From positions 1 through 47,228 of the forward strand of contig JAABSA010000031.1 of assembly GCA_011390635.1 (NCBI GenBank): a stretch of DNA of 47,228 bases, in the 5' to 3' direction. Below the pieces are notes generated by a model. That model saw nothing but the letters and a program-made list of their open reading frames with translations. It was not told where the DNA came from and made no database searches. The translations under genes were made by a program, and so were the position numbers. The DNA is from Desulfotignum sp. Its GTDB lineage: Bacteria > Desulfobacterota > Desulfobacteria > Desulfobacterales > Desulfobacteraceae. Below, piece after piece: positions 1-47,228 of the stretch (position 1 is its first letter; each line of letters opens with the position of its first letter).

Positions 1-2
1 GC

Positions 3-248
3 TTGATGCACCATGCTTTCAAAGGACAAGGTGATTATATGGTTGTCAATATGTCTGAAAATCGCGATCATCAGGTTTTTATCGACAAACAGCAGGCCGA
101 TGTCATGGACATTCTGAGAGACAGCATATTCAGCTGCCAGGATGTCATGGCAATCACACAAGATGAAAATACCGCATTAGATTTTATAAAAAAAATGGCA
201 GCCGGAAATGTGATCAAAGCAGCAGATATAGATCATGGAATCCAGTAA
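3..248 (+). CDS. Possible 3' end of an unknown protein (partial)
   Basis: An open frame runs in from the left window edge and stops at 246-248, giving about 81 residues. The sequence is mixed polar/hydrophobic without a membrane segment, with a predicted helix-rich tail ending ADIDHGIQ. I do not recognise a family. It faces the peptide-transporter operon tail to tail, with 39 bases between stops. The opposite strand has no comparable frame here, which favours this reading, but a chance frame is possible because the upstream part is not visible. Confidence 0.35.
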   Translation: MMHHAFKGQGDYMVVNMSENRDHQVFIDKQQADVMDILRDSIFSCQDVMAITQDENTALDFIKKMAAGNVIKAADIDHGIQ

Positions 249-287
249 AGACAAGACAAGGTGTTTTTAGAAATTGCTCTCCAAAAA

Positions 288-1112
288 TTATCTGCCGTAT
301 TTGAACCCGGGCTGCACTTTTATCAGTTGTTTGGTATAGGGATGTTCCGGGTGCCGGATGATGTTGTCCGCCGTGTTGATCTCCACAATATGGCCTTCGT
401 GGATAACCGCAATCCTGTCGCACAGGTATCTGGCAGCCGCCAGGTTATGGGTGATGAACAAAAAGGTCATACCGAAGGTTTCTTTGATTTCCTGGAGCAG
501 CTTGAACAACTGAATGGCAATGGTGGCATCCAGCATGGAAGTGGGTTCATCCGCCACGATAAATTCCGGCTCCACCACTATGGCCCTGGCAATGGCCACC
601 CGCTGGCGCTGACCACCGGAAAGCTGGTGGGGATACCGGTTGTAAAACGCTTTTCCCGGAGACAGCCCCACGGTTTCAAGGGTGTGGATCACCTTTTGCG
701 ATCGGGTTTCAGGGGTTCCGATCTTTTGGACAATCAAAGGCTCCATCACGGTTTCTGCAATGGACAGATGGGGGTTCAGGCTCTGGTAGGGATCCTGGAA
801 AATCATCTGAACCCGGGAACGGTATGCTTTTAAGGCGGATCCTTTAAAATCTCTGATGGGTGCTTTGTTGAACAGAATGTCTCCGGCAGTGGGCTGCTCC
901 AGCCGCACCAGCAGCCTGCCGGTGGTGGTTTTGCCGCTCCCGCTCTGTCCCACCAGCCCGTAGATTTCCCCTGTTTCAATTCCCAGATCAATGCTGTTCA
1001 AGGCCAGGACCCGGTTCTTTTGCCTGGAAAAAAATGTTTTTCTGGGGAAATAGGTTTTGGTCACGCCCTTCATTTCAACCAGCAGCGTTTTTTTAGAATC
1101 AGCCTTTCCCAT
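288..1112 (-). CDS. Oligopeptide/dipeptide ABC importer, second ATPase (OppF/DppF type)
   Basis: This is the cytoplasmic ATPase that, with the neighbouring OppD-type subunit, powers uptake of peptides or related solutes. The 274-residue protein has Walker A GQSGSGKT at 55-62, Q-loop FQDP near 105, ABC signature LSGGQ at 164-168, Walker B IVADEP near 185 and the switch His at 222. The C-terminal HPEHPYT stretch near 253 is the oligopeptide-family (oligo_HPY) tail. I chose the ATG at 1112 because GAGGTGG precedes it. An upstream frame exists but would overlap the oppD-like gene by over 100 bases. As called, it overlaps that gene by 14 bases, so the two are probably translationally coupled. It is the last gene of the operon. 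Substrate cannot be read from the ATPase. Confidence 0.93.
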   Translation of the reverse strand: MGKADSKKTLLVEMKGVTKTYFPRKTFFSRQKNRVLALNSIDLGIETGEIYGLVGQSGSGKTTTGRLLVRLEQPTAGDILFNKAPIRDFKGSALKAYRSRVQMIFQDPYQSLNPHLSIAETVMEPLIVQKIGTPETRSQKVIHTLETVGLSPGKAFYNRYPHQLSGGQRQRVAIARAIVVEPEFIVADEPTSMLDATIAIQLFKLLQEIKETFGMTFLFITHNLAAARYLCDRIAVIHEGHIVEINTADNIIRHPEHPYTKQLIKVQPGFKYGR

Positions 1113-2082
1113 GACCACCTCTGATAACGTCTGGTTCACAGCAAAAGGCCTTGTGGGTGGAAGATATCTGTACCCAGCCCGGTGCCTGTTTTCTGCAGGA
1201 ACCGGAACATACCTTGCAATTGTCGGCAAACCGGCAGGACCCGATATCCGATAAAAGATCCGGGGATTCCTTCATATCCGGAATCACGATATCATTGATA
1301 TTGTCCAACGACAGATAAGAACCCAGGAGGCTGCGGGTATAGGGATGACGGGGAGACCTGAACACCTCTTTTCTGGTGCCTGTTTCCACAATCTGGCCGG
1401 CATACATCACACAGATCTGATCACAGACCGATGCCACCACCGCAATGTCATGGGAAATAAAAATCAGGCCGGTGTGGGTTTTTTCCTGCACGTGTTTGAT
1501 TTCTCTGAGAATCTGATCCTGGACAATGACATCCAGGGCAGTGGTGGGTTCATCCGCAATAATAAGATCCGGATCACAGGCCAGGGCCATGGCAATAACC
1601 ACCCGCTGCTTCATGCCGCCGGAATATTCATGGGGATAATCTTTCATGCGCGCCACCGGGATATCCACCAGATCGAACAAGGCATTCAACCGGTCTGCCA
1701 GATCCGCATCAGACATGTCGGGCTGGTGGGTGATGATGGCCTCTTTGATCTGTTCATCCACCCGGTGCACCGGATTGAGTGCATTCATGGCCGCCTGGAA
1801 TATCATGGCGATTTTCGCCCCCCGCACCTTGCGCCACTGTTTTTCCGTCAGATGAACCAGATCTTCTCCCTGGAATTGAATACTGCCTTTCGGGATCACC
1901 GCATTATCGGGCAGCAGTCCCATCAGGGCCATGCCGATGGTGGTTTTGCCGCACCCGGACTCCCCCACAAACCCTAAAGGTCTGCCCTCTTCAAGATCAA
2001 AACTGATATTGTCCACCGCCTTGAGCAGCCCTTTTTTGGTCTGGTACCCGATGGTCAGGTTCTTTACAGATAAAAGTGTCAT
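1099..2082 (-). CDS. Oligopeptide/dipeptide ABC importer, first ATPase (OppD/DppD type)
   Basis: Cytoplasmic ATPase partner of the OppF-type subunit. The 327-residue protein carries Walker A GESGCGKT at 40-47, signature YSGGMKQR at 153-160, Walker B LIIADEPT near 173-180 and switch His 211. After the HPYTRSLL family tail it has a cysteine-rich end (Cys 283, 289, 292, 296, 314, 315). Cysteines in this position are common in OppD/DppD proteins, and some members bind an iron-sulfur cluster there; whether this one does is inference. The ATG at 2082 is preceded by AAAGGAGGGG inside the end of the permease gene, and only four bases separate the two genes. Confidence 0.93.
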
Positions 2083-2086
2083 GGGC

Positions 2087-2980
2087 TCAGACCTGCCCCT
2101 CCTTTCGCAATCTTGGATCCAGCACTTCGTCCATGGCCCGGCCCAGCATGTAAAACGCCAGGGTCAACAATGAGATACATACCCCCGGCGGTATCAGCCA
2201 GTAGGGTGCCTGAAACATATGACCCGATTTCCAGACCCATTGGAGCATCATTCCCCAGCTCACCTGGCTGGGATCTCCGAACCCCAGAAAGGACAATGCC
2301 GCTTCCACCAGGATGGCGGCAGTCACCCGGAAGGTCATGTACAAAAATGCCAGGGGCAGGACATTGGGCATGATATGCCGGAAAATAATACGCAGATGGG
2401 AGGCCCCGGCCACCCGGGACGCCTCGATAAACGGCCGGTGTTTCAATGACAGGGTCTGGGACCGGATAACGCGGGATACGGCAGGCCACCGCATGATGGC
2501 AATAATGAACACGATGATCCAGATGTTGAACTGACCGAACAAAGAAGCCAAAATCAGCAGGATCACCAGGGAGGGCAGCACCATGATGATATCCGCCGTG
2601 CGCATGAGAAAGGCATCCAGCAGTCCGCCGGTATAACCGGCAACCATGCCCACAAGGGTGCCGATGACAATACTGAAGAATGCTGCGGACAGCCCCACAA
2701 TAAAGGCCACCTTTGCCCCTTCCAGAAGCTGGGCCAGAAGATCACGGCCCACATTGTCCGTGCCCAGCCAGTGGGTGAGGCTGGGTCCCGTGGAAACCCT
2801 GATATCCGGATCGATGCCGGTCATGGGATCATACATGGGATCGATAAGGGGCACAAAAAAAGAGGCAATGGCCATGAACATGAATACCACCAGGATGATG
2901 ATACCGGTTTTGCCCAGGGGATTTTCAATAAAAATCTGCCATCCTTTGTAAAACCGCAGCAGAGAATACTTGTTCAGCAC
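2087..2980 (-). CDS. Oligopeptide ABC importer permease (OppC/DppC type)
   Basis: Inner-membrane permease of the peptide importer, about 297 residues with roughly six hydrophobic segments. It has the N-terminal segment typical of OppC followed by a periplasmic loop containing HWLGTDNVGRDLL, a hallmark of this subfamily. The cytoplasmic EAA loop is visible as EASRVAGASHLRIIFRHIMP, the contact site for the ATPases. No ATG fits. Two GTG codons, at 2986 and 2980, are candidates. The second sits seven bases after AAAGGA and is preferred, while the first is too close to that site. It lies between the OppB-type permease and the OppD-type ATPase in the usual A-B-C-D-F order. Confidence 0.92.
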   Translation of the reverse strand: MLNKYSLLRFYKGWQIFIENPLGKTGIIILVVFMFMAIASFFVPLIDPMYDPMTGIDPDIRVSTGPSLTHWLGTDNVGRDLLAQLLEGAKVAFIVGLSAAFFSIVIGTLVGMVAGYTGGLLDAFLMRTADIIMVLPSLVILLILASLFGQFNIWIIVFIIAIMRWPAVSRVIRSQTLSLKHRPFIEASRVAGASHLRIIFRHIMPNVLPLAFLYMTFRVTAAILVEAALSFLGFGDPSQVSWGMMLQWVWKSGHMFQAPYWLIPPGVCISLLTLAFYMLGRAMDEVLDPRLRKEGQV

Positions 2981-2998
2981 AGACACATCCTTTTTTTA

Positions 2999-3973
2999 CT
3001 AATAGGTGATCCTGGGATCCAGCCAGGCATACAATAGATCCACAATCAGGTTGGCAACCAGCACCACCAGAGCGATGAGCAGAAAACAGGCCTGGGCCAG
3101 GGGATAGTCATTGTTGCTCACCGCAAATATCAATTCTTTGCCGATCCCCGGCCAGGTAAAAATCTGCTCTGTCAGGGCACCGCCGTTGATGGAAAAAGCA
3201 AGGGAAAGTCCCACAGATGTGATTACGGGCAGAGCGGCATTCCGGGCAGCATGTTTGTTTCGGATCACCTTTTCACTCAGTCCCTTTGCCCGGGCCGTAA
3301 TGATATAATCTTCCCTGAGAACCGACAGCATGGATGAGCGCATCAGCAGAAGATAAGAGCCCAGGTTGATGATAAACAGTGTCATCAGCGGCAGCATCAG
3401 GTGATGAAGCACATCCAGAATCCGGACAAATAACGAAGCATTTCCCACCCAGAGTTGTGGAGACAGGACCCCGCCAAGAGGAAACAGCCCCAGCTTGAAT
3501 CCCAGAATCCACAAAAGAAGCAAAGCGAACCAGGGAATAAACAGGGTGTAACACACAAGGGCGGAAATGGACATGACATTATCCAGACGGGATCCTTTAT
3601 GCCAGGCGGCAATTTTGCCCAGAAATATCCCCGCAAATGCCGCCAGGACCGTGGATGTGGTAAACAAAAGGATGGTCCATTTGAGCTTGTCCACGATAAT
3701 ATGGGAAACCGGTTCCCCGTAATGAAAGGAAAAACCGAAACTGCCGGTTACAAAATTTTTCACATAAATAACATATTGCTCCCACAAAGGCCTGTCCAGG
3801 CCCATCTGCTCAATGAGATGGGCCATGTCTTCAGGGGTGAGCATGGGATCCACCATCTTGGATACGGGATCTCCCGGAGACAACCTGAACAAAAAGAACA
3901 GCACGGTCAGAATAATAAAAAAGATAACGGCAACTTCTACCAATTTTACCAGAATATAGATGGGTTTTCTCAT
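2999..3973 (-). CDS. Oligopeptide ABC importer permease (OppB/DppB type)
   Basis: Second inner-membrane permease of the importer, 324 residues. It starts with a membrane helix (VEVAVIFFIILTVLFFLFRL) followed by SPGDPV, the standard OppB/DppB opening. The EAA loop follows as ITARAKGLSEKVIRNKHAAR, and the GGALTEQIFTWPGIGKEL stretch near the end is also characteristic. The ATG at 3973 begins the conserved N-terminus; a longer frame to 4063 only adds residues overlapping the binding-protein gene and has no family support. The gap to the upstream lipoprotein stop is 23 bases, consistent with one transcript. Confidence 0.92.
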   Translation of the reverse strand: MRKPIYILVKLVEVAVIFFIILTVLFFLFRLSPGDPVSKMVDPMLTPEDMAHLIEQMGLDRPLWEQYVIYVKNFVTGSFGFSFHYGEPVSHIIVDKLKWTILLFTTSTVLAAFAGIFLGKIAAWHKGSRLDNVMSISALVCYTLFIPWFALLLLWILGFKLGLFPLGGVLSPQLWVGNASLFVRILDVLHHLMLPLMTLFIINLGSYLLLMRSSMLSVLREDYIITARAKGLSEKVIRNKHAARNAALPVITSVGLSLAFSINGGALTEQIFTWPGIGKELIFAVSNNDYPLAQACFLLIALVVLVANLIVDLLYAWLDPRITY

Positions 3974-3996
3974 TTTATCCCACAGATTTCCCGTAT

Positions 3997-5754
3997 CTAT
4001 TTTACCGGTTTGATCATGCACAGAGACCAGATACTGCCGATGCCGTCCACCTTTTCCACCCATCCGCTAAAGCGTTTGTTAACCGTGGCCTCAATGATAT
4101 GGGGATTATACAAAGGATAATAGGGCACATCTTCTAAAATCATTTCCTGCATGGTCCAGATCATCTGTTTTCGTTTTGCCACATCCACCATCAGCCGCTG
4201 GGCCTGGGCCAGTGTGTCAAACTCCGGGTTCCGATATCCACTCATGTTCCAGTCCCTGGGATTATCGTTTTCGGAGGAAAAAAAAGATCCCAGGTAATCG
4301 GGGTCCAGATCCAGCTTGCCATATCCCAAAACAAAGGCATCAAAATCGTGTTTTCCCTTCACCGTTTCCAGAAGAGAATTAAAGGACATGGGCCTGGCAA
4401 ATGCCGGAATTCCCAGCTGCCTGAGCCATTCCTGGATCATGGTGCCGGCGAAGGCGCGCTTGGGATCATAATCCGCCGGCGGGGTCAGAATAACAAATTT
4501 TGCCATTGCCTCTCCGGAGGGCAGCAGAATATCCGATGGTTTGGCCAGGGTACCATCGTCATTCACCGGCGGCACTTTCCAGGAATAACCGGCATCCTTA
4601 AGCATCTGCCAGGCCGCCTTTATACGCTGCTCCTGGTCCAGGCCGTCGCCGTATTTTCTGACATTGGGATTATGCCAGAAGTGGTTACCCGAAGGTATAA
4701 TGGAATGCATGGGGTTGCCGTGATCCTGGAGAATACGGTTGAGGATGAATTGTTTGTCCACCACCGTTGCCACAGCCTGGCGCAGGATTTTATCATCAAA
4801 AGGGGGCCTGCGCAGATTGAACCCCAGGTAGTAGAGGGCGCTTTTTTTGTTAAAATGCAGGTCAATGCCGGTGTTTTCTTCCAGATCCTTGATATAGCCG
4901 GGCTGTACATCCCACCAGTAATAATCGATATCCCCTTTTTTCAACGCCAGGATGGCCACATCAGAAGTTCCGTAAATAGTAAACAAAAGATTGTCCACAT
5001 AAGGGCCCAGATCAAGGCCGGCTATGGTTTTGCCCTGCCCGAAAAAATAGGGGTTTTTCGTCATGTGGAGATAGGCGCCTTTCTGGTATTCATGGAGTAT
5101 GAAAGGACCTGTTCCCAAGGGTTTTTCCACCTGATAATCCTGGAGGAAGCGCAGGGGCTTTTCCGTTGCCAGGGCATCTTTGGCCACCTGTTCCCACTCT
5201 TTTTTAGATACCATGGGGGCGGTCATGATCCGGGACATGAAAATAGCGGAAGGTTCTTTTAAATAAAATACCACGGTATGGGCATCAGGGGCCTCCACTT
5301 TTTCGATGAGTTGCCATTTGCTGTAGTACCGGGGAATTTTGAAATCAAAAAACAGCTGCTTTGTAAACAGCACATCTTCACTGGTAAAATCGGATCCGTC
5401 GGACCATTTGGCATCCCGCAGTTTGATGGTATAGGACAGGGCTTTTTCATCAAAGACTGCATCTTCTTCTGCCAGCCAGGGAATAATCTCCAGGGTCTTT
5501 GGATGGCGGTGGAACAAGGGCTGATAGATCTGTGACAGGATGTTGCGGGAGTTGCCGTCGGTGGCAAGCCAGATGTTCAGGGACCTGGGTTCTTCCGGCA
5601 GCCCTATTTTTAAAAACACACTCTCTTCGGATTTCTGGCATGACAACAGACCCCCTGTTATCACCATCAAAAAAACGGCCGGCAGCAGCAGTCTGCTTAC
5701 CTTTTTAGACCATCTGCTGAATTGGTTCTTTTTTGTTTTCTGAATTTGCTGCAC
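3997..5754 (-). CDS. Peptide-type ABC importer solute-binding lipoprotein (SBP family 5, OppA-like)
   Basis: Periplasmic receptor of the importer, about 585 residues. The N-terminus has a long basic region, a hydrophobic core and a lipobox ending LLSC (Cys 39 from the chosen start), so it should be a lipid-anchored lipoprotein. The mature part shows family-5 landmarks: EPRSLNIW, SYTIKLRDAKWSDGSDFTSEDVLFT, and GTGPFILHEYQKG. The start is a GTG at 5754, seven bases after an AGGAG site; a TTG further upstream lacks a good site. It overlaps the 3' end of the GshB-like gene by about 50 bases, which suggests translational coupling. The ligand is unknown. Family members bind di- and oligopeptides, nickel chelates or opines, so peptide is only the default guess. 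Confidence 0.9.
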   Translation of the reverse strand: MQQIQKTKKNQFSRWSKKVSRLLLPAVFLMVITGGLLSCQKSEESVFLKIGLPEEPRSLNIWLATDGNSRNILSQIYQPLFHRHPKTLEIIPWLAEEDAVFDEKALSYTIKLRDAKWSDGSDFTSEDVLFTKQLFFDFKIPRYYSKWQLIEKVEAPDAHTVVFYLKEPSAIFMSRIMTAPMVSKKEWEQVAKDALATEKPLRFLQDYQVEKPLGTGPFILHEYQKGAYLHMTKNPYFFGQGKTIAGLDLGPYVDNLLFTIYGTSDVAILALKKGDIDYYWWDVQPGYIKDLEENTGIDLHFNKKSALYYLGFNLRRPPFDDKILRQAVATVVDKQFILNRILQDHGNPMHSIIPSGNHFWHNPNVRKYGDGLDQEQRIKAAWQMLKDAGYSWKVPPVNDDGTLAKPSDILLPSGEAMAKFVILTPPADYDPKRAFAGTMIQEWLRQLGIPAFARPMSFNSLLETVKGKHDFDAFVLGYGKLDLDPDYLGSFFSSENDNPRDWNMSGYRNPEFDTLAQAQRLMVDVAKRKQMIWTMQEMILEDVPYYPLYNPHIIEATVNKRFSGWVEKVDGIGSIWSLCMIKPVK

Positions 5755-6727
5755 TGATTTTCTCCTCAATAAAGTCCACCACACGTTTTTCAAGTCTCTG
5801 GTTGTTGAACTGGTTAATTCGCGGGATTCCGCCGGGACTGACGCAATTGACTTCCACCAGCTTGTCTCCTATGATATCAATCCCCACAAAGTACAGACCG
5901 TCCTGCCGCAATTTGGGCTTGATGCGCCGGCAAAGGGCTTTTTGGGCCGGGGTAATCTCATGCCTGAAAGCCAGTGCACCGGCATGGACATTGGTGCGGA
6001 AATCACCGGACACGGATCTGCGGCCCATGGCACCCAGAATTTCCCCATCCAGCAGAAGAATGCGCACATCCCCTTCTTCCCTGACCTGTTGTAAATATTC
6101 CTGAACCATGATGGGCCGGCGCTCAGGATAGGGTTTGCCCGCCTTGACATAGTAGTTGATCAGGGAATTGAGATTTTCCTGGTCCTGGTTGCTGACCTTG
6201 ATCACCCCGTGGCCCCCGTGGCCATGCAGGGGTTTGATGACCATGGCACCGCCGAAATCATCAATGATCTTCTTCAGACGGTACGGATCCCTGGACACAT
6301 GGGTTTCTGGAATGATGTCCGGAAAATTGAGAATATAGGCTTTGCTGCTGCCGTTGAGCTGGCCCAGGGTACTGTTTACCAGAAACACCTGATCACTTAC
6401 AGGACCTAAAAATTCCAGCACCTCATAATTGATGGGCGGGTTTTTTCGCAAAAACAGAACATCCAGGTCTGTCACTGTTTCAAATATCAATTCTTCTTTG
6501 TCCAGACAATGGAGGAGATCCGTCCAGTAGGCCTGGATGGAATGATTTTTCGCCACCGAAATACGGCGCATTCTGGCCACCACTTCATTTTTGCGGACAT
6601 AAATATCATGGGGTTCGAGGAAAAAAACCTCATGATCCCGCTGGTTGCACTCATACATGATATGGGCAGTGGTGTCCCAGACCGGGTCGATCTGCCGTAA
6701 ATCATCCATTAAAAATGCGATTTCCAT
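5705..6727 (-). CDS. gshB: GshB-like ATP-grasp ligase (glutathione synthetase family)
   Basis: ATP-grasp enzyme of 340 residues, close to the length of bacterial glutathione synthetase, which joins gamma-glutamylcysteine and glycine. The N-terminal GshB domain (IAFLMDDL at 3-10, FLEPHDIYV, LDVLFLRKNPP) and the ATP-grasp core (VIKPLHGHGGHGV at 163-175, VGIDIIGDKLVEVNCVSPGG at 281-300) are all present. The segment at 239-251 (VSGDFRTNVHAGA) differs from what I recall of E. coli GshB and resembles the RimK-type motif, so the true substrate may differ. No gamma-glutamylcysteine ligase gene is in the window. It is the first gene of the importer operon and overlaps the binding-protein gene, an unusual pairing. 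A sigma-70-like promoter lies upstream. Confidence 0.75.
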   Translation of the reverse strand: MEIAFLMDDLRQIDPVWDTTAHIMYECNQRDHEVFFLEPHDIYVRKNEVVARMRRISVAKNHSIQAYWTDLLHCLDKEELIFETVTDLDVLFLRKNPPINYEVLEFLGPVSDQVFLVNSTLGQLNGSSKAYILNFPDIIPETHVSRDPYRLKKIIDDFGGAMVIKPLHGHGGHGVIKVSNQDQENLNSLINYYVKAGKPYPERRPIMVQEYLQQVREEGDVRILLLDGEILGAMGRRSVSGDFRTNVHAGALAFRHEITPAQKALCRRIKPKLRQDGLYFVGIDIIGDKLVEVNCVSPGGIPRINQFNNQRLEKRVVDFIEEKISAANSENKKEPIQQMV

Positions 6728-6791
6728 GATACCTGTTCAAGACCTCCGGGTGCTGGTATTCTTCGGTAAAAAAAATGGCACGGGTCTGTCT

Positions 6792-6820
6792 TTTGTAAGC
6801 TATGACAGCATAATTGTCAA
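6792..6820 (-). promoter_or_regulatory. Putative sigma-70 promoter for the gshB-like/importer operon
   Basis: On the minus strand a perfect TTGACA (6820-6815) is followed after 17 bases by TACAAA (6797-6792). Transcription would begin near 6785, about 58 bases before the gshB-like start codon. The position in the 196-base divergent spacer is right for the five- or six-gene operon. The -10 box matches four of six consensus bases. Confidence 0.5.
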
Positions 6821-6923
6821 ACCCTTATGTAATTTTAACGAAAGACAAGACAAAGGCTTTTGATTTGTGTATCATTGTTATTCAGGCTGTATGTACCACC
6901 TACCAAACACCCGGAGGATAATC

Positions 6924-8156
6924 ATGGGAGACACCCTTTTCATACAATTTTATAATAAGACGCACAGCGGCTGGTTTGACCTGTGCAACGGCTTTTCAGA
7001 TACCTGGGACCTGTGCCGCAGCAAAGGGGAGTTTCTGTGGATACCCCTTGATCTGGATACAGACCGGTGGTATGACGAGAGCGCTTATACCCGGATTCCG
7101 CTTCCCATCCAAAAAGGCACCGTATATGTAAGTGCCAGTTACGTGAACCAGTTGTACCAGGCTTTTTTATGGGCCATCCAGTATCCGGACATCACCTTTA
7201 TCGCAGGCGGACCTGTGACCTCGGAACGGTATTGTGCAGAACCGGGCTGGCATTCGGTGCATTTCAAGGTGGAACAACCGCTGCCGGCCAATCTGGTTTT
7301 AACGGGCCAAAGTGTTGAATCCCTGTTTGGAGTTCCCGAATTTTCCGGCAGGTGGCACCTGGAAGTACCCGCCCAGATCCCGGAAAACAGCCGGATCTAT
7401 TTTTCCTATACCCTTGAAAACCAATGCTATTGGAAAAAATGTCCTTTTTGTTCCATTGCCCAGCATTCTTCCGACCATTTCAGAAAACGCAAGGTTCTGG
7501 ATCTGGCCTTTACAGACCTGGATTACGCCGGACATAAAATTGTCCGGCTCAACACCGGGTCCATGACCCCGGAGCATATCCGAAGCATTCTGCCCCTTTT
7601 ACCCGTAACCCCGGATATGGAATACCGTTTTTTCATGCGGGCTGCGGCAGCAGAAACCCGGGCCATGGAAGCGGCGGTGTCCAAAATGCAGGGACAGATT
7701 CCCGACTGCACCCTGGGATTCGGCATTGAATTTCCTTCAGACCGCATGTGGCAGTATCTTAACAAGGGCACCCGCATGGAAGAGGTAATAAAAACCCTTG
7801 CATTCTGCACAAAAACCGGTTTCAAAGTCAATGCCAATGTGATTTTAGGCTGGAACAACCTGGTGGAACAGGACCTGACTGATCTGGAAGGATTCATGGA
7901 AAACCTGTCCGCAGACACTGTCACCACCCTTCAGCTGCGTTGGCTGTTTGCCCATCCCTATACCAAAATTTACGAAACCTATGAAGGAGTGGAAAACAGT
8001 ATCCGGCTGGGTCCCTTTAACTGCGGGTTCAATGTCAGGGTGAGCCCGGAGCAGCAAGAATTGAACCAGCGGGCCGCAAAAATCATTAAAAGATACTGTG
8101 ACAAAAAGGGCATTACCCTGCAGGGGTACAAAAACCTGGAAAAGGGGTTGTCGTGA
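6924..8156 (+). CDS. Radical SAM protein with B12-binding-like N-terminus
   Basis: A 410-residue protein with a central cysteine cluster CYWKKCPFC (Cys 168, 173, 176) expected to hold the [4Fe-4S] cluster that cleaves S-adenosylmethionine. The spacing is CX4CX2C rather than the canonical CX3CX2C. The N-terminal 130 residues resemble a cobalamin-binding Rossmann fold (VYVSASYVNQ, then FIAGGPVTSERY at 92-103), but the DXHXXG cobalamin motif is not evident. Downstream, FGIEFPSDRMWQYLNKGT and NANVILGWNNL fit the radical SAM barrel. ATG 6924 follows CGGAGGATAATC. It is divergent from the ligase/importer operon. Such proteins modify peptides, RNA or small molecules; the substrate here is not readable. 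Confidence 0.75.
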   Translation: MGDTLFIQFYNKTHSGWFDLCNGFSDTWDLCRSKGEFLWIPLDLDTDRWYDESAYTRIPLPIQKGTVYVSASYVNQLYQAFLWAIQYPDITFIAGGPVTSERYCAEPGWHSVHFKVEQPLPANLVLTGQSVESLFGVPEFSGRWHLEVPAQIPENSRIYFSYTLENQCYWKKCPFCSIAQHSSDHFRKRKVLDLAFTDLDYAGHKIVRLNTGSMTPEHIRSILPLLPVTPDMEYRFFMRAAAAETRAMEAAVSKMQGQIPDCTLGFGIEFPSDRMWQYLNKGTRMEEVIKTLAFCTKTGFKVNANVILGWNNLVEQDLTDLEGFMENLSADTVTTLQLRWLFAHPYTKIYETYEGVENSIRLGPFNCGFNVRVSPEQQELNQRAAKIIKRYCDKKGITLQGYKNLEKGLS

Positions 8157-8247
8157 CCTCCTGATTGTAAAACACCTGCACTGTCGTCTTTCCGGTGCCT
8201 TGTTTAATGACGAAAAAAAAGACAGTTACCTTGGGGGAGACCCGATA

Positions 8248-9684
8248 ATGTTCATCAAAAAAAGCAAAAATAACGGAGTCCGTGAAATTCTGATAATGGG
8301 GATTTTCTGGCGCATCCTTTTCATTGAGGCCGTTCTTCTGGTATATTCTCTTGTGTACCGGTGGCTGGCAGAAGATGCGGGACCGGCCGATCTTTTCTGG
8401 TATGCCGTACGAATCATGGTGCTGGTGGGTATTATCATTGTCTTTATGGTGGTAAGTTTAAAACAGTTTCTTACCAAAAAAATCATAGACCCGCTGGAAC
8501 ACATCGCCTTGGCCAACAAGGCCATTGAAAATGATTTTTCCCAAAAAGACGCCATAGCGCTGCCTCCGGATACTCCTGATGAAATCACAACCATTGTCAC
8601 CACCAGGGCCGCCATGCTCAAACGCATCATCCAGGTATCTGATGAACGGCTCAAGCTGGTAAATTTTATCAAAGAAACCTTTGGACGGTATCTTTCCACA
8701 AAAGTGGTGGAAGAAATTCTTTCCTCCACCCGGGGCCGGCAGATCGGCGGCACCCGCAAAACAGTGACCGTACTGATGGCGGATTTGCGGGGATTTACCA
8801 CGCTTTCTGAATCACGGGACCCGGAAGAAATGGTGCAGCTGCTCAACCGGTATCTCAAAAGAATGTCCGCCATTATCCTGGCATATGACGGCATTATCGA
8901 TGAAATCATCGGGGATGCCATCCTGGCGGTGTTTGGTGCACTTGAACCCCATGAAAATGATCCGGAACGGGCCATTGCCTGTGCACTGGGAATGCAGAAC
9001 TGCCTGGTCAGGCTCAATGAAGAAATCACGGCTGAAGGATACCCGGCCCTTGAAATGGGCATCGGCATCAACACAGGCAGTGTGATTGTGGGAAATATCG
9101 GATCGGAACTGCGCATGAAATACGGCATTGTCGGAGATGCGGTGAACCGGGTGGCAAGGATCGAAGCCAACAGCATAGGCGGCCAGGTCCTCATTGGTGA
9201 GTCCACCTGTAAAGCTGTCCATGCCCTTTTGAAAACAGATCCTCCCAAAACCACAATGATGAAAGGCTTGAAAAAACCCCTGGTTTTTTATGCGGTATAT
9301 GCCATTGAAATGGATGGTAAACACATTGCCCTGGAGGTACCCACCACATCAGGCCCTTTGCTGGATATCCAGATACCGGTGCAATGCTGGGTCATCCAGG
9401 ACAAAAAACTTGGGTCCATCCCCATAGCCGGCACGAGCGTTTCCATGGATGAAAACAAGATCAATATCCAGACCAGGATCCCTGTTGAACCGCTGACTGA
9501 TGTGAAGCTTAATTTTTCTTTCTGCCTGGAAGCCCATTGTTTTGATGATATCTATGCCAAATGCATTGCCATGGAACCTGCGGGCGCCGGCCGGGACAGT
9601 CACCTTTGTCAGCTGCATATAACCGCCATGGAGGAAAAGGACCGGGCCATTATCAGACAATGGATGGCAGAAGCAGCTGCCTGA
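8248..9684 (+). CDS. Membrane class III nucleotidyl cyclase with PilZ-like C-terminus
   Basis: Predicted to make a cyclic nucleotide from ATP or GTP at the inner membrane. The 478 residues contain two membrane helices (about 17-37 and 50-71), a HAMP-like linker (80-130) and a class III catalytic domain (about 170-352). The two metal aspartates are D179 (VLMADLRGFTTLSE) and D223 (EIIGDAILAVFG); the transition-state pair is N300 and R304 (VNRVARIE). E219 sits where adenylate cyclases usually have Lys, and G293 where they have Asp or Thr, so ATP specificity is not assured. Residues 362-470 look like a degenerate PilZ domain. ATG 8248 follows GGGGGAG. Two genes downstream lies a cyclic-nucleotide-binding protein, a plausible receptor for the product. 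Confidence 0.85.
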   Translation: MFIKKSKNNGVREILIMGIFWRILFIEAVLLVYSLVYRWLAEDAGPADLFWYAVRIMVLVGIIIVFMVVSLKQFLTKKIIDPLEHIALANKAIENDFSQKDAIALPPDTPDEITTIVTTRAAMLKRIIQVSDERLKLVNFIKETFGRYLSTKVVEEILSSTRGRQIGGTRKTVTVLMADLRGFTTLSESRDPEEMVQLLNRYLKRMSAIILAYDGIIDEIIGDAILAVFGALEPHENDPERAIACALGMQNCLVRLNEEITAEGYPALEMGIGINTGSVIVGNIGSELRMKYGIVGDAVNRVARIEANSIGGQVLIGESTCKAVHALLKTDPPKTTMMKGLKKPLVFYAVYAIEMDGKHIALEVPTTSGPLLDIQIPVQCWVIQDKKLGSIPIAGTSVSMDENKINIQTRIPVEPLTDVKLNFSFCLEAHCFDDIYAKCIAMEPAGAGRDSHLCQLHITAMEEKDRAIIRQWMAEAAA

Positions 9685-9809
9685 CCGTAACCAGTACAAT
9701 CGTTTTACCACAGGCTTTTTTCTTGACAAGGCATGAAAAGTATACTTGGATAATCCATATCTATTTTTAGTACCGCCGTTTATGAACCCGATATAAAAAG
9801 GAACCCGTC

Positions 9810-10667
9810 ATGGGAAACACATTACGCCTGAAATTATTATCCCTTGACATGCTCAAACCAGTATTGTGGTGCATCTGGATACTGTTCCTCTGCCAGATAT
9901 GGCTGGTACAGACCGGTCATGGCCGGGAAAATCAGATCACCAATCACCTGGGTATGACCTTTATCCGGGTTCCACCCGGCACCTTCCAGATGGGAAGCCC
10001 TGACTCCGAAGAACACCGGACAACCAATGAGACACAGCACCTGGTTCATATCAGAAAACCATTTTATCTCCAGCAAACAGAGGTGACCCTGGAACAATGG
10101 CGGGCGGTGATGGGAAAAAGCTGGTTTATCAGACGAAAAGGATCTGACCAGACACCGGTGACCCGGGTCTCTTTTTATGATGTCCAGAAATTTATCAGAA
10201 AACTCAACAAAACAGACAGCGCCCGATACCGGCTTCCTTCGGAAGCGGAATGGGAATATGCCTGCCGGGCCGGCACCACCACCGCATACTTCTGGGGAAA
10301 TGACATAGACTGTTCCAAGGCCATGTATGCCAACAACCCAAAAAAATTGTGCGATTGCTGTGGGTATTACCGGTCTGCGGGGCTGCCTGTAGATGGTCCT
10401 GCCCCGGTAGGTTCCTTTTCCCCCAATCCCTGGGGATTTTATGACATGCACGGCAATGTCTGGGAGTGGTGTGCTGATGAATATACCGATGACATACGCA
10501 CCCCCGGAGTCAACACCTATGATATTTTCTCCTCCAGACCCAGGGTGCGCCGCGGCGGCAGCTGGTACAAGTATGGCCAGTTCCTCAGAAGCGCCAACCG
10601 CACCTATGCCCATCCCGGCGCCAGATTCCAGACCACGGGATTCAGACTGGTCCTTGAGACAGAATAA
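9810..10667 (+). CDS. Exported FGE/SUMF-like (formylglycine-generating-enzyme family) protein
   Basis: A 285-residue protein with an N-terminal hydrophobic segment (about 17-32) acting as signal peptide or anchor, followed by an FGE-sulfatase domain. Landmarks are GMTFIRVPPGTFQMGSPDSE, the TEVTLEQWRAVMG stretch, YRLPSEAEWEYACRAGTTT, GFYDMHGNVWEWCADEY and the terminal RGGSWY...TTGFRLV. True sulfatase-activating enzymes need a specific cysteine pair near the C-terminus. Here the final segment ends SANRTYAHPGARFQTTGF without Cys, so it more likely belongs to the non-catalytic or serine/threonine-kinase-linked branch. ATG 9810 follows AAAAAGGA. Its stop overlaps the next start by one base, so the two are co-translated. 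Confidence 0.85.
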   Translation: MGNTLRLKLLSLDMLKPVLWCIWILFLCQIWLVQTGHGRENQITNHLGMTFIRVPPGTFQMGSPDSEEHRTTNETQHLVHIRKPFYLQQTEVTLEQWRAVMGKSWFIRRKGSDQTPVTRVSFYDVQKFIRKLNKTDSARYRLPSEAEWEYACRAGTTTAYFWGNDIDCSKAMYANNPKKLCDCCGYYRSAGLPVDGPAPVGSFSPNPWGFYDMHGNVWEWCADEYTDDIRTPGVNTYDIFSSRPRVRRGGSWYKYGQFLRSANRTYAHPGARFQTTGFRLVLETE

Positions 10668-13600
10668 TGCGTGCAAAACTTTTAGATCTTCTCAAAATTT
10701 ATGAAGAAGAGATCAGCCTGTTTTTGTGGACGGCCGCCATTTTGTTCATCATCCGCAGCTCCGGCATCATCCTCAACAACTATGCGGAAACCGCTTTTTT
10801 AAAGCGGTTCGGGGTGGAATTTCTGCCCATGGTCAATATGCTCAATGCAGTGGCCACTTTTTTTATCACAGGGCTGCTGGCTGCTTTTTTAAGCAGAACC
10901 TCCGGTGCCAGACTCCTGTTTTATATATTTATTTTCTCAGGGGTTTTTGTCACAGCCATCCGGCTGCTTATTCCCATGGGTTTCAACCTGCTGTATCCCT
11001 TGCTGTTCATGCTCAAAAGCCAGCTTGAACTGCTCCAGGCCCTGTTGTTCTGGAACATGTGCAATGATCTTTTCAACACCCGCCAGTCCAAACGCCTGTT
11101 TCCTCTGCTCACTGCAGGGGGGGTCATCGGACTCATCCTGGGCAGTTTCGGCACCCCCTATTTTGCAAGGCTGTTCAGCATGGACAACCTGCTGTATCTG
11201 TATCTGGTCACCACCATTATCGGTGCATTGATGATCCAGGCCATGGGGCGCAGTTACGCCACCTTGATATTTACCGAAAAGACCGGCACGTCAGGCAAAA
11301 AAAATCCTGCAATGATCGAAGAGATAAAACGGGTCTACCCCCTGGTAAAAGATTCCATTCTGGTAAAAATTGTTCTGGTGCTGACCTTCATGCCCAACGT
11401 GGTCATTCCCATCATGAACTACCAGTTCAATTATGCCGTAAATGAGCAGTTTGCCTCTGAAAGTGCCATGATTCAGTTTTTCGGCAATTTCAGAGCGGTG
11501 CTGTATATCATCAGCCTGTTTATTCTTTTGTTTGTGGGAAGAATTTACGGCCGGTGGGGATTGCCCGTGGCCCTGATGTTTCATCCATTTAACTATATGC
11601 TGGCATTTATGGCGTTTCTTTTGCGGTTTGACGTCATTTCAGCCATCTATGCCAAAATGTCCACAAATATTTTGCGCACCACCATTAACGGGCCTGCCAA
11701 CAGCATTCTTATCGGACTTTTCCCGGAATCCTACCGGGACATGATCCGCCCTTTTTTGCGGGGAACTGTAGTCAGACTGGCCCTGTTCACAGGTTCCTCC
11801 CTGATTTTGATTTCTACACCACTGTTTCATCCCAGATACCTGACCCTGGTGGCCCTGCCTTTTCTGATCGCATGGGTAGCGGCCCCTTTTGTGCTCAAGG
11901 CCAATTATTCAAAAATTTTGCTGGATATGATTTCCAGAAACCTGCTGGATATCAAAAGCCTTGACCAAAAAGAACTGGGCCAGATATTTAACCAGGAAAA
12001 AACCCTGTCAGACCTGGAGACCTCCTTTCTGGCGGCCCGGGGAGAAGATGCCCTCTGGTATGCCAGACTGTTGAAAAACTTTTCTGCCGACCGCCTGGAC
12101 CAGCTGATCCTCAAGAATCTGGACAACCAGGATGAAAATACCCAGGTGGCACTGATCAAAATGATCTCCCCTGAAGCAGGATCCCGGGCCGCAAGAGAAC
12201 TGGTCTCCTATTTGTCCCCCCATCGTCATGAAACCACTATCGCCATCTTAAAGCTTATTATCCGACATGGTATCCAGGCTGTGAATCCATCTGATTTCTC
12301 CAATTATACGAACAGTTCCCACCCGGTGGTCAGGGGATTTGCCTGTGCCTGCCGGTATGCCGACCAGCCGGAATCTCTCCAAAAATATATTGATGACTGG
12401 CTGTCCCACACCGATACAACCTTTCGCCAGTCCGGTATTATCTGTGCCGGATTGAGCGGATATCAGGAATATATCCCCAGGCTGCAGGCCCTGCTCAAGG
12501 AACCTGAAATCGATCCGTTTATACCCGATATCATCAGAGCCCTGTCCCGGTTACAGGCTGAGACAGGCCATTCAGCGGCTTTATCTTACCTGGATCATAA
12601 TCATAAAGAAGTACGTATGGCAGCTCTGGATGCCCTTTCCATAACAAATGATGATACTTTGAAAAAAGCGATTCACCTGCTGGGAGATCCTTCAGATACC
12701 ACCCATGACTTTGCCCTGGAAAAAATCAAAGCTGCGGACTATCAGAACAATCTGCTGCTGGTGGAATCTTTGGCACTGCCATCCACCCGGATCAGGCGGG
12801 GACTTTTTAAACTGCTGGAAACCCTGGATATAAAAGAGTTTGATGTGTTGCTGTTCGCTAAAAAAAATCTTTCCAAAGCCTATGAATACCTGGCCATGGC
12901 CCAATCTTTGGAAAATCTCCCCCAGGGCGGGATGCAAAATCTTGCCATGGAACATCTTGAGGGAAAAAAAGAAATAATATTGGAAAACATCCTCAAGGTT
13001 CTGGCCATCCATGACCAGACCAAACGGATGAAATCCGCCTGGCAGGGAATTTTCTCTTCTGACACCCGCCAACGGGCCAATGCCATTGAACTGCTTAATG
13101 ATGTTCTGGACAACAAAACCTTTAAAATCATGCTGCCGCTTCTGGAAAGCCCGAACCCTTCAATGGCTTTGACAGAGGGCAGAAAGCTTACAAAAATTCC
13201 AGCATTTGACACAGAGAAAAAACTGGCAGTATCAAATCTGCTTTCCTCTGCAGACTGGGTAGATGTGATCATTGGACTGGGGATTGTGCGAGAAATACCA
13301 GACATATCCATCAACCAGGACCTGCTTTATAACTTGAAACAATCTGATAACCAGCATATTTTAAAGGAAGTTGACATGATATGGAACAAAAACAAAAAGT
13401 CCGGGGAAACCAAGGGGGAAGATTCATCCCCAAAATTATCTCTGGGGGAAAAAATACTTCTTTTAAAGGAAATCGAAATATTTTCAGGTTTGAGTGCTTC
13501 AGAACTGGCAGCCATTGCCGGTGTCACCGAAGAAATGGCATATGCGCAGGATAAGGATGTTATCACACAGAACGGTGTCGGGGAAACCGTTTTTCTGATC

Positions 13601-13882
13601 ATTGACGGCAAGGTATCGGTGATCATGGAGAAAGAAAACGGCAAAGAGGAACACATCGACCAGATGACATCAGGCAGCGCCTTTGGTGAAATGGCTTTGA
13701 TTGATGATTCCCCCCGGTCCGCCACCATCCGGACCATGACCCCCTGCCGCTTTCTCATCCTCCACAAACAGGAATTCAAGGAAACCGCCATGGAATTTCC
13801 ACGCATAGCCCTGCAGATCTGCTCGGTTCTCAGCCGGCGGATCAGGCATCTGCACTCTCTGGTTCAGGATAAAGAGTGCTGA
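10667..13882 (+). CDS. Nucleotide-translocase-like membrane protein fused to HEAT repeats and a cyclic-nucleotide-binding domain
   Basis: A 1071-residue fusion. Residues 1 to about 425 are a polytopic membrane domain with about 11-12 hydrophobic helices, resembling the MFS/ATP-ADP translocase (NTT) superfamily. Residues about 440-900 are helical HEAT-like repeats (for example HKEVRMAALDALS). Residues 935-1071 form a CRP-type cyclic-nucleotide-binding domain, with the phosphate-binding cassette FGEMALIDDSPRSATI keeping the ribose Glu (about E1008) and phosphate Arg (about R1017). It should therefore bind cAMP or cGMP. The start overlaps the preceding stop (TAATG). With a cyclase two genes upstream, this is a likely ligand-regulated membrane effector. 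Transport activity is unproven; known relatives of this fusion are mostly uncharacterised. Confidence 0.85.
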   Translation: MRAKLLDLLKIYEEEISLFLWTAAILFIIRSSGIILNNYAETAFLKRFGVEFLPMVNMLNAVATFFITGLLAAFLSRTSGARLLFYIFIFSGVFVTAIRLLIPMGFNLLYPLLFMLKSQLELLQALLFWNMCNDLFNTRQSKRLFPLLTAGGVIGLILGSFGTPYFARLFSMDNLLYLYLVTTIIGALMIQAMGRSYATLIFTEKTGTSGKKNPAMIEEIKRVYPLVKDSILVKIVLVLTFMPNVVIPIMNYQFNYAVNEQFASESAMIQFFGNFRAVLYIISLFILLFVGRIYGRWGLPVALMFHPFNYMLAFMAFLLRFDVISAIYAKMSTNILRTTINGPANSILIGLFPESYRDMIRPFLRGTVVRLALFTGSSLILISTPLFHPRYLTLVALPFLIAWVAAPFVLKANYSKILLDMISRNLLDIKSLDQKELGQIFNQEKTLSDLETSFLAARGEDALWYARLLKNFSADRLDQLILKNLDNQDENTQVALIKMISPEAGSRAARELVSYLSPHRHETTIAILKLIIRHGIQAVNPSDFSNYTNSSHPVVRGFACACRYADQPESLQKYIDDWLSHTDTTFRQSGIICAGLSGYQEYIPRLQALLKEPEIDPFIPDIIRALSRLQAETGHSAALSYLDHNHKEVRMAALDALSITNDDTLKKAIHLLGDPSDTTHDFALEKIKAADYQNNLLLVESLALPSTRIRRGLFKLLETLDIKEFDVLLFAKKNLSKAYEYLAMAQSLENLPQGGMQNLAMEHLEGKKEIILENILKVLAIHDQTKRMKSAWQGIFSSDTRQRANAIELLNDVLDNKTFKIMLPLLESPNPSMALTEGRKLTKIPAFDTEKKLAVSNLLSSADWVDVIIGLGIVREIPDISINQDLLYNLKQSDNQHILKEVDMIWNKNKKSGETKGEDSSPKLSLGEKILLLKEIEIFSGLSASELAAIAGVTEEMAYAQDKDVITQNGVGETVFLIIDGKVSVIMEKENGKEEHIDQMTSGSAFGEMALIDDSPRSATIRTMTPCRFLILHKQEFKETAMEFPRIALQICSVLSRRIRHLHSLVQDKEC

Positions 13883-14026
13883 AAAAATTCTACAGACCTC
13901 CCAAGGCGGGAAACCAGCAACCCAATTGCCCCTTCTTATTTTCTTGTTTTTTGACAGGAACTGAGGAGTAAGGCACTAAAGTCCTCCCCGAAAATACAAT
14001 TTCCGGTCGATCAGTTTTTTCATTTT
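13883..14026. other. Convergent intergenic spacer, nothing clear
   Basis: This 144-base spacer separates the convergent ends of the translocase/HEAT/cyclic-nucleotide gene and the PP-loop gene. It has GC-rich blocks (CCTCCCAAGGCGGG; a GGAG...TCC pairing near 13965-13985) but no clean terminator stem with a T tract and no riboswitch I recognise. Confidence 0.4.
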
Positions 14027-15163
14027 TCAGCTGTCCGCTTTTTGTAAAAGTGATGCAATGGTGCGGGCAAGATCATCCCGCCCCTGTTCTTTGAGCAGGG
14101 GAATCAGGGGCCGGTAAAAAGGGGGCCGCACCCGGATGGTGATGTCAAACCGGGATATATCCGCCGGGGTGATCTCATCTGCTTCAAAGGCACGGGTTTT
14201 GTGCAGCAGACCCAGGGCGGTAAGCTCGGTCATGGTCCGTACACATTTTTCACATTTGCCGCAATTGAGCTGGTCCGGAACATTGGCCAGGCACACCCGG
14301 AAATTCTGGAAAGCGGTATCCCATTGGGATACAATCCTGATTTTTTCCAGGCGGGATAATTCATAATCCCGGTGACGGATTCTCATGCCATAGCTGGAGT
14401 ATTCCGGATCCAGTAACGGATGGGAACCGCAGGGGTGCAGATGGGGGATATCATAGGATGAGGCGATGAACATCAGATTGATCCGGCTGCTGAACCCATG
14501 GGCCATGGCAGCCAGCACCGCACCAAAAAAACTGTCCAGCCACAGCGCCCGGTCATCGCACAGATGACGGATATTGGTGTACACCGGCACAAGACTGGTA
14601 CCGGCATCCTGTGTAATGCGGGAAACAGCGGTCATGGCCCGGTCAAACACATGAAATTTTGCCCCCCGTTCCACCACACCGCCGATATCAAACCCATGGA
14701 GAAAAAAACTGTCCCGGACATAGGCCGGATGGGTGTCAGGATAATGCAGCCGATTCTGACGCAGGGCAGCCAGAGAATCCATACCCCCGGACATGACCAT
14801 GCCCGCCCCCGCCCCGTGCTGTGCCGGCGGATCCTGGTGTTTTCGGACACGAGATTCTACGGGAATGGGAACATACCGCCCCTGTGTCCAGTGGGAGAGA
14901 ATATGCATGGCCACATGCACCCCCTCTTTGAGAAACGGACAGACGGCGCCTTCCAAAAAAATACGCTTTTCCCCCAGATGCAGGGCCGGCAGCAGACACC
15001 CCACCAGGAATGCATCCGGGTTGGCATCAAATCCCCGGGCATATTCCACCGGGGTCTTGATATAAACATCTTTCCCAGGATGATCGCTTTGTTCAAAACT
15101 GACCCTGGCAGAGGCAATGGCAAAATCGCTGTCCTGTGTCAACTGTATATCGGTGATTTTCAT
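14027..15163 (-). CDS. PP-loop ATP pyrophosphatase-like protein with Cys-rich knuckle
   Basis: A 378-residue protein with the PP-loop SGGMDS at 125-130, used by N-type ATP pyrophosphatases such as QueC and asparagine synthetase to adenylate a carboxylate or carbonyl. A zinc-knuckle-like CGKCEKC (Cys 301, 304, 307) follows near the C-terminus, in the context LNCGKCEKCVRTMTEL. The N-terminal 110 residues show no family I recognise. It is the third gene of a tight operon; its ATG overlaps the ATP-grasp stop by four bases. In this setting it may activate and amidate the ligase product, but that is inference. It is not QueC by length, N-terminus or context. Confidence 0.75.
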   Translation of the reverse strand: MKITDIQLTQDSDFAIASARVSFEQSDHPGKDVYIKTPVEYARGFDANPDAFLVGCLLPALHLGEKRIFLEGAVCPFLKEGVHVAMHILSHWTQGRYVPIPVESRVRKHQDPPAQHGAGAGMVMSGGMDSLAALRQNRLHYPDTHPAYVRDSFFLHGFDIGGVVERGAKFHVFDRAMTAVSRITQDAGTSLVPVYTNIRHLCDDRALWLDSFFGAVLAAMAHGFSSRINLMFIASSYDIPHLHPCGSHPLLDPEYSSYGMRIRHRDYELSRLEKIRIVSQWDTAFQNFRVCLANVPDQLNCGKCEKCVRTMTELTALGLLHKTRAFEADEITPADISRFDITIRVRPPFYRPLIPLLKEQGRDDLARTIASLLQKADS

Positions 15164-16086
15164 AGGCTGTGTTTTTTCATACCTGATTGAGATTTTTCTG
15201 CCTTAGACAGCACATGGGCAATGATTTTTTGGGCAATATCTTTTCCAGTGGCAGCTTCCAACCCCCTGAAGCCCGGGGAATAATTCACCTCCACCACATG
15301 GGGAAGGCCCCCTTTTTCCACCATCATATCAATGCCGGCAATATCCAGAGAGCAGACCCTGGCAGCTGAAACAGCCATCTCCGCCCACGCTTCAGGCGGA
15401 TCAAAACCCCTGGCCTGTCCATTTTGATGGATATTGGTCCTGAAATCATTTGATGCCGGTATCAGCTGCATGGCACCGGCCACCCGGCCTCCGATCACCA
15501 GAATCCTGGCATCCACCCGTCCTCCTGGCGGAAAAAACCGCTGCACCACGAGCCCCTTTACCGGATCAAGCAGGTTTGCAACACATTTTTTTGCCCCGGA
15601 TCTGTCATCGATTTTCACCACCCCGTCACCCCCCATGCCAAAGGGCTGTTTGACAACGACCGGGTATCCGCCCAACTGGTCAACAGCAGCAAAAAAACTG
15701 TCGGATCTGGTGACAAAACAGGAGTCCGGAACCCGAATCCCTTCCGCTGACAGGGTCTGAAGGGTGACAAACTGATGCCGGGCAATGGTTACCCCTTCCA
15801 ACCCGTTTACCAAAGGGATACCCATTGCCTGGAACTGGCGCAGCACCACAAACCCGTATTCACCCATGGGTGATCCCTGGCGGGGCAAAACAACATCCGG
15901 CAAAGCATCTGAAACAGCGCTGTCAGCAAAAACGCCTCCCATGCCGGGATGCTGTTTTTCCAGCGAACAGATAACCTGGTAAGGGTTGATGAGCTGGATC
16001 CGATGTCCGGCCTTTTGGGCAGCGGTCTTCAGCCGGCCGTTGGGATGAAAGGCAAAACCGTGAATGGTGAGAATACCAATGTTCAT
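15160..16086 (-). CDS. RimK-like ATP-grasp ligase
   Basis: A 308-residue ATP-grasp enzyme that should form an amide or peptide bond through an acyl-phosphate. Nucleotide-binding motifs are VVKQPFGMGGDGVVKI at 144-159, the metal/ATP segment VDARILVIGGRVAGAM at 191-206, and VVEVNYSPGF at 264-273. The block ASNDFRTNIHQNG (211-223) matches the RimK/LysX family motif, and HxxxLQTLSAEGIRVP near 104-120 also fits. RimK-type enzymes add Glu or other amino acids to peptides, proteins or small acceptors. It overlaps both neighbours by four bases, so the three proteins are made in concert. The acceptor and donor are unknown. Confidence 0.82.
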   Translation of the reverse strand: MNIGILTIHGFAFHPNGRLKTAAQKAGHRIQLINPYQVICSLEKQHPGMGGVFADSAVSDALPDVVLPRQGSPMGEYGFVVLRQFQAMGIPLVNGLEGVTIARHQFVTLQTLSAEGIRVPDSCFVTRSDSFFAAVDQLGGYPVVVKQPFGMGGDGVVKIDDRSGAKKCVANLLDPVKGLVVQRFFPPGGRVDARILVIGGRVAGAMQLIPASNDFRTNIHQNGQARGFDPPEAWAEMAVSAARVCSLDIAGIDMMVEKGGLPHVVEVNYSPGFRGLEAATGKDIAQKIIAHVLSKAEKSQSGMKKHSL

Positions 16087-17339
16087 GGGGGATTATCTTT
16101 TTGATTCACGGCATCATCTGCGTTGTTTTCCAATGTGGAAATCATCTGTTCCGGCATCCAGACACCCATTTGTTTATTTGCTTTTTCACTGAAATAGGTG
16201 GTAATTTTTTTGGTATTATTGCGCAGGGCAATTTTCTGGGTGGCCAGGTTATCTTCGGCGATCAAAGAAAACACCTCATATTTTCCAGCCCTTGCGGTCA
16301 ATCCTTCCAAAAGCTTTCTGCCCACTCCCAGGGACCGGTATTCAGGCCGCACCGAGGTATATCCCCGTTCCACAAATCCGGAAAAATCCAGATCTGTTGC
16401 TATTTTCAGACGGTCTATCAAGGCCTTCCTGGGATGTTTGAGGCAGGAGTTTCCCACCATCACCCCATTTTCCACAGCATATCCGATCAGATAGGCTTTT
16501 TCAAGGTTGGAGCGGACATGGGCCAGGTCCACCGATCCGCCTGCCGCAACCATGGCGCAGACCGTATCCAGATATCCTTTCGGCAGATCTGCCGGCGGTG
16601 TAAAATGATAGGCAATATCTTGGCCCAGGGTAAGTAGATCAGTGCCATGGTACCGCAGCCGGATCAGGTGATCCACAGGGAACCTTGACAGACATGCCAG
16701 CAGCCTCTCAGACGTTCCCAGAAGTTCCCAGACCGGCCTGCCCGGCAGGGGGGCTGCCATGTCATAGGCGCTGTAAACCGGCACATCATTTTCGGGGATA
16801 TCATATGAATGCACTAAGTGGGGGTTGTCCATAATACATTTTACAGCAGGTCCGGCAGGACTGTTCGCCAGAGATGCCGGGACTGTTACATGGTTCCATA
16901 TGCCTTGCCTGGAAACCTGCCACAATAGTTGATCCGGTATCTTTGCCAGTTCCGGCGCACATTGCCAATGGATCAGTTTCAACCCCTTTTCCTGCCACCC
17001 GGCCAGCTGATTTTTCCCAACCGGTTTTTGGGACGGCCCCAGACCGGCTGTGATCCCGAATACCATGGATGCCGGTTTTTCTGCCAGCCATCGGGACAGA
17101 CGGACCATACAGGAAAACACATCCGGGGCTGCCCCCCTGGATGCCGCAGCCTGGAAAAAAAACCCGGCTGCATCCATGTATTCCTGCTGATGCAAATGCC
17201 GGAACAATGCATCCTGGTCTTTGAATGCAAAAAGATCCTTTGTGAATATCTGTCCGAATGCATTGTCATGGACCAGATCTGTAAAAGTGATGCTGCTGTT
17301 TTCTGCTCCAGCGGTCAATGGGTTATGCGCATTATTCAT
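16083..17339 (-). CDS. GNAT-family acyltransferase with unknown N-terminal domain
   Basis: First gene of the three-gene operon, 418 residues from the ATG at 17339. The C-terminal 170 residues are a GNAT fold: VRPEYRSLGVGRKLLEGL (about 330-347) is the acetyl-CoA pyrophosphate-binding loop (RxxGxG), followed by FSLIAEDNLATQKIALRNN, the usual fold end. The N-terminal 230 residues are not recognised; they contain TDLVHDNAFGQIFTKDLFAF and KPASMVFGITAGLGPSQ. A longer start, a GTG at 17396, is possible but would add 19 residues of unlikely composition. The four-base overlap with the ATP-grasp gene ties them functionally. It probably acylates an amino group made or used by the ligase; substrate unknown. 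Confidence 0.75.
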   Translation of the reverse strand: MNNAHNPLTAGAENSSITFTDLVHDNAFGQIFTKDLFAFKDQDALFRHLHQQEYMDAAGFFFQAAASRGAAPDVFSCMVRLSRWLAEKPASMVFGITAGLGPSQKPVGKNQLAGWQEKGLKLIHWQCAPELAKIPDQLLWQVSRQGIWNHVTVPASLANSPAGPAVKCIMDNPHLVHSYDIPENDVPVYSAYDMAAPLPGRPVWELLGTSERLLACLSRFPVDHLIRLRYHGTDLLTLGQDIAYHFTPPADLPKGYLDTVCAMVAAGGSVDLAHVRSNLEKAYLIGYAVENGVMVGNSCLKHPRKALIDRLKIATDLDFSGFVERGYTSVRPEYRSLGVGRKLLEGLTARAGKYEVFSLIAEDNLATQKIALRNNTKKITTYFSEKANKQMGVWMPEQMISTLENNADDAVNQKDNPP

Positions 17340-17417
17340 TATTCTGCCATCCGGCTTCCCGACTGTTTGCAGGCAATTGCCCTGGTATTTCAGCACCCGT
17401 CATGCCTATCTGTTGAC

Positions 17418-17444
17418 ATTATATGGTGTGCCTGCAGGAGTCAA
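17418..17444 (-). promoter_or_regulatory. Possible promoter of the GNAT/ATP-grasp/PP-loop operon
   Basis: On the minus strand TTGACT (17444-17439) is followed by a perfect TATAAT (17423-17418), but with a 15-base spacer, shorter than the usual 16-18. Transcription would start near 17411, about 70 bases before the GNAT start codon. It lies downstream of a strong terminator that closes the protease gene, so the operon needs its own promoter around here. Confidence 0.4.
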
Positions 17445-17474
17445 GTGCATGGCCAACAAGAAAAGTCTTATTGC

Positions 17475-17513
17475 AACAGAAACGGCCGGACTGTTTATCC
17501 GGCCGTTTCTGTT
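17475..17513 (-). terminator. Strong hairpin terminator after the protease gene
   Basis: A perfect 16-base-pair stem (17475-17490 with 17498-17513) with core GGCCGGA closes a 7-base loop. The arm ends are A- and T-rich on both strands; the plus strand continues in TTTTT, and the minus strand ends TTTCTGTT. It lies 26 bases beyond the protease stop and before the start of the GNAT operon, so it most likely ends the protease transcript. Confidence 0.8.
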
Positions 17514-17538
17514 TTTATGAGATTACTGCGGCAATATG

Positions 17539-20274
17539 TTATGGGTTGTCAATGGCATCAATGATTTCAACATTGTTTTCCGGTGCATAGATATATCCTG
17601 AAACCTGAAGATTGGTAACTTCAAAAACAAAGGTACCGGATGATTTTGTCCGTTGGGAGGTAAACACAACCTGTCCGTCTGCATCGGTATATCCGGTCTG
17701 GTCTTCTGAAACCAGACCACTCCATTTTCCGGAAACAAAAACATTTTCAACCGGGAAACCATATTCATCAACAATGGTGACCTTTGCAGTGGCACTGACA
17801 TTCACTCCCCGCTGATCAATTCCCATCATGATATCAGCTATATGCATGGAAACTTCCACGCCGGATGCAGCTGTGATCGACACGGTTTCCGTGTTGATGG
17901 CACCCTGGTCGTCTGTTACTGTGAGTGTGACCAAATAGGTGCCGGTTTCTACATACAAATGGACCAGATCAGGGCCAACCGCTGTGGTGCCGTCCCCCAG
18001 ATCCCATTCATAGGAAACAATGGACCCGTCAGCATCATGGGAGCCTGAACCATCCAGAAAGACTTCCAGGGGGGCTGTGCCGCTGACCGGGGTAGCTGTT
18101 ATGGCAGCTTCCGGTGCCTGGTTGCTGGTTTCTGATGTGGATATGCTGATACTGGACAATGCATTGTACGCAGCATCATACGTATAGCCCGATACTGCAA
18201 CAGATGCGATTGTAAAGGTGATATTTCCGGATTCTCGGGTCTTTTTTGATGTAAATTCAATGGTGCCGTCCCCAAGGGTTGTACCTGATACATCTCCTGA
18301 CACAAGGCCGGACCATGTGCCCAGGACCTGTGCATCTGCCATGGGATATCCATCCAGATCCGACACCTGGACAAGAACCTTGGCTGTTTTTCCGGCCGGG
18401 TTGGATGCCAGGGATGCCTGCATGTGAGAGATATGGACTATTTTGGATGCATCCGCCAGCACTTCGATGGAAACGCCGGCACTGTCTGTGGCCCCCAGAT
18501 CGTCGGTAACGGTAAGTGTGGCCGTATAATTACCCGGCAGGTCATACAGATGTTCCACCAGGGCCCCGGTCTGGGATGCCCCATCCCCGAAATCCCAGTC
18601 ATATGATACAATAGCGCCATCCATATCAGAGGAAGCAGATCCGTCAAAAGCTACCTGCAATGGCGCCTGACCGGATATAACAGATGCATAGACCACAGCA
18701 GTGGGTGCAAAATTGCCGTCAAAAAAATCATAATCAACAGCAGCATAGTACTGGGCATTATCCCCTGTCAAGGGCAGTCCCGGGCTCTGGGTGTATACAT
18801 ACCCGTTGGAAACATCAATGAGTGTAAATGATTTTAACAACGCCTCGTCACCGGCTGTATCATCCTGCAGCCCAAGATAAAAGGTATACAGCCCGCCGCC
18901 GGAGGGCAGGATATCGGAAAAATCAAACACGAATGTACCGTCTCTGGCTGTGGTGGTGCCGTCAAACCCGTATGCACCGCCCTGGTTGTATATCATTTCC
19001 GGAATCCAGATGTCAGACGGGCTTGTTTTGTCTATACCTGAAACCCCGAGACTCATGCGCAAATGGTCCCGCTTCACATGGTTCAATGTAAATTTTCCGA
19101 TCAGCTTCGGGGCATATCCGGATCTTGCGGTAACCCAGTGGGCCCGGGAGGGATACCAGCCGTATATGCGGTTGGAAGACGGACCCCCTGTAACAGCAGA
19201 TGGATTTTTCAAAGCATCATAGGACATCCAGGCAAAACCGCCCTCTTTCCACCCGGTGCCCCAGGAATTGGCAATTCTGAAAGCACCTTTTTCACCGGCA
19301 TCGATCTGGTTGTTGCCGTTAATATCCACCCAGATCTCATCATTATATCCCACCACTGTCATGGCATGATAGCCCTCTGTTCCATTGACCCAGGTCACAC
19401 AGCTTTTGCCCGCAAAGGCATCATCATCTGGTGTGGACGGGTCATCGGAAATGGGCTGCCAGTTCCAGGAATAGATGTAGGTGGGAATATTGAGCACATA
19501 CCCGTTCAAAAGCATCTGCTTGACCTGTTCAATGCCGGTGTCCGTGTGGGTGTCCATCACATACCCGTATTGGTCAAACCTGCGGTATAATGCATCTTCC
19601 CAGACATCCGGATTCATATTCCATGCCCTGTAATCCCCGTCATAGGGAAAATCCGCCCAGGTGGCGGCACCGTGCTGCTGGCCGATCTCATACGCCCAGT
19701 AGTACCAGGAGCCTGAATTTGTTCCGCCATTGACCATATTATAAACCCACTTGGGACTTAATCTTGCCCCGTCACCACCGTTTTTCGCATCCATGTCATG
19801 GGCCATGGCATACATATGGGTCATGGCATAATACACCCCGTTGAAGACACCGCAGGAGTTCAAAGATCCCTGGGAGCGGATCGGAGGGAAAAATTTCAGA
19901 CTGCTGTTGTCCACATGGGCCGGTAGATCTTCTAATGGTACAGATGATGTGGTATCAGCGGTGCCTGTCGTACCGGTCATCACTTCAAGTTCCCCGCCCG
20001 GCTGTGAGACGGGATACCAATCATTTCCAATCGGCAGCCTGCCCTGTTTTTCCCGCCACTGGTTGATACGTTCCAGTGCAATTTTGTTCAACTTGACCTT
20101 TTTCACCTTTTTCATGTGTTTGTTTTGCCACGCAAGTTCCTCCTGGGTCAGTTCCGGCAGCCCTGTCATATATGGTCCTTGTTCCCGTGCCATGCTGCTG
20201 CTGCCGAACAAACCGACAAGCAGTACAACCATGCCGATCACCACCATTGTCTTTCCCAGCCAGTTCATCTTCAT
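17539..20274 (-). CDS. Secreted papain-family (C1A) cysteine peptidase with PKD and Ig-like repeats
   Basis: A 911-residue exported protein with a signal peptide at 1-29 (ending SSSMA). The peptidase domain (about 118-385) shows oxyanion Gln 135 and catalytic Cys 141 in IRSQGSLNSCGVF, His 303 in GYHAMTVVGYND and Asn 336 in IANSWGTGWKEGGF. The usual CGSCW is altered to LNSCGVF. An EF-hand-like loop DINGNNQIDAGE (317-328) is inserted before the Asn motif and may bind calcium. Then come PKD 1 (about 523-606), an Ig-like module (611-703), PKD 2 (719-803) and a second Ig-like module (809-901), so the PKD plus Ig unit is duplicated. ATG 20274 is six bases after AGGAG. It is monocistronic, flanked by a sigma-54-type promoter and a terminator. 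Probable role: extracellular protein degradation. Confidence 0.88.
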   Translation of the reverse strand: MKMNWLGKTMVVIGMVVLLVGLFGSSSMAREQGPYMTGLPELTQEELAWQNKHMKKVKKVKLNKIALERINQWREKQGRLPIGNDWYPVSQPGGELEVMTGTTGTADTTSSVPLEDLPAHVDNSSLKFFPPIRSQGSLNSCGVFNGVYYAMTHMYAMAHDMDAKNGGDGARLSPKWVYNMVNGGTNSGSWYYWAYEIGQQHGAATWADFPYDGDYRAWNMNPDVWEDALYRRFDQYGYVMDTHTDTGIEQVKQMLLNGYVLNIPTYIYSWNWQPISDDPSTPDDDAFAGKSCVTWVNGTEGYHAMTVVGYNDEIWVDINGNNQIDAGEKGAFRIANSWGTGWKEGGFAWMSYDALKNPSAVTGGPSSNRIYGWYPSRAHWVTARSGYAPKLIGKFTLNHVKRDHLRMSLGVSGIDKTSPSDIWIPEMIYNQGGAYGFDGTTTARDGTFVFDFSDILPSGGGLYTFYLGLQDDTAGDEALLKSFTLIDVSNGYVYTQSPGLPLTGDNAQYYAAVDYDFFDGNFAPTAVVYASVISGQAPLQVAFDGSASSDMDGAIVSYDWDFGDGASQTGALVEHLYDLPGNYTATLTVTDDLGATDSAGVSIEVLADASKIVHISHMQASLASNPAGKTAKVLVQVSDLDGYPMADAQVLGTWSGLVSGDVSGTTLGDGTIEFTSKKTRESGNITFTIASVAVSGYTYDAAYNALSSISISTSETSNQAPEAAITATPVSGTAPLEVFLDGSGSHDADGSIVSYEWDLGDGTTAVGPDLVHLYVETGTYLVTLTVTDDQGAINTETVSITAASGVEVSMHIADIMMGIDQRGVNVSATAKVTIVDEYGFPVENVFVSGKWSGLVSEDQTGYTDADGQVVFTSQRTKSSGTFVFEVTNLQVSGYIYAPENNVEIIDAIDNP

Positions 20275-20322
20275 GATCTTCTCCTGATATGTTGCTGATT
20301 TATGTGTGCAGACAATAGTGAG

Positions 20323-20338
20323 AGCAGGATATGTGCCA
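20323..20338 (-). promoter_or_regulatory. Sigma-54 (-24/-12) promoter of the secreted protease
   Basis: Read on the minus strand the site is TGGCACATATCCTGCT. The -24 GG and -12 GC have the required 10-base gap, and only one core base differs from TGGCAC-N5-TTGCT. Transcription would begin near 20312, about 38 bases before the protease ATG. If real, the gene requires an RpoN activator. Confidence 0.6.
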
Positions 20339-20551
20339 GACGAAATCAAACAGCCGGGAATACCTTCTGGCAAAGCTTTGCAAAAAACATAGACCCGGAT
20401 CAGAAAAAAACAGGATCGGTCTGGTATTGAAATTACACCGGTCTGACGACATATCACAGGGTGCATTGGCCCGGGCAGCGCCGGAAAATAGCGGCACCCA
20501 TTTACAATGGACTTATGGATACTTATTTTGTTACAAAAAGGAGGGCCTGCA

Positions 20552-21667
20552 ATGAAAACTGTTTATCAGACGACCTGGTATGTAATTTTGCCTGTATATC
20601 TTTTTTTGCTTTCATATACATTTACTGGACAAAAGGCTTTTGCCATGGAGGATAATGTGACATACGAAAAAGCAACCTTTGCCGGCGGGTGTTTCTGGTG
20701 CATGGAACACCCTTTTGAAAAAATTGACGGGGTTTTATCGGTGGTATCGGGCTATGCCGGCGGTCACCTGGAAAACCCCACCTATGAGACGGTTTCTTCC
20801 GGTTCAAGCGGCCATCTTGAGGTGGTGCAGATCACGTATGATCCGGATACGGTTTCCTATGACACCCTGGTCAAAATTTTCTGGCAGCAGATCGACCCCA
20901 CAGACAAAGGCGGATCATTTGTAGACCGAGGGGAACAATACAGTTCAGCAATATTTTATCACAATGACCGGCAGAAAAAGGCAGCCATCGCATCCAAAGA
21001 GGCTCTGGAGGCATCCGGACTGTTCAATGATCCGGTTGTCACCCAAATTCGTCCCATGGAAATATTTTATCCGGCGGAAGACTATCATCAGGACTATTAC
21101 AAGAAAAATCCGTTACGTTATAAATATTACCGGGCCGGTTCCGGCAGGGACCGTTTTTTGGAAAAAAACTGGGATGATGCAGCAAAGGCCAGGCTTAAAA
21201 ACATGTTGGAAGAAAATAGCGATGCTTTTGTCAAACCGCCTGATGCGCAGCTCAGAAAAGCATTGACCGAAATCCAGTACCATGTCACTCAGGAAGACGG
21301 CACTGAACAGGCATTTTCCAATGATTACTGGGACAACAAGGAACCAGGCATCTATGTGGATATCGTATCAGGAGAACCGCTTTTCAGTTCCACGGACAAA
21401 TTTGATTCCGGTACTGGATGGCCCAGTTTTACCCAGCCCGTAAGAGGAGTTTCCCTGACCGAGAAAACTGATAAAAAATTGATTTTCACCACCAGGACCG
21501 AGGTGCGCAGCCCTCTGGCCGACTCCCACCTGGGACATGTTTTCACTGACGGACCGCCCCCCACAGGATTGCGTTACTGCATCAATTCAGCAGCTCTGCG
21601 GTTTGTTCCGGTTGCAGAGTTTGAAAAACAAGGATATGGAAAATTTCTGGACCTGTTTGAAGATTAA
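20552..21667 (+). CDS. msrAB: Exported MsrA-MsrB fusion, peptide methionine sulfoxide reductase
   Basis: A 371-residue bifunctional enzyme that reduces both S- and R-methionine sulfoxide in proteins. Residues 1-31 form a signal peptide ([21 protein letters not shown]), so it works outside the cytoplasm. The MsrA domain begins [11 protein letters not shown] with catalytic Cys 47; [15 protein letters not shown] and [10 protein letters not shown] complete the family pattern. The MsrB domain (about 225-371) has SGTGWPSF and catalytic Cys 343 in [11 protein letters not shown]. The two CxxC zinc sites of many MsrB proteins are absent. ATG 20552 is preceded by GGAGGG; a longer upstream frame is not supported. 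It stands alone between the divergent protease and the rplU operon. Confidence 0.93.
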
Positions 21668-21687
21668 TGCTCTTCCAAATTTTTAAT

Positions 21688-21716
21688 TTGACAAATTAGG
21701 ACAAAATTTATATTAT
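21688..21716 (+). promoter_or_regulatory. Sigma-70 promoter for the rplU operon
   Basis: TTGACA (21688-21693), a 17-base spacer, then TATTAT (21711-21716): nearly perfect consensus boxes in an AT-rich leader. Transcription would start near 21723, about 49 bases before rplU. Strength fits a ribosomal-protein operon. Confidence 0.8.
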
Positions 21717-21771
21717 ACAGAGTTTTTTATAAGCTAAGGAAAAGTATTGATTTAATAAGGAGAGGTTACAC

Positions 21772-22083
21772 ATGTACGCAGTGATAAGAACCGGCGGCAA
21801 ACAATACAAGGTTCATGAAGACCAGACCCTGAAAGTTGAAAAACTTTCCGGTACCGAAGGTTCCCAAATTGAATTCAATGATGTTCTCATGTACTCGGAC
21901 GGGGAAAACATTACCCTGGGAAACCCCATAGTGGAAAACGCGATTGTAAAGGCCCATGTCGTGGAGCAGGGCCGGGGCAGAAAACAACTGGTTTTCAAAT
22001 ACAAACGACGTAAGGGGTATAGAAAGATGAAGGGTCACAGACAGCAGTATACTGAAATCAAAATCGAGTCCATTTCAGCCTAA
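21772..22083 (+). CDS. rplU: 50S ribosomal protein L21
   Basis: The 103-residue protein is full length for bL21. It opens [25 protein letters not shown] and ends with the RNA-binding basic stretch [20 protein letters not shown]. It binds 23S rRNA in the large subunit. ATG 21772 follows AAGGAGAGG. It heads the usual rplU-rpmA-obg order, with 13 bases to rpmA. Confidence 0.98.
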
Positions 22084-22096
22084 AGGAGATACACAC

Positions 22097-22351
22097 ATGT
22101 CACATAAAAAAGCAGCCGGCAGTTCAAAGAATGGCCGGGATTCAAACGCCCAGCGCCGGGGCGTGAAAAGATTCGGTGGAGAAGCAGTGGTGGCCGGCAA
22201 TATCCTTGTCAGGCAGGTGGGAACAAAAATCCATCCGGGAAACAATGTGGGCATGGGCAGAGATTACACCCTTTTTGCAATGATTGACGGTGTTGTGACC
22301 TTTGAAAGAAAAGGCCGTGACCGCAAAAAAGTCAGTGTTTATGCCGCGTGA
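22097..22351 (+). CDS. rpmA: 50S ribosomal protein L27
   Basis: The 84-residue protein has the bL27 N-terminus [20 protein letters not shown], which reaches the peptidyl-transferase centre, and the conserved [20 protein letters not shown]. There is no N-terminal leader peptide of the Firmicutes type. Its TGA stop overlaps the GTG start of obg by four bases. Confidence 0.98.
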
Positions 22352-23343
22352 AATTTGTAGATGAAGCAGTAATCACCATCAGGTCCGGTGATGGCGGCCC
22401 GGGATGCACCTCTTTCCGCAGAGAACGGTTCATTGAGCGGGGCGGGCCTGATGGCGGAGATGGCGGAGATGGCGGCCATATCATTCTAAAAGCGGATCCG
22501 GGCAAGCGCACCCTGTATGACTTTCGCCGCCAGAGAATGCGCCGTGCCCAGAACGGCTCCCCGGGGATGGGTAAACAGAAACATGGTAAAAATGGCAGCC
22601 ACTGCTATATTGATCTTCCCCCCGGCACCCTGGTGACCCTTGCAGATACAGGCGAGACCATTGCCGATCTCACGGATCCCCATGCGGAAGTTATTATTGC
22701 CCGGGGCGGAAAAGGCGGCCGGGGCAACAAACGTTTTGCCACTTCCACCAACCGGGCACCCCGGTATTCCCAGCCAGGTCTTCCAGGACTTGAACTCACC
22801 CTGAAGCTGGAATTGAAACTGCTTGCAGATGTGGGGATCGTGGGTCTGCCCAATGCAGGAAAATCCACCCTTATTTCCGCCATGTCTGCTGCCCGCCCCA
22901 AAATTGCCGATTACCCGTTCACCACCCTCACCCCTACCCTGGGTATGGTGGAACCCCCTTTTGGCGAACCCTTTGCAGTAGCAGACATCCCCGGTCTTAT
23001 TGAAGGCGCCCACCAGGGAACCGGCCTGGGTATCAAATTTCTCAAACATATTGAACGTACCGGTATTTTGATCCACCTTATTGACGCCGGTGCAATCGAT
23101 CCTGAATACCCCCTTGCCGCCTTTACCATGATCAACCGGGAATTGTCCCTTTACAGCAGCTCTCTGGCCGAAAAATCCCAGATCATAGTGCTCAACAAAA
23201 TTGATCTTACCGGCACCGAACACCGGGTTGCGTGTTTTCAAAAAGCCTTGCCGGAACTTGAAGTTCATACCATTTCAGCAATTACCGGCAAAGGAATCGA
23301 CATGCTTGTAAAAGTGCTGTCATCCAGACTCCAACGCATGTGA
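22348..23343 (+). CDS. obg: Obg GTPase
   Basis: A 331-residue ribosome-associated GTPase acting in 50S assembly and stress control. The glycine-rich Obg fold fills residues 1-158 ([30 protein letters not shown]), followed by the G domain with G1 GLPNAGKST, the [12 protein letters not shown] switch, G3 [16 protein letters not shown] and G4 NKID. There is no OCT tail, as in many proteobacterial Obg proteins. Translation starts at GTG 22348, overlapping the rpmA stop, a standard coupled arrangement. Confidence 0.97.
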
Positions 23344-23347
23344 TCCC

Positions 23348-23995
23348 ATGGATGCCGGGCTTTTTGGCGGGACATTCAACCCCCTTCACAATGGCCATAT
23401 CCATATTGCCAGCCATGTGAAACAGCAGTTTCATCTCTCCAAAATCTTTTTTTTTCCTTCTGCGACGCCCCCGCACAAACCAGACACCAATCTGGCTCCT
23501 GCCCGGGACCGATACGCCATGGTGGAAAAAAGCCTGGCAGATATGGATGGTTTCCAGGCCTCTGATATTGAGCTGTCCCGGACCGGCCCGTCTTTTACCA
23601 TAGATACCATCCATGCCTTTGCGCATCGGCACGGACCGGACACCAACTTTTTTTTATTAATGGGAACAGATGCCTTTTTTGATACCCCTTCCTGGAAAAA
23701 ACACAAAGCAATTTTTGGTGCCGTGCCCATTATAGTGGTACCCAGGAGAGCGCCTGTACAAAAAAATGCCGTTGCATCCTTTCTTGACGAAAACATATCA
23801 AAAGGATACACATGGGATACAGCAAAAAAACAATTTTTCCATGGCAGACTGCAGCCCATATATATATGCCATGTGCCCATAATTGATATTTCATCCACCA
23901 TGATCCGCAGCCGGGTGAAACACCATCTTCCCATAAAAGGACTTGTTCCCTCCCCTGTGGAGGAGATCATCAGCAAAAGGAATTTATACCTATGA
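23348..23995 (+). CDS. nadD: Nicotinate-nucleotide adenylyltransferase
   Basis: A 215-residue enzyme that adenylates nicotinate mononucleotide in NAD synthesis. It opens with the nucleotidyltransferase motif GLFGGTFNPLHNGHIHIA (HxGH present) and has the C-terminal ISSTMIRSR motif that binds the triphosphate. The start ATG 23348 lies four bases after the obg stop, and its end overlaps rsfS by four bases, so all are co-transcribed. Confidence 0.95.
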   Translation: MDAGLFGGTFNPLHNGHIHIASHVKQQFHLSKIFFFPSATPPHKPDTNLAPARDRYAMVEKSLADMDGFQASDIELSRTGPSFTIDTIHAFAHRHGPDTNFFLLMGTDAFFDTPSWKKHKAIFGAVPIIVVPRRAPVQKNAVASFLDENISKGYTWDTAKKQFFHGRLQPIYICHVPIIDISSTMIRSRVKHHLPIKGLVPSPVEEIISKRNLYL

Positions 23996-24360
23996 CAAAG
24001 CTTTCTGAAGAATTCAGGCCCTATCTTGTCCCTGTATTCAACCGGAAACCCTTATCCGTTGTTGCCATTGATGTGAACCAGTATACCTCCTATACCGATA
24101 TGCTGGTCATAGTAGAAGCCTCATCCCGCCGCCAGGTCACCGCTATTGCCGAGCATATCATCACCCGGTTGAAGGCCCAAAAAATCATGGCCCTTGGCAC
24201 CGAAGGCATCAAGGAAGGAGAATGGGCTTTGCTGGATTATGGAAACCTCATCATCCATATTTTTGATACCCGGGCAAAAGGATTTTATGATCTGGAAGGT
24301 CTATGGAGTGATGCCCCCCGTTTTGACCTGTCTGAATGTGAATCAAACGCCGGGCGCTGA
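23992..24360 (+). CDS. rsfS: Ribosomal silencing factor RsfS
   Basis: The 122-residue protein matches the RsfS/Iojap family, which binds L14 and blocks subunit joining in starvation. Visible marks are VVAIDVNQYTSYTDMLVIVEASSRRQV, GIKEGEWALLDYGNLIIHIFD and RGFYDLEGLW-type end (KGFYDLEGLWSDAP). It overlaps nadD by ATGA, which is the common nadD-rsfS pairing. Confidence 0.95.
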   Translation: MTKLSEEFRPYLVPVFNRKPLSVVAIDVNQYTSYTDMLVIVEASSRRQVTAIAEHIITRLKAQKIMALGTEGIKEGEWALLDYGNLIIHIFDTRAKGFYDLEGLWSDAPRFDLSECESNAGR

Positions 24361-24393
24361 AAAACGACAGGCACCGCCCTGGTAAACCATCAG

Positions 24394-24927
24394 ATGAAAC
24401 ACAAAGAACTGCAACACACTATGGAACATATAAAAGACTATATCACCGGAAAAGAGATCGATAATGTGGGAAGCGAGGTCAGCCGCCAGAAATGTGAAAA
24501 ATTCCTGGTGGAAAACAAAGGATACAAAAAACAGGACATACGGGTTGATGAACCCGTAACCGTCCAGTTCAAGGGAGAAGATTACCACTCTTGTATTGAT
24601 CTTGTGGTGTGCATAGGGAATACAGCGGTCATGGCCATAACCTGTGTTGCCGGCTCCATCGGTTCCTATGAGAGGGAAATCCTGGCAGGGGCCAGACTGG
24701 TGTGCGACTATCAGATCCCTTTTGCCGTGTCCACTGACGGTCGGCATGCCGTTATCATGGACACCCTTTCAGGCCGGATCATCGGCAAGGACATGGAGGC
24801 TGTTTTTTCCAGAAAAAAAATGGAAGAGATGCTGCCGAATCTGGCATTTACACCCCTTGACAAAACAAAAAAGGAGCGGGAAATGATCATCTACCGCTCC
24901 TTTAATCTGGAAAAAATCAATCGCTGA
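24394..24927 (+). CDS. HSDR_N-like (restriction R-subunit N-terminal fold) protein, catalytic motif degenerate
   Basis: A 177-residue protein resembling stand-alone copies of the type I restriction R-protein N-terminal domain. The expected PD-(D/E)xK core can be traced: a strand with CIDLVVCIGN supplies the Asp, but the following strand reads VMAITCVAG where the family has an E-x-K. It is therefore probably not a nuclease. No methylase or specificity gene is nearby. The start is uncertain: ATG 24394 has no clear ribosome site, and 24421 is an alternative. It follows rsfS by 33 bases and ends just before a hairpin terminator, so it may be the last gene of the rplU transcript. Confidence 0.65.
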   Translation: MKHKELQHTMEHIKDYITGKEIDNVGSEVSRQKCEKFLVENKGYKKQDIRVDEPVTVQFKGEDYHSCIDLVVCIGNTAVMAITCVAGSIGSYEREILAGARLVCDYQIPFAVSTDGRHAVIMDTLSGRIIGKDMEAVFSRKKMEEMLPNLAFTPLDKTKKEREMIIYRSFNLEKINR

Positions 24928-24953
24928 TACAGCTATTACACTTTGTTTCCTGA

Positions 24954-24985
24954 GCAGGGACGCGGTGGTTTTCAACCGTCCCTGC
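24954..24985 (+). terminator. Hairpin terminator closing the rplU-rsfS region
   Basis: A nine-base perfect stem GCAGGGACG/CGTCCCTGC (24954-24962 with 24977-24985) closes a 14-base loop. It sits 27 bases after the HSDR_N-like stop and before the convergent zinc-ribbon gene end at 25047. No long T run follows on the plus strand, so it may be weak or bidirectional. Confidence 0.55.
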
Positions 24986-25046
24986 ATTCATGCTGCAACA
25001 GCAGAATTTTGCGCATCTGCCAATTGTAACACTGGAGGTACCGGGC

Positions 25047-25724
25047 TCAGGCCCTGGGCACTTCCATGTTACAATGTTTGCACAGCTTTGCCCGTTTTTT
25101 TATAATCTCGGCGCAATAGGGACATTCCCTTGTAAAATGCCGTTCATGGAGCTGTTCAATTGCTTTTTTCACCCCGTCATCCAGCGCCGGGGTGGGAAAT
25201 TTGTGGTTGATCAAGGGCTCGATTGCTTCCATATCACCCAGTTCCCCCACCATTTCAGCGGCTTTGAGCCGTGCACGGTTGGGGATCACAGGATCCAGAA
25301 GCATTTTCAAAATCTCATCCCAGTCTTTGGATATGTAATAATCGGTAAGAATGGAAAAGGCCTGTTTGGTCTTTTCTTTCAAGGCCTCCTGCTGGAGAAG
25401 GGCGGCGTCATCAAGTTTGCCGCCGGTGGCTCCCACGGGGCTGAATACGGGCATGTATTCAAAGTTTTTCTGCCCGGGCTCATTGATGCACCGATAGGAC
25501 GCAGGGGCCTCCATGGTATCCTTGAGATGGTCCCAACCCCCTTTATAGGAAGGGCACGAATCATTGAAACACACAAACAGGTAAGGGGTGCCCCACCCGA
25601 GTCCATCGGAAAAATTGATGGGCGGCACTTCCCACAGGGTCATTTCCCGTTTGCAGTGGGGGCAGGCAGGTTTATCCATTTTGATGTATCGGTCAAGCAG
25701 TTCTTCTTTTGTTTCAAATGCCAT
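25047..25724 (-). CDS. Zinc-ribbon protein with helical repeat middle, function unknown
   Basis: A 225-residue cytoplasmic protein with a zinc-finger-like CPHC (21-24) paired with a later Cys pair (CFNDSC near 53) at the N-terminus, and a second ribbon CPYC...CKHC at the C-terminal 30 residues. The middle (about 115-190) is helical and HEAT-like (PNRARLKAAEMVGELGDMEAIEPLI). The combination suggests a scaffolding or nucleic-acid/protein-binding role, but I cannot assign one. ATG 25724 follows AAAGGAGATAC. It lies 74 bases downstream of the carboxyltransferase operon on the same strand, so it could be read through. Confidence 0.7.
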   Translation of the reverse strand: MAFETKEELLDRYIKMDKPACPHCKREMTLWEVPPINFSDGLGWGTPYLFVCFNDSCPSYKGGWDHLKDTMEAPASYRCINEPGQKNFEYMPVFSPVGATGGKLDDAALLQQEALKEKTKQAFSILTDYYISKDWDEILKMLLDPVIPNRARLKAAEMVGELGDMEAIEPLINHKFPTPALDDGVKKAIEQLHERHFTRECPYCAEIIKKRAKLCKHCNMEVPRA

Positions 25725-25798
25725 TATTTGTATCTCCTTTACTATGCTGACGGCTTACGACACAAAAATAAGCAGCTGCCCTGTTTTGTCAATCAAGA

Positions 25799-27805
25799 TC
25801 ATGCAATAACCGCCAGCACGTCATCTTTGGCCACAGAATCACCCGTATCAAAATGAATGGATGCAATGGTCCCGCTGACCGGCGCGGGAAGGGCATTTTC
25901 CATTTTCATGGCCTCAATGACCACAACGGTTTCTCCTTCATCCACCGTATCCCCCACCGTTTTCTCAAATTTGATGACCATGCCGGGCATGGGGGCTTTT
26001 ACCGGAGTGCCTTGTGCAGCATCCGGTGCCGGGGCCTGCGTTTTTTTGCTCCCGGGTTCGGCATCTGCAGGTGCAACAGGCGCGGCAGGAGCCTGGAGAG
26101 TTTTGGCAGAAGATGCCCGGGCTGCGTCCGCCGGTTTGCCGGCAGCCGGTCCCACATGGGTGATTACCTGTGATCCGCCCTGTTCTTCCACACCCACCTC
26201 AAAGCAGTCGCCTTCCACAAACACTTTGAAAATCCGCGTGTTTTCACCTTTTTCAAAGCTGGGTTTTTCCACCAGTTCCCCGGCTTTGGCTTTTTTGATC
26301 AATGCATCCTGTTTTTTAACATCTTCCAGGGTGAGGGGTTTGATGGCATCAGGCACCTGCTCTTTGCCGTATTTCTGTTTGAGAAATTTTTTGCCGGTCA
26401 CCGGAAACAGAGCATACAGCAAAAGGTCTTCATCACCAACAGCCAGATCCCCTATCTCTGCACGGGCTTTTTCCAGCTCGGGCTCCAGCACCTGGGCCGG
26501 ACGGCAGGTAATGGGTTCTTCTCCCCTGGCATAGCCTTTCAATGCTTTTTTCTGAACCTCCGGATCAATGGGCACCGAGGTTTTGCCGTATAACCCGTAA
26601 CACAGATCTTTCACCTGGCCGGATACCATCTTGTAGCGCTCTTCTTCAGTATCAAACAGCACATTGTTCACGGTCTGGGTGCCCACGATCTGGCTGGTGG
26701 GAGTCACCAAAGGCACCTGGCCCAGTTCTTTTCTCACCCTGGGCAGTTCTTTATACACCTGGTCTATCTTGTCCAGAGAATCCATTTCCCGAAGCTGGTT
26801 CACCAGGTTGGAGAGCATACCGCCAGGGGTCTGGTGCAGCAGCACATTGATATCAATGAGCGACACCTTGGTATCATCCAACAGATGTTTGTATTTGGGC
26901 ATGACCTCTTTTTCCAGAATTTCGTTTATATCCGCCAGGGCCTTGATATCAAACCCGGTATCCCGGCTGGTGCCCAGCAGGGTCATGACCAGGGGTTCCA
27001 ACGCTGCATGGGAGGTGCGGTAGGCATACGGGGTCAAACAGGTGTCAATGATATCTACTCCGGCTTCCACCGCCTTGAGATGGGTCATGGCAGACATGCC
27101 CGAGGTAAAATGGCTGTGCAGGTGAATCAACGGTTTGACATTTGCTTTCAGGGCCTTGACCAATGCAAAAGCATCATAGGGGGCCATCAACCCAGCCATA
27201 TCCTTGACACAGATGCTGTCCGCTCCCATGGCTTCCAGGTCTTTTGCCTTTTTGATATAATAGTCCAGGTTGTAGACCTCTCCGCCCAGGCGGGGTTCGG
27301 TAAGGGTATAGCAGATGCATCCTTGAAAATGGGCTCCGCATTCCTTGATCACCGGCACCACGGTTTCAAAATTTCTGTAGTCATTGAGGGCGTCAAATGT
27401 CCGGAAAATTTCCAGGCCGTTGTCCACGGTCTTTTTCACGAACAGTTTTGCCACATCATCGGCATAATTTCGGTATCCCACCAGATTCTGGCCCCGCAGC
27501 AGCATGGAAAACGGTGTCTTTTTAAAATACCGTTTCAAGGTGCGCAGCCGCTGCCAGGGGTCTTCTCCCAGAAACCGGTGCATGGTATCAAAGGTGGCCC
27601 CGCCCCAAACTTCCACGGCCCAGAAACCGATCTCATCCATGCGCTCTGCCACGGGAATCATGTCTTCTGTTCTGCCACGGGTGGCAAACAAAGACTGGTG
27701 TCCGTCCCGCAGGGATATATCCTCCACCAGTAACGGATTTTCAACCGTTGGCCTGTCCTTGTCATAATTCATCTGTACGGTTTTAACCTGGGTGTGTTCA
27801 GTCAT
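25799..27805 (-). CDS. Biotin-containing carboxyltransferase alpha subunit (OadA/PycB/transcarboxylase 5S type)
   Basis: A 668-residue enzyme with an N-terminal carboxyltransferase barrel and a C-terminal biotinyl domain. The barrel shows VEDISLRDGHQSLFATRGRT, the carbamylated-Lys site SICVKDMAGLM, and metal-binding HLHSHFTSG. An Ala/Pro-rich linker (about 560-605) leads to the biotin attachment site EAMKMEN at Lys 634. This type transfers carboxyl groups between oxaloacetate/pyruvate and biotin. With the adjacent acyl-CoA carboxyltransferase gene, the pair fits a methylmalonyl-CoA:pyruvate transcarboxylase as used in propionate metabolism. A sodium-pump decarboxylase is less likely because no membrane beta subunit is in the window. 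ATG 27805 follows GGGAG. Confidence 0.88.
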   Translation of the reverse strand: MTEHTQVKTVQMNYDKDRPTVENPLLVEDISLRDGHQSLFATRGRTEDMIPVAERMDEIGFWAVEVWGGATFDTMHRFLGEDPWQRLRTLKRYFKKTPFSMLLRGQNLVGYRNYADDVAKLFVKKTVDNGLEIFRTFDALNDYRNFETVVPVIKECGAHFQGCICYTLTEPRLGGEVYNLDYYIKKAKDLEAMGADSICVKDMAGLMAPYDAFALVKALKANVKPLIHLHSHFTSGMSAMTHLKAVEAGVDIIDTCLTPYAYRTSHAALEPLVMTLLGTSRDTGFDIKALADINEILEKEVMPKYKHLLDDTKVSLIDINVLLHQTPGGMLSNLVNQLREMDSLDKIDQVYKELPRVRKELGQVPLVTPTSQIVGTQTVNNVLFDTEEERYKMVSGQVKDLCYGLYGKTSVPIDPEVQKKALKGYARGEEPITCRPAQVLEPELEKARAEIGDLAVGDEDLLLYALFPVTGKKFLKQKYGKEQVPDAIKPLTLEDVKKQDALIKKAKAGELVEKPSFEKGENTRIFKVFVEGDCFEVGVEEQGGSQVITHVGPAAGKPADAARASSAKTLQAPAAPVAPADAEPGSKKTQAPAPDAAQGTPVKAPMPGMVIKFEKTVGDTVDEGETVVVIEAMKMENALPAPVSGTIASIHFDTGDSVAKDDVLAVIA

Positions 27806-27844
27806 CGCTATTTCTCCCGATAATTTATTGTCATCCTTTAAATT

Positions 27845-28069
27845 CTATCTAAACATCCGCAGCTGCATCATGGCATTGGCCTGCATCATAGACTGGCGCC
27901 CGGTCATACCCCAGATATTGGGAGTATGGCCTATCAACATCCTGGCTGCAGGATCTTTTGCATCCACAGCGTCTGCCTGTTCCGCCGTGTGCCGGGCATA
28001 TGCTTCTTCACAGGTTTTTATATGGGCATATACCCCGGCCATGGCAGCAGCCCGTTTTTTTTTATCCAT
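27845..28069 (-). CDS. Small protein between the two carboxyltransferase subunits
   Basis: A 74-residue soluble protein: a basic N-terminus (MDKKKRAAAMAGVYAHIKTC), an acidic middle and a conserved-looking end PNIWGMTGRQSMMQANAMMQLR. GGGAGG precedes the ATG at 28069, and it sits 15 bases after one carboxyltransferase gene and 39 bases before the other. Its position resembles the small subunits of acyl-CoA carboxylases and decarboxylases (epsilon or gamma), which stabilise the complex. No sequence motif proves this. Confidence 0.7.
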   Translation of the reverse strand: MDKKKRAAAMAGVYAHIKTCEEAYARHTAEQADAVDAKDPAARMLIGHTPNIWGMTGRQSMMQANAMMQLRMFR

Positions 28070-28084
28070 GTATCCTCCCTTTTT

Positions 28085-29638
28085 CTATACCGGAATGTTT
28101 CCATGTTTTTTGGCCGGCCGCATCTCCCGTTTGGTAGCCATGGCTTCTAATGCATCAATGAGCCTGGGACGGGTTTCAGACGGCTGGATCACCGCATCCA
28201 CATACCCCCTGGCAGCCGCACAATAGGGGTTGGAAAACTGGTCATTATACTGGACGATTTTCTCCTTGCGTTTGGCTGCCGGGTCATCTGCCGCCTTGAT
28301 CTCTCTTGCATGAATGATATTGGCGGCCCCTTCCGCTCCCATCACCGCGATCTCGGCACTGGGCCAGGCAAAGGCCATATCCGCCCCCAGGTGCCGGGAA
28401 CACATGGCAATATAGGAACCACCGTAATCTTTGCGGGTGATCAACAACAGTTTGGGCACCGTGGCCTCGGAATAACACCACAGCAGTTTGGCCCCATGGC
28501 GGATGATACCGCCCCATTCCTGGTTGGAGCCCGGCAGATACCCCGGCACATCCGCAATGGTAAGCATGGGAATATTGAAGGCATCACAGAACCGGATGAA
28601 CCGGGTGGCTTTGTCCGATGCATTGATATCCAGGCACCCGGCCAGATGGTTTGGCTGGTTGGCGATAATGCCGATGGACCGGCCGTTGAGACGGGCAAAA
28701 CAGACCACCAGGTTTTTGGCAAAATACAGGTGGGGTTCAAAAAACTGTCCGTCATCCACAATGGACCGGATCACGCTTTTTATATCATAGGACCGGTTGG
28801 GACTGTCCGGAATCACCGTGTCCAAGGACGCATCCATGCGGTCAGGAGCATCTTTCGGGGAGATAAACGGGGGATCTTCCATATTATTGGAAGGCAGATA
28901 GGACAACAGGGTCTTTATCTGAAGGATGCAGTCTTCATCTGATTCACAGGCAAACTGGGCCACACCGGATTTTTCGTTGTGGGCCATGGCACCGCCTAAA
29001 TCTTCAGAGGAGATTTCCTCTCCTGTCACGGCTTTTATGACATTGGGACCGGTAATAAACATGTAGGCACTTTTTTTGACCATGAAAACAAAATCGGTCA
29101 TGGCAGGAGAGTACACTGCCCCGCCGGCAGTGGGTCCCATGATGGCGGATATCTGGGGGATAACCCCTGAACAGGCAGAGTTCCTGAAAAAGATCTCCCC
29201 GTATCCGGACAGGGCATCAATGCCCTCCTGAATTCTGGCACCGCCTGAATCATTCATACCGATGACAGGAGCCCCGGCTTTCAAGGCCATGTCCATGACC
29301 TTGCATATTTTTTTGGCCTGCATTTCCCCTAAAGAACCGGCCCGGGCCGTAAAATCCTGGGCATAGGCAAACACGATCCTGCCATCTACTTTTCCATGGC
29401 CGGTGATGACACCATCCGCCGGTATCTGTACCTTTTCCATGCCGAAATTGGTGCACCGGTGGGTGACAAACATGTCCAGCTCCCTGAAACTGCCCTTATC
29501 AAAAAGGCAGTCAAGGCGCTCCCTGGCATTGAGCCGTCCCTGTTCCTTCCGCTTGGCCAATGCCGCGTCACCACCCATTTTCAAAATTTGTTGTTCTTTT
29601 TGCTTCAGATTCTGGATATTGTCTGCTGTGGCTCCCAT
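28085..29638 (-). CDS. Acyl-CoA carboxyltransferase subunit (MmdA/PccB/transcarboxylase 12S type)
   Basis: A 517-residue carboxyltransferase of the crotonase-like fold, acting on propionyl-CoA/methylmalonyl-CoA and biotin. Landmarks are RLNARERLDCLFDKGSF, DFTARAGSLGEMQAKKI, the oxyanion segment MNDSGGARIQEGIDALSGYG, IMGPTAGGAVYSPAMTDF and the second oxyanion site IADVPGYLPGSNQEWGGIIRHGAKLL. Length is normal. It starts at ATG 29638 after GGAAGGA and leads the operon that continues with the 74-residue protein and the biotin-bearing subunit. Methylmalonyl-CoA is the likeliest acyl substrate in a sulfate reducer, but the exact reaction needs the biotin partner assigned. Confidence 0.92.
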   Translation of the reverse strand: MGATADNIQNLKQKEQQILKMGGDAALAKRKEQGRLNARERLDCLFDKGSFRELDMFVTHRCTNFGMEKVQIPADGVITGHGKVDGRIVFAYAQDFTARAGSLGEMQAKKICKVMDMALKAGAPVIGMNDSGGARIQEGIDALSGYGEIFFRNSACSGVIPQISAIMGPTAGGAVYSPAMTDFVFMVKKSAYMFITGPNVIKAVTGEEISSEDLGGAMAHNEKSGVAQFACESDEDCILQIKTLLSYLPSNNMEDPPFISPKDAPDRMDASLDTVIPDSPNRSYDIKSVIRSIVDDGQFFEPHLYFAKNLVVCFARLNGRSIGIIANQPNHLAGCLDINASDKATRFIRFCDAFNIPMLTIADVPGYLPGSNQEWGGIIRHGAKLLWCYSEATVPKLLLITRKDYGGSYIAMCSRHLGADMAFAWPSAEIAVMGAEGAANIIHAREIKAADDPAAKRKEKIVQYNDQFSNPYCAAARGYVDAVIQPSETRPRLIDALEAMATKREMRPAKKHGNIPV

Positions 29639-29758
29639 AATAGCAATCCTTCCATATTCCTTGTTTAAACAGTGATTATTATTTTCCCGGCACCTTATTT
29701 CTGTGGCGATCCTGCCGAGCCGATGCCCGGCAGCAGATCTGACTGTGACTCCGGCAGT

Positions 29759-30502
29759 TTACTCATACGTAAACCGCCATGCGCAGAACCAGTCGTCCGG
29801 ATGCGGGTCCGGCGGGCATCCGATACACGCTGTCTTGATGTGTGGATCAATGGCCCTTGCAAAGTAAGTGTATTCAACCAGCCCTGCGGATTTGCACGGA
29901 TAGTCCGGCAGGCCTTTGCGTTTTCTGGCCGCCTGAACCCGGCACGCATCCATTTGGAATACAAAACTTTGTGGCCCTTCGTCAACAATTGATTGTTTAT
30001 TTATGAAAGAATACATTCTGAAACTGAGGGCTCTTTTCAATCCGGCCAGCCCCGGGGCCTTGTCCAGGCCCAAAAATTTTTTAATGGCATAGGCCTCATA
30101 GGGAGAAAATTTACCCCAGCAGGAATCATTGCACCGTTTGGCATCATTCATACCATGGGCCGATTCCACTGCCTGGAACCAGACCCCGTCCATGACCAGC
30201 CAGTTTTTGGCCAGATCCTGTAAAACCGTATTCATAGTGAGGTCATCCAGGTTCAACCAGGCTTTGGGCAGTCCGTTTTCCATCTCAAAGCCCAGGGTTT
30301 TTGCCATGCGGTTCATGGTGATATCAACACCCCTGGGGACCACTGAATCCATCATTTCCAAAGCAGGTTCCATTCCCATCTGGTGCCTGACTTCACCAAA
30401 CCAGAACCCGTAATGCATGATCATGCGAAACACCATGTCCATCATCAAGCGTCCCTTGTCCTCGCAGCTCAGATCCAGGTAATCGTCAGAAATTTCCGTC
30501 AT
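29759..30502 (-). CDS. DUF6125-like protein, function unknown
   Basis: A 247-residue soluble protein. Recognisable marks of this anaerobe family are an N-terminal helical part (LSCEDKGRLMMDMVFRMIMHYGFWF), and a C-terminal region with spaced cysteines: DACRVQAARKRKGLPDYPCKSAGLVEYTYFA and then CIGCPPDPHPDDWFCAWRF. These Cys/His residues suggest a metal site. ATG 30502 follows AAGGAGACGG, and a small dyad precedes the ribosome site. It lies 120 bases upstream of the carboxyltransferase operon on the same strand, so shared transcription is possible. The family name is from memory and should be checked. Confidence 0.6.
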   Translation of the reverse strand: MTEISDDYLDLSCEDKGRLMMDMVFRMIMHYGFWFGEVRHQMGMEPALEMMDSVVPRGVDITMNRMAKTLGFEMENGLPKAWLNLDDLTMNTVLQDLAKNWLVMDGVWFQAVESAHGMNDAKRCNDSCWGKFSPYEAYAIKKFLGLDKAPGLAGLKRALSFRMYSFINKQSIVDEGPQSFVFQMDACRVQAARKRKGLPDYPCKSAGLVEYTYFARAIDPHIKTACIGCPPDPHPDDWFCAWRFTYE

Positions 30503-30524
30503 GGTGCCGTCTCCTTATATTCGG

Positions 30525-30541
30525 GGGTGTGTATCACACCC
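30525..30541. promoter_or_regulatory. Short dyad upstream of the DUF6125-like gene
   Basis: GGGTGT and ACACCC flank GTATC, giving a six-base-pair perfect dyad. It sits just upstream of the ribosome site of the gene starting at 30502 and downstream of the glycosyltransferase stop. It could be an operator or a weak hairpin; there is no T tract on the minus strand. Confidence 0.3.
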
Positions 30542-30598
30542 TGATAAAAAATACATAAACTCCTGTCACCCGGACCGTGCCGGTTTATTACAACCTTA

Positions 30599-31462
30599 TT
30601 ACACTTTCTGGCTGCCCGGGGAACCGGTTTCTGACAATTGCCGGTACAGCCCCAGATAGGTTAGGGCTTCCAGGTCTTTGCCACGTTTTTTGCAGCCGTT
30701 GCCATAAATACGGCATTTTTCCTGTAACACGTTTGTTGCTGCAGCTTTCTGCCATGGGTCCAGAGAACCGGACCGAATAAGATCCAACAGACAGGCAATG
30801 CGGTACCGGTCCTGGGAATGGCTGGCGGAAAGCTGGTCATCATGCCCGCCATACTTGACAGTCAACGGTTTTTCAATGAGATATACGGGCATATCCACGC
30901 TGATCCTGAGCCACAGATCATAATCTTCGCACACCGGAAAATCTTCATTGAACATGCCTTTTACATCGAATATTTTTTTTTTCATCATTACCGCTGAAGG
31001 ACTCACCAGACAGCGGTGCAGGGATGGCTCAAAAATCATACCCGAAAGTTTTTGGTGTTTTTGCATGGGATTGACCCGCCGGCCTTTGCGTATCCATATT
31101 TCTTCGGTCTGGCAGATCATGGCCCGGGGATGGGAAGTGAAAAACGCTGCCTGGCAGGCCAGTTTTTCCGGCTCCCAGAGGTCATCAGAATCCAGCAGGG
31201 CAATATACTCCCCGCGGCTGTGTCGAATTCCCAAATTTCGTGCCGCACTCACTCCTTTGTTGGTCTGGTTGAACACCCGGAGCCTTTCACCATAGGCAGC
31301 CAGAAGTTCCCGGGTCTCGTCTGTGGACCCGTCATCCACCACAATAATTTCTCTGGGTGCAAAGGTCTGGGCCAGCACCGAGTCAATGGCTTTTGCCAGG
31401 ACCCATGCCCGGTTATAGGTGGGAATGATTACACTGATCTGTGGTGAATGCGCCTGTTTCAT
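30599..31462 (-). CDS. Family 2 glycosyltransferase
   Basis: A 287-residue GT-A enzyme that adds sugars to surface glycans or lipids. It begins ISVIIPTYNRAWVLAKAIDSVLAQTF, has VVDDGSTDETRELL, NKGVSAARNLGI and the metal-binding ALLDSDDLW (DxD-type). The catalytic-side segment VCEDYDLWLRIS follows. No membrane segment is visible. It has no other glycan genes beside it, so its acceptor is unknown. ATG 31462 has only a weak ribosome site. Confidence 0.9.
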   Translation of the reverse strand: MKQAHSPQISVIIPTYNRAWVLAKAIDSVLAQTFAPREIIVVDDGSTDETRELLAAYGERLRVFNQTNKGVSAARNLGIRHSRGEYIALLDSDDLWEPEKLACQAAFFTSHPRAMICQTEEIWIRKGRRVNPMQKHQKLSGMIFEPSLHRCLVSPSAVMMKKKIFDVKGMFNEDFPVCEDYDLWLRISVDMPVYLIEKPLTVKYGGHDDQLSASHSQDRYRIACLLDLIRSGSLDPWQKAAATNVLQEKCRIYGNGCKKRGKDLEALTYLGLYRQLSETGSPGSQKV

Positions 31463-31662
31463 GACCCAAAACTTATACCATGATCATCCCTTTGGGCGCA
31501 AACCTGATTTATTGTGCCCTGCCAGGCCCAGACCCAAATGGCCCAACCATTTGAAAATTTCAAAAATAACAAACATATTCAAGGTCATAGCATTTTTTTT
31601 CCCTTGATTTATGTGAAAAAATCCCCCATAATGCACTCTGTTCTTTTTTATATGAGTAATTC

Positions 31663-31691
31663 TTGACAAGCCCATCCAAATCACTTAAATG
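31663..31691 (+). promoter_or_regulatory. Sigma-70-like promoter for korDABC
   Basis: TTGACA (31663-31668) is followed after 17 bases by TAAATG (31686-31691). The expected start is near 31698, about 44 bases before the ferredoxin gene. The region upstream to 31463 is AT-rich and holds no gene. Confidence 0.55.
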
Positions 31692-31741
31692 AAAGCCCTT
31701 ACATTTTGGTTACGCAGTATCTTATGAATAATGAGGATATT

Positions 31742-31972
31742 ATGGCAAAAGGCAAATCAGTCACACATGTAATTGATACCCACTGGTGCAAGGGGTGTGG
31801 TATCTGTGTTCATTTCTGTCCCAAACAGGTTCTGGAACTGGACAAAGACAGCAAAGCCCGGGCAGTTCGACCAGAAGATTGCATCGCCTGCAAACTGTGC
31901 GAACTTCGATGCCCGGATCTGGCAATTCAAATTACAGAAACGCAGGAAGGGGAAAATGACTCTACAAAATAA
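31742..31972 (+). CDS. korD: 2-oxoacid:ferredoxin oxidoreductase, ferredoxin-like delta subunit
   Basis: A 76-residue iron-sulfur protein with two [4Fe-4S] binding motifs, CKGCGICVHFCP and CIACKLCELRCP. It passes electrons from the catalytic subunits to ferredoxin. I chose ATG 31742, which follows GAGGATATT; an ATG at 31724 is possible. It overlaps the next gene by 17 bases and is first in the D-A-B-C order typical of 2-oxoglutarate oxidoreductases. Confidence 0.92.
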   Translation: MAKGKSVTHVIDTHWCKGCGICVHFCPKQVLELDKDSKARAVRPEDCIACKLCELRCPDLAIQITETQEGENDSTK

Positions 31973-33110
31973 TATCAGGTTTGTTCAGGGAAATGAAGCC
32001 TGTGTTGAAGGCGCGCTCTATGCAGGCGTAAATTTTTTCGCAGGATATCCCATTACCCCGTCCACGGAAATTGCAGAACACCTGGCTGTCAGACTTCCCC
32101 AGCAGGGCGGAAAATTCATCCAGATGGAAGATGAAATTGCTTCCATGGGTGCCATTCTCGGTGCATCCCTCACGGGCAAAAAGGTGATGACCGCCACATC
32201 CGGCCCGGGATTTTCCCTGAAACAGGAAGCATTGGGCTATGCCTGCATGGCGGAAATCCCCTGTGTCATAGCCAATGTGCAGCGGGGCGGTCCTTCCACG
32301 GGCAATCCCACCCATGTCAGCCAGGGGGACGTAAATCAGGCCAGGTGGGGGACCCATGGAGACCACGCCATCATCGCCCTGACCGCGTCCAACAACCAGG
32401 ATGTATTCAACATCACCGTGGAAGCATTCAACATGGCGGAAACTTACAGAACCCCGGTCATCATCCTGCTTGATGAAGTGGTGGGGCATATGCGGGAAAA
32501 ACTCACCATACCGGAACCCGAAGAAATCCCCGTGGTCAGCCGGCTGCGCACATCGGTTCCCAAGGGCGTGGACTACCACCCGTATCTTCCCAGGGAAGAC
32601 GGCCGTTTGCCCATGTCCGATTTCGGGGCCGAGCACCGGTACAATGTCACCGGCCTTTTCCATGACATGTGGGGATTTCCCAGCAACAATCCCAAGGTGG
32701 TCAGTGAACTGTTGCGCCACCTGGTGGACAAAATCGAAAACAATGCCCCCAGTATCACCATGTACAAGGAATACTGGCTGGATGATGCCGATTATATTCT
32801 GGTTTCCTATGGATCCTCCGCCCGGTCCGCCATCCACATCGCCAAGAACCGGAGGGCCAGAGGGGTTAAAATCGGGGTTCTGGAACTCCAGACCCTGTGG
32901 CCTTTTCCTGCAGACATGGTCCGGGAAAAATGCGCCAATGCCAAGGCCGTGCTGGTGGTGGAAATGAACATGGGCCAGGTGGTCACCCAGGTGAAAAGCG
33001 CAGTGGACAATCCCAATAACGTATTTCTGGCCAACCGAATCGACGGCCAGCTCATCTCACCCACGGATATCAAGACCATTCTGCGAATGGTCCAGGGAAG
33101 GGGGGTGTAA
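31956..33110 (+). CDS. korA: 2-oxoglutarate (2-oxoacid):ferredoxin oxidoreductase alpha subunit
   Basis: A 384-residue subunit with the pyrimidine-binding domain: GNEACVEGALYAGVNFFAGYPITPSTEIAEHL, QMEDEIASMGAILGASLTGKKVMTATSGPGFSL and the NVQRGGPSTGNPT stretch. Together with the beta subunit it oxidatively decarboxylates a 2-oxoacid to its CoA ester, or carboxylates in reverse. It is KorA-like by this sequence, gene order and length, so 2-oxoglutarate is the best guess; branched-chain oxoacids are possible. ATG 31956 follows AAGGGGA inside the end of korD. Confidence 0.9.
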   Translation: MTLQNNIRFVQGNEACVEGALYAGVNFFAGYPITPSTEIAEHLAVRLPQQGGKFIQMEDEIASMGAILGASLTGKKVMTATSGPGFSLKQEALGYACMAEIPCVIANVQRGGPSTGNPTHVSQGDVNQARWGTHGDHAIIALTASNNQDVFNITVEAFNMAETYRTPVIILLDEVVGHMREKLTIPEPEEIPVVSRLRTSVPKGVDYHPYLPREDGRLPMSDFGAEHRYNVTGLFHDMWGFPSNNPKVVSELLRHLVDKIENNAPSITMYKEYWLDDADYILVSYGSSARSAIHIAKNRRARGVKIGVLELQTLWPFPADMVREKCANAKAVLVVEMNMGQVVTQVKSAVDNPNNVFLANRIDGQLISPTDIKTILRMVQGRGV

Positions 33111-33111
33111 C

Positions 33112-33936
33112 ATGACCACAAAAGAGTTTGATTTCAAAGACTATATCAGAAACCGGTTTTTCCCCCATATATGGTGCCCGGGCTGCGGCCATGGCATTGT
33201 TCTGGGATCTTTGCTCAGGGCTGTCCATGAACTTGGTCTGGAGAAAAACGAGATCGTCATGACCTCGGGGATTGGTTGCTCCTCCCGGATCTCCGGATAT
33301 GTGGATTTTCACTCCCTGCACACCATCCATGGCCGGGCGTTGACCTTTGCCACAGGTGTCAAGCTTGCCAAACCGGAGATCACAGCCATTGTTCCCATGG
33401 GGGACGGGGATGCCCTGGCCATTGGCGGCAACCACTTTATCCACGCGGCAAGGCGCAACATCGATATCACCGCCATTGTCATGAACAACCGTATTTACGG
33501 CATGACAGGCGGTCAGTTTTCTCCATTGTCCGGCCTGGGCAAAAAAGCCACTACCGCCCCCTATTCCACCATTGACAACCAGTTTGACGTGGTGGAACTG
33601 GCAAAAAGTGCGGGTGCCAGCTTTGTGGCAAGATCAACGGTTTTCCATGCCACAGAATGCAAGGATCTGTTGAAAAAAGCCATTGCCCACAAGGGATTTT
33701 CCGTGGTGGAAATTTTATCCCAGTGCCCTACCTATTTCGGCAGAAAAAACAAGGAAGGGGATGCGGTCCAGATGATGGAAGGATTCAAAACCAATACCGT
33801 GAAAATCGGTTCCAAAAAACTGGAAAAAAATCCCGAACTTATCCAGCGGGGTATTTTTGTGGAAGACACCCAGAAGGCTGAATATTGCGAGGCCTATGAC
33901 AAGATCATCGCCAGTGCAATGAAAGGAAACGCATAA
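33112..33936 (+). CDS. korB: 2-oxoglutarate (2-oxoacid):ferredoxin oxidoreductase beta subunit
   Basis: The 274-residue thiamine-diphosphate subunit has cysteines for the proximal cluster (HIWCPGCGHGIV and SGIGCSSRI), the GDGDALAIGGNHFIHAARRN thiamine/Mg site and VMNNRIYGMTGGQ. The later SQCPTYFGRKN supplies a further cluster cysteine. It starts one base after the korA stop and overlaps korC by one base (TAATG), so the operon is tightly coupled. Confidence 0.93.
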   Translation: MTTKEFDFKDYIRNRFFPHIWCPGCGHGIVLGSLLRAVHELGLEKNEIVMTSGIGCSSRISGYVDFHSLHTIHGRALTFATGVKLAKPEITAIVPMGDGDALAIGGNHFIHAARRNIDITAIVMNNRIYGMTGGQFSPLSGLGKKATTAPYSTIDNQFDVVELAKSAGASFVARSTVFHATECKDLLKKAIAHKGFSVVEILSQCPTYFGRKNKEGDAVQMMEGFKTNTVKIGSKKLEKNPELIQRGIFVEDTQKAEYCEAYDKIIASAMKGNA

Positions 33937-34481
33937 TGGAACGTTCAAGACTGGTTTTTTCAGGTTCCGGCGGACAGGGGGTTATAACGGCAGCCATCCT
34001 TCTGGCCAAAGCCGCCGTGTTGTTTGAAGGGAAAAATGCCACCCAGTCCCAGAGTTACGGTGCTGCGGCCCGGGGCGGTGCCACCCGCAGCGACGTGCTC
34101 ATATCTGAATCCGACATTTTTTTTCCCAAGGTGGTCCAGCCCAATATCCTGGTGAGCCTGACCCAGGAAAGCTATAACACGTTTTCGGGCATCATCCGGC
34201 CCGGCGGACTCCTGCTGGTGGACACCAAATTCGTGACCATTGAAAAAAGAGTGGATGCCAAACACATTGCATTGCCCATGTATGACACCGTCATGGAAAA
34301 AATCGGCAAACCCATCGTGTTCAATATCTGTATGCTGGGCGCACTGCTGGGTGCCACCCGGCTGGTTCAGGCCGAGTCGATTCTCAAGGTTCTGGAAACC
34401 TCCATTCCCAAAGATTTCATGGAAATGAACAAAAAAGCATTGGAGCTGGGCATGGAAATGGGGGAAGCCGCAGCCTATTAA
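33936..34481 (+). CDS. korC: 2-oxoglutarate (2-oxoacid):ferredoxin oxidoreductase gamma subunit
   Basis: The 181-residue gamma subunit starts RLVFSGSGGQGVITAAILLAKAA and has the ATQSQSYGAAARGGATRSDVLIS motif of the family. It completes the catalytic complex. Its start overlaps korB by one base. Its end overlaps the convergent small gene by four bases, tail to tail. Confidence 0.93.
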   Translation: MERSRLVFSGSGGQGVITAAILLAKAAVLFEGKNATQSQSYGAAARGGATRSDVLISESDIFFPKVVQPNILVSLTQESYNTFSGIIRPGGLLLVDTKFVTIEKRVDAKHIALPMYDTVMEKIGKPIVFNICMLGALLGATRLVQAESILKVLETSIPKDFMEMNKKALELGMEMGEAAAY

Positions 34482-34756
34482 TTGTTTTTTACGGTCGGAC
34501 CGGATGTGGGAAACAGGTCCTGGACATTGAGGCCTTTGATTTTTTTCAAGCAGTCTTCCAGTGCCAGGGGTTCTGTGTCGCCGGCACCCTGATGTTCAGG
34601 CTTTGCCACAATATTCACCAGATTGGGAACGGCAATATAGGCACCTGCCAGGTGGCCCTGTATTTTCTGGTGAACATCAATATAGATCATCCGGCCGCTG
34701 CGGATCAGGTTGTAACGGGTGATGCGTGTCAGTATATCATTTACATGAAGGTCCAT
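34478..34756 (-). CDS. Small conserved-looking protein, function unknown
   Basis: A 92-residue soluble protein (MDLHVNDILTRITRYNLIRSGRMIYIDV at the start, no signal or membrane segment). I do not recognise a family. ATG 34756 follows AAGGAGAGATCG, a good ribosome site, so it is probably expressed. It faces korC with stops overlapping by four bases. Confidence 0.6.
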   Translation of the reverse strand: MDLHVNDILTRITRYNLIRSGRMIYIDVHQKIQGHLAGAYIAVPNLVNIVAKPEHQGAGDTEPLALEDCLKKIKGLNVQDLFPTSGPTVKNN

Positions 34757-34895
34757 CGATCTCTCCTTGTTCCTGGTTTTCACATTGATGTTTTTGGCAT
34801 TCGATCCGGATCACACCGGATGCTGCCGGTATCGCAAACTTCACCATACCGTATTCCCATCACGTAGAAAATCTTTTTTTACCACGACCAACTTC

Positions 34896-34926
34896 ATTTG
34901 CATAATTTGGTATTTGCATAATTGGG
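34896..34926 (+). repeat. 15-base direct repeat
   Basis: ATTTGCATAATTTGG (34896-34910) and ATTTGCATAATTGGG (34912-34926) differ at one base and are 16 bases apart start to start, about one and a half helix turns. Possible binding sites for a regulator of the divergent genes. Confidence 0.6.
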
Positions 34927-35002
34927 CGGTATATCCGACGCTGACAGCGGACGCTGCTGAACAAGACAATCGCATATAGATCAAAGCACGGATATTGACC
35001 AA

Positions 35003-35075
35003 GCCCCCTGCGGGTGCCTTGTGCCCGGACCGTCAGATTTTATCTCGGGCAGGGCACAAGGCACCCGCAGGGGGC
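35003..35075. repeat. Perfect 24-base inverted repeat (GC-rich hairpin)
   Basis: The arms 35003-35026 and 35052-35075 are exact reverse complements over 24 bases (left arm begins GCCCCCTGCGGG, right arm ends CCCGCAGGGGGC) around a 25-base spacer. The GC content is much higher than the AT-rich flanks. It lies upstream of the decarboxylase promoter, so it is not a leader attenuator for that gene. It could be a REP-type palindrome, a small mobile repeat or a terminator-like barrier. Confidence 0.9.
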
Positions 35076-35140
35076 GGGTATCAATCAACCGAACATAAGG
35101 CGGTTCCATGCGATTGCCCCGGAGTGCTGCAAATGATTTC

Positions 35141-35169
35141 TTGACAGGGGCACCCATGATCGCTAATTT
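35141..35169 (+). promoter_or_regulatory. Sigma-70 promoter for the PLP decarboxylase gene
   Basis: TTGACA (35141-35146), 17-base spacer, TAATTT (35164-35169). The expected start is near 35176, about 57 bases before ATG 35233. The -35 box is perfect, the -10 box four of six. Confidence 0.6.
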
Positions 35170-35232
35170 GTTGGCCGATAACCTGACCTTATATTGTAAG
35201 ATATGGCCAAATGGCCCGAAAGAAAGCAATCC

Positions 35233-36933
35233 ATGACACAGACAGATCCCATACCCACCGATCTTATTGCAGACTGGCACACCCTCCACCGGGTCTTTAT
35301 CCGGCCTGAAGATGAAAACAGCCGGCAGACCCTGGTAAAATACATGGAACAGATCCTGTTCGGGCTCCATGATTTTCTCAACACCCATGTGGGGGTCACC
35401 CAGGCCATTCCCCTGGCCAAACTGGCCCAGTCCTATACAGATACCACCATCAACCTTCACCCGGAAAAAAAACTGGCGGATGTTATCAAAGATATCATCA
35501 ATGAGATCGCACCCCGGGCCGTGAATGTGGCATCTCCCTATTTCATCGGCCACATGACATCTGCCATTCCCTTTTTCATGGTCCACCTCAAGGCTATTGC
35601 CGCTGCATTGAACCAGAACCTGATCAAGCTGGAAACATCCAAAGTCCTTTCTGTTCTGGAAAAGCAGGTCCTGGCCAAAATGCACCGGATGATCTACGAC
35701 AAACCGCTTACATTTTATGATGCCCATGTCCAGAATGTGGACACCTGTCTGGGCCTGTTCACCAACGGCGGCACCACCGCCAATATAACCGCCCTGTGGG
35801 TGGCCAGAAACCTGTGTTTTCCTTGTGCAAAAGGGTTCACCAGTGTTGAGGAAAACGGTATGCCGGCAGCCATGAAAGCCCATGACCTGGACCGCCTGGT
35901 GGTACTGGTATCCGAACGGGGACATTTTTCCTTACAAAAAGCCGGCGGTATCCTGGGCATTGGAAACAAAAATATCATTCCTGTGGAAGTGGATGCAGAC
36001 CACCGGATTGATATGATAAAACTGGAACAGCTGGTCCAGGACCTTTCCCGCACAAAAAGAACAAAGATTGCTGCCATTGTGGGCATTGCCGGTGCCACGG
36101 AAACAGGCAGCATCGATCCGCTGCCGCAAATGGCGCTGCTGTGCAAAAAGCACGGGATTCATTTCCATGTGGATGCGGCCTGGGGCGGGCCGGTACTGCT
36201 GTCTGAAAAATACCGCAGCCTGCTGGCCGGGATCCAGGAGGCGGATTCCGTTACCATTGACTGCCACAAACAGTTTTACATGCCCATGAGTGCGGGCATG
36301 GTCTATTTCAAAGACCCGGGGGCACTGGATCAGATCGTATACCATGCCGGATATGTGAACCGGAAAGGATCAGTGGATCTGGGCATCAAAACATTGGAAG
36401 GATCCAGGGAAGCCAGCTCCCTGATCCTGGACAGCGCCCTGAAAATAATGGGGTCCCGGGGATATGCCCTGATGATTGAGCACGGCATTGAAACCACCAG
36501 GCTGTTTGCCCGGAAAATAACCGCCCGGGAAAAATTTCAGCTGGTCACTGATCCTGTCCTCAACATCCTCACCTACCGGGCAGTACCGAAAAAATTGGGC
36601 CGACAGCTGACTGCACCGGACCTTTCCTTGTCCCGGCGGCAGCACCTGGATGCCTGCCTGGATGACATCAACACAAATCTGCAGCGCATCCAGCGGGAGG
36701 CCGGCAAAAGCTTTGTGTCCAGAACATGTCTGAAAATATGTCCCGCCGATACCCACAAGGGGGTGGTGCTGCGGTCAGTGATCATGAATCCCTATACCAC
36801 TGACAAGATCCTTGACCAGATCCTGGATGAACAGGAAGCGATCCTCGATACCCTGGATATCTTTGATCAGGATGTCGAGGATCAGGAAATCCTGGATCAA
36901 AAAGTCCCGGATCAGGAGCAATACAAATCATAA
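35233..36933 (+). CDS. PLP-dependent decarboxylase (glutamate/aspartate group II, PanP-like)
   Basis: A 566-residue group II decarboxylase. The PLP pocket shows TNGGTTANITALWVARN, the cofactor Asp in FHVDAAWGGP (D314) and the Schiff-base Lys in DCHKQFYMPMSAG (K346). Length and motif wording resemble PanP-type aspartate 1-decarboxylases, which make beta-alanine for coenzyme A, but glutamate decarboxylase activity cannot be excluded. The last 32 residues are a low-complexity Asp/Gln-rich tail (ILDQILDEQEAILDTLDIF and similar), not part of the fold. The start is uncertain: ATG 35233 and 35203 both lack a strong ribosome site. It is convergent with ilvC. Confidence 0.82.
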   Translation: MTQTDPIPTDLIADWHTLHRVFIRPEDENSRQTLVKYMEQILFGLHDFLNTHVGVTQAIPLAKLAQSYTDTTINLHPEKKLADVIKDIINEIAPRAVNVASPYFIGHMTSAIPFFMVHLKAIAAALNQNLIKLETSKVLSVLEKQVLAKMHRMIYDKPLTFYDAHVQNVDTCLGLFTNGGTTANITALWVARNLCFPCAKGFTSVEENGMPAAMKAHDLDRLVVLVSERGHFSLQKAGGILGIGNKNIIPVEVDADHRIDMIKLEQLVQDLSRTKRTKIAAIVGIAGATETGSIDPLPQMALLCKKHGIHFHVDAAWGGPVLLSEKYRSLLAGIQEADSVTIDCHKQFYMPMSAGMVYFKDPGALDQIVYHAGYVNRKGSVDLGIKTLEGSREASSLILDSALKIMGSRGYALMIEHGIETTRLFARKITAREKFQLVTDPVLNILTYRAVPKKLGRQLTAPDLSLSRRQHLDACLDDINTNLQRIQREAGKSFVSRTCLKICPADTHKGVVLRSVIMNPYTTDKILDQILDEQEAILDTLDIFDQDVEDQEILDQKVPDQEQYKS

Positions 36934-36976
36934 CCCGGGCCTGGTATTATCCATCCTGCAAAAATATGGGCAGGTA

Positions 36977-38449
36977 CTATAAAATGGATTTCATAGCCCC
37001 CATGTAGGTCCGCAGTTTTCTGCCCACTTTTTCCACTGATGTCCCTTTGATGGCCTCGTTCACCTGGATCAGACGAATATTGTCCACACCTGTGTTTTTG
37101 AGATCAAGGCCTTTGCCGATAACATCCGTGTCAATCGTTTCCATGAATTTTTCCAGCAGGGGAACCGCTGTATGGGAAAACAGATAGCACCCGTATTCAG
37201 CCGTATCGGAAATCACCACGTTCATCTCATAGAGTTTTTTGCGGGCAATGAGATTGGCAATCAACGGCACTTCGTGCAATGATTCATAATAGGCGGATTC
37301 TTCAACAATGCCGGCAGACACCATGGTGTCATAGGCCAGTTCCACCCCGGCCTTGACCATGGCCGCCATCAGAATCCCATGATCAAAATATTCCTGTTCC
37401 ACAATTTCTGTCTTCTGGGACACCGCTTTTTCAAAAGGAGTGTCTGCCGTCAAAGCCCTCCATTTGAGCAGGTTGGCATCATCATTGGCCCAGTCTGCCA
37501 TCATGGTTTTTGAAAAATCACCAGACATGATGTCATCCATATGCCGGTTGAACAAAGGGGTAAGCAGCGCTTTCAACTGCTCGCTCAGGTCATGGGCCAT
37601 GATTTTGGCTGGGTTGGACAGCCGGTCCATCATGTTGGTGATGCCCCCATGCTTCAACGCCTCGGTGATAATTTCCCAGCCGTACTGCACCAGCCTGGAA
37701 GCATATCCTTCATCCATACCCTTTTCTATCATTTTGTCATAACACAACAAGGATCCCACCTGGAGCATGCCGCACAAAATGGTCTGCTCTCCCATGAGAT
37801 CTGACTTGACCTCTGCCACAAATGAGGATTCCAGTACCCCTGCCCTGTGGCCGCCTGTGGCTGCGGCATAGGCCTTGGCCAGTTCCAGTCCCTCTGCCCC
37901 GGGATCGTTTTCCCGGTGCACCGCAATAAGGGTGGGAACGCCGAATCCCCGTTTGTATTCTTCTCTGACCTCTGTCCCCGGGGATTTGGGGGCAACCATG
38001 ATCACAGTGATGTCTTCTCTGATTTTCATGCCCTCTTCCACTATGTTAAACCCGTGGGAATAGGACAGGCAGGCATTTTTTTTCATTAGGGGCATGACGG
38101 CATTCACAACAGCGGTGTGCTGTTTGTCCGGGGTCAGGTTGATGACCAGATCGGCCGACGGCAGCAGATTTTCATAGGTATCCACCACAAACCCGTGTTC
38201 TGTGGCATTTTTCCATGACTGGCGTTTGTCTTTGATAGCTGCTTTTCGCAAGGCATAGGAAACATCGAGACCACTGTCCCGCAGATTGAGCCCCTGGTGC
38301 AGCCCCTGGGCGCCACAGCCCACAATCACAACTTTTTTGCCCCTCAATGCCGCCACTCCGGAAAATTCACTTGTATCCATGAACCGGCACTTGGACAGTT
38401 CTGCCAGCTGCAGCCGCAGCGGCAGGGTATTAAAATAATTTTCACCCAT
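36977..38449 (-). CDS. ilvC: Ketol-acid reductoisomerase, class II (long form)
   Basis: A 490-residue enzyme of valine/isoleucine synthesis that isomerises and reduces acetolactate with NAD(P)H. The start [24 protein letters not shown], the Rossmann motif [16 protein letters not shown] and [21 protein letters not shown] closely match the E. coli-type long enzyme rather than the ~330-residue class I form most bacteria have. ATG 38449 is chosen over a longer frame because it aligns with the E. coli N-terminus. It is alone, not beside ilvBN or leu genes, and a 14-base palindrome lies upstream. Confidence 0.96.
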
Positions 38450-38497
38450 TTTGCATCTCTCTTTCACTTTCCTCACACGTTTTTATTTACAGGTTTT

Positions 38498-38511
38498 CAG
38501 AATGCATTCTG
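38498..38511. promoter_or_regulatory. Perfect 14-base palindrome upstream of ilvC
   Basis: CAGAATGCATTCTG is its own reverse complement. It sits 49 bases upstream of the ilvC start, in the leader shared with the end of the HDOD gene. Location fits an operator; no regulator is known for it. Confidence 0.35.
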
Positions 38512-38572
38512 GTCTATATTTTTCCTTAAATCAAATGAATCATTTGCAGTTTATGACTGCATAAACAACAAC

Positions 38573-39565
38573 TCAAATGGTGAGCACTGCTGCATGCTGA
38601 AGGGTCTTTTCCCAAGAATCCTTGAGCAGATCTTCGGCCATGCTCAGGTCTATGGCCAGAATTTTCTGAAAATCATGAACGATCCCCGTTATACATTTTT
38701 TTCGGTCTTCAGGTGTGATTTTTTGGGGTATATCACACATTTTTTTTACAAAAGAACAGATATACCGCTGGAAATCAGCCGCTACCATTGTATCTTTGGG
38801 TATTGTAAAATTGGACACCGGCTGCATGGTATTCAGGACATTTTCAGGGAAATGGAGTTTGATCACCATCATACGCCCCAAATCCGTGTAGGAAATACCG
38901 AGAACAGATTTTGAAGCCTTGTGGATGGACATATTCTTTTCTTCCGCCATCAGCGCGATGGCCACATATTCGTCAGGAGCGAACAAGGCTGCCAGGTATT
39001 CTCCCAAATCATACACCATGGCAGAAACCTGCATGGTATCAGCATCCCTGAAATGTCCCTTCTCAGCAATCTGTCTCACCATGATGCTGCGCTGAAGCCC
39101 CTTGTAGGTCATTTCTTTGAGAATGCCGATCTGGGCAAGGCCCTGCATCATTTCGTACACTTTAAGATTTGCCGCAGCCAGCCTGATCTCCTCAGTACCC
39201 AGTATGATCATGGCCTCCGAAATTGTGGAAATGCCTTTGGATGAAAAATGGCGGTAAAATGAAGAATTTACCAGATTCAATATCCTGGTTGTCAGGGCAA
39301 GATCCTTGAGAATCACCCGGGCAATATCATCGGCTGATGAATACTTCCTGTTTACAATTTTATTCACATTGCTGATCTGACCGGAAAAGCTGAGAAACGT
39401 ATCATGGGCAGTCATTTTTCTGAACAAAGATTGAACAAATATTTTGCCATCTTCACAATTTACAGCAATCTGTTTGCTATGATTGCCCGCAGGCTTTTGG
39501 CCATAGGCTGACAAAGATATCACATCCAAATCTATTCCTGCATGGGAAGTGTCTGGTGCAGTCAT
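38573..39565 (-). CDS. HDOD-domain signalling protein
   Basis: A 330-residue cytoplasmic protein with an HDOD domain, a non-catalytic relative of HD phosphohydrolases found in bacterial signalling. Signs are FLSFSGQISNVNKIVNRKYSSADDIARVILKDLALTTRILNLVNSSFY and TISEAMIILGTEEIRLAAANLKVYEM. Residues 1-45 and the C-terminal 70 are not recognised. ATG 39565 follows AAGGAG. It is divergent from the class I adenylate cyclase gene, with a 98-base spacer, so shared control is likely. Confidence 0.85.
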   Translation of the reverse strand: MTAPDTSHAGIDLDVISLSAYGQKPAGNHSKQIAVNCEDGKIFVQSLFRKMTAHDTFLSFSGQISNVNKIVNRKYSSADDIARVILKDLALTTRILNLVNSSFYRHFSSKGISTISEAMIILGTEEIRLAAANLKVYEMMQGLAQIGILKEMTYKGLQRSIMVRQIAEKGHFRDADTMQVSAMVYDLGEYLAALFAPDEYVAIALMAEEKNMSIHKASKSVLGISYTDLGRMMVIKLHFPENVLNTMQPVSNFTIPKDTMVAADFQRYICSFVKKMCDIPQKITPEDRKKCITGIVHDFQKILAIDLSMAEDLLKDSWEKTLQHAAVLTI

Positions 39566-39574
39566 ATAAACTCC

Positions 39575-39604
39575 TTGAATTTCATTCAGCTTAGCCCGTA
39601 TAAT
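39575..39604 (+). promoter_or_regulatory. Sigma-70-like promoter for the class I cyclase gene
   Basis: TTGAAT (39575-39580), an 18-base spacer, and a perfect TATAAT (39599-39604). Transcription would begin near 39611, about 53 bases before the cyclase ATG. Confidence 0.6.
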
Positions 39605-39663
39605 GGTAGTATCAGTGTAATCTTTTTATGGTATTTTTTCAATTGATTTCAAAAGGCATGAAA

Positions 39664-41703
39664 ATGGAGACAAAAGCAACCGCCGGGACAAAACCCTTTG
39701 ATCTTGTCATGGAGCAAAAAGCCCATTTCTCTCATTACAACATGGTGAGAATGAGAGAAACCCTGCGGTATCTTTCTGCATCAAAACTGGCACTTTTTAT
39801 CGAAATTCCATTTCTCATCCATACCAATTTGCCCGATTTCCCGGGTTTTGTCCACTCAGATACCCATCCCAATGGTATTTTTCGTTTTGAAAACTCCGGA
39901 TTTTACAAGGCCGCCCAGGAAAAAAACCAGATACCACACACCTCAGTTCCAGATATGGCCATCACCGATCCGGCAGTTTTGGCCCTTTACCATATGGGCA
40001 GTCTTGGGACATGCACCCAGTCTGCAGGATCTGATTTTGACTATTGGATTATTATCGATAAAACCTGTTTCAGTGACCAGCGCTACTATGATTTTGAAAA
40101 AAAACTCAACCATATTGTTAAATACAGCCGGGATATTTATCACCAGAAAGTTACATTTTTTATTATGGACCACAGGGATATCCGGCAAAATTGTTATGCT
40201 TCCTTTAATGACAAAGAAACCATGACAGCCCCGAAATTTTTTATCAAAGAAGAATTTTACCGGACTTTTTTAATGATTGCCGGCAAAATACCCTATTGGG
40301 CCATCCTGCCGGTCAATGGCGATGGAACAACCTATAAAAATTTGATTCAGACATTTGTCACAGACAAATCGCTCATGCCCCTGGAAGCAGAATTTATAGA
40401 TTTGGGTCATGTCACTGCCCCAACGATTGAGGATATCATGAAGGGACTGCTCTGGCAAATCTGCAAATCAGTGTCCGATCCCATTAAAGCCCTGATCAAG
40501 GGCACCATGATATATGCTGCCGGCAACAATTTTCCCAAAAATGTTCATCTGCTATGTGATGAAATAAAGAATGGTTATGCCAGGGCAGGCATTGATGATT
40601 ACCAGGTGGACCCTTACAAATCCCTGTTTGACAGAATTATCACATTTTATGAAACAGATGACCCCAAAGGGGTGGAATTGATTAAAAATGCCATTTTTTT
40701 CAGATTATGCGGATATCCCCTGGTAAAGCAGCCGGAAATCGGTTCCCCTAAACGACAGCTCCTGGACCATTACATCCGGACATGGAATCTCAAAAAGGTT
40801 CAGATCAACAAAATGCTGGAATTTCAAAACTGGCCGGAATCTGAAAAACTGGTTCTGGAAAAAACCATCGTCAACCGCCTGGCCTTTATGGTCAAACAGG
40901 TCAAAGAAACTATATCACAGTCTGGACAAGTGCTGAACACCCTGATTACTGAAAAACGCAATTTTTCAATTCTCACCCACAAAACCATGAAAAGCCTTAA
41001 GGCCCATGAGCATAAAATACCGATATGCTCCAGCTTTCTGAAACACCAGCATGTTCATTTGTTTTTGTTTACCCAAAAGGGTGTCGGCGAATGGCAGGTA
41101 CATGGATTCTTAACCGCCGGACAAGACCCCATGCTGCTGTACCGACATTCCCATCTGCTGGGTGCCGTAGGGTGGGTTCTGGGAAACCAGATCTATGACC
41201 GATACAACACCGAAATAAAAATAGACACACAGCGCCAGCTTTTTGAAAGTTATGCCAGAGCTGTGGACCCTGATAAACTTTATATGGTGCTTCAGCCCTT
41301 CACACCACTGTCCGATAAAAGCTATGAAACAAATGCCAGGTGGACCAAACTGTTGACACTACTCCTTTATGGATCACCCAAAAACAAAGAAAACCGACTG
41401 GAAAAAGTGGAATTTCTGGCACTCAACAGCTGGGGAGAAATCTTTGTTGAGGCCATGGATATAAAAATGGATATAAAAAATGGTGAAAAAACCGGGTTTA
41501 CCGTAGACACTGCCCGGAAAATAGCCCAAAAAATATCCGGATATGACACTGCCGGGCTGTACACCTATTTTTTTCAATTATCCGGCGCACATGACCCTGA
41601 AATAGTATTTCAGATCAAACAGCATCTGCCCCCGACTCTGCTGCATCACCCCCAAAACCGTAAAACGGCAGGTAAAAACAGTCTGATGCTGGACATTTTA
41701 TAG
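39664..41703 (+). CDS. Class I (enterobacterial CyaA-type) adenylate cyclase
   Basis: A 679-residue protein related to E. coli CyaA, which converts ATP to cAMP. The catalytic nucleotidyltransferase motif is at about 111-128: MGSLGTCTQSAGSDFDYW, matching the MGS...SSDLDIW pattern of CyaA. Further matches are KVTFFIMDHRDIR, KEEFYRTFLMIAGK and LLWQICKSVSDPIKALIKG. The C-terminal 300 residues are less alike than the N-terminal half. ATG 39664 is chosen because AAAAGG lies seven bases upstream; ATG 39628 and 39658 are weaker. The next gene begins eight bases after the stop, so the two are co-transcribed. Confidence 0.88.
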   Translation: METKATAGTKPFDLVMEQKAHFSHYNMVRMRETLRYLSASKLALFIEIPFLIHTNLPDFPGFVHSDTHPNGIFRFENSGFYKAAQEKNQIPHTSVPDMAITDPAVLALYHMGSLGTCTQSAGSDFDYWIIIDKTCFSDQRYYDFEKKLNHIVKYSRDIYHQKVTFFIMDHRDIRQNCYASFNDKETMTAPKFFIKEEFYRTFLMIAGKIPYWAILPVNGDGTTYKNLIQTFVTDKSLMPLEAEFIDLGHVTAPTIEDIMKGLLWQICKSVSDPIKALIKGTMIYAAGNNFPKNVHLLCDEIKNGYARAGIDDYQVDPYKSLFDRIITFYETDDPKGVELIKNAIFFRLCGYPLVKQPEIGSPKRQLLDHYIRTWNLKKVQINKMLEFQNWPESEKLVLEKTIVNRLAFMVKQVKETISQSGQVLNTLITEKRNFSILTHKTMKSLKAHEHKIPICSSFLKHQHVHLFLFTQKGVGEWQVHGFLTAGQDPMLLYRHSHLLGAVGWVLGNQIYDRYNTEIKIDTQRQLFESYARAVDPDKLYMVLQPFTPLSDKSYETNARWTKLLTLLLYGSPKNKENRLEKVEFLALNSWGEIFVEAMDIKMDIKNGEKTGFTVDTARKIAQKISGYDTAGLYTYFFQLSGAHDPEIVFQIKQHLPPTLLHHPQNRKTAGKNSLMLDIL

Positions 41704-41711
41704 GTATCGGT

Positions 41712-42728
41712 ATGACTTTATCTTTATACACCATTCTTGCAGTAAACGATGATGAAAACATTCTCCAGCAATTGACAGCGGCCTTGAAAGAGATCGGATT
41801 CTCAAATGTAATGATGGTCATCGACAGCAACAGTGCATGGGCAGTATTACAATCAAAAAAAATAGACTGCGTTATTTCTGCATATGAAATGGATGAAATA
41901 TCAGGTCCTGCGCTGCTCAAACGCGTGAGAAGAGAAGCCGGGCTGGCAGATCTCCCCTTTTTCCTCACAGATGCTGCCTTTACCAAAATCAAAGTTCTTA
42001 CAGCCGGACAGACTGGTGTTACCGGTCTTTTTGTGATTCCTTTTAAAACACAAAATATCCAGCAGAAACTAAGCGCCGCCCGCAAACAGATCAAGGATCC
42101 AGTAGTGGAACAGACTGAACAGCGGCTTGAAAAAGGGCTCCAGTGCATTGAATCCGGACAGTATGACCAGGCCCTGGAAATATTTCAGAGCCTGGTCAGC
42201 CAGCGGGAAAACCCGGAGTATTTTTTTAATATCGGATTTATCAAAACCAACCAGGGCCAGCACAAAGAAGCCATTGACGCCTTTTACAAAGCCACCCAGC
42301 TTGACCGGCTCTTTGTAAAGGCATACGAAGCCATGGCCAAAGCCTATGAAGCCATGGGCAATATCGAAAAGACACAAGAGTGTATGCAGGTTGCTGCAGA
42401 AATATACATAGATACAGACAAACTGGTAAATGCAGAAGAGATTTTACATCAGATCCTGGAATCCGGGTCACATTCTTTGAACGTTTTCAATACTCTGGGT
42501 GTTCTTCACCGAAAAAAAGGAGACACTGAAAATGCTCTCCGGCATTACAAAAAAGCACTGAAAGTGCATCCGGATGAACCCTATATCTATTACAACATCG
42601 GCCGTCTTTATCTGGACATGAAAAACGCGGCCGAGGCCAAAACCTATTTCCAGACTGCGCTGGACAAGGACCACGAATTTGAGGAGGCCAAACAAGTGCT
42701 CAAGGCCATCGATCTGGGGTTCATCTGA
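41712..42728 (+). CDS. Receiver-like domain plus TPR protein (pseudo-receiver)
   Basis: A 338-residue protein: residues 1-125 have a response-regulator receiver fold, and about 135-330 are TPR repeats (for example EALRHYKKALKVHPDEPYIYYNIGRLYL-type helices). The acidic pair (D13, D14) and T86 are present, but the phosphoacceptor Asp is replaced by Ala 57 (CVISAYEM) and the conserved Lys before PF by Ile 109. It should therefore not be phosphorylated in the usual way. It directly follows the class I cyclase gene, so it may act as an adaptor for that pathway. Confidence 0.85.
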   Translation: MTLSLYTILAVNDDENILQQLTAALKEIGFSNVMMVIDSNSAWAVLQSKKIDCVISAYEMDEISGPALLKRVRREAGLADLPFFLTDAAFTKIKVLTAGQTGVTGLFVIPFKTQNIQQKLSAARKQIKDPVVEQTEQRLEKGLQCIESGQYDQALEIFQSLVSQRENPEYFFNIGFIKTNQGQHKEAIDAFYKATQLDRLFVKAYEAMAKAYEAMGNIEKTQECMQVAAEIYIDTDKLVNAEEILHQILESGSHSLNVFNTLGVLHRKKGDTENALRHYKKALKVHPDEPYIYYNIGRLYLDMKNAAEAKTYFQTALDKDHEFEEAKQVLKAIDLGFI

Positions 42729-42770
42729 CCAACACCTGCACCGAACCTGTGTCTTTTCGGTTGGTGAACG

Positions 42771-44888
42771 TCAATGTGTAAGCCGAAAATTCGGCATATC
42801 AAAGGTCTCCACTTTGTCCTGGCCCAAAGCCATCCCACGTAAACGGGCGGATTTCACCCGGGCCTTGTCCACATTTTCTTTGGGGATATTATATTTTTTG
42901 TACCACTGGTCCGGGTTTTCCAGAAATGCCAGCAGGATCTTCACCGCTTCTTTGGCATTGCTGCATGATTGGATCAGTCTGGGCGTGAATGACGGGCCGT
43001 ATTTTTTGTCCGCAATTTTCTGGGTCTGTTTTCTGACATGGTCCCACAGGTTGTCCGGATCCAGAAGGATGATGGGTGCCAGCGCGTTTTCATGCAGCTT
43101 CATGGAGGTGATGGTGATAGCCAGCTCTTCGGCACTCCCATAGCCGCCGGTATTGATCACCGGCAGGTTGCTCAGCTTCTGAAGGTGGTCCTGCCTGGCC
43201 GGGCGAAGCCCTTCCTTATATTTGATCAACCCGTCGCAGGTGGTCAAAGATGCCTGATTTTCTCCTTCCAGGTCAATGGCCACCCCTACGCTCATGATGT
43301 TATGCTGACGGGCCAGGTCGTTGGCTTCTTTCATGAGCCCGGGCCCGCCACCGTGGACGATACCCATTTCATACCCAAGCTGCAGGGCGAGCCTGCTGAT
43401 CAAATCAATGGTCAGCCGGTTGTCCGCCTCATTGGTATGTGACCCGTAAAACGCAAACCAGTACCGAACCCGGTCAAACCGCTCCTTGTCATCGGGCTCC
43501 ATGAAACAGCCATGGTAGAAGCTGTAGAGCTTATCCGTGTCTGAATCATACCGCAGAAATTCGCATCCGGAATGATCTGAATGGGTCAGCCGGATCATTT
43601 TTTTAACATAATCATCTGCAAAGGACGGGTTGTTCACCAAGATGAGAAAGGTCCGCAATCCACTTGTTTTCAACGCATCCACCACCGCAAGGTCAGGAAA
43701 GGCCCGACCGATGAACACCCGGGAGTTGACCCCTCCCAGGACCGAGAGTTTTTCCAGGGTGTTTTTGAATTTTCCATTGCCCTTTACCGGCGTCAGGGGG
43801 ATATTTTTCCGGTACGTGGATTCCAGGATGGCATTACGGATGATCTCCAGCTGGGCCTGGCCGAACGGGTCCAGGGCTTTGGGAATGGGGATGAAATTGG
43901 CCTTGTTGAGAATCAGGCCCAGGGACTTGTCATCCATGACGGAAAACAGATTGGCGATTTCCGCATTAGTGAGAAGGTCGCTCAGTCTATATCCATCCTT
44001 GACCTTGGCTTTTTCCAGGGGCACGGTCAAGGGATTTTTGGCCCGGTAAAACCGGATCTTCACCCGGATCTGCTTCAAGGCAATCGCATCGGTGCCGAAA
44101 TTATACAGCTCCACCTGGCGGTCCCGAAAGGTTCTGAAAGGATCCAATACCCGGGCCGGCAGGTGCTCAATTTCTGCATCCACAGGATCGGCCACAGCAT
44201 CGATAATACCATAGATATCACCCAGAGAAATTTTGATGGCCCCCACAAACAGATCCCGGGGTTTGAGCCAGGTGTTGTCCAGATCCAGGGACATGCGGGA
44301 CCGGATGGAATGCAAGGCACTGCGGCCTTTTTTGATCACCGCGTTGATGCTGGACGGGGTGATGGCATGGGGTTCAAAGCAATATTGGTAGGGTTCCAGC
44401 TCCATGGTGACATAATCACAAGTCAGGCCGGTATCGGGATCGGTTTCCTGACGGATATCAAACCCTTCATAATAGCCTTTACCGGTTCTTTTTCCCACAA
44501 AGAGTCGTTTGTGCAGGTAATGGCGGACATCTCTGATGCGCAGCTCCGGATCCATGACCACCAGGCGCCCGATCTCATCGTCCTTTTTAAACAGGTCCAG
44601 GGCATTGCCCAGCAGGGGATTGAGGTTCTGGAGCCGGGCTTCCACAAAAATATCAGATCCTTCAATCACGGGCGTGCCGCCGCCATCCGCCAGATCTGTT
44701 TTAATGCCGATCTGGGCATTACCGCTCCTGCCGGAAAAAATATAGGGCTTTTTCTCCTGGATCGCCCCCCGGATATAATCGGACACAAAGGGAAAATGAA
44801 ACCGGGCCCCAAGGATATCATCGGGTTCCTTTTGTTCATGAAGTTCCGCAATATACCCGTCAGGGCTGATGATCTGAAATATCTGCAT
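42771..44888 (-). CDS. Large LOG-domain protein with unknown N-terminal half
   Basis: A 705-residue soluble protein. Residues about 480-705 form a LOG (lysine-decarboxylase-like, nucleotide phosphoribohydrolase) fold: YGSHTNEADNRLTIDLI, HGGGPGLMKEANDLA (512-526) and NTGGYGSAEELAITI (579-593). The usual PGGxGTxxE is altered to TGGYGSAEE. The N-terminal 390 residues are unrecognised; a further Rossmann-like segment (VFIGRAFPDLAVVDALKTSG) precedes the LOG part. Typical LOG proteins are about 190-280 residues, so this is a long variant. ATG 44888 follows AAGGAAAATAGT. It follows the metallo-beta-lactamase remnant by ten bases on the same strand. Function unproven; cleavage of a nucleoside monophosphate is the family guess. 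Confidence 0.75.
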   Translation of the reverse strand: MQIFQIISPDGYIAELHEQKEPDDILGARFHFPFVSDYIRGAIQEKKPYIFSGRSGNAQIGIKTDLADGGGTPVIEGSDIFVEARLQNLNPLLGNALDLFKKDDEIGRLVVMDPELRIRDVRHYLHKRLFVGKRTGKGYYEGFDIRQETDPDTGLTCDYVTMELEPYQYCFEPHAITPSSINAVIKKGRSALHSIRSRMSLDLDNTWLKPRDLFVGAIKISLGDIYGIIDAVADPVDAEIEHLPARVLDPFRTFRDRQVELYNFGTDAIALKQIRVKIRFYRAKNPLTVPLEKAKVKDGYRLSDLLTNAEIANLFSVMDDKSLGLILNKANFIPIPKALDPFGQAQLEIIRNAILESTYRKNIPLTPVKGNGKFKNTLEKLSVLGGVNSRVFIGRAFPDLAVVDALKTSGLRTFLILVNNPSFADDYVKKMIRLTHSDHSGCEFLRYDSDTDKLYSFYHGCFMEPDDKERFDRVRYWFAFYGSHTNEADNRLTIDLISRLALQLGYEMGIVHGGGPGLMKEANDLARQHNIMSVGVAIDLEGENQASLTTCDGLIKYKEGLRPARQDHLQKLSNLPVINTGGYGSAEELAITITSMKLHENALAPIILLDPDNLWDHVRKQTQKIADKKYGPSFTPRLIQSCSNAKEAVKILLAFLENPDQWYKKYNIPKENVDKARVKSARLRGMALGQDKVETFDMPNFRLTH

Positions 44889-44898
44889 ACTATTTTCC

Positions 44899-45045
44899 TT
44901 ATAGGCGAAACAAATCCAGGGCAAGAACCACCGGGCCGTCAAAAGATTTTTGGGCCTGGGCAGCCATATCCACTGCATCACACTCCGGATAAAAATGGGT
45001 AAGCACCAGCTTTCCAACAAGGGTGATGGTCATTTTATCAGTCAT
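44899..45045 (-). pseudogene. C-terminal remnant of a metallo-beta-lactamase-fold hydrolase (48 residues)
   Basis: A 48-residue frame with a perfect ribosome site (AAAGGAGGTC before ATG 45045). Residues 11-48 (GKLVLTHFYPECDAVDMAAQ, then FDGPVVLALDL) match the C-terminal tail of RNase Z/MBL-fold proteins, including the conserved LTHxYP with its metal His. The rest of the fold and the HxHxDH motif are missing. It lies between the FGGY kinase stop and the LOG gene start. Either a deletion left this tail, or it is a tiny gene still translated. Confidence 0.6.
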
Positions 45046-45058
45046 GGACCTCCTTTGC

Positions 45059-46615
45059 TCAGATTCCCGGATATCCGGTAATTTTCTGAATCCGTGTATA
45101 CAAAGATGCCAAAGCCGGGTAGATTTTCCTGTACACTTGGCCATACAGCTGCCGGTAAAGTGCTGCATTGGCCGGATCAGGTGCAAACACGGTTTTCTCC
45201 CGGGTCATATGCCCGGCGGCGGTGACAATATCCGAATAAATTCCCAGACCCGCGGCTGTAATAATCGCGGCGCCCAGGCCGCTGGTCTCATGGGTCCGGC
45301 CCCGGACCATGGGCAGATTGAAAATATCTGCCGCAATCTGGCATATCTCATCACTCTGGGATGCCCCGCCGGACACCACGGCCTTTTCCACCCGGGTCCG
45401 GGATTTTTTCGCAATTTTTTCCATGCCGTCCAAAAGGGCAAACCCCAATCCTTCAATGACGGCCCGGTACACATGGTCCCGGTTATGCACATCCCCGAAT
45501 CCGATCATGGCACCTTTGGCTTCGGGATGATCCAGGCCCGGTCCCCAATAGGGCTGGACCATAAGTCCCATAGCGCCGGGAGGTGTCTGTTTCAAACACC
45601 TGTCCAAAATCTGTTCCGGCGGAACCCCACGTAATTTTGCTTCTGCCACCTCTTTATGGGCAAACTGATCCTTGAACCAGGAAATCATCCAGAACCCCCG
45701 GAAAATTTCCACCTCAGGATTGTAATACCCCGACATTGGCGAGGGATACGGCGGCATTAGCGGCAAAGTTTCAAAATACCGGTCCGACACCGTCTGAACC
45801 GTTGCGGTGGTGCCGAAACTTACATTCACCATATGGGGATCCATAACCCCTGCACCCAGGGTTTCACATCCCTTGTCCGACCCGCAGGCGATCACGGGAA
45901 TTCCAGCGGTGATACCGGTGACATCTGACGCTGCTGTTGATACAAGACCGATCACCTCCCCTGACCCAATCAGGCGGGGCAGCTTTTTTTGCGGCACCGG
46001 AAACAACATTCCGGCCAGATTGATCCCCCGGGCCCAGCAGTGTTTTTTATAATCAAAGGGCAGATGCCCGATCTGGCAGGCCAGGGCATCGGCAAACTCG
46101 CCTGTGAGGCGGTGGTGCAAAAAACCGGACACCTGGACATATTTATGGGTGTTTTTCCAGATATCTTCCTGATGCTGCATGATCCAGTTGCATTTACCCT
46201 GGGAACGGAGGTCCCTGAGTTTGCTGCCCAGATAAGGAATCTGAAACAAAAGGGGCAGCAGCCCTGCACCTGCGCATGCCGGATTTGCAAGACGCTGGTC
46301 CATCCAGGTAATGGCCGGCCTGAGAATTCGACCCTTTTTGTCCAGGTTAACAAAGGTGTTGCGCAAGGTGGTTATCCCCACGCCGGCAATGTTTTCAAAC
46401 ACCCGGGGAACGGTATTTTTCAGATATCGGCAGGCAGCTGCCAGACTGTGCCAGTAGACTTCCGGATCCTGTTCTGCCCATCCCGGCAACGGTCTTACGC
46501 AAGGGGCATAGGATATCACCGACCGGGCCAGCAGATCCCCCCGGGAGGAAAAAACCATGGCCCGCAGGCTCTGGGTACCGCAGTCAATAGCCAGCATATG
46601 CCTGTCTGTCATCAT
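45059..46615 (-). CDS. FGGY-family carbohydrate kinase (xylulokinase-like)
   Basis: A 518-residue sugar kinase. The N-terminal phosphate-1 motif is DCGTQSLRAMVF, followed by WAEQDPEVYWHSL and TWMDQR, and the C-terminal FGGY-type segment VVSGGASQSDEICQIAADIFNLPM. It would phosphorylate a pentulose or polyol; the exact sugar cannot be read. ATG 46615 and the next ATG follow AAAGGATCC. It heads a minus-strand group with the MBL remnant and the LOG-domain gene, separated by 13 and 10 bases. No sugar transporter is in the window. Confidence 0.9.
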   Translation of the reverse strand: MMTDRHMLAIDCGTQSLRAMVFSSRGDLLARSVISYAPCVRPLPGWAEQDPEVYWHSLAAACRYLKNTVPRVFENIAGVGITTLRNTFVNLDKKGRILRPAITWMDQRLANPACAGAGLLPLLFQIPYLGSKLRDLRSQGKCNWIMQHQEDIWKNTHKYVQVSGFLHHRLTGEFADALACQIGHLPFDYKKHCWARGINLAGMLFPVPQKKLPRLIGSGEVIGLVSTAASDVTGITAGIPVIACGSDKGCETLGAGVMDPHMVNVSFGTTATVQTVSDRYFETLPLMPPYPSPMSGYYNPEVEIFRGFWMISWFKDQFAHKEVAEAKLRGVPPEQILDRCLKQTPPGAMGLMVQPYWGPGLDHPEAKGAMIGFGDVHNRDHVYRAVIEGLGFALLDGMEKIAKKSRTRVEKAVVSGGASQSDEICQIAADIFNLPMVRGRTHETSGLGAAIITAAGLGIYSDIVTAAGHMTREKTVFAPDPANAALYRQLYGQVYRKIYPALASLYTRIQKITGYPGI

Positions 46616-47139
46616 GGATCCTTTGTATAGTATGGCACATCACCTGGATGCACACGGTGCGCTTTATGTTAAATCAGATCACTGGGTTTTATTCAAGGCC
46701 AAAAATTGTTTCACCCAGGGCCATTGCAGGGAAAACACCATTGAACCGATTGGCAGGAATGCAGCCTGTCAATTAAACCTGTTTTCACTTGGGATTGCCC
46801 TGAAAAGTCGATCTTCCGGCATGCCTTTAACAGAAAAATTGGCATGGAAATTTTCTATAGGCCGAAAATTCAGTTGGATTCAATAATATCAACAGGTTAC
46901 AAGCCATAATGATGCCATACTTTATCATAACCTTATGAAGGCTTTACTCTTTCTCATTTTGACTGATAAGAAACAAAAAATGACACAAAGACTGAAATTA
47001 AAGCGTCATGGCCTATATTACTTGTTAGTAAAAATCAAAATAAATTCTTGTGATGTCGGCCTGTTTCTGATAAAGTATTGCAAATATTCAGTTGGATTTG
47101 AATATGTTTGCAATACTTTATCAGGAGGTGCTGGTACAT
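46616..47139. other. Gene-free AT-rich region with repeated motifs
   Basis: A 524-base spacer between the FGGY kinase (minus) and the partial gene at the right edge (plus). It holds two copies of ATTCAGTTGGATT (46868-46880, 47086-47098), two direct copies of ATACTTTATCA (46917-46927, 47113-47123) and one inverted copy (47068-47078). I see no credible coding frame with a ribosome site, no tRNA and no insertion sequence. Confidence 0.65.
47067..47124. repeat. 18-base perfect inverted repeat next to the ribosome site of the edge gene
   Basis: The arms 47067-47084 and 47107-47124 are exact reverse complements (CTGATAAAGTATTGCAAA on the left), separated by 22 bases. The right arm ends on the first G of the GGAGGTG ribosome site for the gene starting at 47140. 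As DNA it looks like an operator; as RNA it would form a hairpin abutting the ribosome site. Confidence 0.85.
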
Positions 47140-47228
47140 ATGGACAAAACCCCCAACCAGAAGCTGATTTCAGCCTTTCAGAAAAACAAATGCTGGATGA
47201 TCCAACCACTGGCCGAGCGAATGAACTA
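47140..47228 (+). CDS. 5' end of a probable small DNA-binding (winged-helix) protein, truncated by window edge
   Basis: ATG 47140 follows GGAGGTG by ten bases and opens a frame to the window end: 29 complete residues, MDKTPNQKLISAFQKNKCWM then IQPLAERMN. The pattern of a charged helix, a short hydrophobic strand and LAERMN resembles the first part of a winged helix-turn-helix domain. Only the start is visible, so the assignment is tentative. The inverted repeat immediately upstream fits autoregulation. Confidence 0.5.
   Translation, partial: MDKTPNQKLISAFQKNKCWMIQPLAERMN

Follow-up and report, generated by a model that had tools for sequence, protein, structure and literature searches.

A conserved GNAT, RimK-type ATP-grasp and PP-loop operon of Desulfobacterota as a candidate pathway for a small peptide-like metabolite

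Three overlapping genes on the minus strand of a 47,228-nucleotide stretch of Desulfotignum sp. DNA (the window) raise the question of what a GNAT acetyltransferase, a RimK-type ATP-grasp ligase and a PP-loop protein (PPL) make together. The trio spans 14027-17339 (Table 1). Both of its junctions are 4-base ATGA overlaps, and the order GNAT-RimK-PPL and the strand were identical in all 60 loci with the three genes, among 80 loci, indicating a real conserved operon as the preliminary description had proposed. A failure of the genes to co-occur elsewhere had been set beforehand as grounds for giving up that proposal, and the trio instead recurs widely. These 80 loci are the best 80 of 87 relatives found with two peptide patterns from the conserved core, and the sample is therefore biased towards close relatives. 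RimK was missing from 4 of 54 loci in which GNAT and PPL were kept.

Table 1. Coordinates of the features discussed in the text
Feature	Position	Strand	Remarks
opp-type peptide ABC transporter genes	288..5793	-	occasional neighbours, 12/42 loci by oppA
GSHS, GshB-like ATP-grasp ligase, 340 aa	5705..6727	-	co-inherited with trio
Radical-SAM-like protein, CX4CX2C	6867..8156	+	occasional neighbour, 5/42 loci
Adenylate/guanylate cyclase-type protein	8098..9684	+	frequent neighbour, 20/42 loci
FGE-sulfatase-domain protein	9810..10667	+	frequent neighbour, 27/42 loci
ATPtransl, 1071 aa	10667..13882	+	TLC ATP/ADP-translocase-like membrane domain, HEAT and cNMP-binding domain; co-inherited with trio
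PPL, QueC-like PP-loop protein, 378 aa	14027..15163	-	SGGMDS and C-x9-C-x2-C-x2-C
Four-cysteine site of PPL (C291, C301, C304, C307)	14243..14293	-	invariant in 38/38 aligned homologues
CGKCEKC of PPL	14243-14263
SGGMDS of PPL	14774..14791	-	PP-loop (ATP pyrophosphatase) motif
RimK-type ATP-grasp ligase, 308 aa	15160..16086	-	PF08443 E=3e-29; conserved VEVNYSPGF
GNAT protein, 418 aa, ATG start	16083..17339	-	C-terminal acetyltransferase, N-terminal radical-SAM-type remnant
RSLGVG of GNAT	16320-16337		RxxGxG/A acyl-CoA motif
Putative pseudo-radical-SAM remnant in GNAT gene	16791..17234	-	profile A9 positions 290-432, E=5e-24
Hairpin, 17 pairs	17475..17513	.	RNA fold of 17455-17525, z -9.7

The three genes are under purifying selection, with dN/dS (NG86, three congeners per gene) of 0.12-0.15 for PPL, 0.22-0.27 for RimK and 0.25 for GNAT. 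Their distance matrices were also correlated across the 59 of 80 loci that entered the mirror-tree test (PPL-RimK r=0.90, PPL-GNAT 0.76, RimK-GNAT 0.79); these values were reached in 0/999 permutations, and shared species history alone could produce them.

The 17-pair hairpin lies between the trio and the papain-like gene upstream (17539-20466), and we infer it to be terminator-like; it is absent from the pattern-scan list, and the promoter and terminator scan returned no more sites than shuffled sequences. The papain-like gene was rejected as an operon member, being separated from the trio by this strong hairpin and missing beside it in several congeners (L027, L035). An Rfam scan gave zero matches. 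Carriage as phage or virus cargo was likewise rejected, as PPL had no match in phages and none was confirmed in viral contigs, and so was a known defence system, PADLOC being empty for the trio and GSHS. No paper on this gene set was found among open-licence titles and abstract starts; the amidoligase paper of Iyer et al. (2009), which lies outside that literature, may treat something similar, and the accessible part of PMC2922099 concerns other systems.

The operon was real, but the trio proved not to be the complete unit that had been described: a GshB-like ligase (GSHS) and a translocase-like cNMP-binding protein (ATPtransl) are co-inherited with it. Among 39 related genomes PPL occurred in 17 (E≤0.001), GNAT in 16 (E≤0.01), and GSHS and ATPtransl in 17 each (both E≤1e-60), and all four were present in the same 16 genomes (the carriers). 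At genus level, 5/5 trio genera fell within the 6 of 27 genera with GSHS (hypergeometric P=7e-5). The genes are also physically linked, in the orders ATPtransl-GNAT-PPL-GSHS in genome G262, GNAT-PPL-GSHS in Deferrisomatales and GSHS-FGase-GNAT-RimK-PPL in genome G341. GSHS resembles glutathione synthetase in matching E. coli GshB (1gsa, E=4e-33) and PRK05246, differing in that its PRK05246 score of 269.2 bits is just short of the cut-off of 272. Neither GshA type searched, GCS2 or Glu_cys_ligase (PF04107, PF04262), was found in any of the 16 carriers, so GSHS is probably not a glutathione maker.

Other neighbours are less constant. In several relatives a paralogue of the cyclase-type gene comes after PPL or overlaps with it, and the cyclase together with the cNMP-binding domain suggests control by cyclic nucleotides. 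The radical-SAM-like protein of the window had weak NCBIfam B12/radical-SAM matches and none in Pfam; a link to the radical SAM gene of locus L222 was rejected, the similarity being confined to the cysteine motif. For the opp genes, the family-library scan covered the oppA product only.

The ATP-grasp protein is of RimK type, as first described, on the basis of its PF08443 match and a TIGR00768 score of 161.6 bits (subfamily cut-off 143.4), which places it in the family of alpha-L-glutamate ligases. It differs from the S6 L-glutamate ligase in falling far below the equivalog cut-off of PRK10446 (143 vs 331 bits). The solved structures nearest by sequence are RimK 5zct and 4iwx, and the conserved stretch VEVNYSPGF presumably forms the metal site. 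A linkage of ATP-grasp peptide ligase and GNAT is also found in the R2K ATP-grasp/GNAT operons, for which the available part of PMC4431377 proposes acyl-capped peptide products. As described there, however, those operons have an ATP-grasp of another clade, occur in other taxa and include no PP-loop partner.

The GNAT protein, for which an alternative upstream start is possible (GTG at 17396), scored just below the Pfam cut-off (19.0 vs 20.7 bits); the homologues at L039 (29.9 bits) and L088 (21.4 bits) exceeded it and those at L036 and L037 fell below. With a model of the long L088 homologue, Foldseek matched GNAT chains over ~170 columns, consistent with a predicted acetyltransferase fold. 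The N-terminal part aligned with four reference proteins (4 of the 13 loci L201-L213) at an hhalign probability of 99.2% (E=1e-19, 376 columns), and Pfam called Radical_SAM over cut-off in 3/4 of these references. The cluster motif CX3-5CX2C occurred in 0/23 aligned GNAT proteins (four short forms included), and the long homologues also have no cluster cysteines. A Pfam scan of the 23 proteins gave GNAT matches and zero radical SAM or B12 matches, and at E≤10 the N-terminal profile matched neither the radical SAM protein of the window or of L222 nor four proteins from B12-binding loci of the genome of the window. Judged by these comparisons, what remains at the N-terminus is a radical-SAM-type domain that is eroding and devoid of cluster cysteines. 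The RxxGxG motif seen in the preliminary description thus stands, but that reading was incomplete, having overlooked this apparently dead domain. A 1649-aa TLC-GNAT fusion in Deferrisomatales (L119) was rejected because its reading frame proved to be an artefact of high-GC DNA.

PPL had no family match over cut-off in Pfam or NCBIfam. Its score against the QueC family PF06508 was 12.6 bits, below the gathering cut-off of 22. Like QueC, it has the SGGxDS loop (37/38 aligned PPL proteins and 12/12 of the local QueC set) and a C-x9-C-x2-C-x2-C pattern (38/38 and 9/12), a predicted zinc site; the x8 spacing printed in PMC13329287 was found in 0/38 and 0/12. The PPL alignment used here has 38 rows, against 43 in a fuller one (L021 and two L041 rows are among those omitted), and the local QueC set comprises 12 of 15 loci, three with no usable frame having been dropped. 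According to the accessible part of PMC13329287, the QueC catalytic motifs are YxQxHxxE, VPxRN and YPDC. Each of these occurred in 0/38 PPL proteins, compared with 9/12, 12/12 and 12/12 in the local QueC set, and a further difference is that ~120 residues precede the loop in PPL. An hhalign comparison of PPL with QueC (E=0.0014, probability 17%) indicates a weak homology. Foldseek with PPL returned zero PDB fold matches at E≤0.001, and when PPL, GNAT and their profiles were compared with PDB sequences the best value was only E=0.28. That PPL is QueC itself was therefore rejected, from the missing catalytic motifs and the PF06508 score, and on the same grounds PPL is not the known queuosine enzyme that would have undone the original proposal. 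The three motifs on which that proposal was built, RSLGVG, SGGMDS and CGKCEKC, were all located at exact coordinates, and acylation, amide ligation and adenylation remain the likely chemistries of the three genes.

These chemistries could act on a protein instead of a small molecule. In the main rival explanation, which we regard as unlikely, RimK adds amino acids, GNAT caps them and PPL acts on a protein terminus. The membership of the ATP-grasp in the RimK family speaks for it, as does the description, in the accessible part of PMC13329287, of QueC-like enzymes repurposed for protein modification; QatC and Cap9 are proposed to act on a protein terminus. A His-Pro pair, given there as a QatC feature, is present in 38/38 PPL proteins and 0/12 local QueC. 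The QatC zinc motif C-x19-CGxCxxRR and D-x4-R-x7-WxR were found in 0/38 PPL proteins (with no QatC sequence as a positive control), and PADLOC models at E≤0.01 gave no QatC match for PPL, in line with the lack of PADLOC matches for the trio and GSHS. The operon also contains no recurrent extra gene as a substrate candidate among ORFs of at least 90 aa, and a shorter peptide could still serve as one. Full-length canonical QueC was found in only 4/16 carriers, so, judged by this gene, a supply of 7-deazaguanine is not a common feature.

PPL also has relatives with no partners, which include tandem copies in genome G033, distant cousins (L224-L227) and the loci L133 and L138. Near the PPL cousin in 4/5 plasmid records examined (12 in total) are polysaccharide-type genes, namely glycosyltransferases and polysaccharide pyruvyl transferases, and the cousin on a Gemmobacter plasmid is followed by an ATP-grasp and a GNAT gene. 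Genome G213 likewise has a glycosyltransferase close to its second PPL-like gene (L227). PPL might then amidate or amidinate a sugar carboxylate or N-acetyl group in the manner of WbpG, with the ligases adding amino acids, so that a glycan or lipid of the cell surface is decorated. The accessible part of PMC13329287 places WbpG-like sugar amidotransferases in the QueC superfamily, along with QatC, Cap9 and LarE clusters. We nevertheless consider this decoration improbable, because the plasmid cousins are just 22-39% identical to PPL and the recurrent neighbours in Desulfobacterota are others, although the ORFs with no window homologue are mostly unassigned and may include glycan genes, and the family scan of such neighbours covered hand-picked ones.

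Sulfur chemistry, to which we assign a similarly low probability, would have PPL use sulfide or persulfide to form a thiocarboxylate, thioamide or thiol, which with the orphan GshB-like ligase could give a low-molecular-weight thiol. It would account for a GSHS so close to E. coli GshB, yet accompanied by neither searched GshA type. In L109 a DsrE-like gene lies ahead of RimK-PPL, and PPL had a weak fold match (probability 0.54) to 3vrh, listed as ph0300, which we take to be TtuA. However, Geothermobacter, to our knowledge not a sulfate reducer, is among the carriers. The cysteine pattern of PPL is also that of zinc-binding QueC and not the three-cysteine pattern that the accessible part of PMC13329287 describes for LarE.

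The preliminary description had compared the trio with the synthesis of the osmolyte N-acetylglutaminylglutamine amide (NAGGN). NAGGN synthesis combines GNAT, ATP-grasp and PP-loop amidation chemistry in one locus. The likeness to its genes (TIGR03103/TIGR03104) holds for this reaction logic but not for identity, as the present locus has separate genes, a RimK-type ATP-grasp, an extra GshB-like ligase and a QueC-like PP-loop protein devoid of a glutaminase domain. Genes for the AsnB-like amidotransferase TIGR03104 scored over cut-off in 18/39 relatives, a group that takes in 11 of the 16 carriers, and the genes of these relatives sit elsewhere and not in the trio operon. This coexistence of true NAGGN genes with the module weakens the osmolyte reading. 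The genome of the window itself has no TIGR03104 gene over cut-off, and the score of the ATP-grasp against the NAGGN synthetase model is weak (25.2 bits, cut-off 569), both of which would suit a divergent NAGGN pathway with in principle the same reactions. Given that PPL was unmatched by the NAGGN amidotransferase model of NCBIfam and that genuine genes occur in so many carriers, such a pathway is very improbable.

We tentatively favour, at somewhat less than an even chance, the explanation that the trio forms the heart of a module in which ligation, N-acylation and amidation yield a small peptide-like metabolite. The GshB-like and RimK-like ligases would join amino-acid-like units via acyl phosphates, and GNAT would cap a free amine with an acyl group taken from acyl-CoA. 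PPL would activate a carboxylate as an adenylate on its SGGxDS loop and transfer ammonia to it, giving an amide in parallel with what QueC does in its first half-reaction; because PPL has no glutaminase domain, free ammonia is the proposed donor. A few lineages have an N-formylglutamate-amidohydrolase-like enzyme that could take the acyl group off or recycle it, and transport of the product, or of parts of it, may fall to Opp and the translocase-like protein. Several observations weigh against this peptide pathway: PPL is only weakly homologous to QueC and has no PDB fold match at the threshold used, its relatives also occur with no partners, and its plasmid cousins lie near polysaccharide genes, indicating other substrates. 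RimK-family ligases, moreover, modify proteins too, according to the available part of PMC4431377.

A bolder possibility, which we think doubtful, is a new class of cofactor-like or thiol-like metabolite of Desulfobacterota. It would be built by the orphan GshB-like and RimK-like ligases, capped by a GNAT that arose from a radical-SAM enzyme and uses the dead barrel as a substrate scaffold, and given an amide, nitrile or sulfur group by the QueC-like PPL, with cyclic nucleotides setting its level via the translocase-like protein.

PPL is carried, according to record titles, by the named isolates Desulfocicer vacuolatum DSM 3385, Desulfosarcina widdelii PP31 and Geothermobacter hydrogeniphilus HR-1, which makes the proposal testable. 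If the peptide pathway is correct, many Desulfobacterota, including sulfate reducers, would produce an undescribed metabolite through a co-inherited pathway that bears no family name. It would provide a first function for QueC-like proteins of a family not covered by PF06508, give a GshB-like ligase a role in bacteria with no detected GshA, and be a case of a radical-SAM fold that is kept with no cluster and is slowly disappearing next to a GNAT domain.

The contig, part of a 4.09 Mb genome whose host we infer to be a Desulfobacterales sulfate reducer, carries the GNAT, RimK-type ATP-grasp and PP-loop (PPL) genes as a compact trio, and the four-base overlaps given in the preliminary description are present at both junctions. 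A 17-pair hairpin separates the trio from an upstream papain-like gene, which is missing beside the trio in several congeners, and this gene is therefore probably not a member of the operon. This hairpin, probably terminator-like, was not among the sites listed by a pattern scan. The papain-like (C1) peptidase carries PKD domains, is probably secreted and adjoins the trio in some congeners only.

Features of the trio and its surroundings in the window
Feature	Position	Strand	Remarks
GSHS (GshB-like ATP-grasp ligase)	5705-6727	minus	
ATPtransl (translocase-like cNMP-binding protein)	10667-13882	plus	
PPL (PP-loop protein)	14027-15163	minus	ATGA overlap with ATP-grasp gene
RimK-type ATP-grasp	15160-16086	minus	ATGA overlaps with GNAT and PPL
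GNAT	16083-17339	minus	ATGA overlap with ATP-grasp gene
Papain-like peptidase	17539-20466		

Two conserved peptide patterns, scanned against named genomes, gave 87 loci, the best 80 of which were kept; their titles are mostly Desulfobacterales, Desulfobacteraceae or Deltaproteobacteria, with Desulfohalobiaceae, Deferrisomatales, Geothermobacter and one Thermoflexales in addition. For 54 of these 80 the flank upstream of PPL spans 3.5 kb or more; 46 of the 54 have both GNAT and RimK, four (L119, L121, L123 and L125) GNAT without RimK, two RimK without GNAT and two neither. The preliminary description had made its case depend on the three homologues recurring together, and they do so in 60 of the best 80 of 87 loci, always in the order GNAT-RimK-PPL on one strand. 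GNAT and RimK stand no more than 30 bases apart in 48 of these 60, and RimK and PPL no more than 60 bases apart in 49; in L095 and L102 GNAT is 3.8-3.9 kb distant. The dN/dS of the trio genes is 0.12-0.27 (nine comparisons), and an even draw of the phylum gave a PPL-type match in 13 of 395 genomes, nine strong (E <1e-50) and four weak. At L109 (2301-3167), RimK-PPL comes after genes for a Cytochrome_cB-family fragment and a DsrE-like protein, and two cyclase-like genes follow PPL.

The unit extends beyond three genes to include GSHS and ATPtransl. Across 39 relatives' genomes, the window's own included, matches were found to PPL in 17, GNAT in 16, GSHS in 17 and ATPtransl in 17, with all four in the same 16 genomes (the carriers). 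The exceptions are G033, where PPL is present as a tandem pair of paralogues (41-43% identical) and GNAT, GSHS and ATPtransl were not found, and the fragmented genome G023, with GSHS and ATPtransl only. Because 11 other carriers share the window's genus, a genus-level test is fairer: all five trio genera fall inside the six GSHS genera of 27 (P=7e-5), genera still being not fully independent. In the flanks fetched for 42 loci (from the best 80 of 87) with at least 3.5 kb on each side, the neighbours were ATPtransl (31), an FGE-domain gene (27), GSHS (20), an adenylate/guanylate cyclase-type gene (20), oppA (12) and a radical SAM gene (5), at least one of which occurs at 39.

Distant loci include direct operons of ATPtransl-GNAT-PPL-GSHS (G262), GNAT-PPL-GSHS (Deferrisomatales) and GSHS-FGase-GNAT-RimK-PPL (G341; FGase, N-formylglutamate-amidohydrolase-like), and ATPtransl-GNAT-PPL with GSHS divergent (G303 and G343); G016, G303 and L125 (G343) likewise have FGase-family genes close to the trio or to GNAT-PPL. 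In G309 and G404, at whose loci GNAT was not found, a PPL cousin (28-29% identical) immediately follows ATPtransl, with a radical SAM gene after the cousin in G309. These two loci and the distant operons without RimK therefore show that the PPL-ATPtransl link persists outside the trio and that RimK is missing at some loci. A universal link of PPL to its partners is spoken against by four distant PPL matches (L224-L227: two in G130, one in G068 and the second match of G213), with no GNAT, RimK or ATPtransl in the fetched stretches around them, and by L133 and L138, where neither GNAT nor RimK was found.

ATPtransl has an unusual architecture: a single protein combines a TLC ATP/ADP-translocase-like membrane domain with HEAT repeats and, at the C-terminus, a cNMP-binding domain. 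Four genomes (G008, G011, G014 and G031) carry a further copy. At L031 (11201-15988, G008), the one such locus scanned for domains, GNAT is preceded by genes for a histidine kinase and two response regulators, the second of HD-GYP type and overlapping GNAT by four bases, so that in some congeners the operon is linked with signal transduction. Gene sizes and overlap at L032 and L034 match those of L031.

PPL exceeded the cut-off of no Pfam or NCBIfam family, the nearest relevant one being QueC (12.6 bits vs cut-off 22). SGGxDS is present in 37 of 38 aligned homologues and C-x9-C-x2-C-x2-C in all 38, a spacing shared by 9 of 12 same-order QueC proteins. The QueC catalytic motifs reported in PMC13329287 occur in none of the 38 homologues and in 9-12 of the 12 QueC controls. 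Profile comparison with QueC was weak (E=0.0014, probability 17%), with the loop and cysteines in register. The AlphaFold2 model, a confident one (pLDDT 92, pTM 0.91), matched no PDB chain at E<=0.001; its weak matches include 2dum, 3vrh, YcfA and GMP synthetase, NAD synthetase and asparagine synthetase chains, several of which are PP-loop or UspA-type folds. The retained loop and cysteines, the absence of the QueC catalytic motifs and the lack of a PDB match at that threshold lead us to read PPL as a QueC-like PP-loop protein in its own family, and not as the known queuosine enzyme that would have told against the preliminary description. Full-length canonical QueC hits fall in 4 of 16 carriers vs 13 of 23 other relatives, which gives no hint of a connection with preQ0. 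At L040 (2858-3977, G009) PPL is split into two frames, either because the assembly is wrong there or because the copy is decaying.

PPL cousins also occur in 12 plasmid records, five of which were examined (22-39% identical to the window protein). Polysaccharide-type genes lie near the cousin on plasmids of Nostoc, Gloeothece, Azospirillum and Gemmobacter, the last also having ATP-grasp and GNAT genes after it, and an ATP-grasp gene adjoins it in Halorientalis. The tandem paralogues of G033 (L041, 8264-12314) adjoin a sugar-transfer-associated ATP-grasp protein, and in G068 (L226, 8772-10631) a single frame with Mur-ligase and peptidyl-tRNA hydrolase domains adjoins a distant cousin.

The acetyltransferase domain forms the C-terminal part of the GNAT protein, whose length varies. 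GNAT is present at 64 of the best 80 of 87 loci, 56 of them free of contig-end cuts; 26 of these frames exceed 520 aa (including that of L119, which spurious sequence inflates), 16 have 241-520 aa and 14 at most 240 aa, the GNAT domain nearly alone. The 1649-aa open frame of L119 (3001-7950), in high-GC DNA, was rejected as a fusion protein, most of it being off-frame reading. Profile A9, built from the long N-terminal part, matched not only its own family but also other proteins of the relatives, mostly of 500-550 aa (E from 2e-14 upward). Four of these carry CX4CX2C (CYWxxCxFC) and align with A9 over 376 columns (99.2% probability, E=1e-19); Pfam Radical_SAM is over cut-off in three and just under in the fourth, calls that support a radical SAM reading of the GNAT N-terminus, and B12-binding matches fall below cut-off in three. 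In 23 GNAT proteins the cluster-cysteine place has no cysteines, CX3-5CX2C being absent from all 23. Counting against the radical SAM reading, Pfam found no such match in these 23 proteins themselves. A tblastn search of plasmids with the long homologue L088 gave one weak match (E=9e-3), the gene matched being annotated as radical SAM. The L088 model (pLDDT 86.6) has alternating strands and helices, consistent with a partial barrel beside a Rossmann-like part; since the Foldseek matches listed are mostly to the GNAT domain, sequence and secondary structure are the basis for the putative barrel. The window GNAT keeps A9 positions 290-432. With a radical SAM fold that lacks the cluster, kept in some lineages and trimmed or lost in others while the GNAT domain stays, the N-terminal part is most plausibly a relic or a scaffold.

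GSHS matches E. coli GshB (1gsa) at E=4e-33 and scores just under the cut-off of PRK05246 (269.2 vs 272). The glutamate-cysteine ligase families PF04107 and PF04262 were each found in none of the 16 carriers; they occur in 3 and 0 of all 39 relatives and were detected in 5 and 2 of 14 control genomes.

The enzyme set fits a pathway in which a small peptide-like compound is ligated, N-capped and amidated: the two ATP-grasp ligases would join the units, GNAT would add the N-cap as an acyl-CoA transferase and PPL, a PP-loop enzyme without a glutaminase domain, would amidate the product. The units joined, whether GNAT acts first and the PPL donor (ammonia or sulfide) are matters of inference. The likeness to N-acetylglutaminylglutamine amide (NAGGN) synthesis drawn in the preliminary description holds for the reaction logic. 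It does not extend to a general replacement of NAGGN synthesis, because genuine NAGGN amidotransferase genes (TIGR03104, over cut-off) occur in 18 of the 39 genomes, 11 of them carriers, the window's own genome not being among them. An osmolyte role for the product has no support beyond analogy. The strongest rival to the peptide-like product is protein modification by the module, since RimK acts on proteins and some QueC cousins are proposed to do so.

No published description of the gene set was found in the open-licence literature, judged by titles and abstract starts. As a putative pathway to a small peptide-like compound, the module is rated as belonging with the ATP-grasp/GNAT peptide-ligase operons, a known kind, and what it adds is a PP-loop family without a name and a domain with an unusual history.
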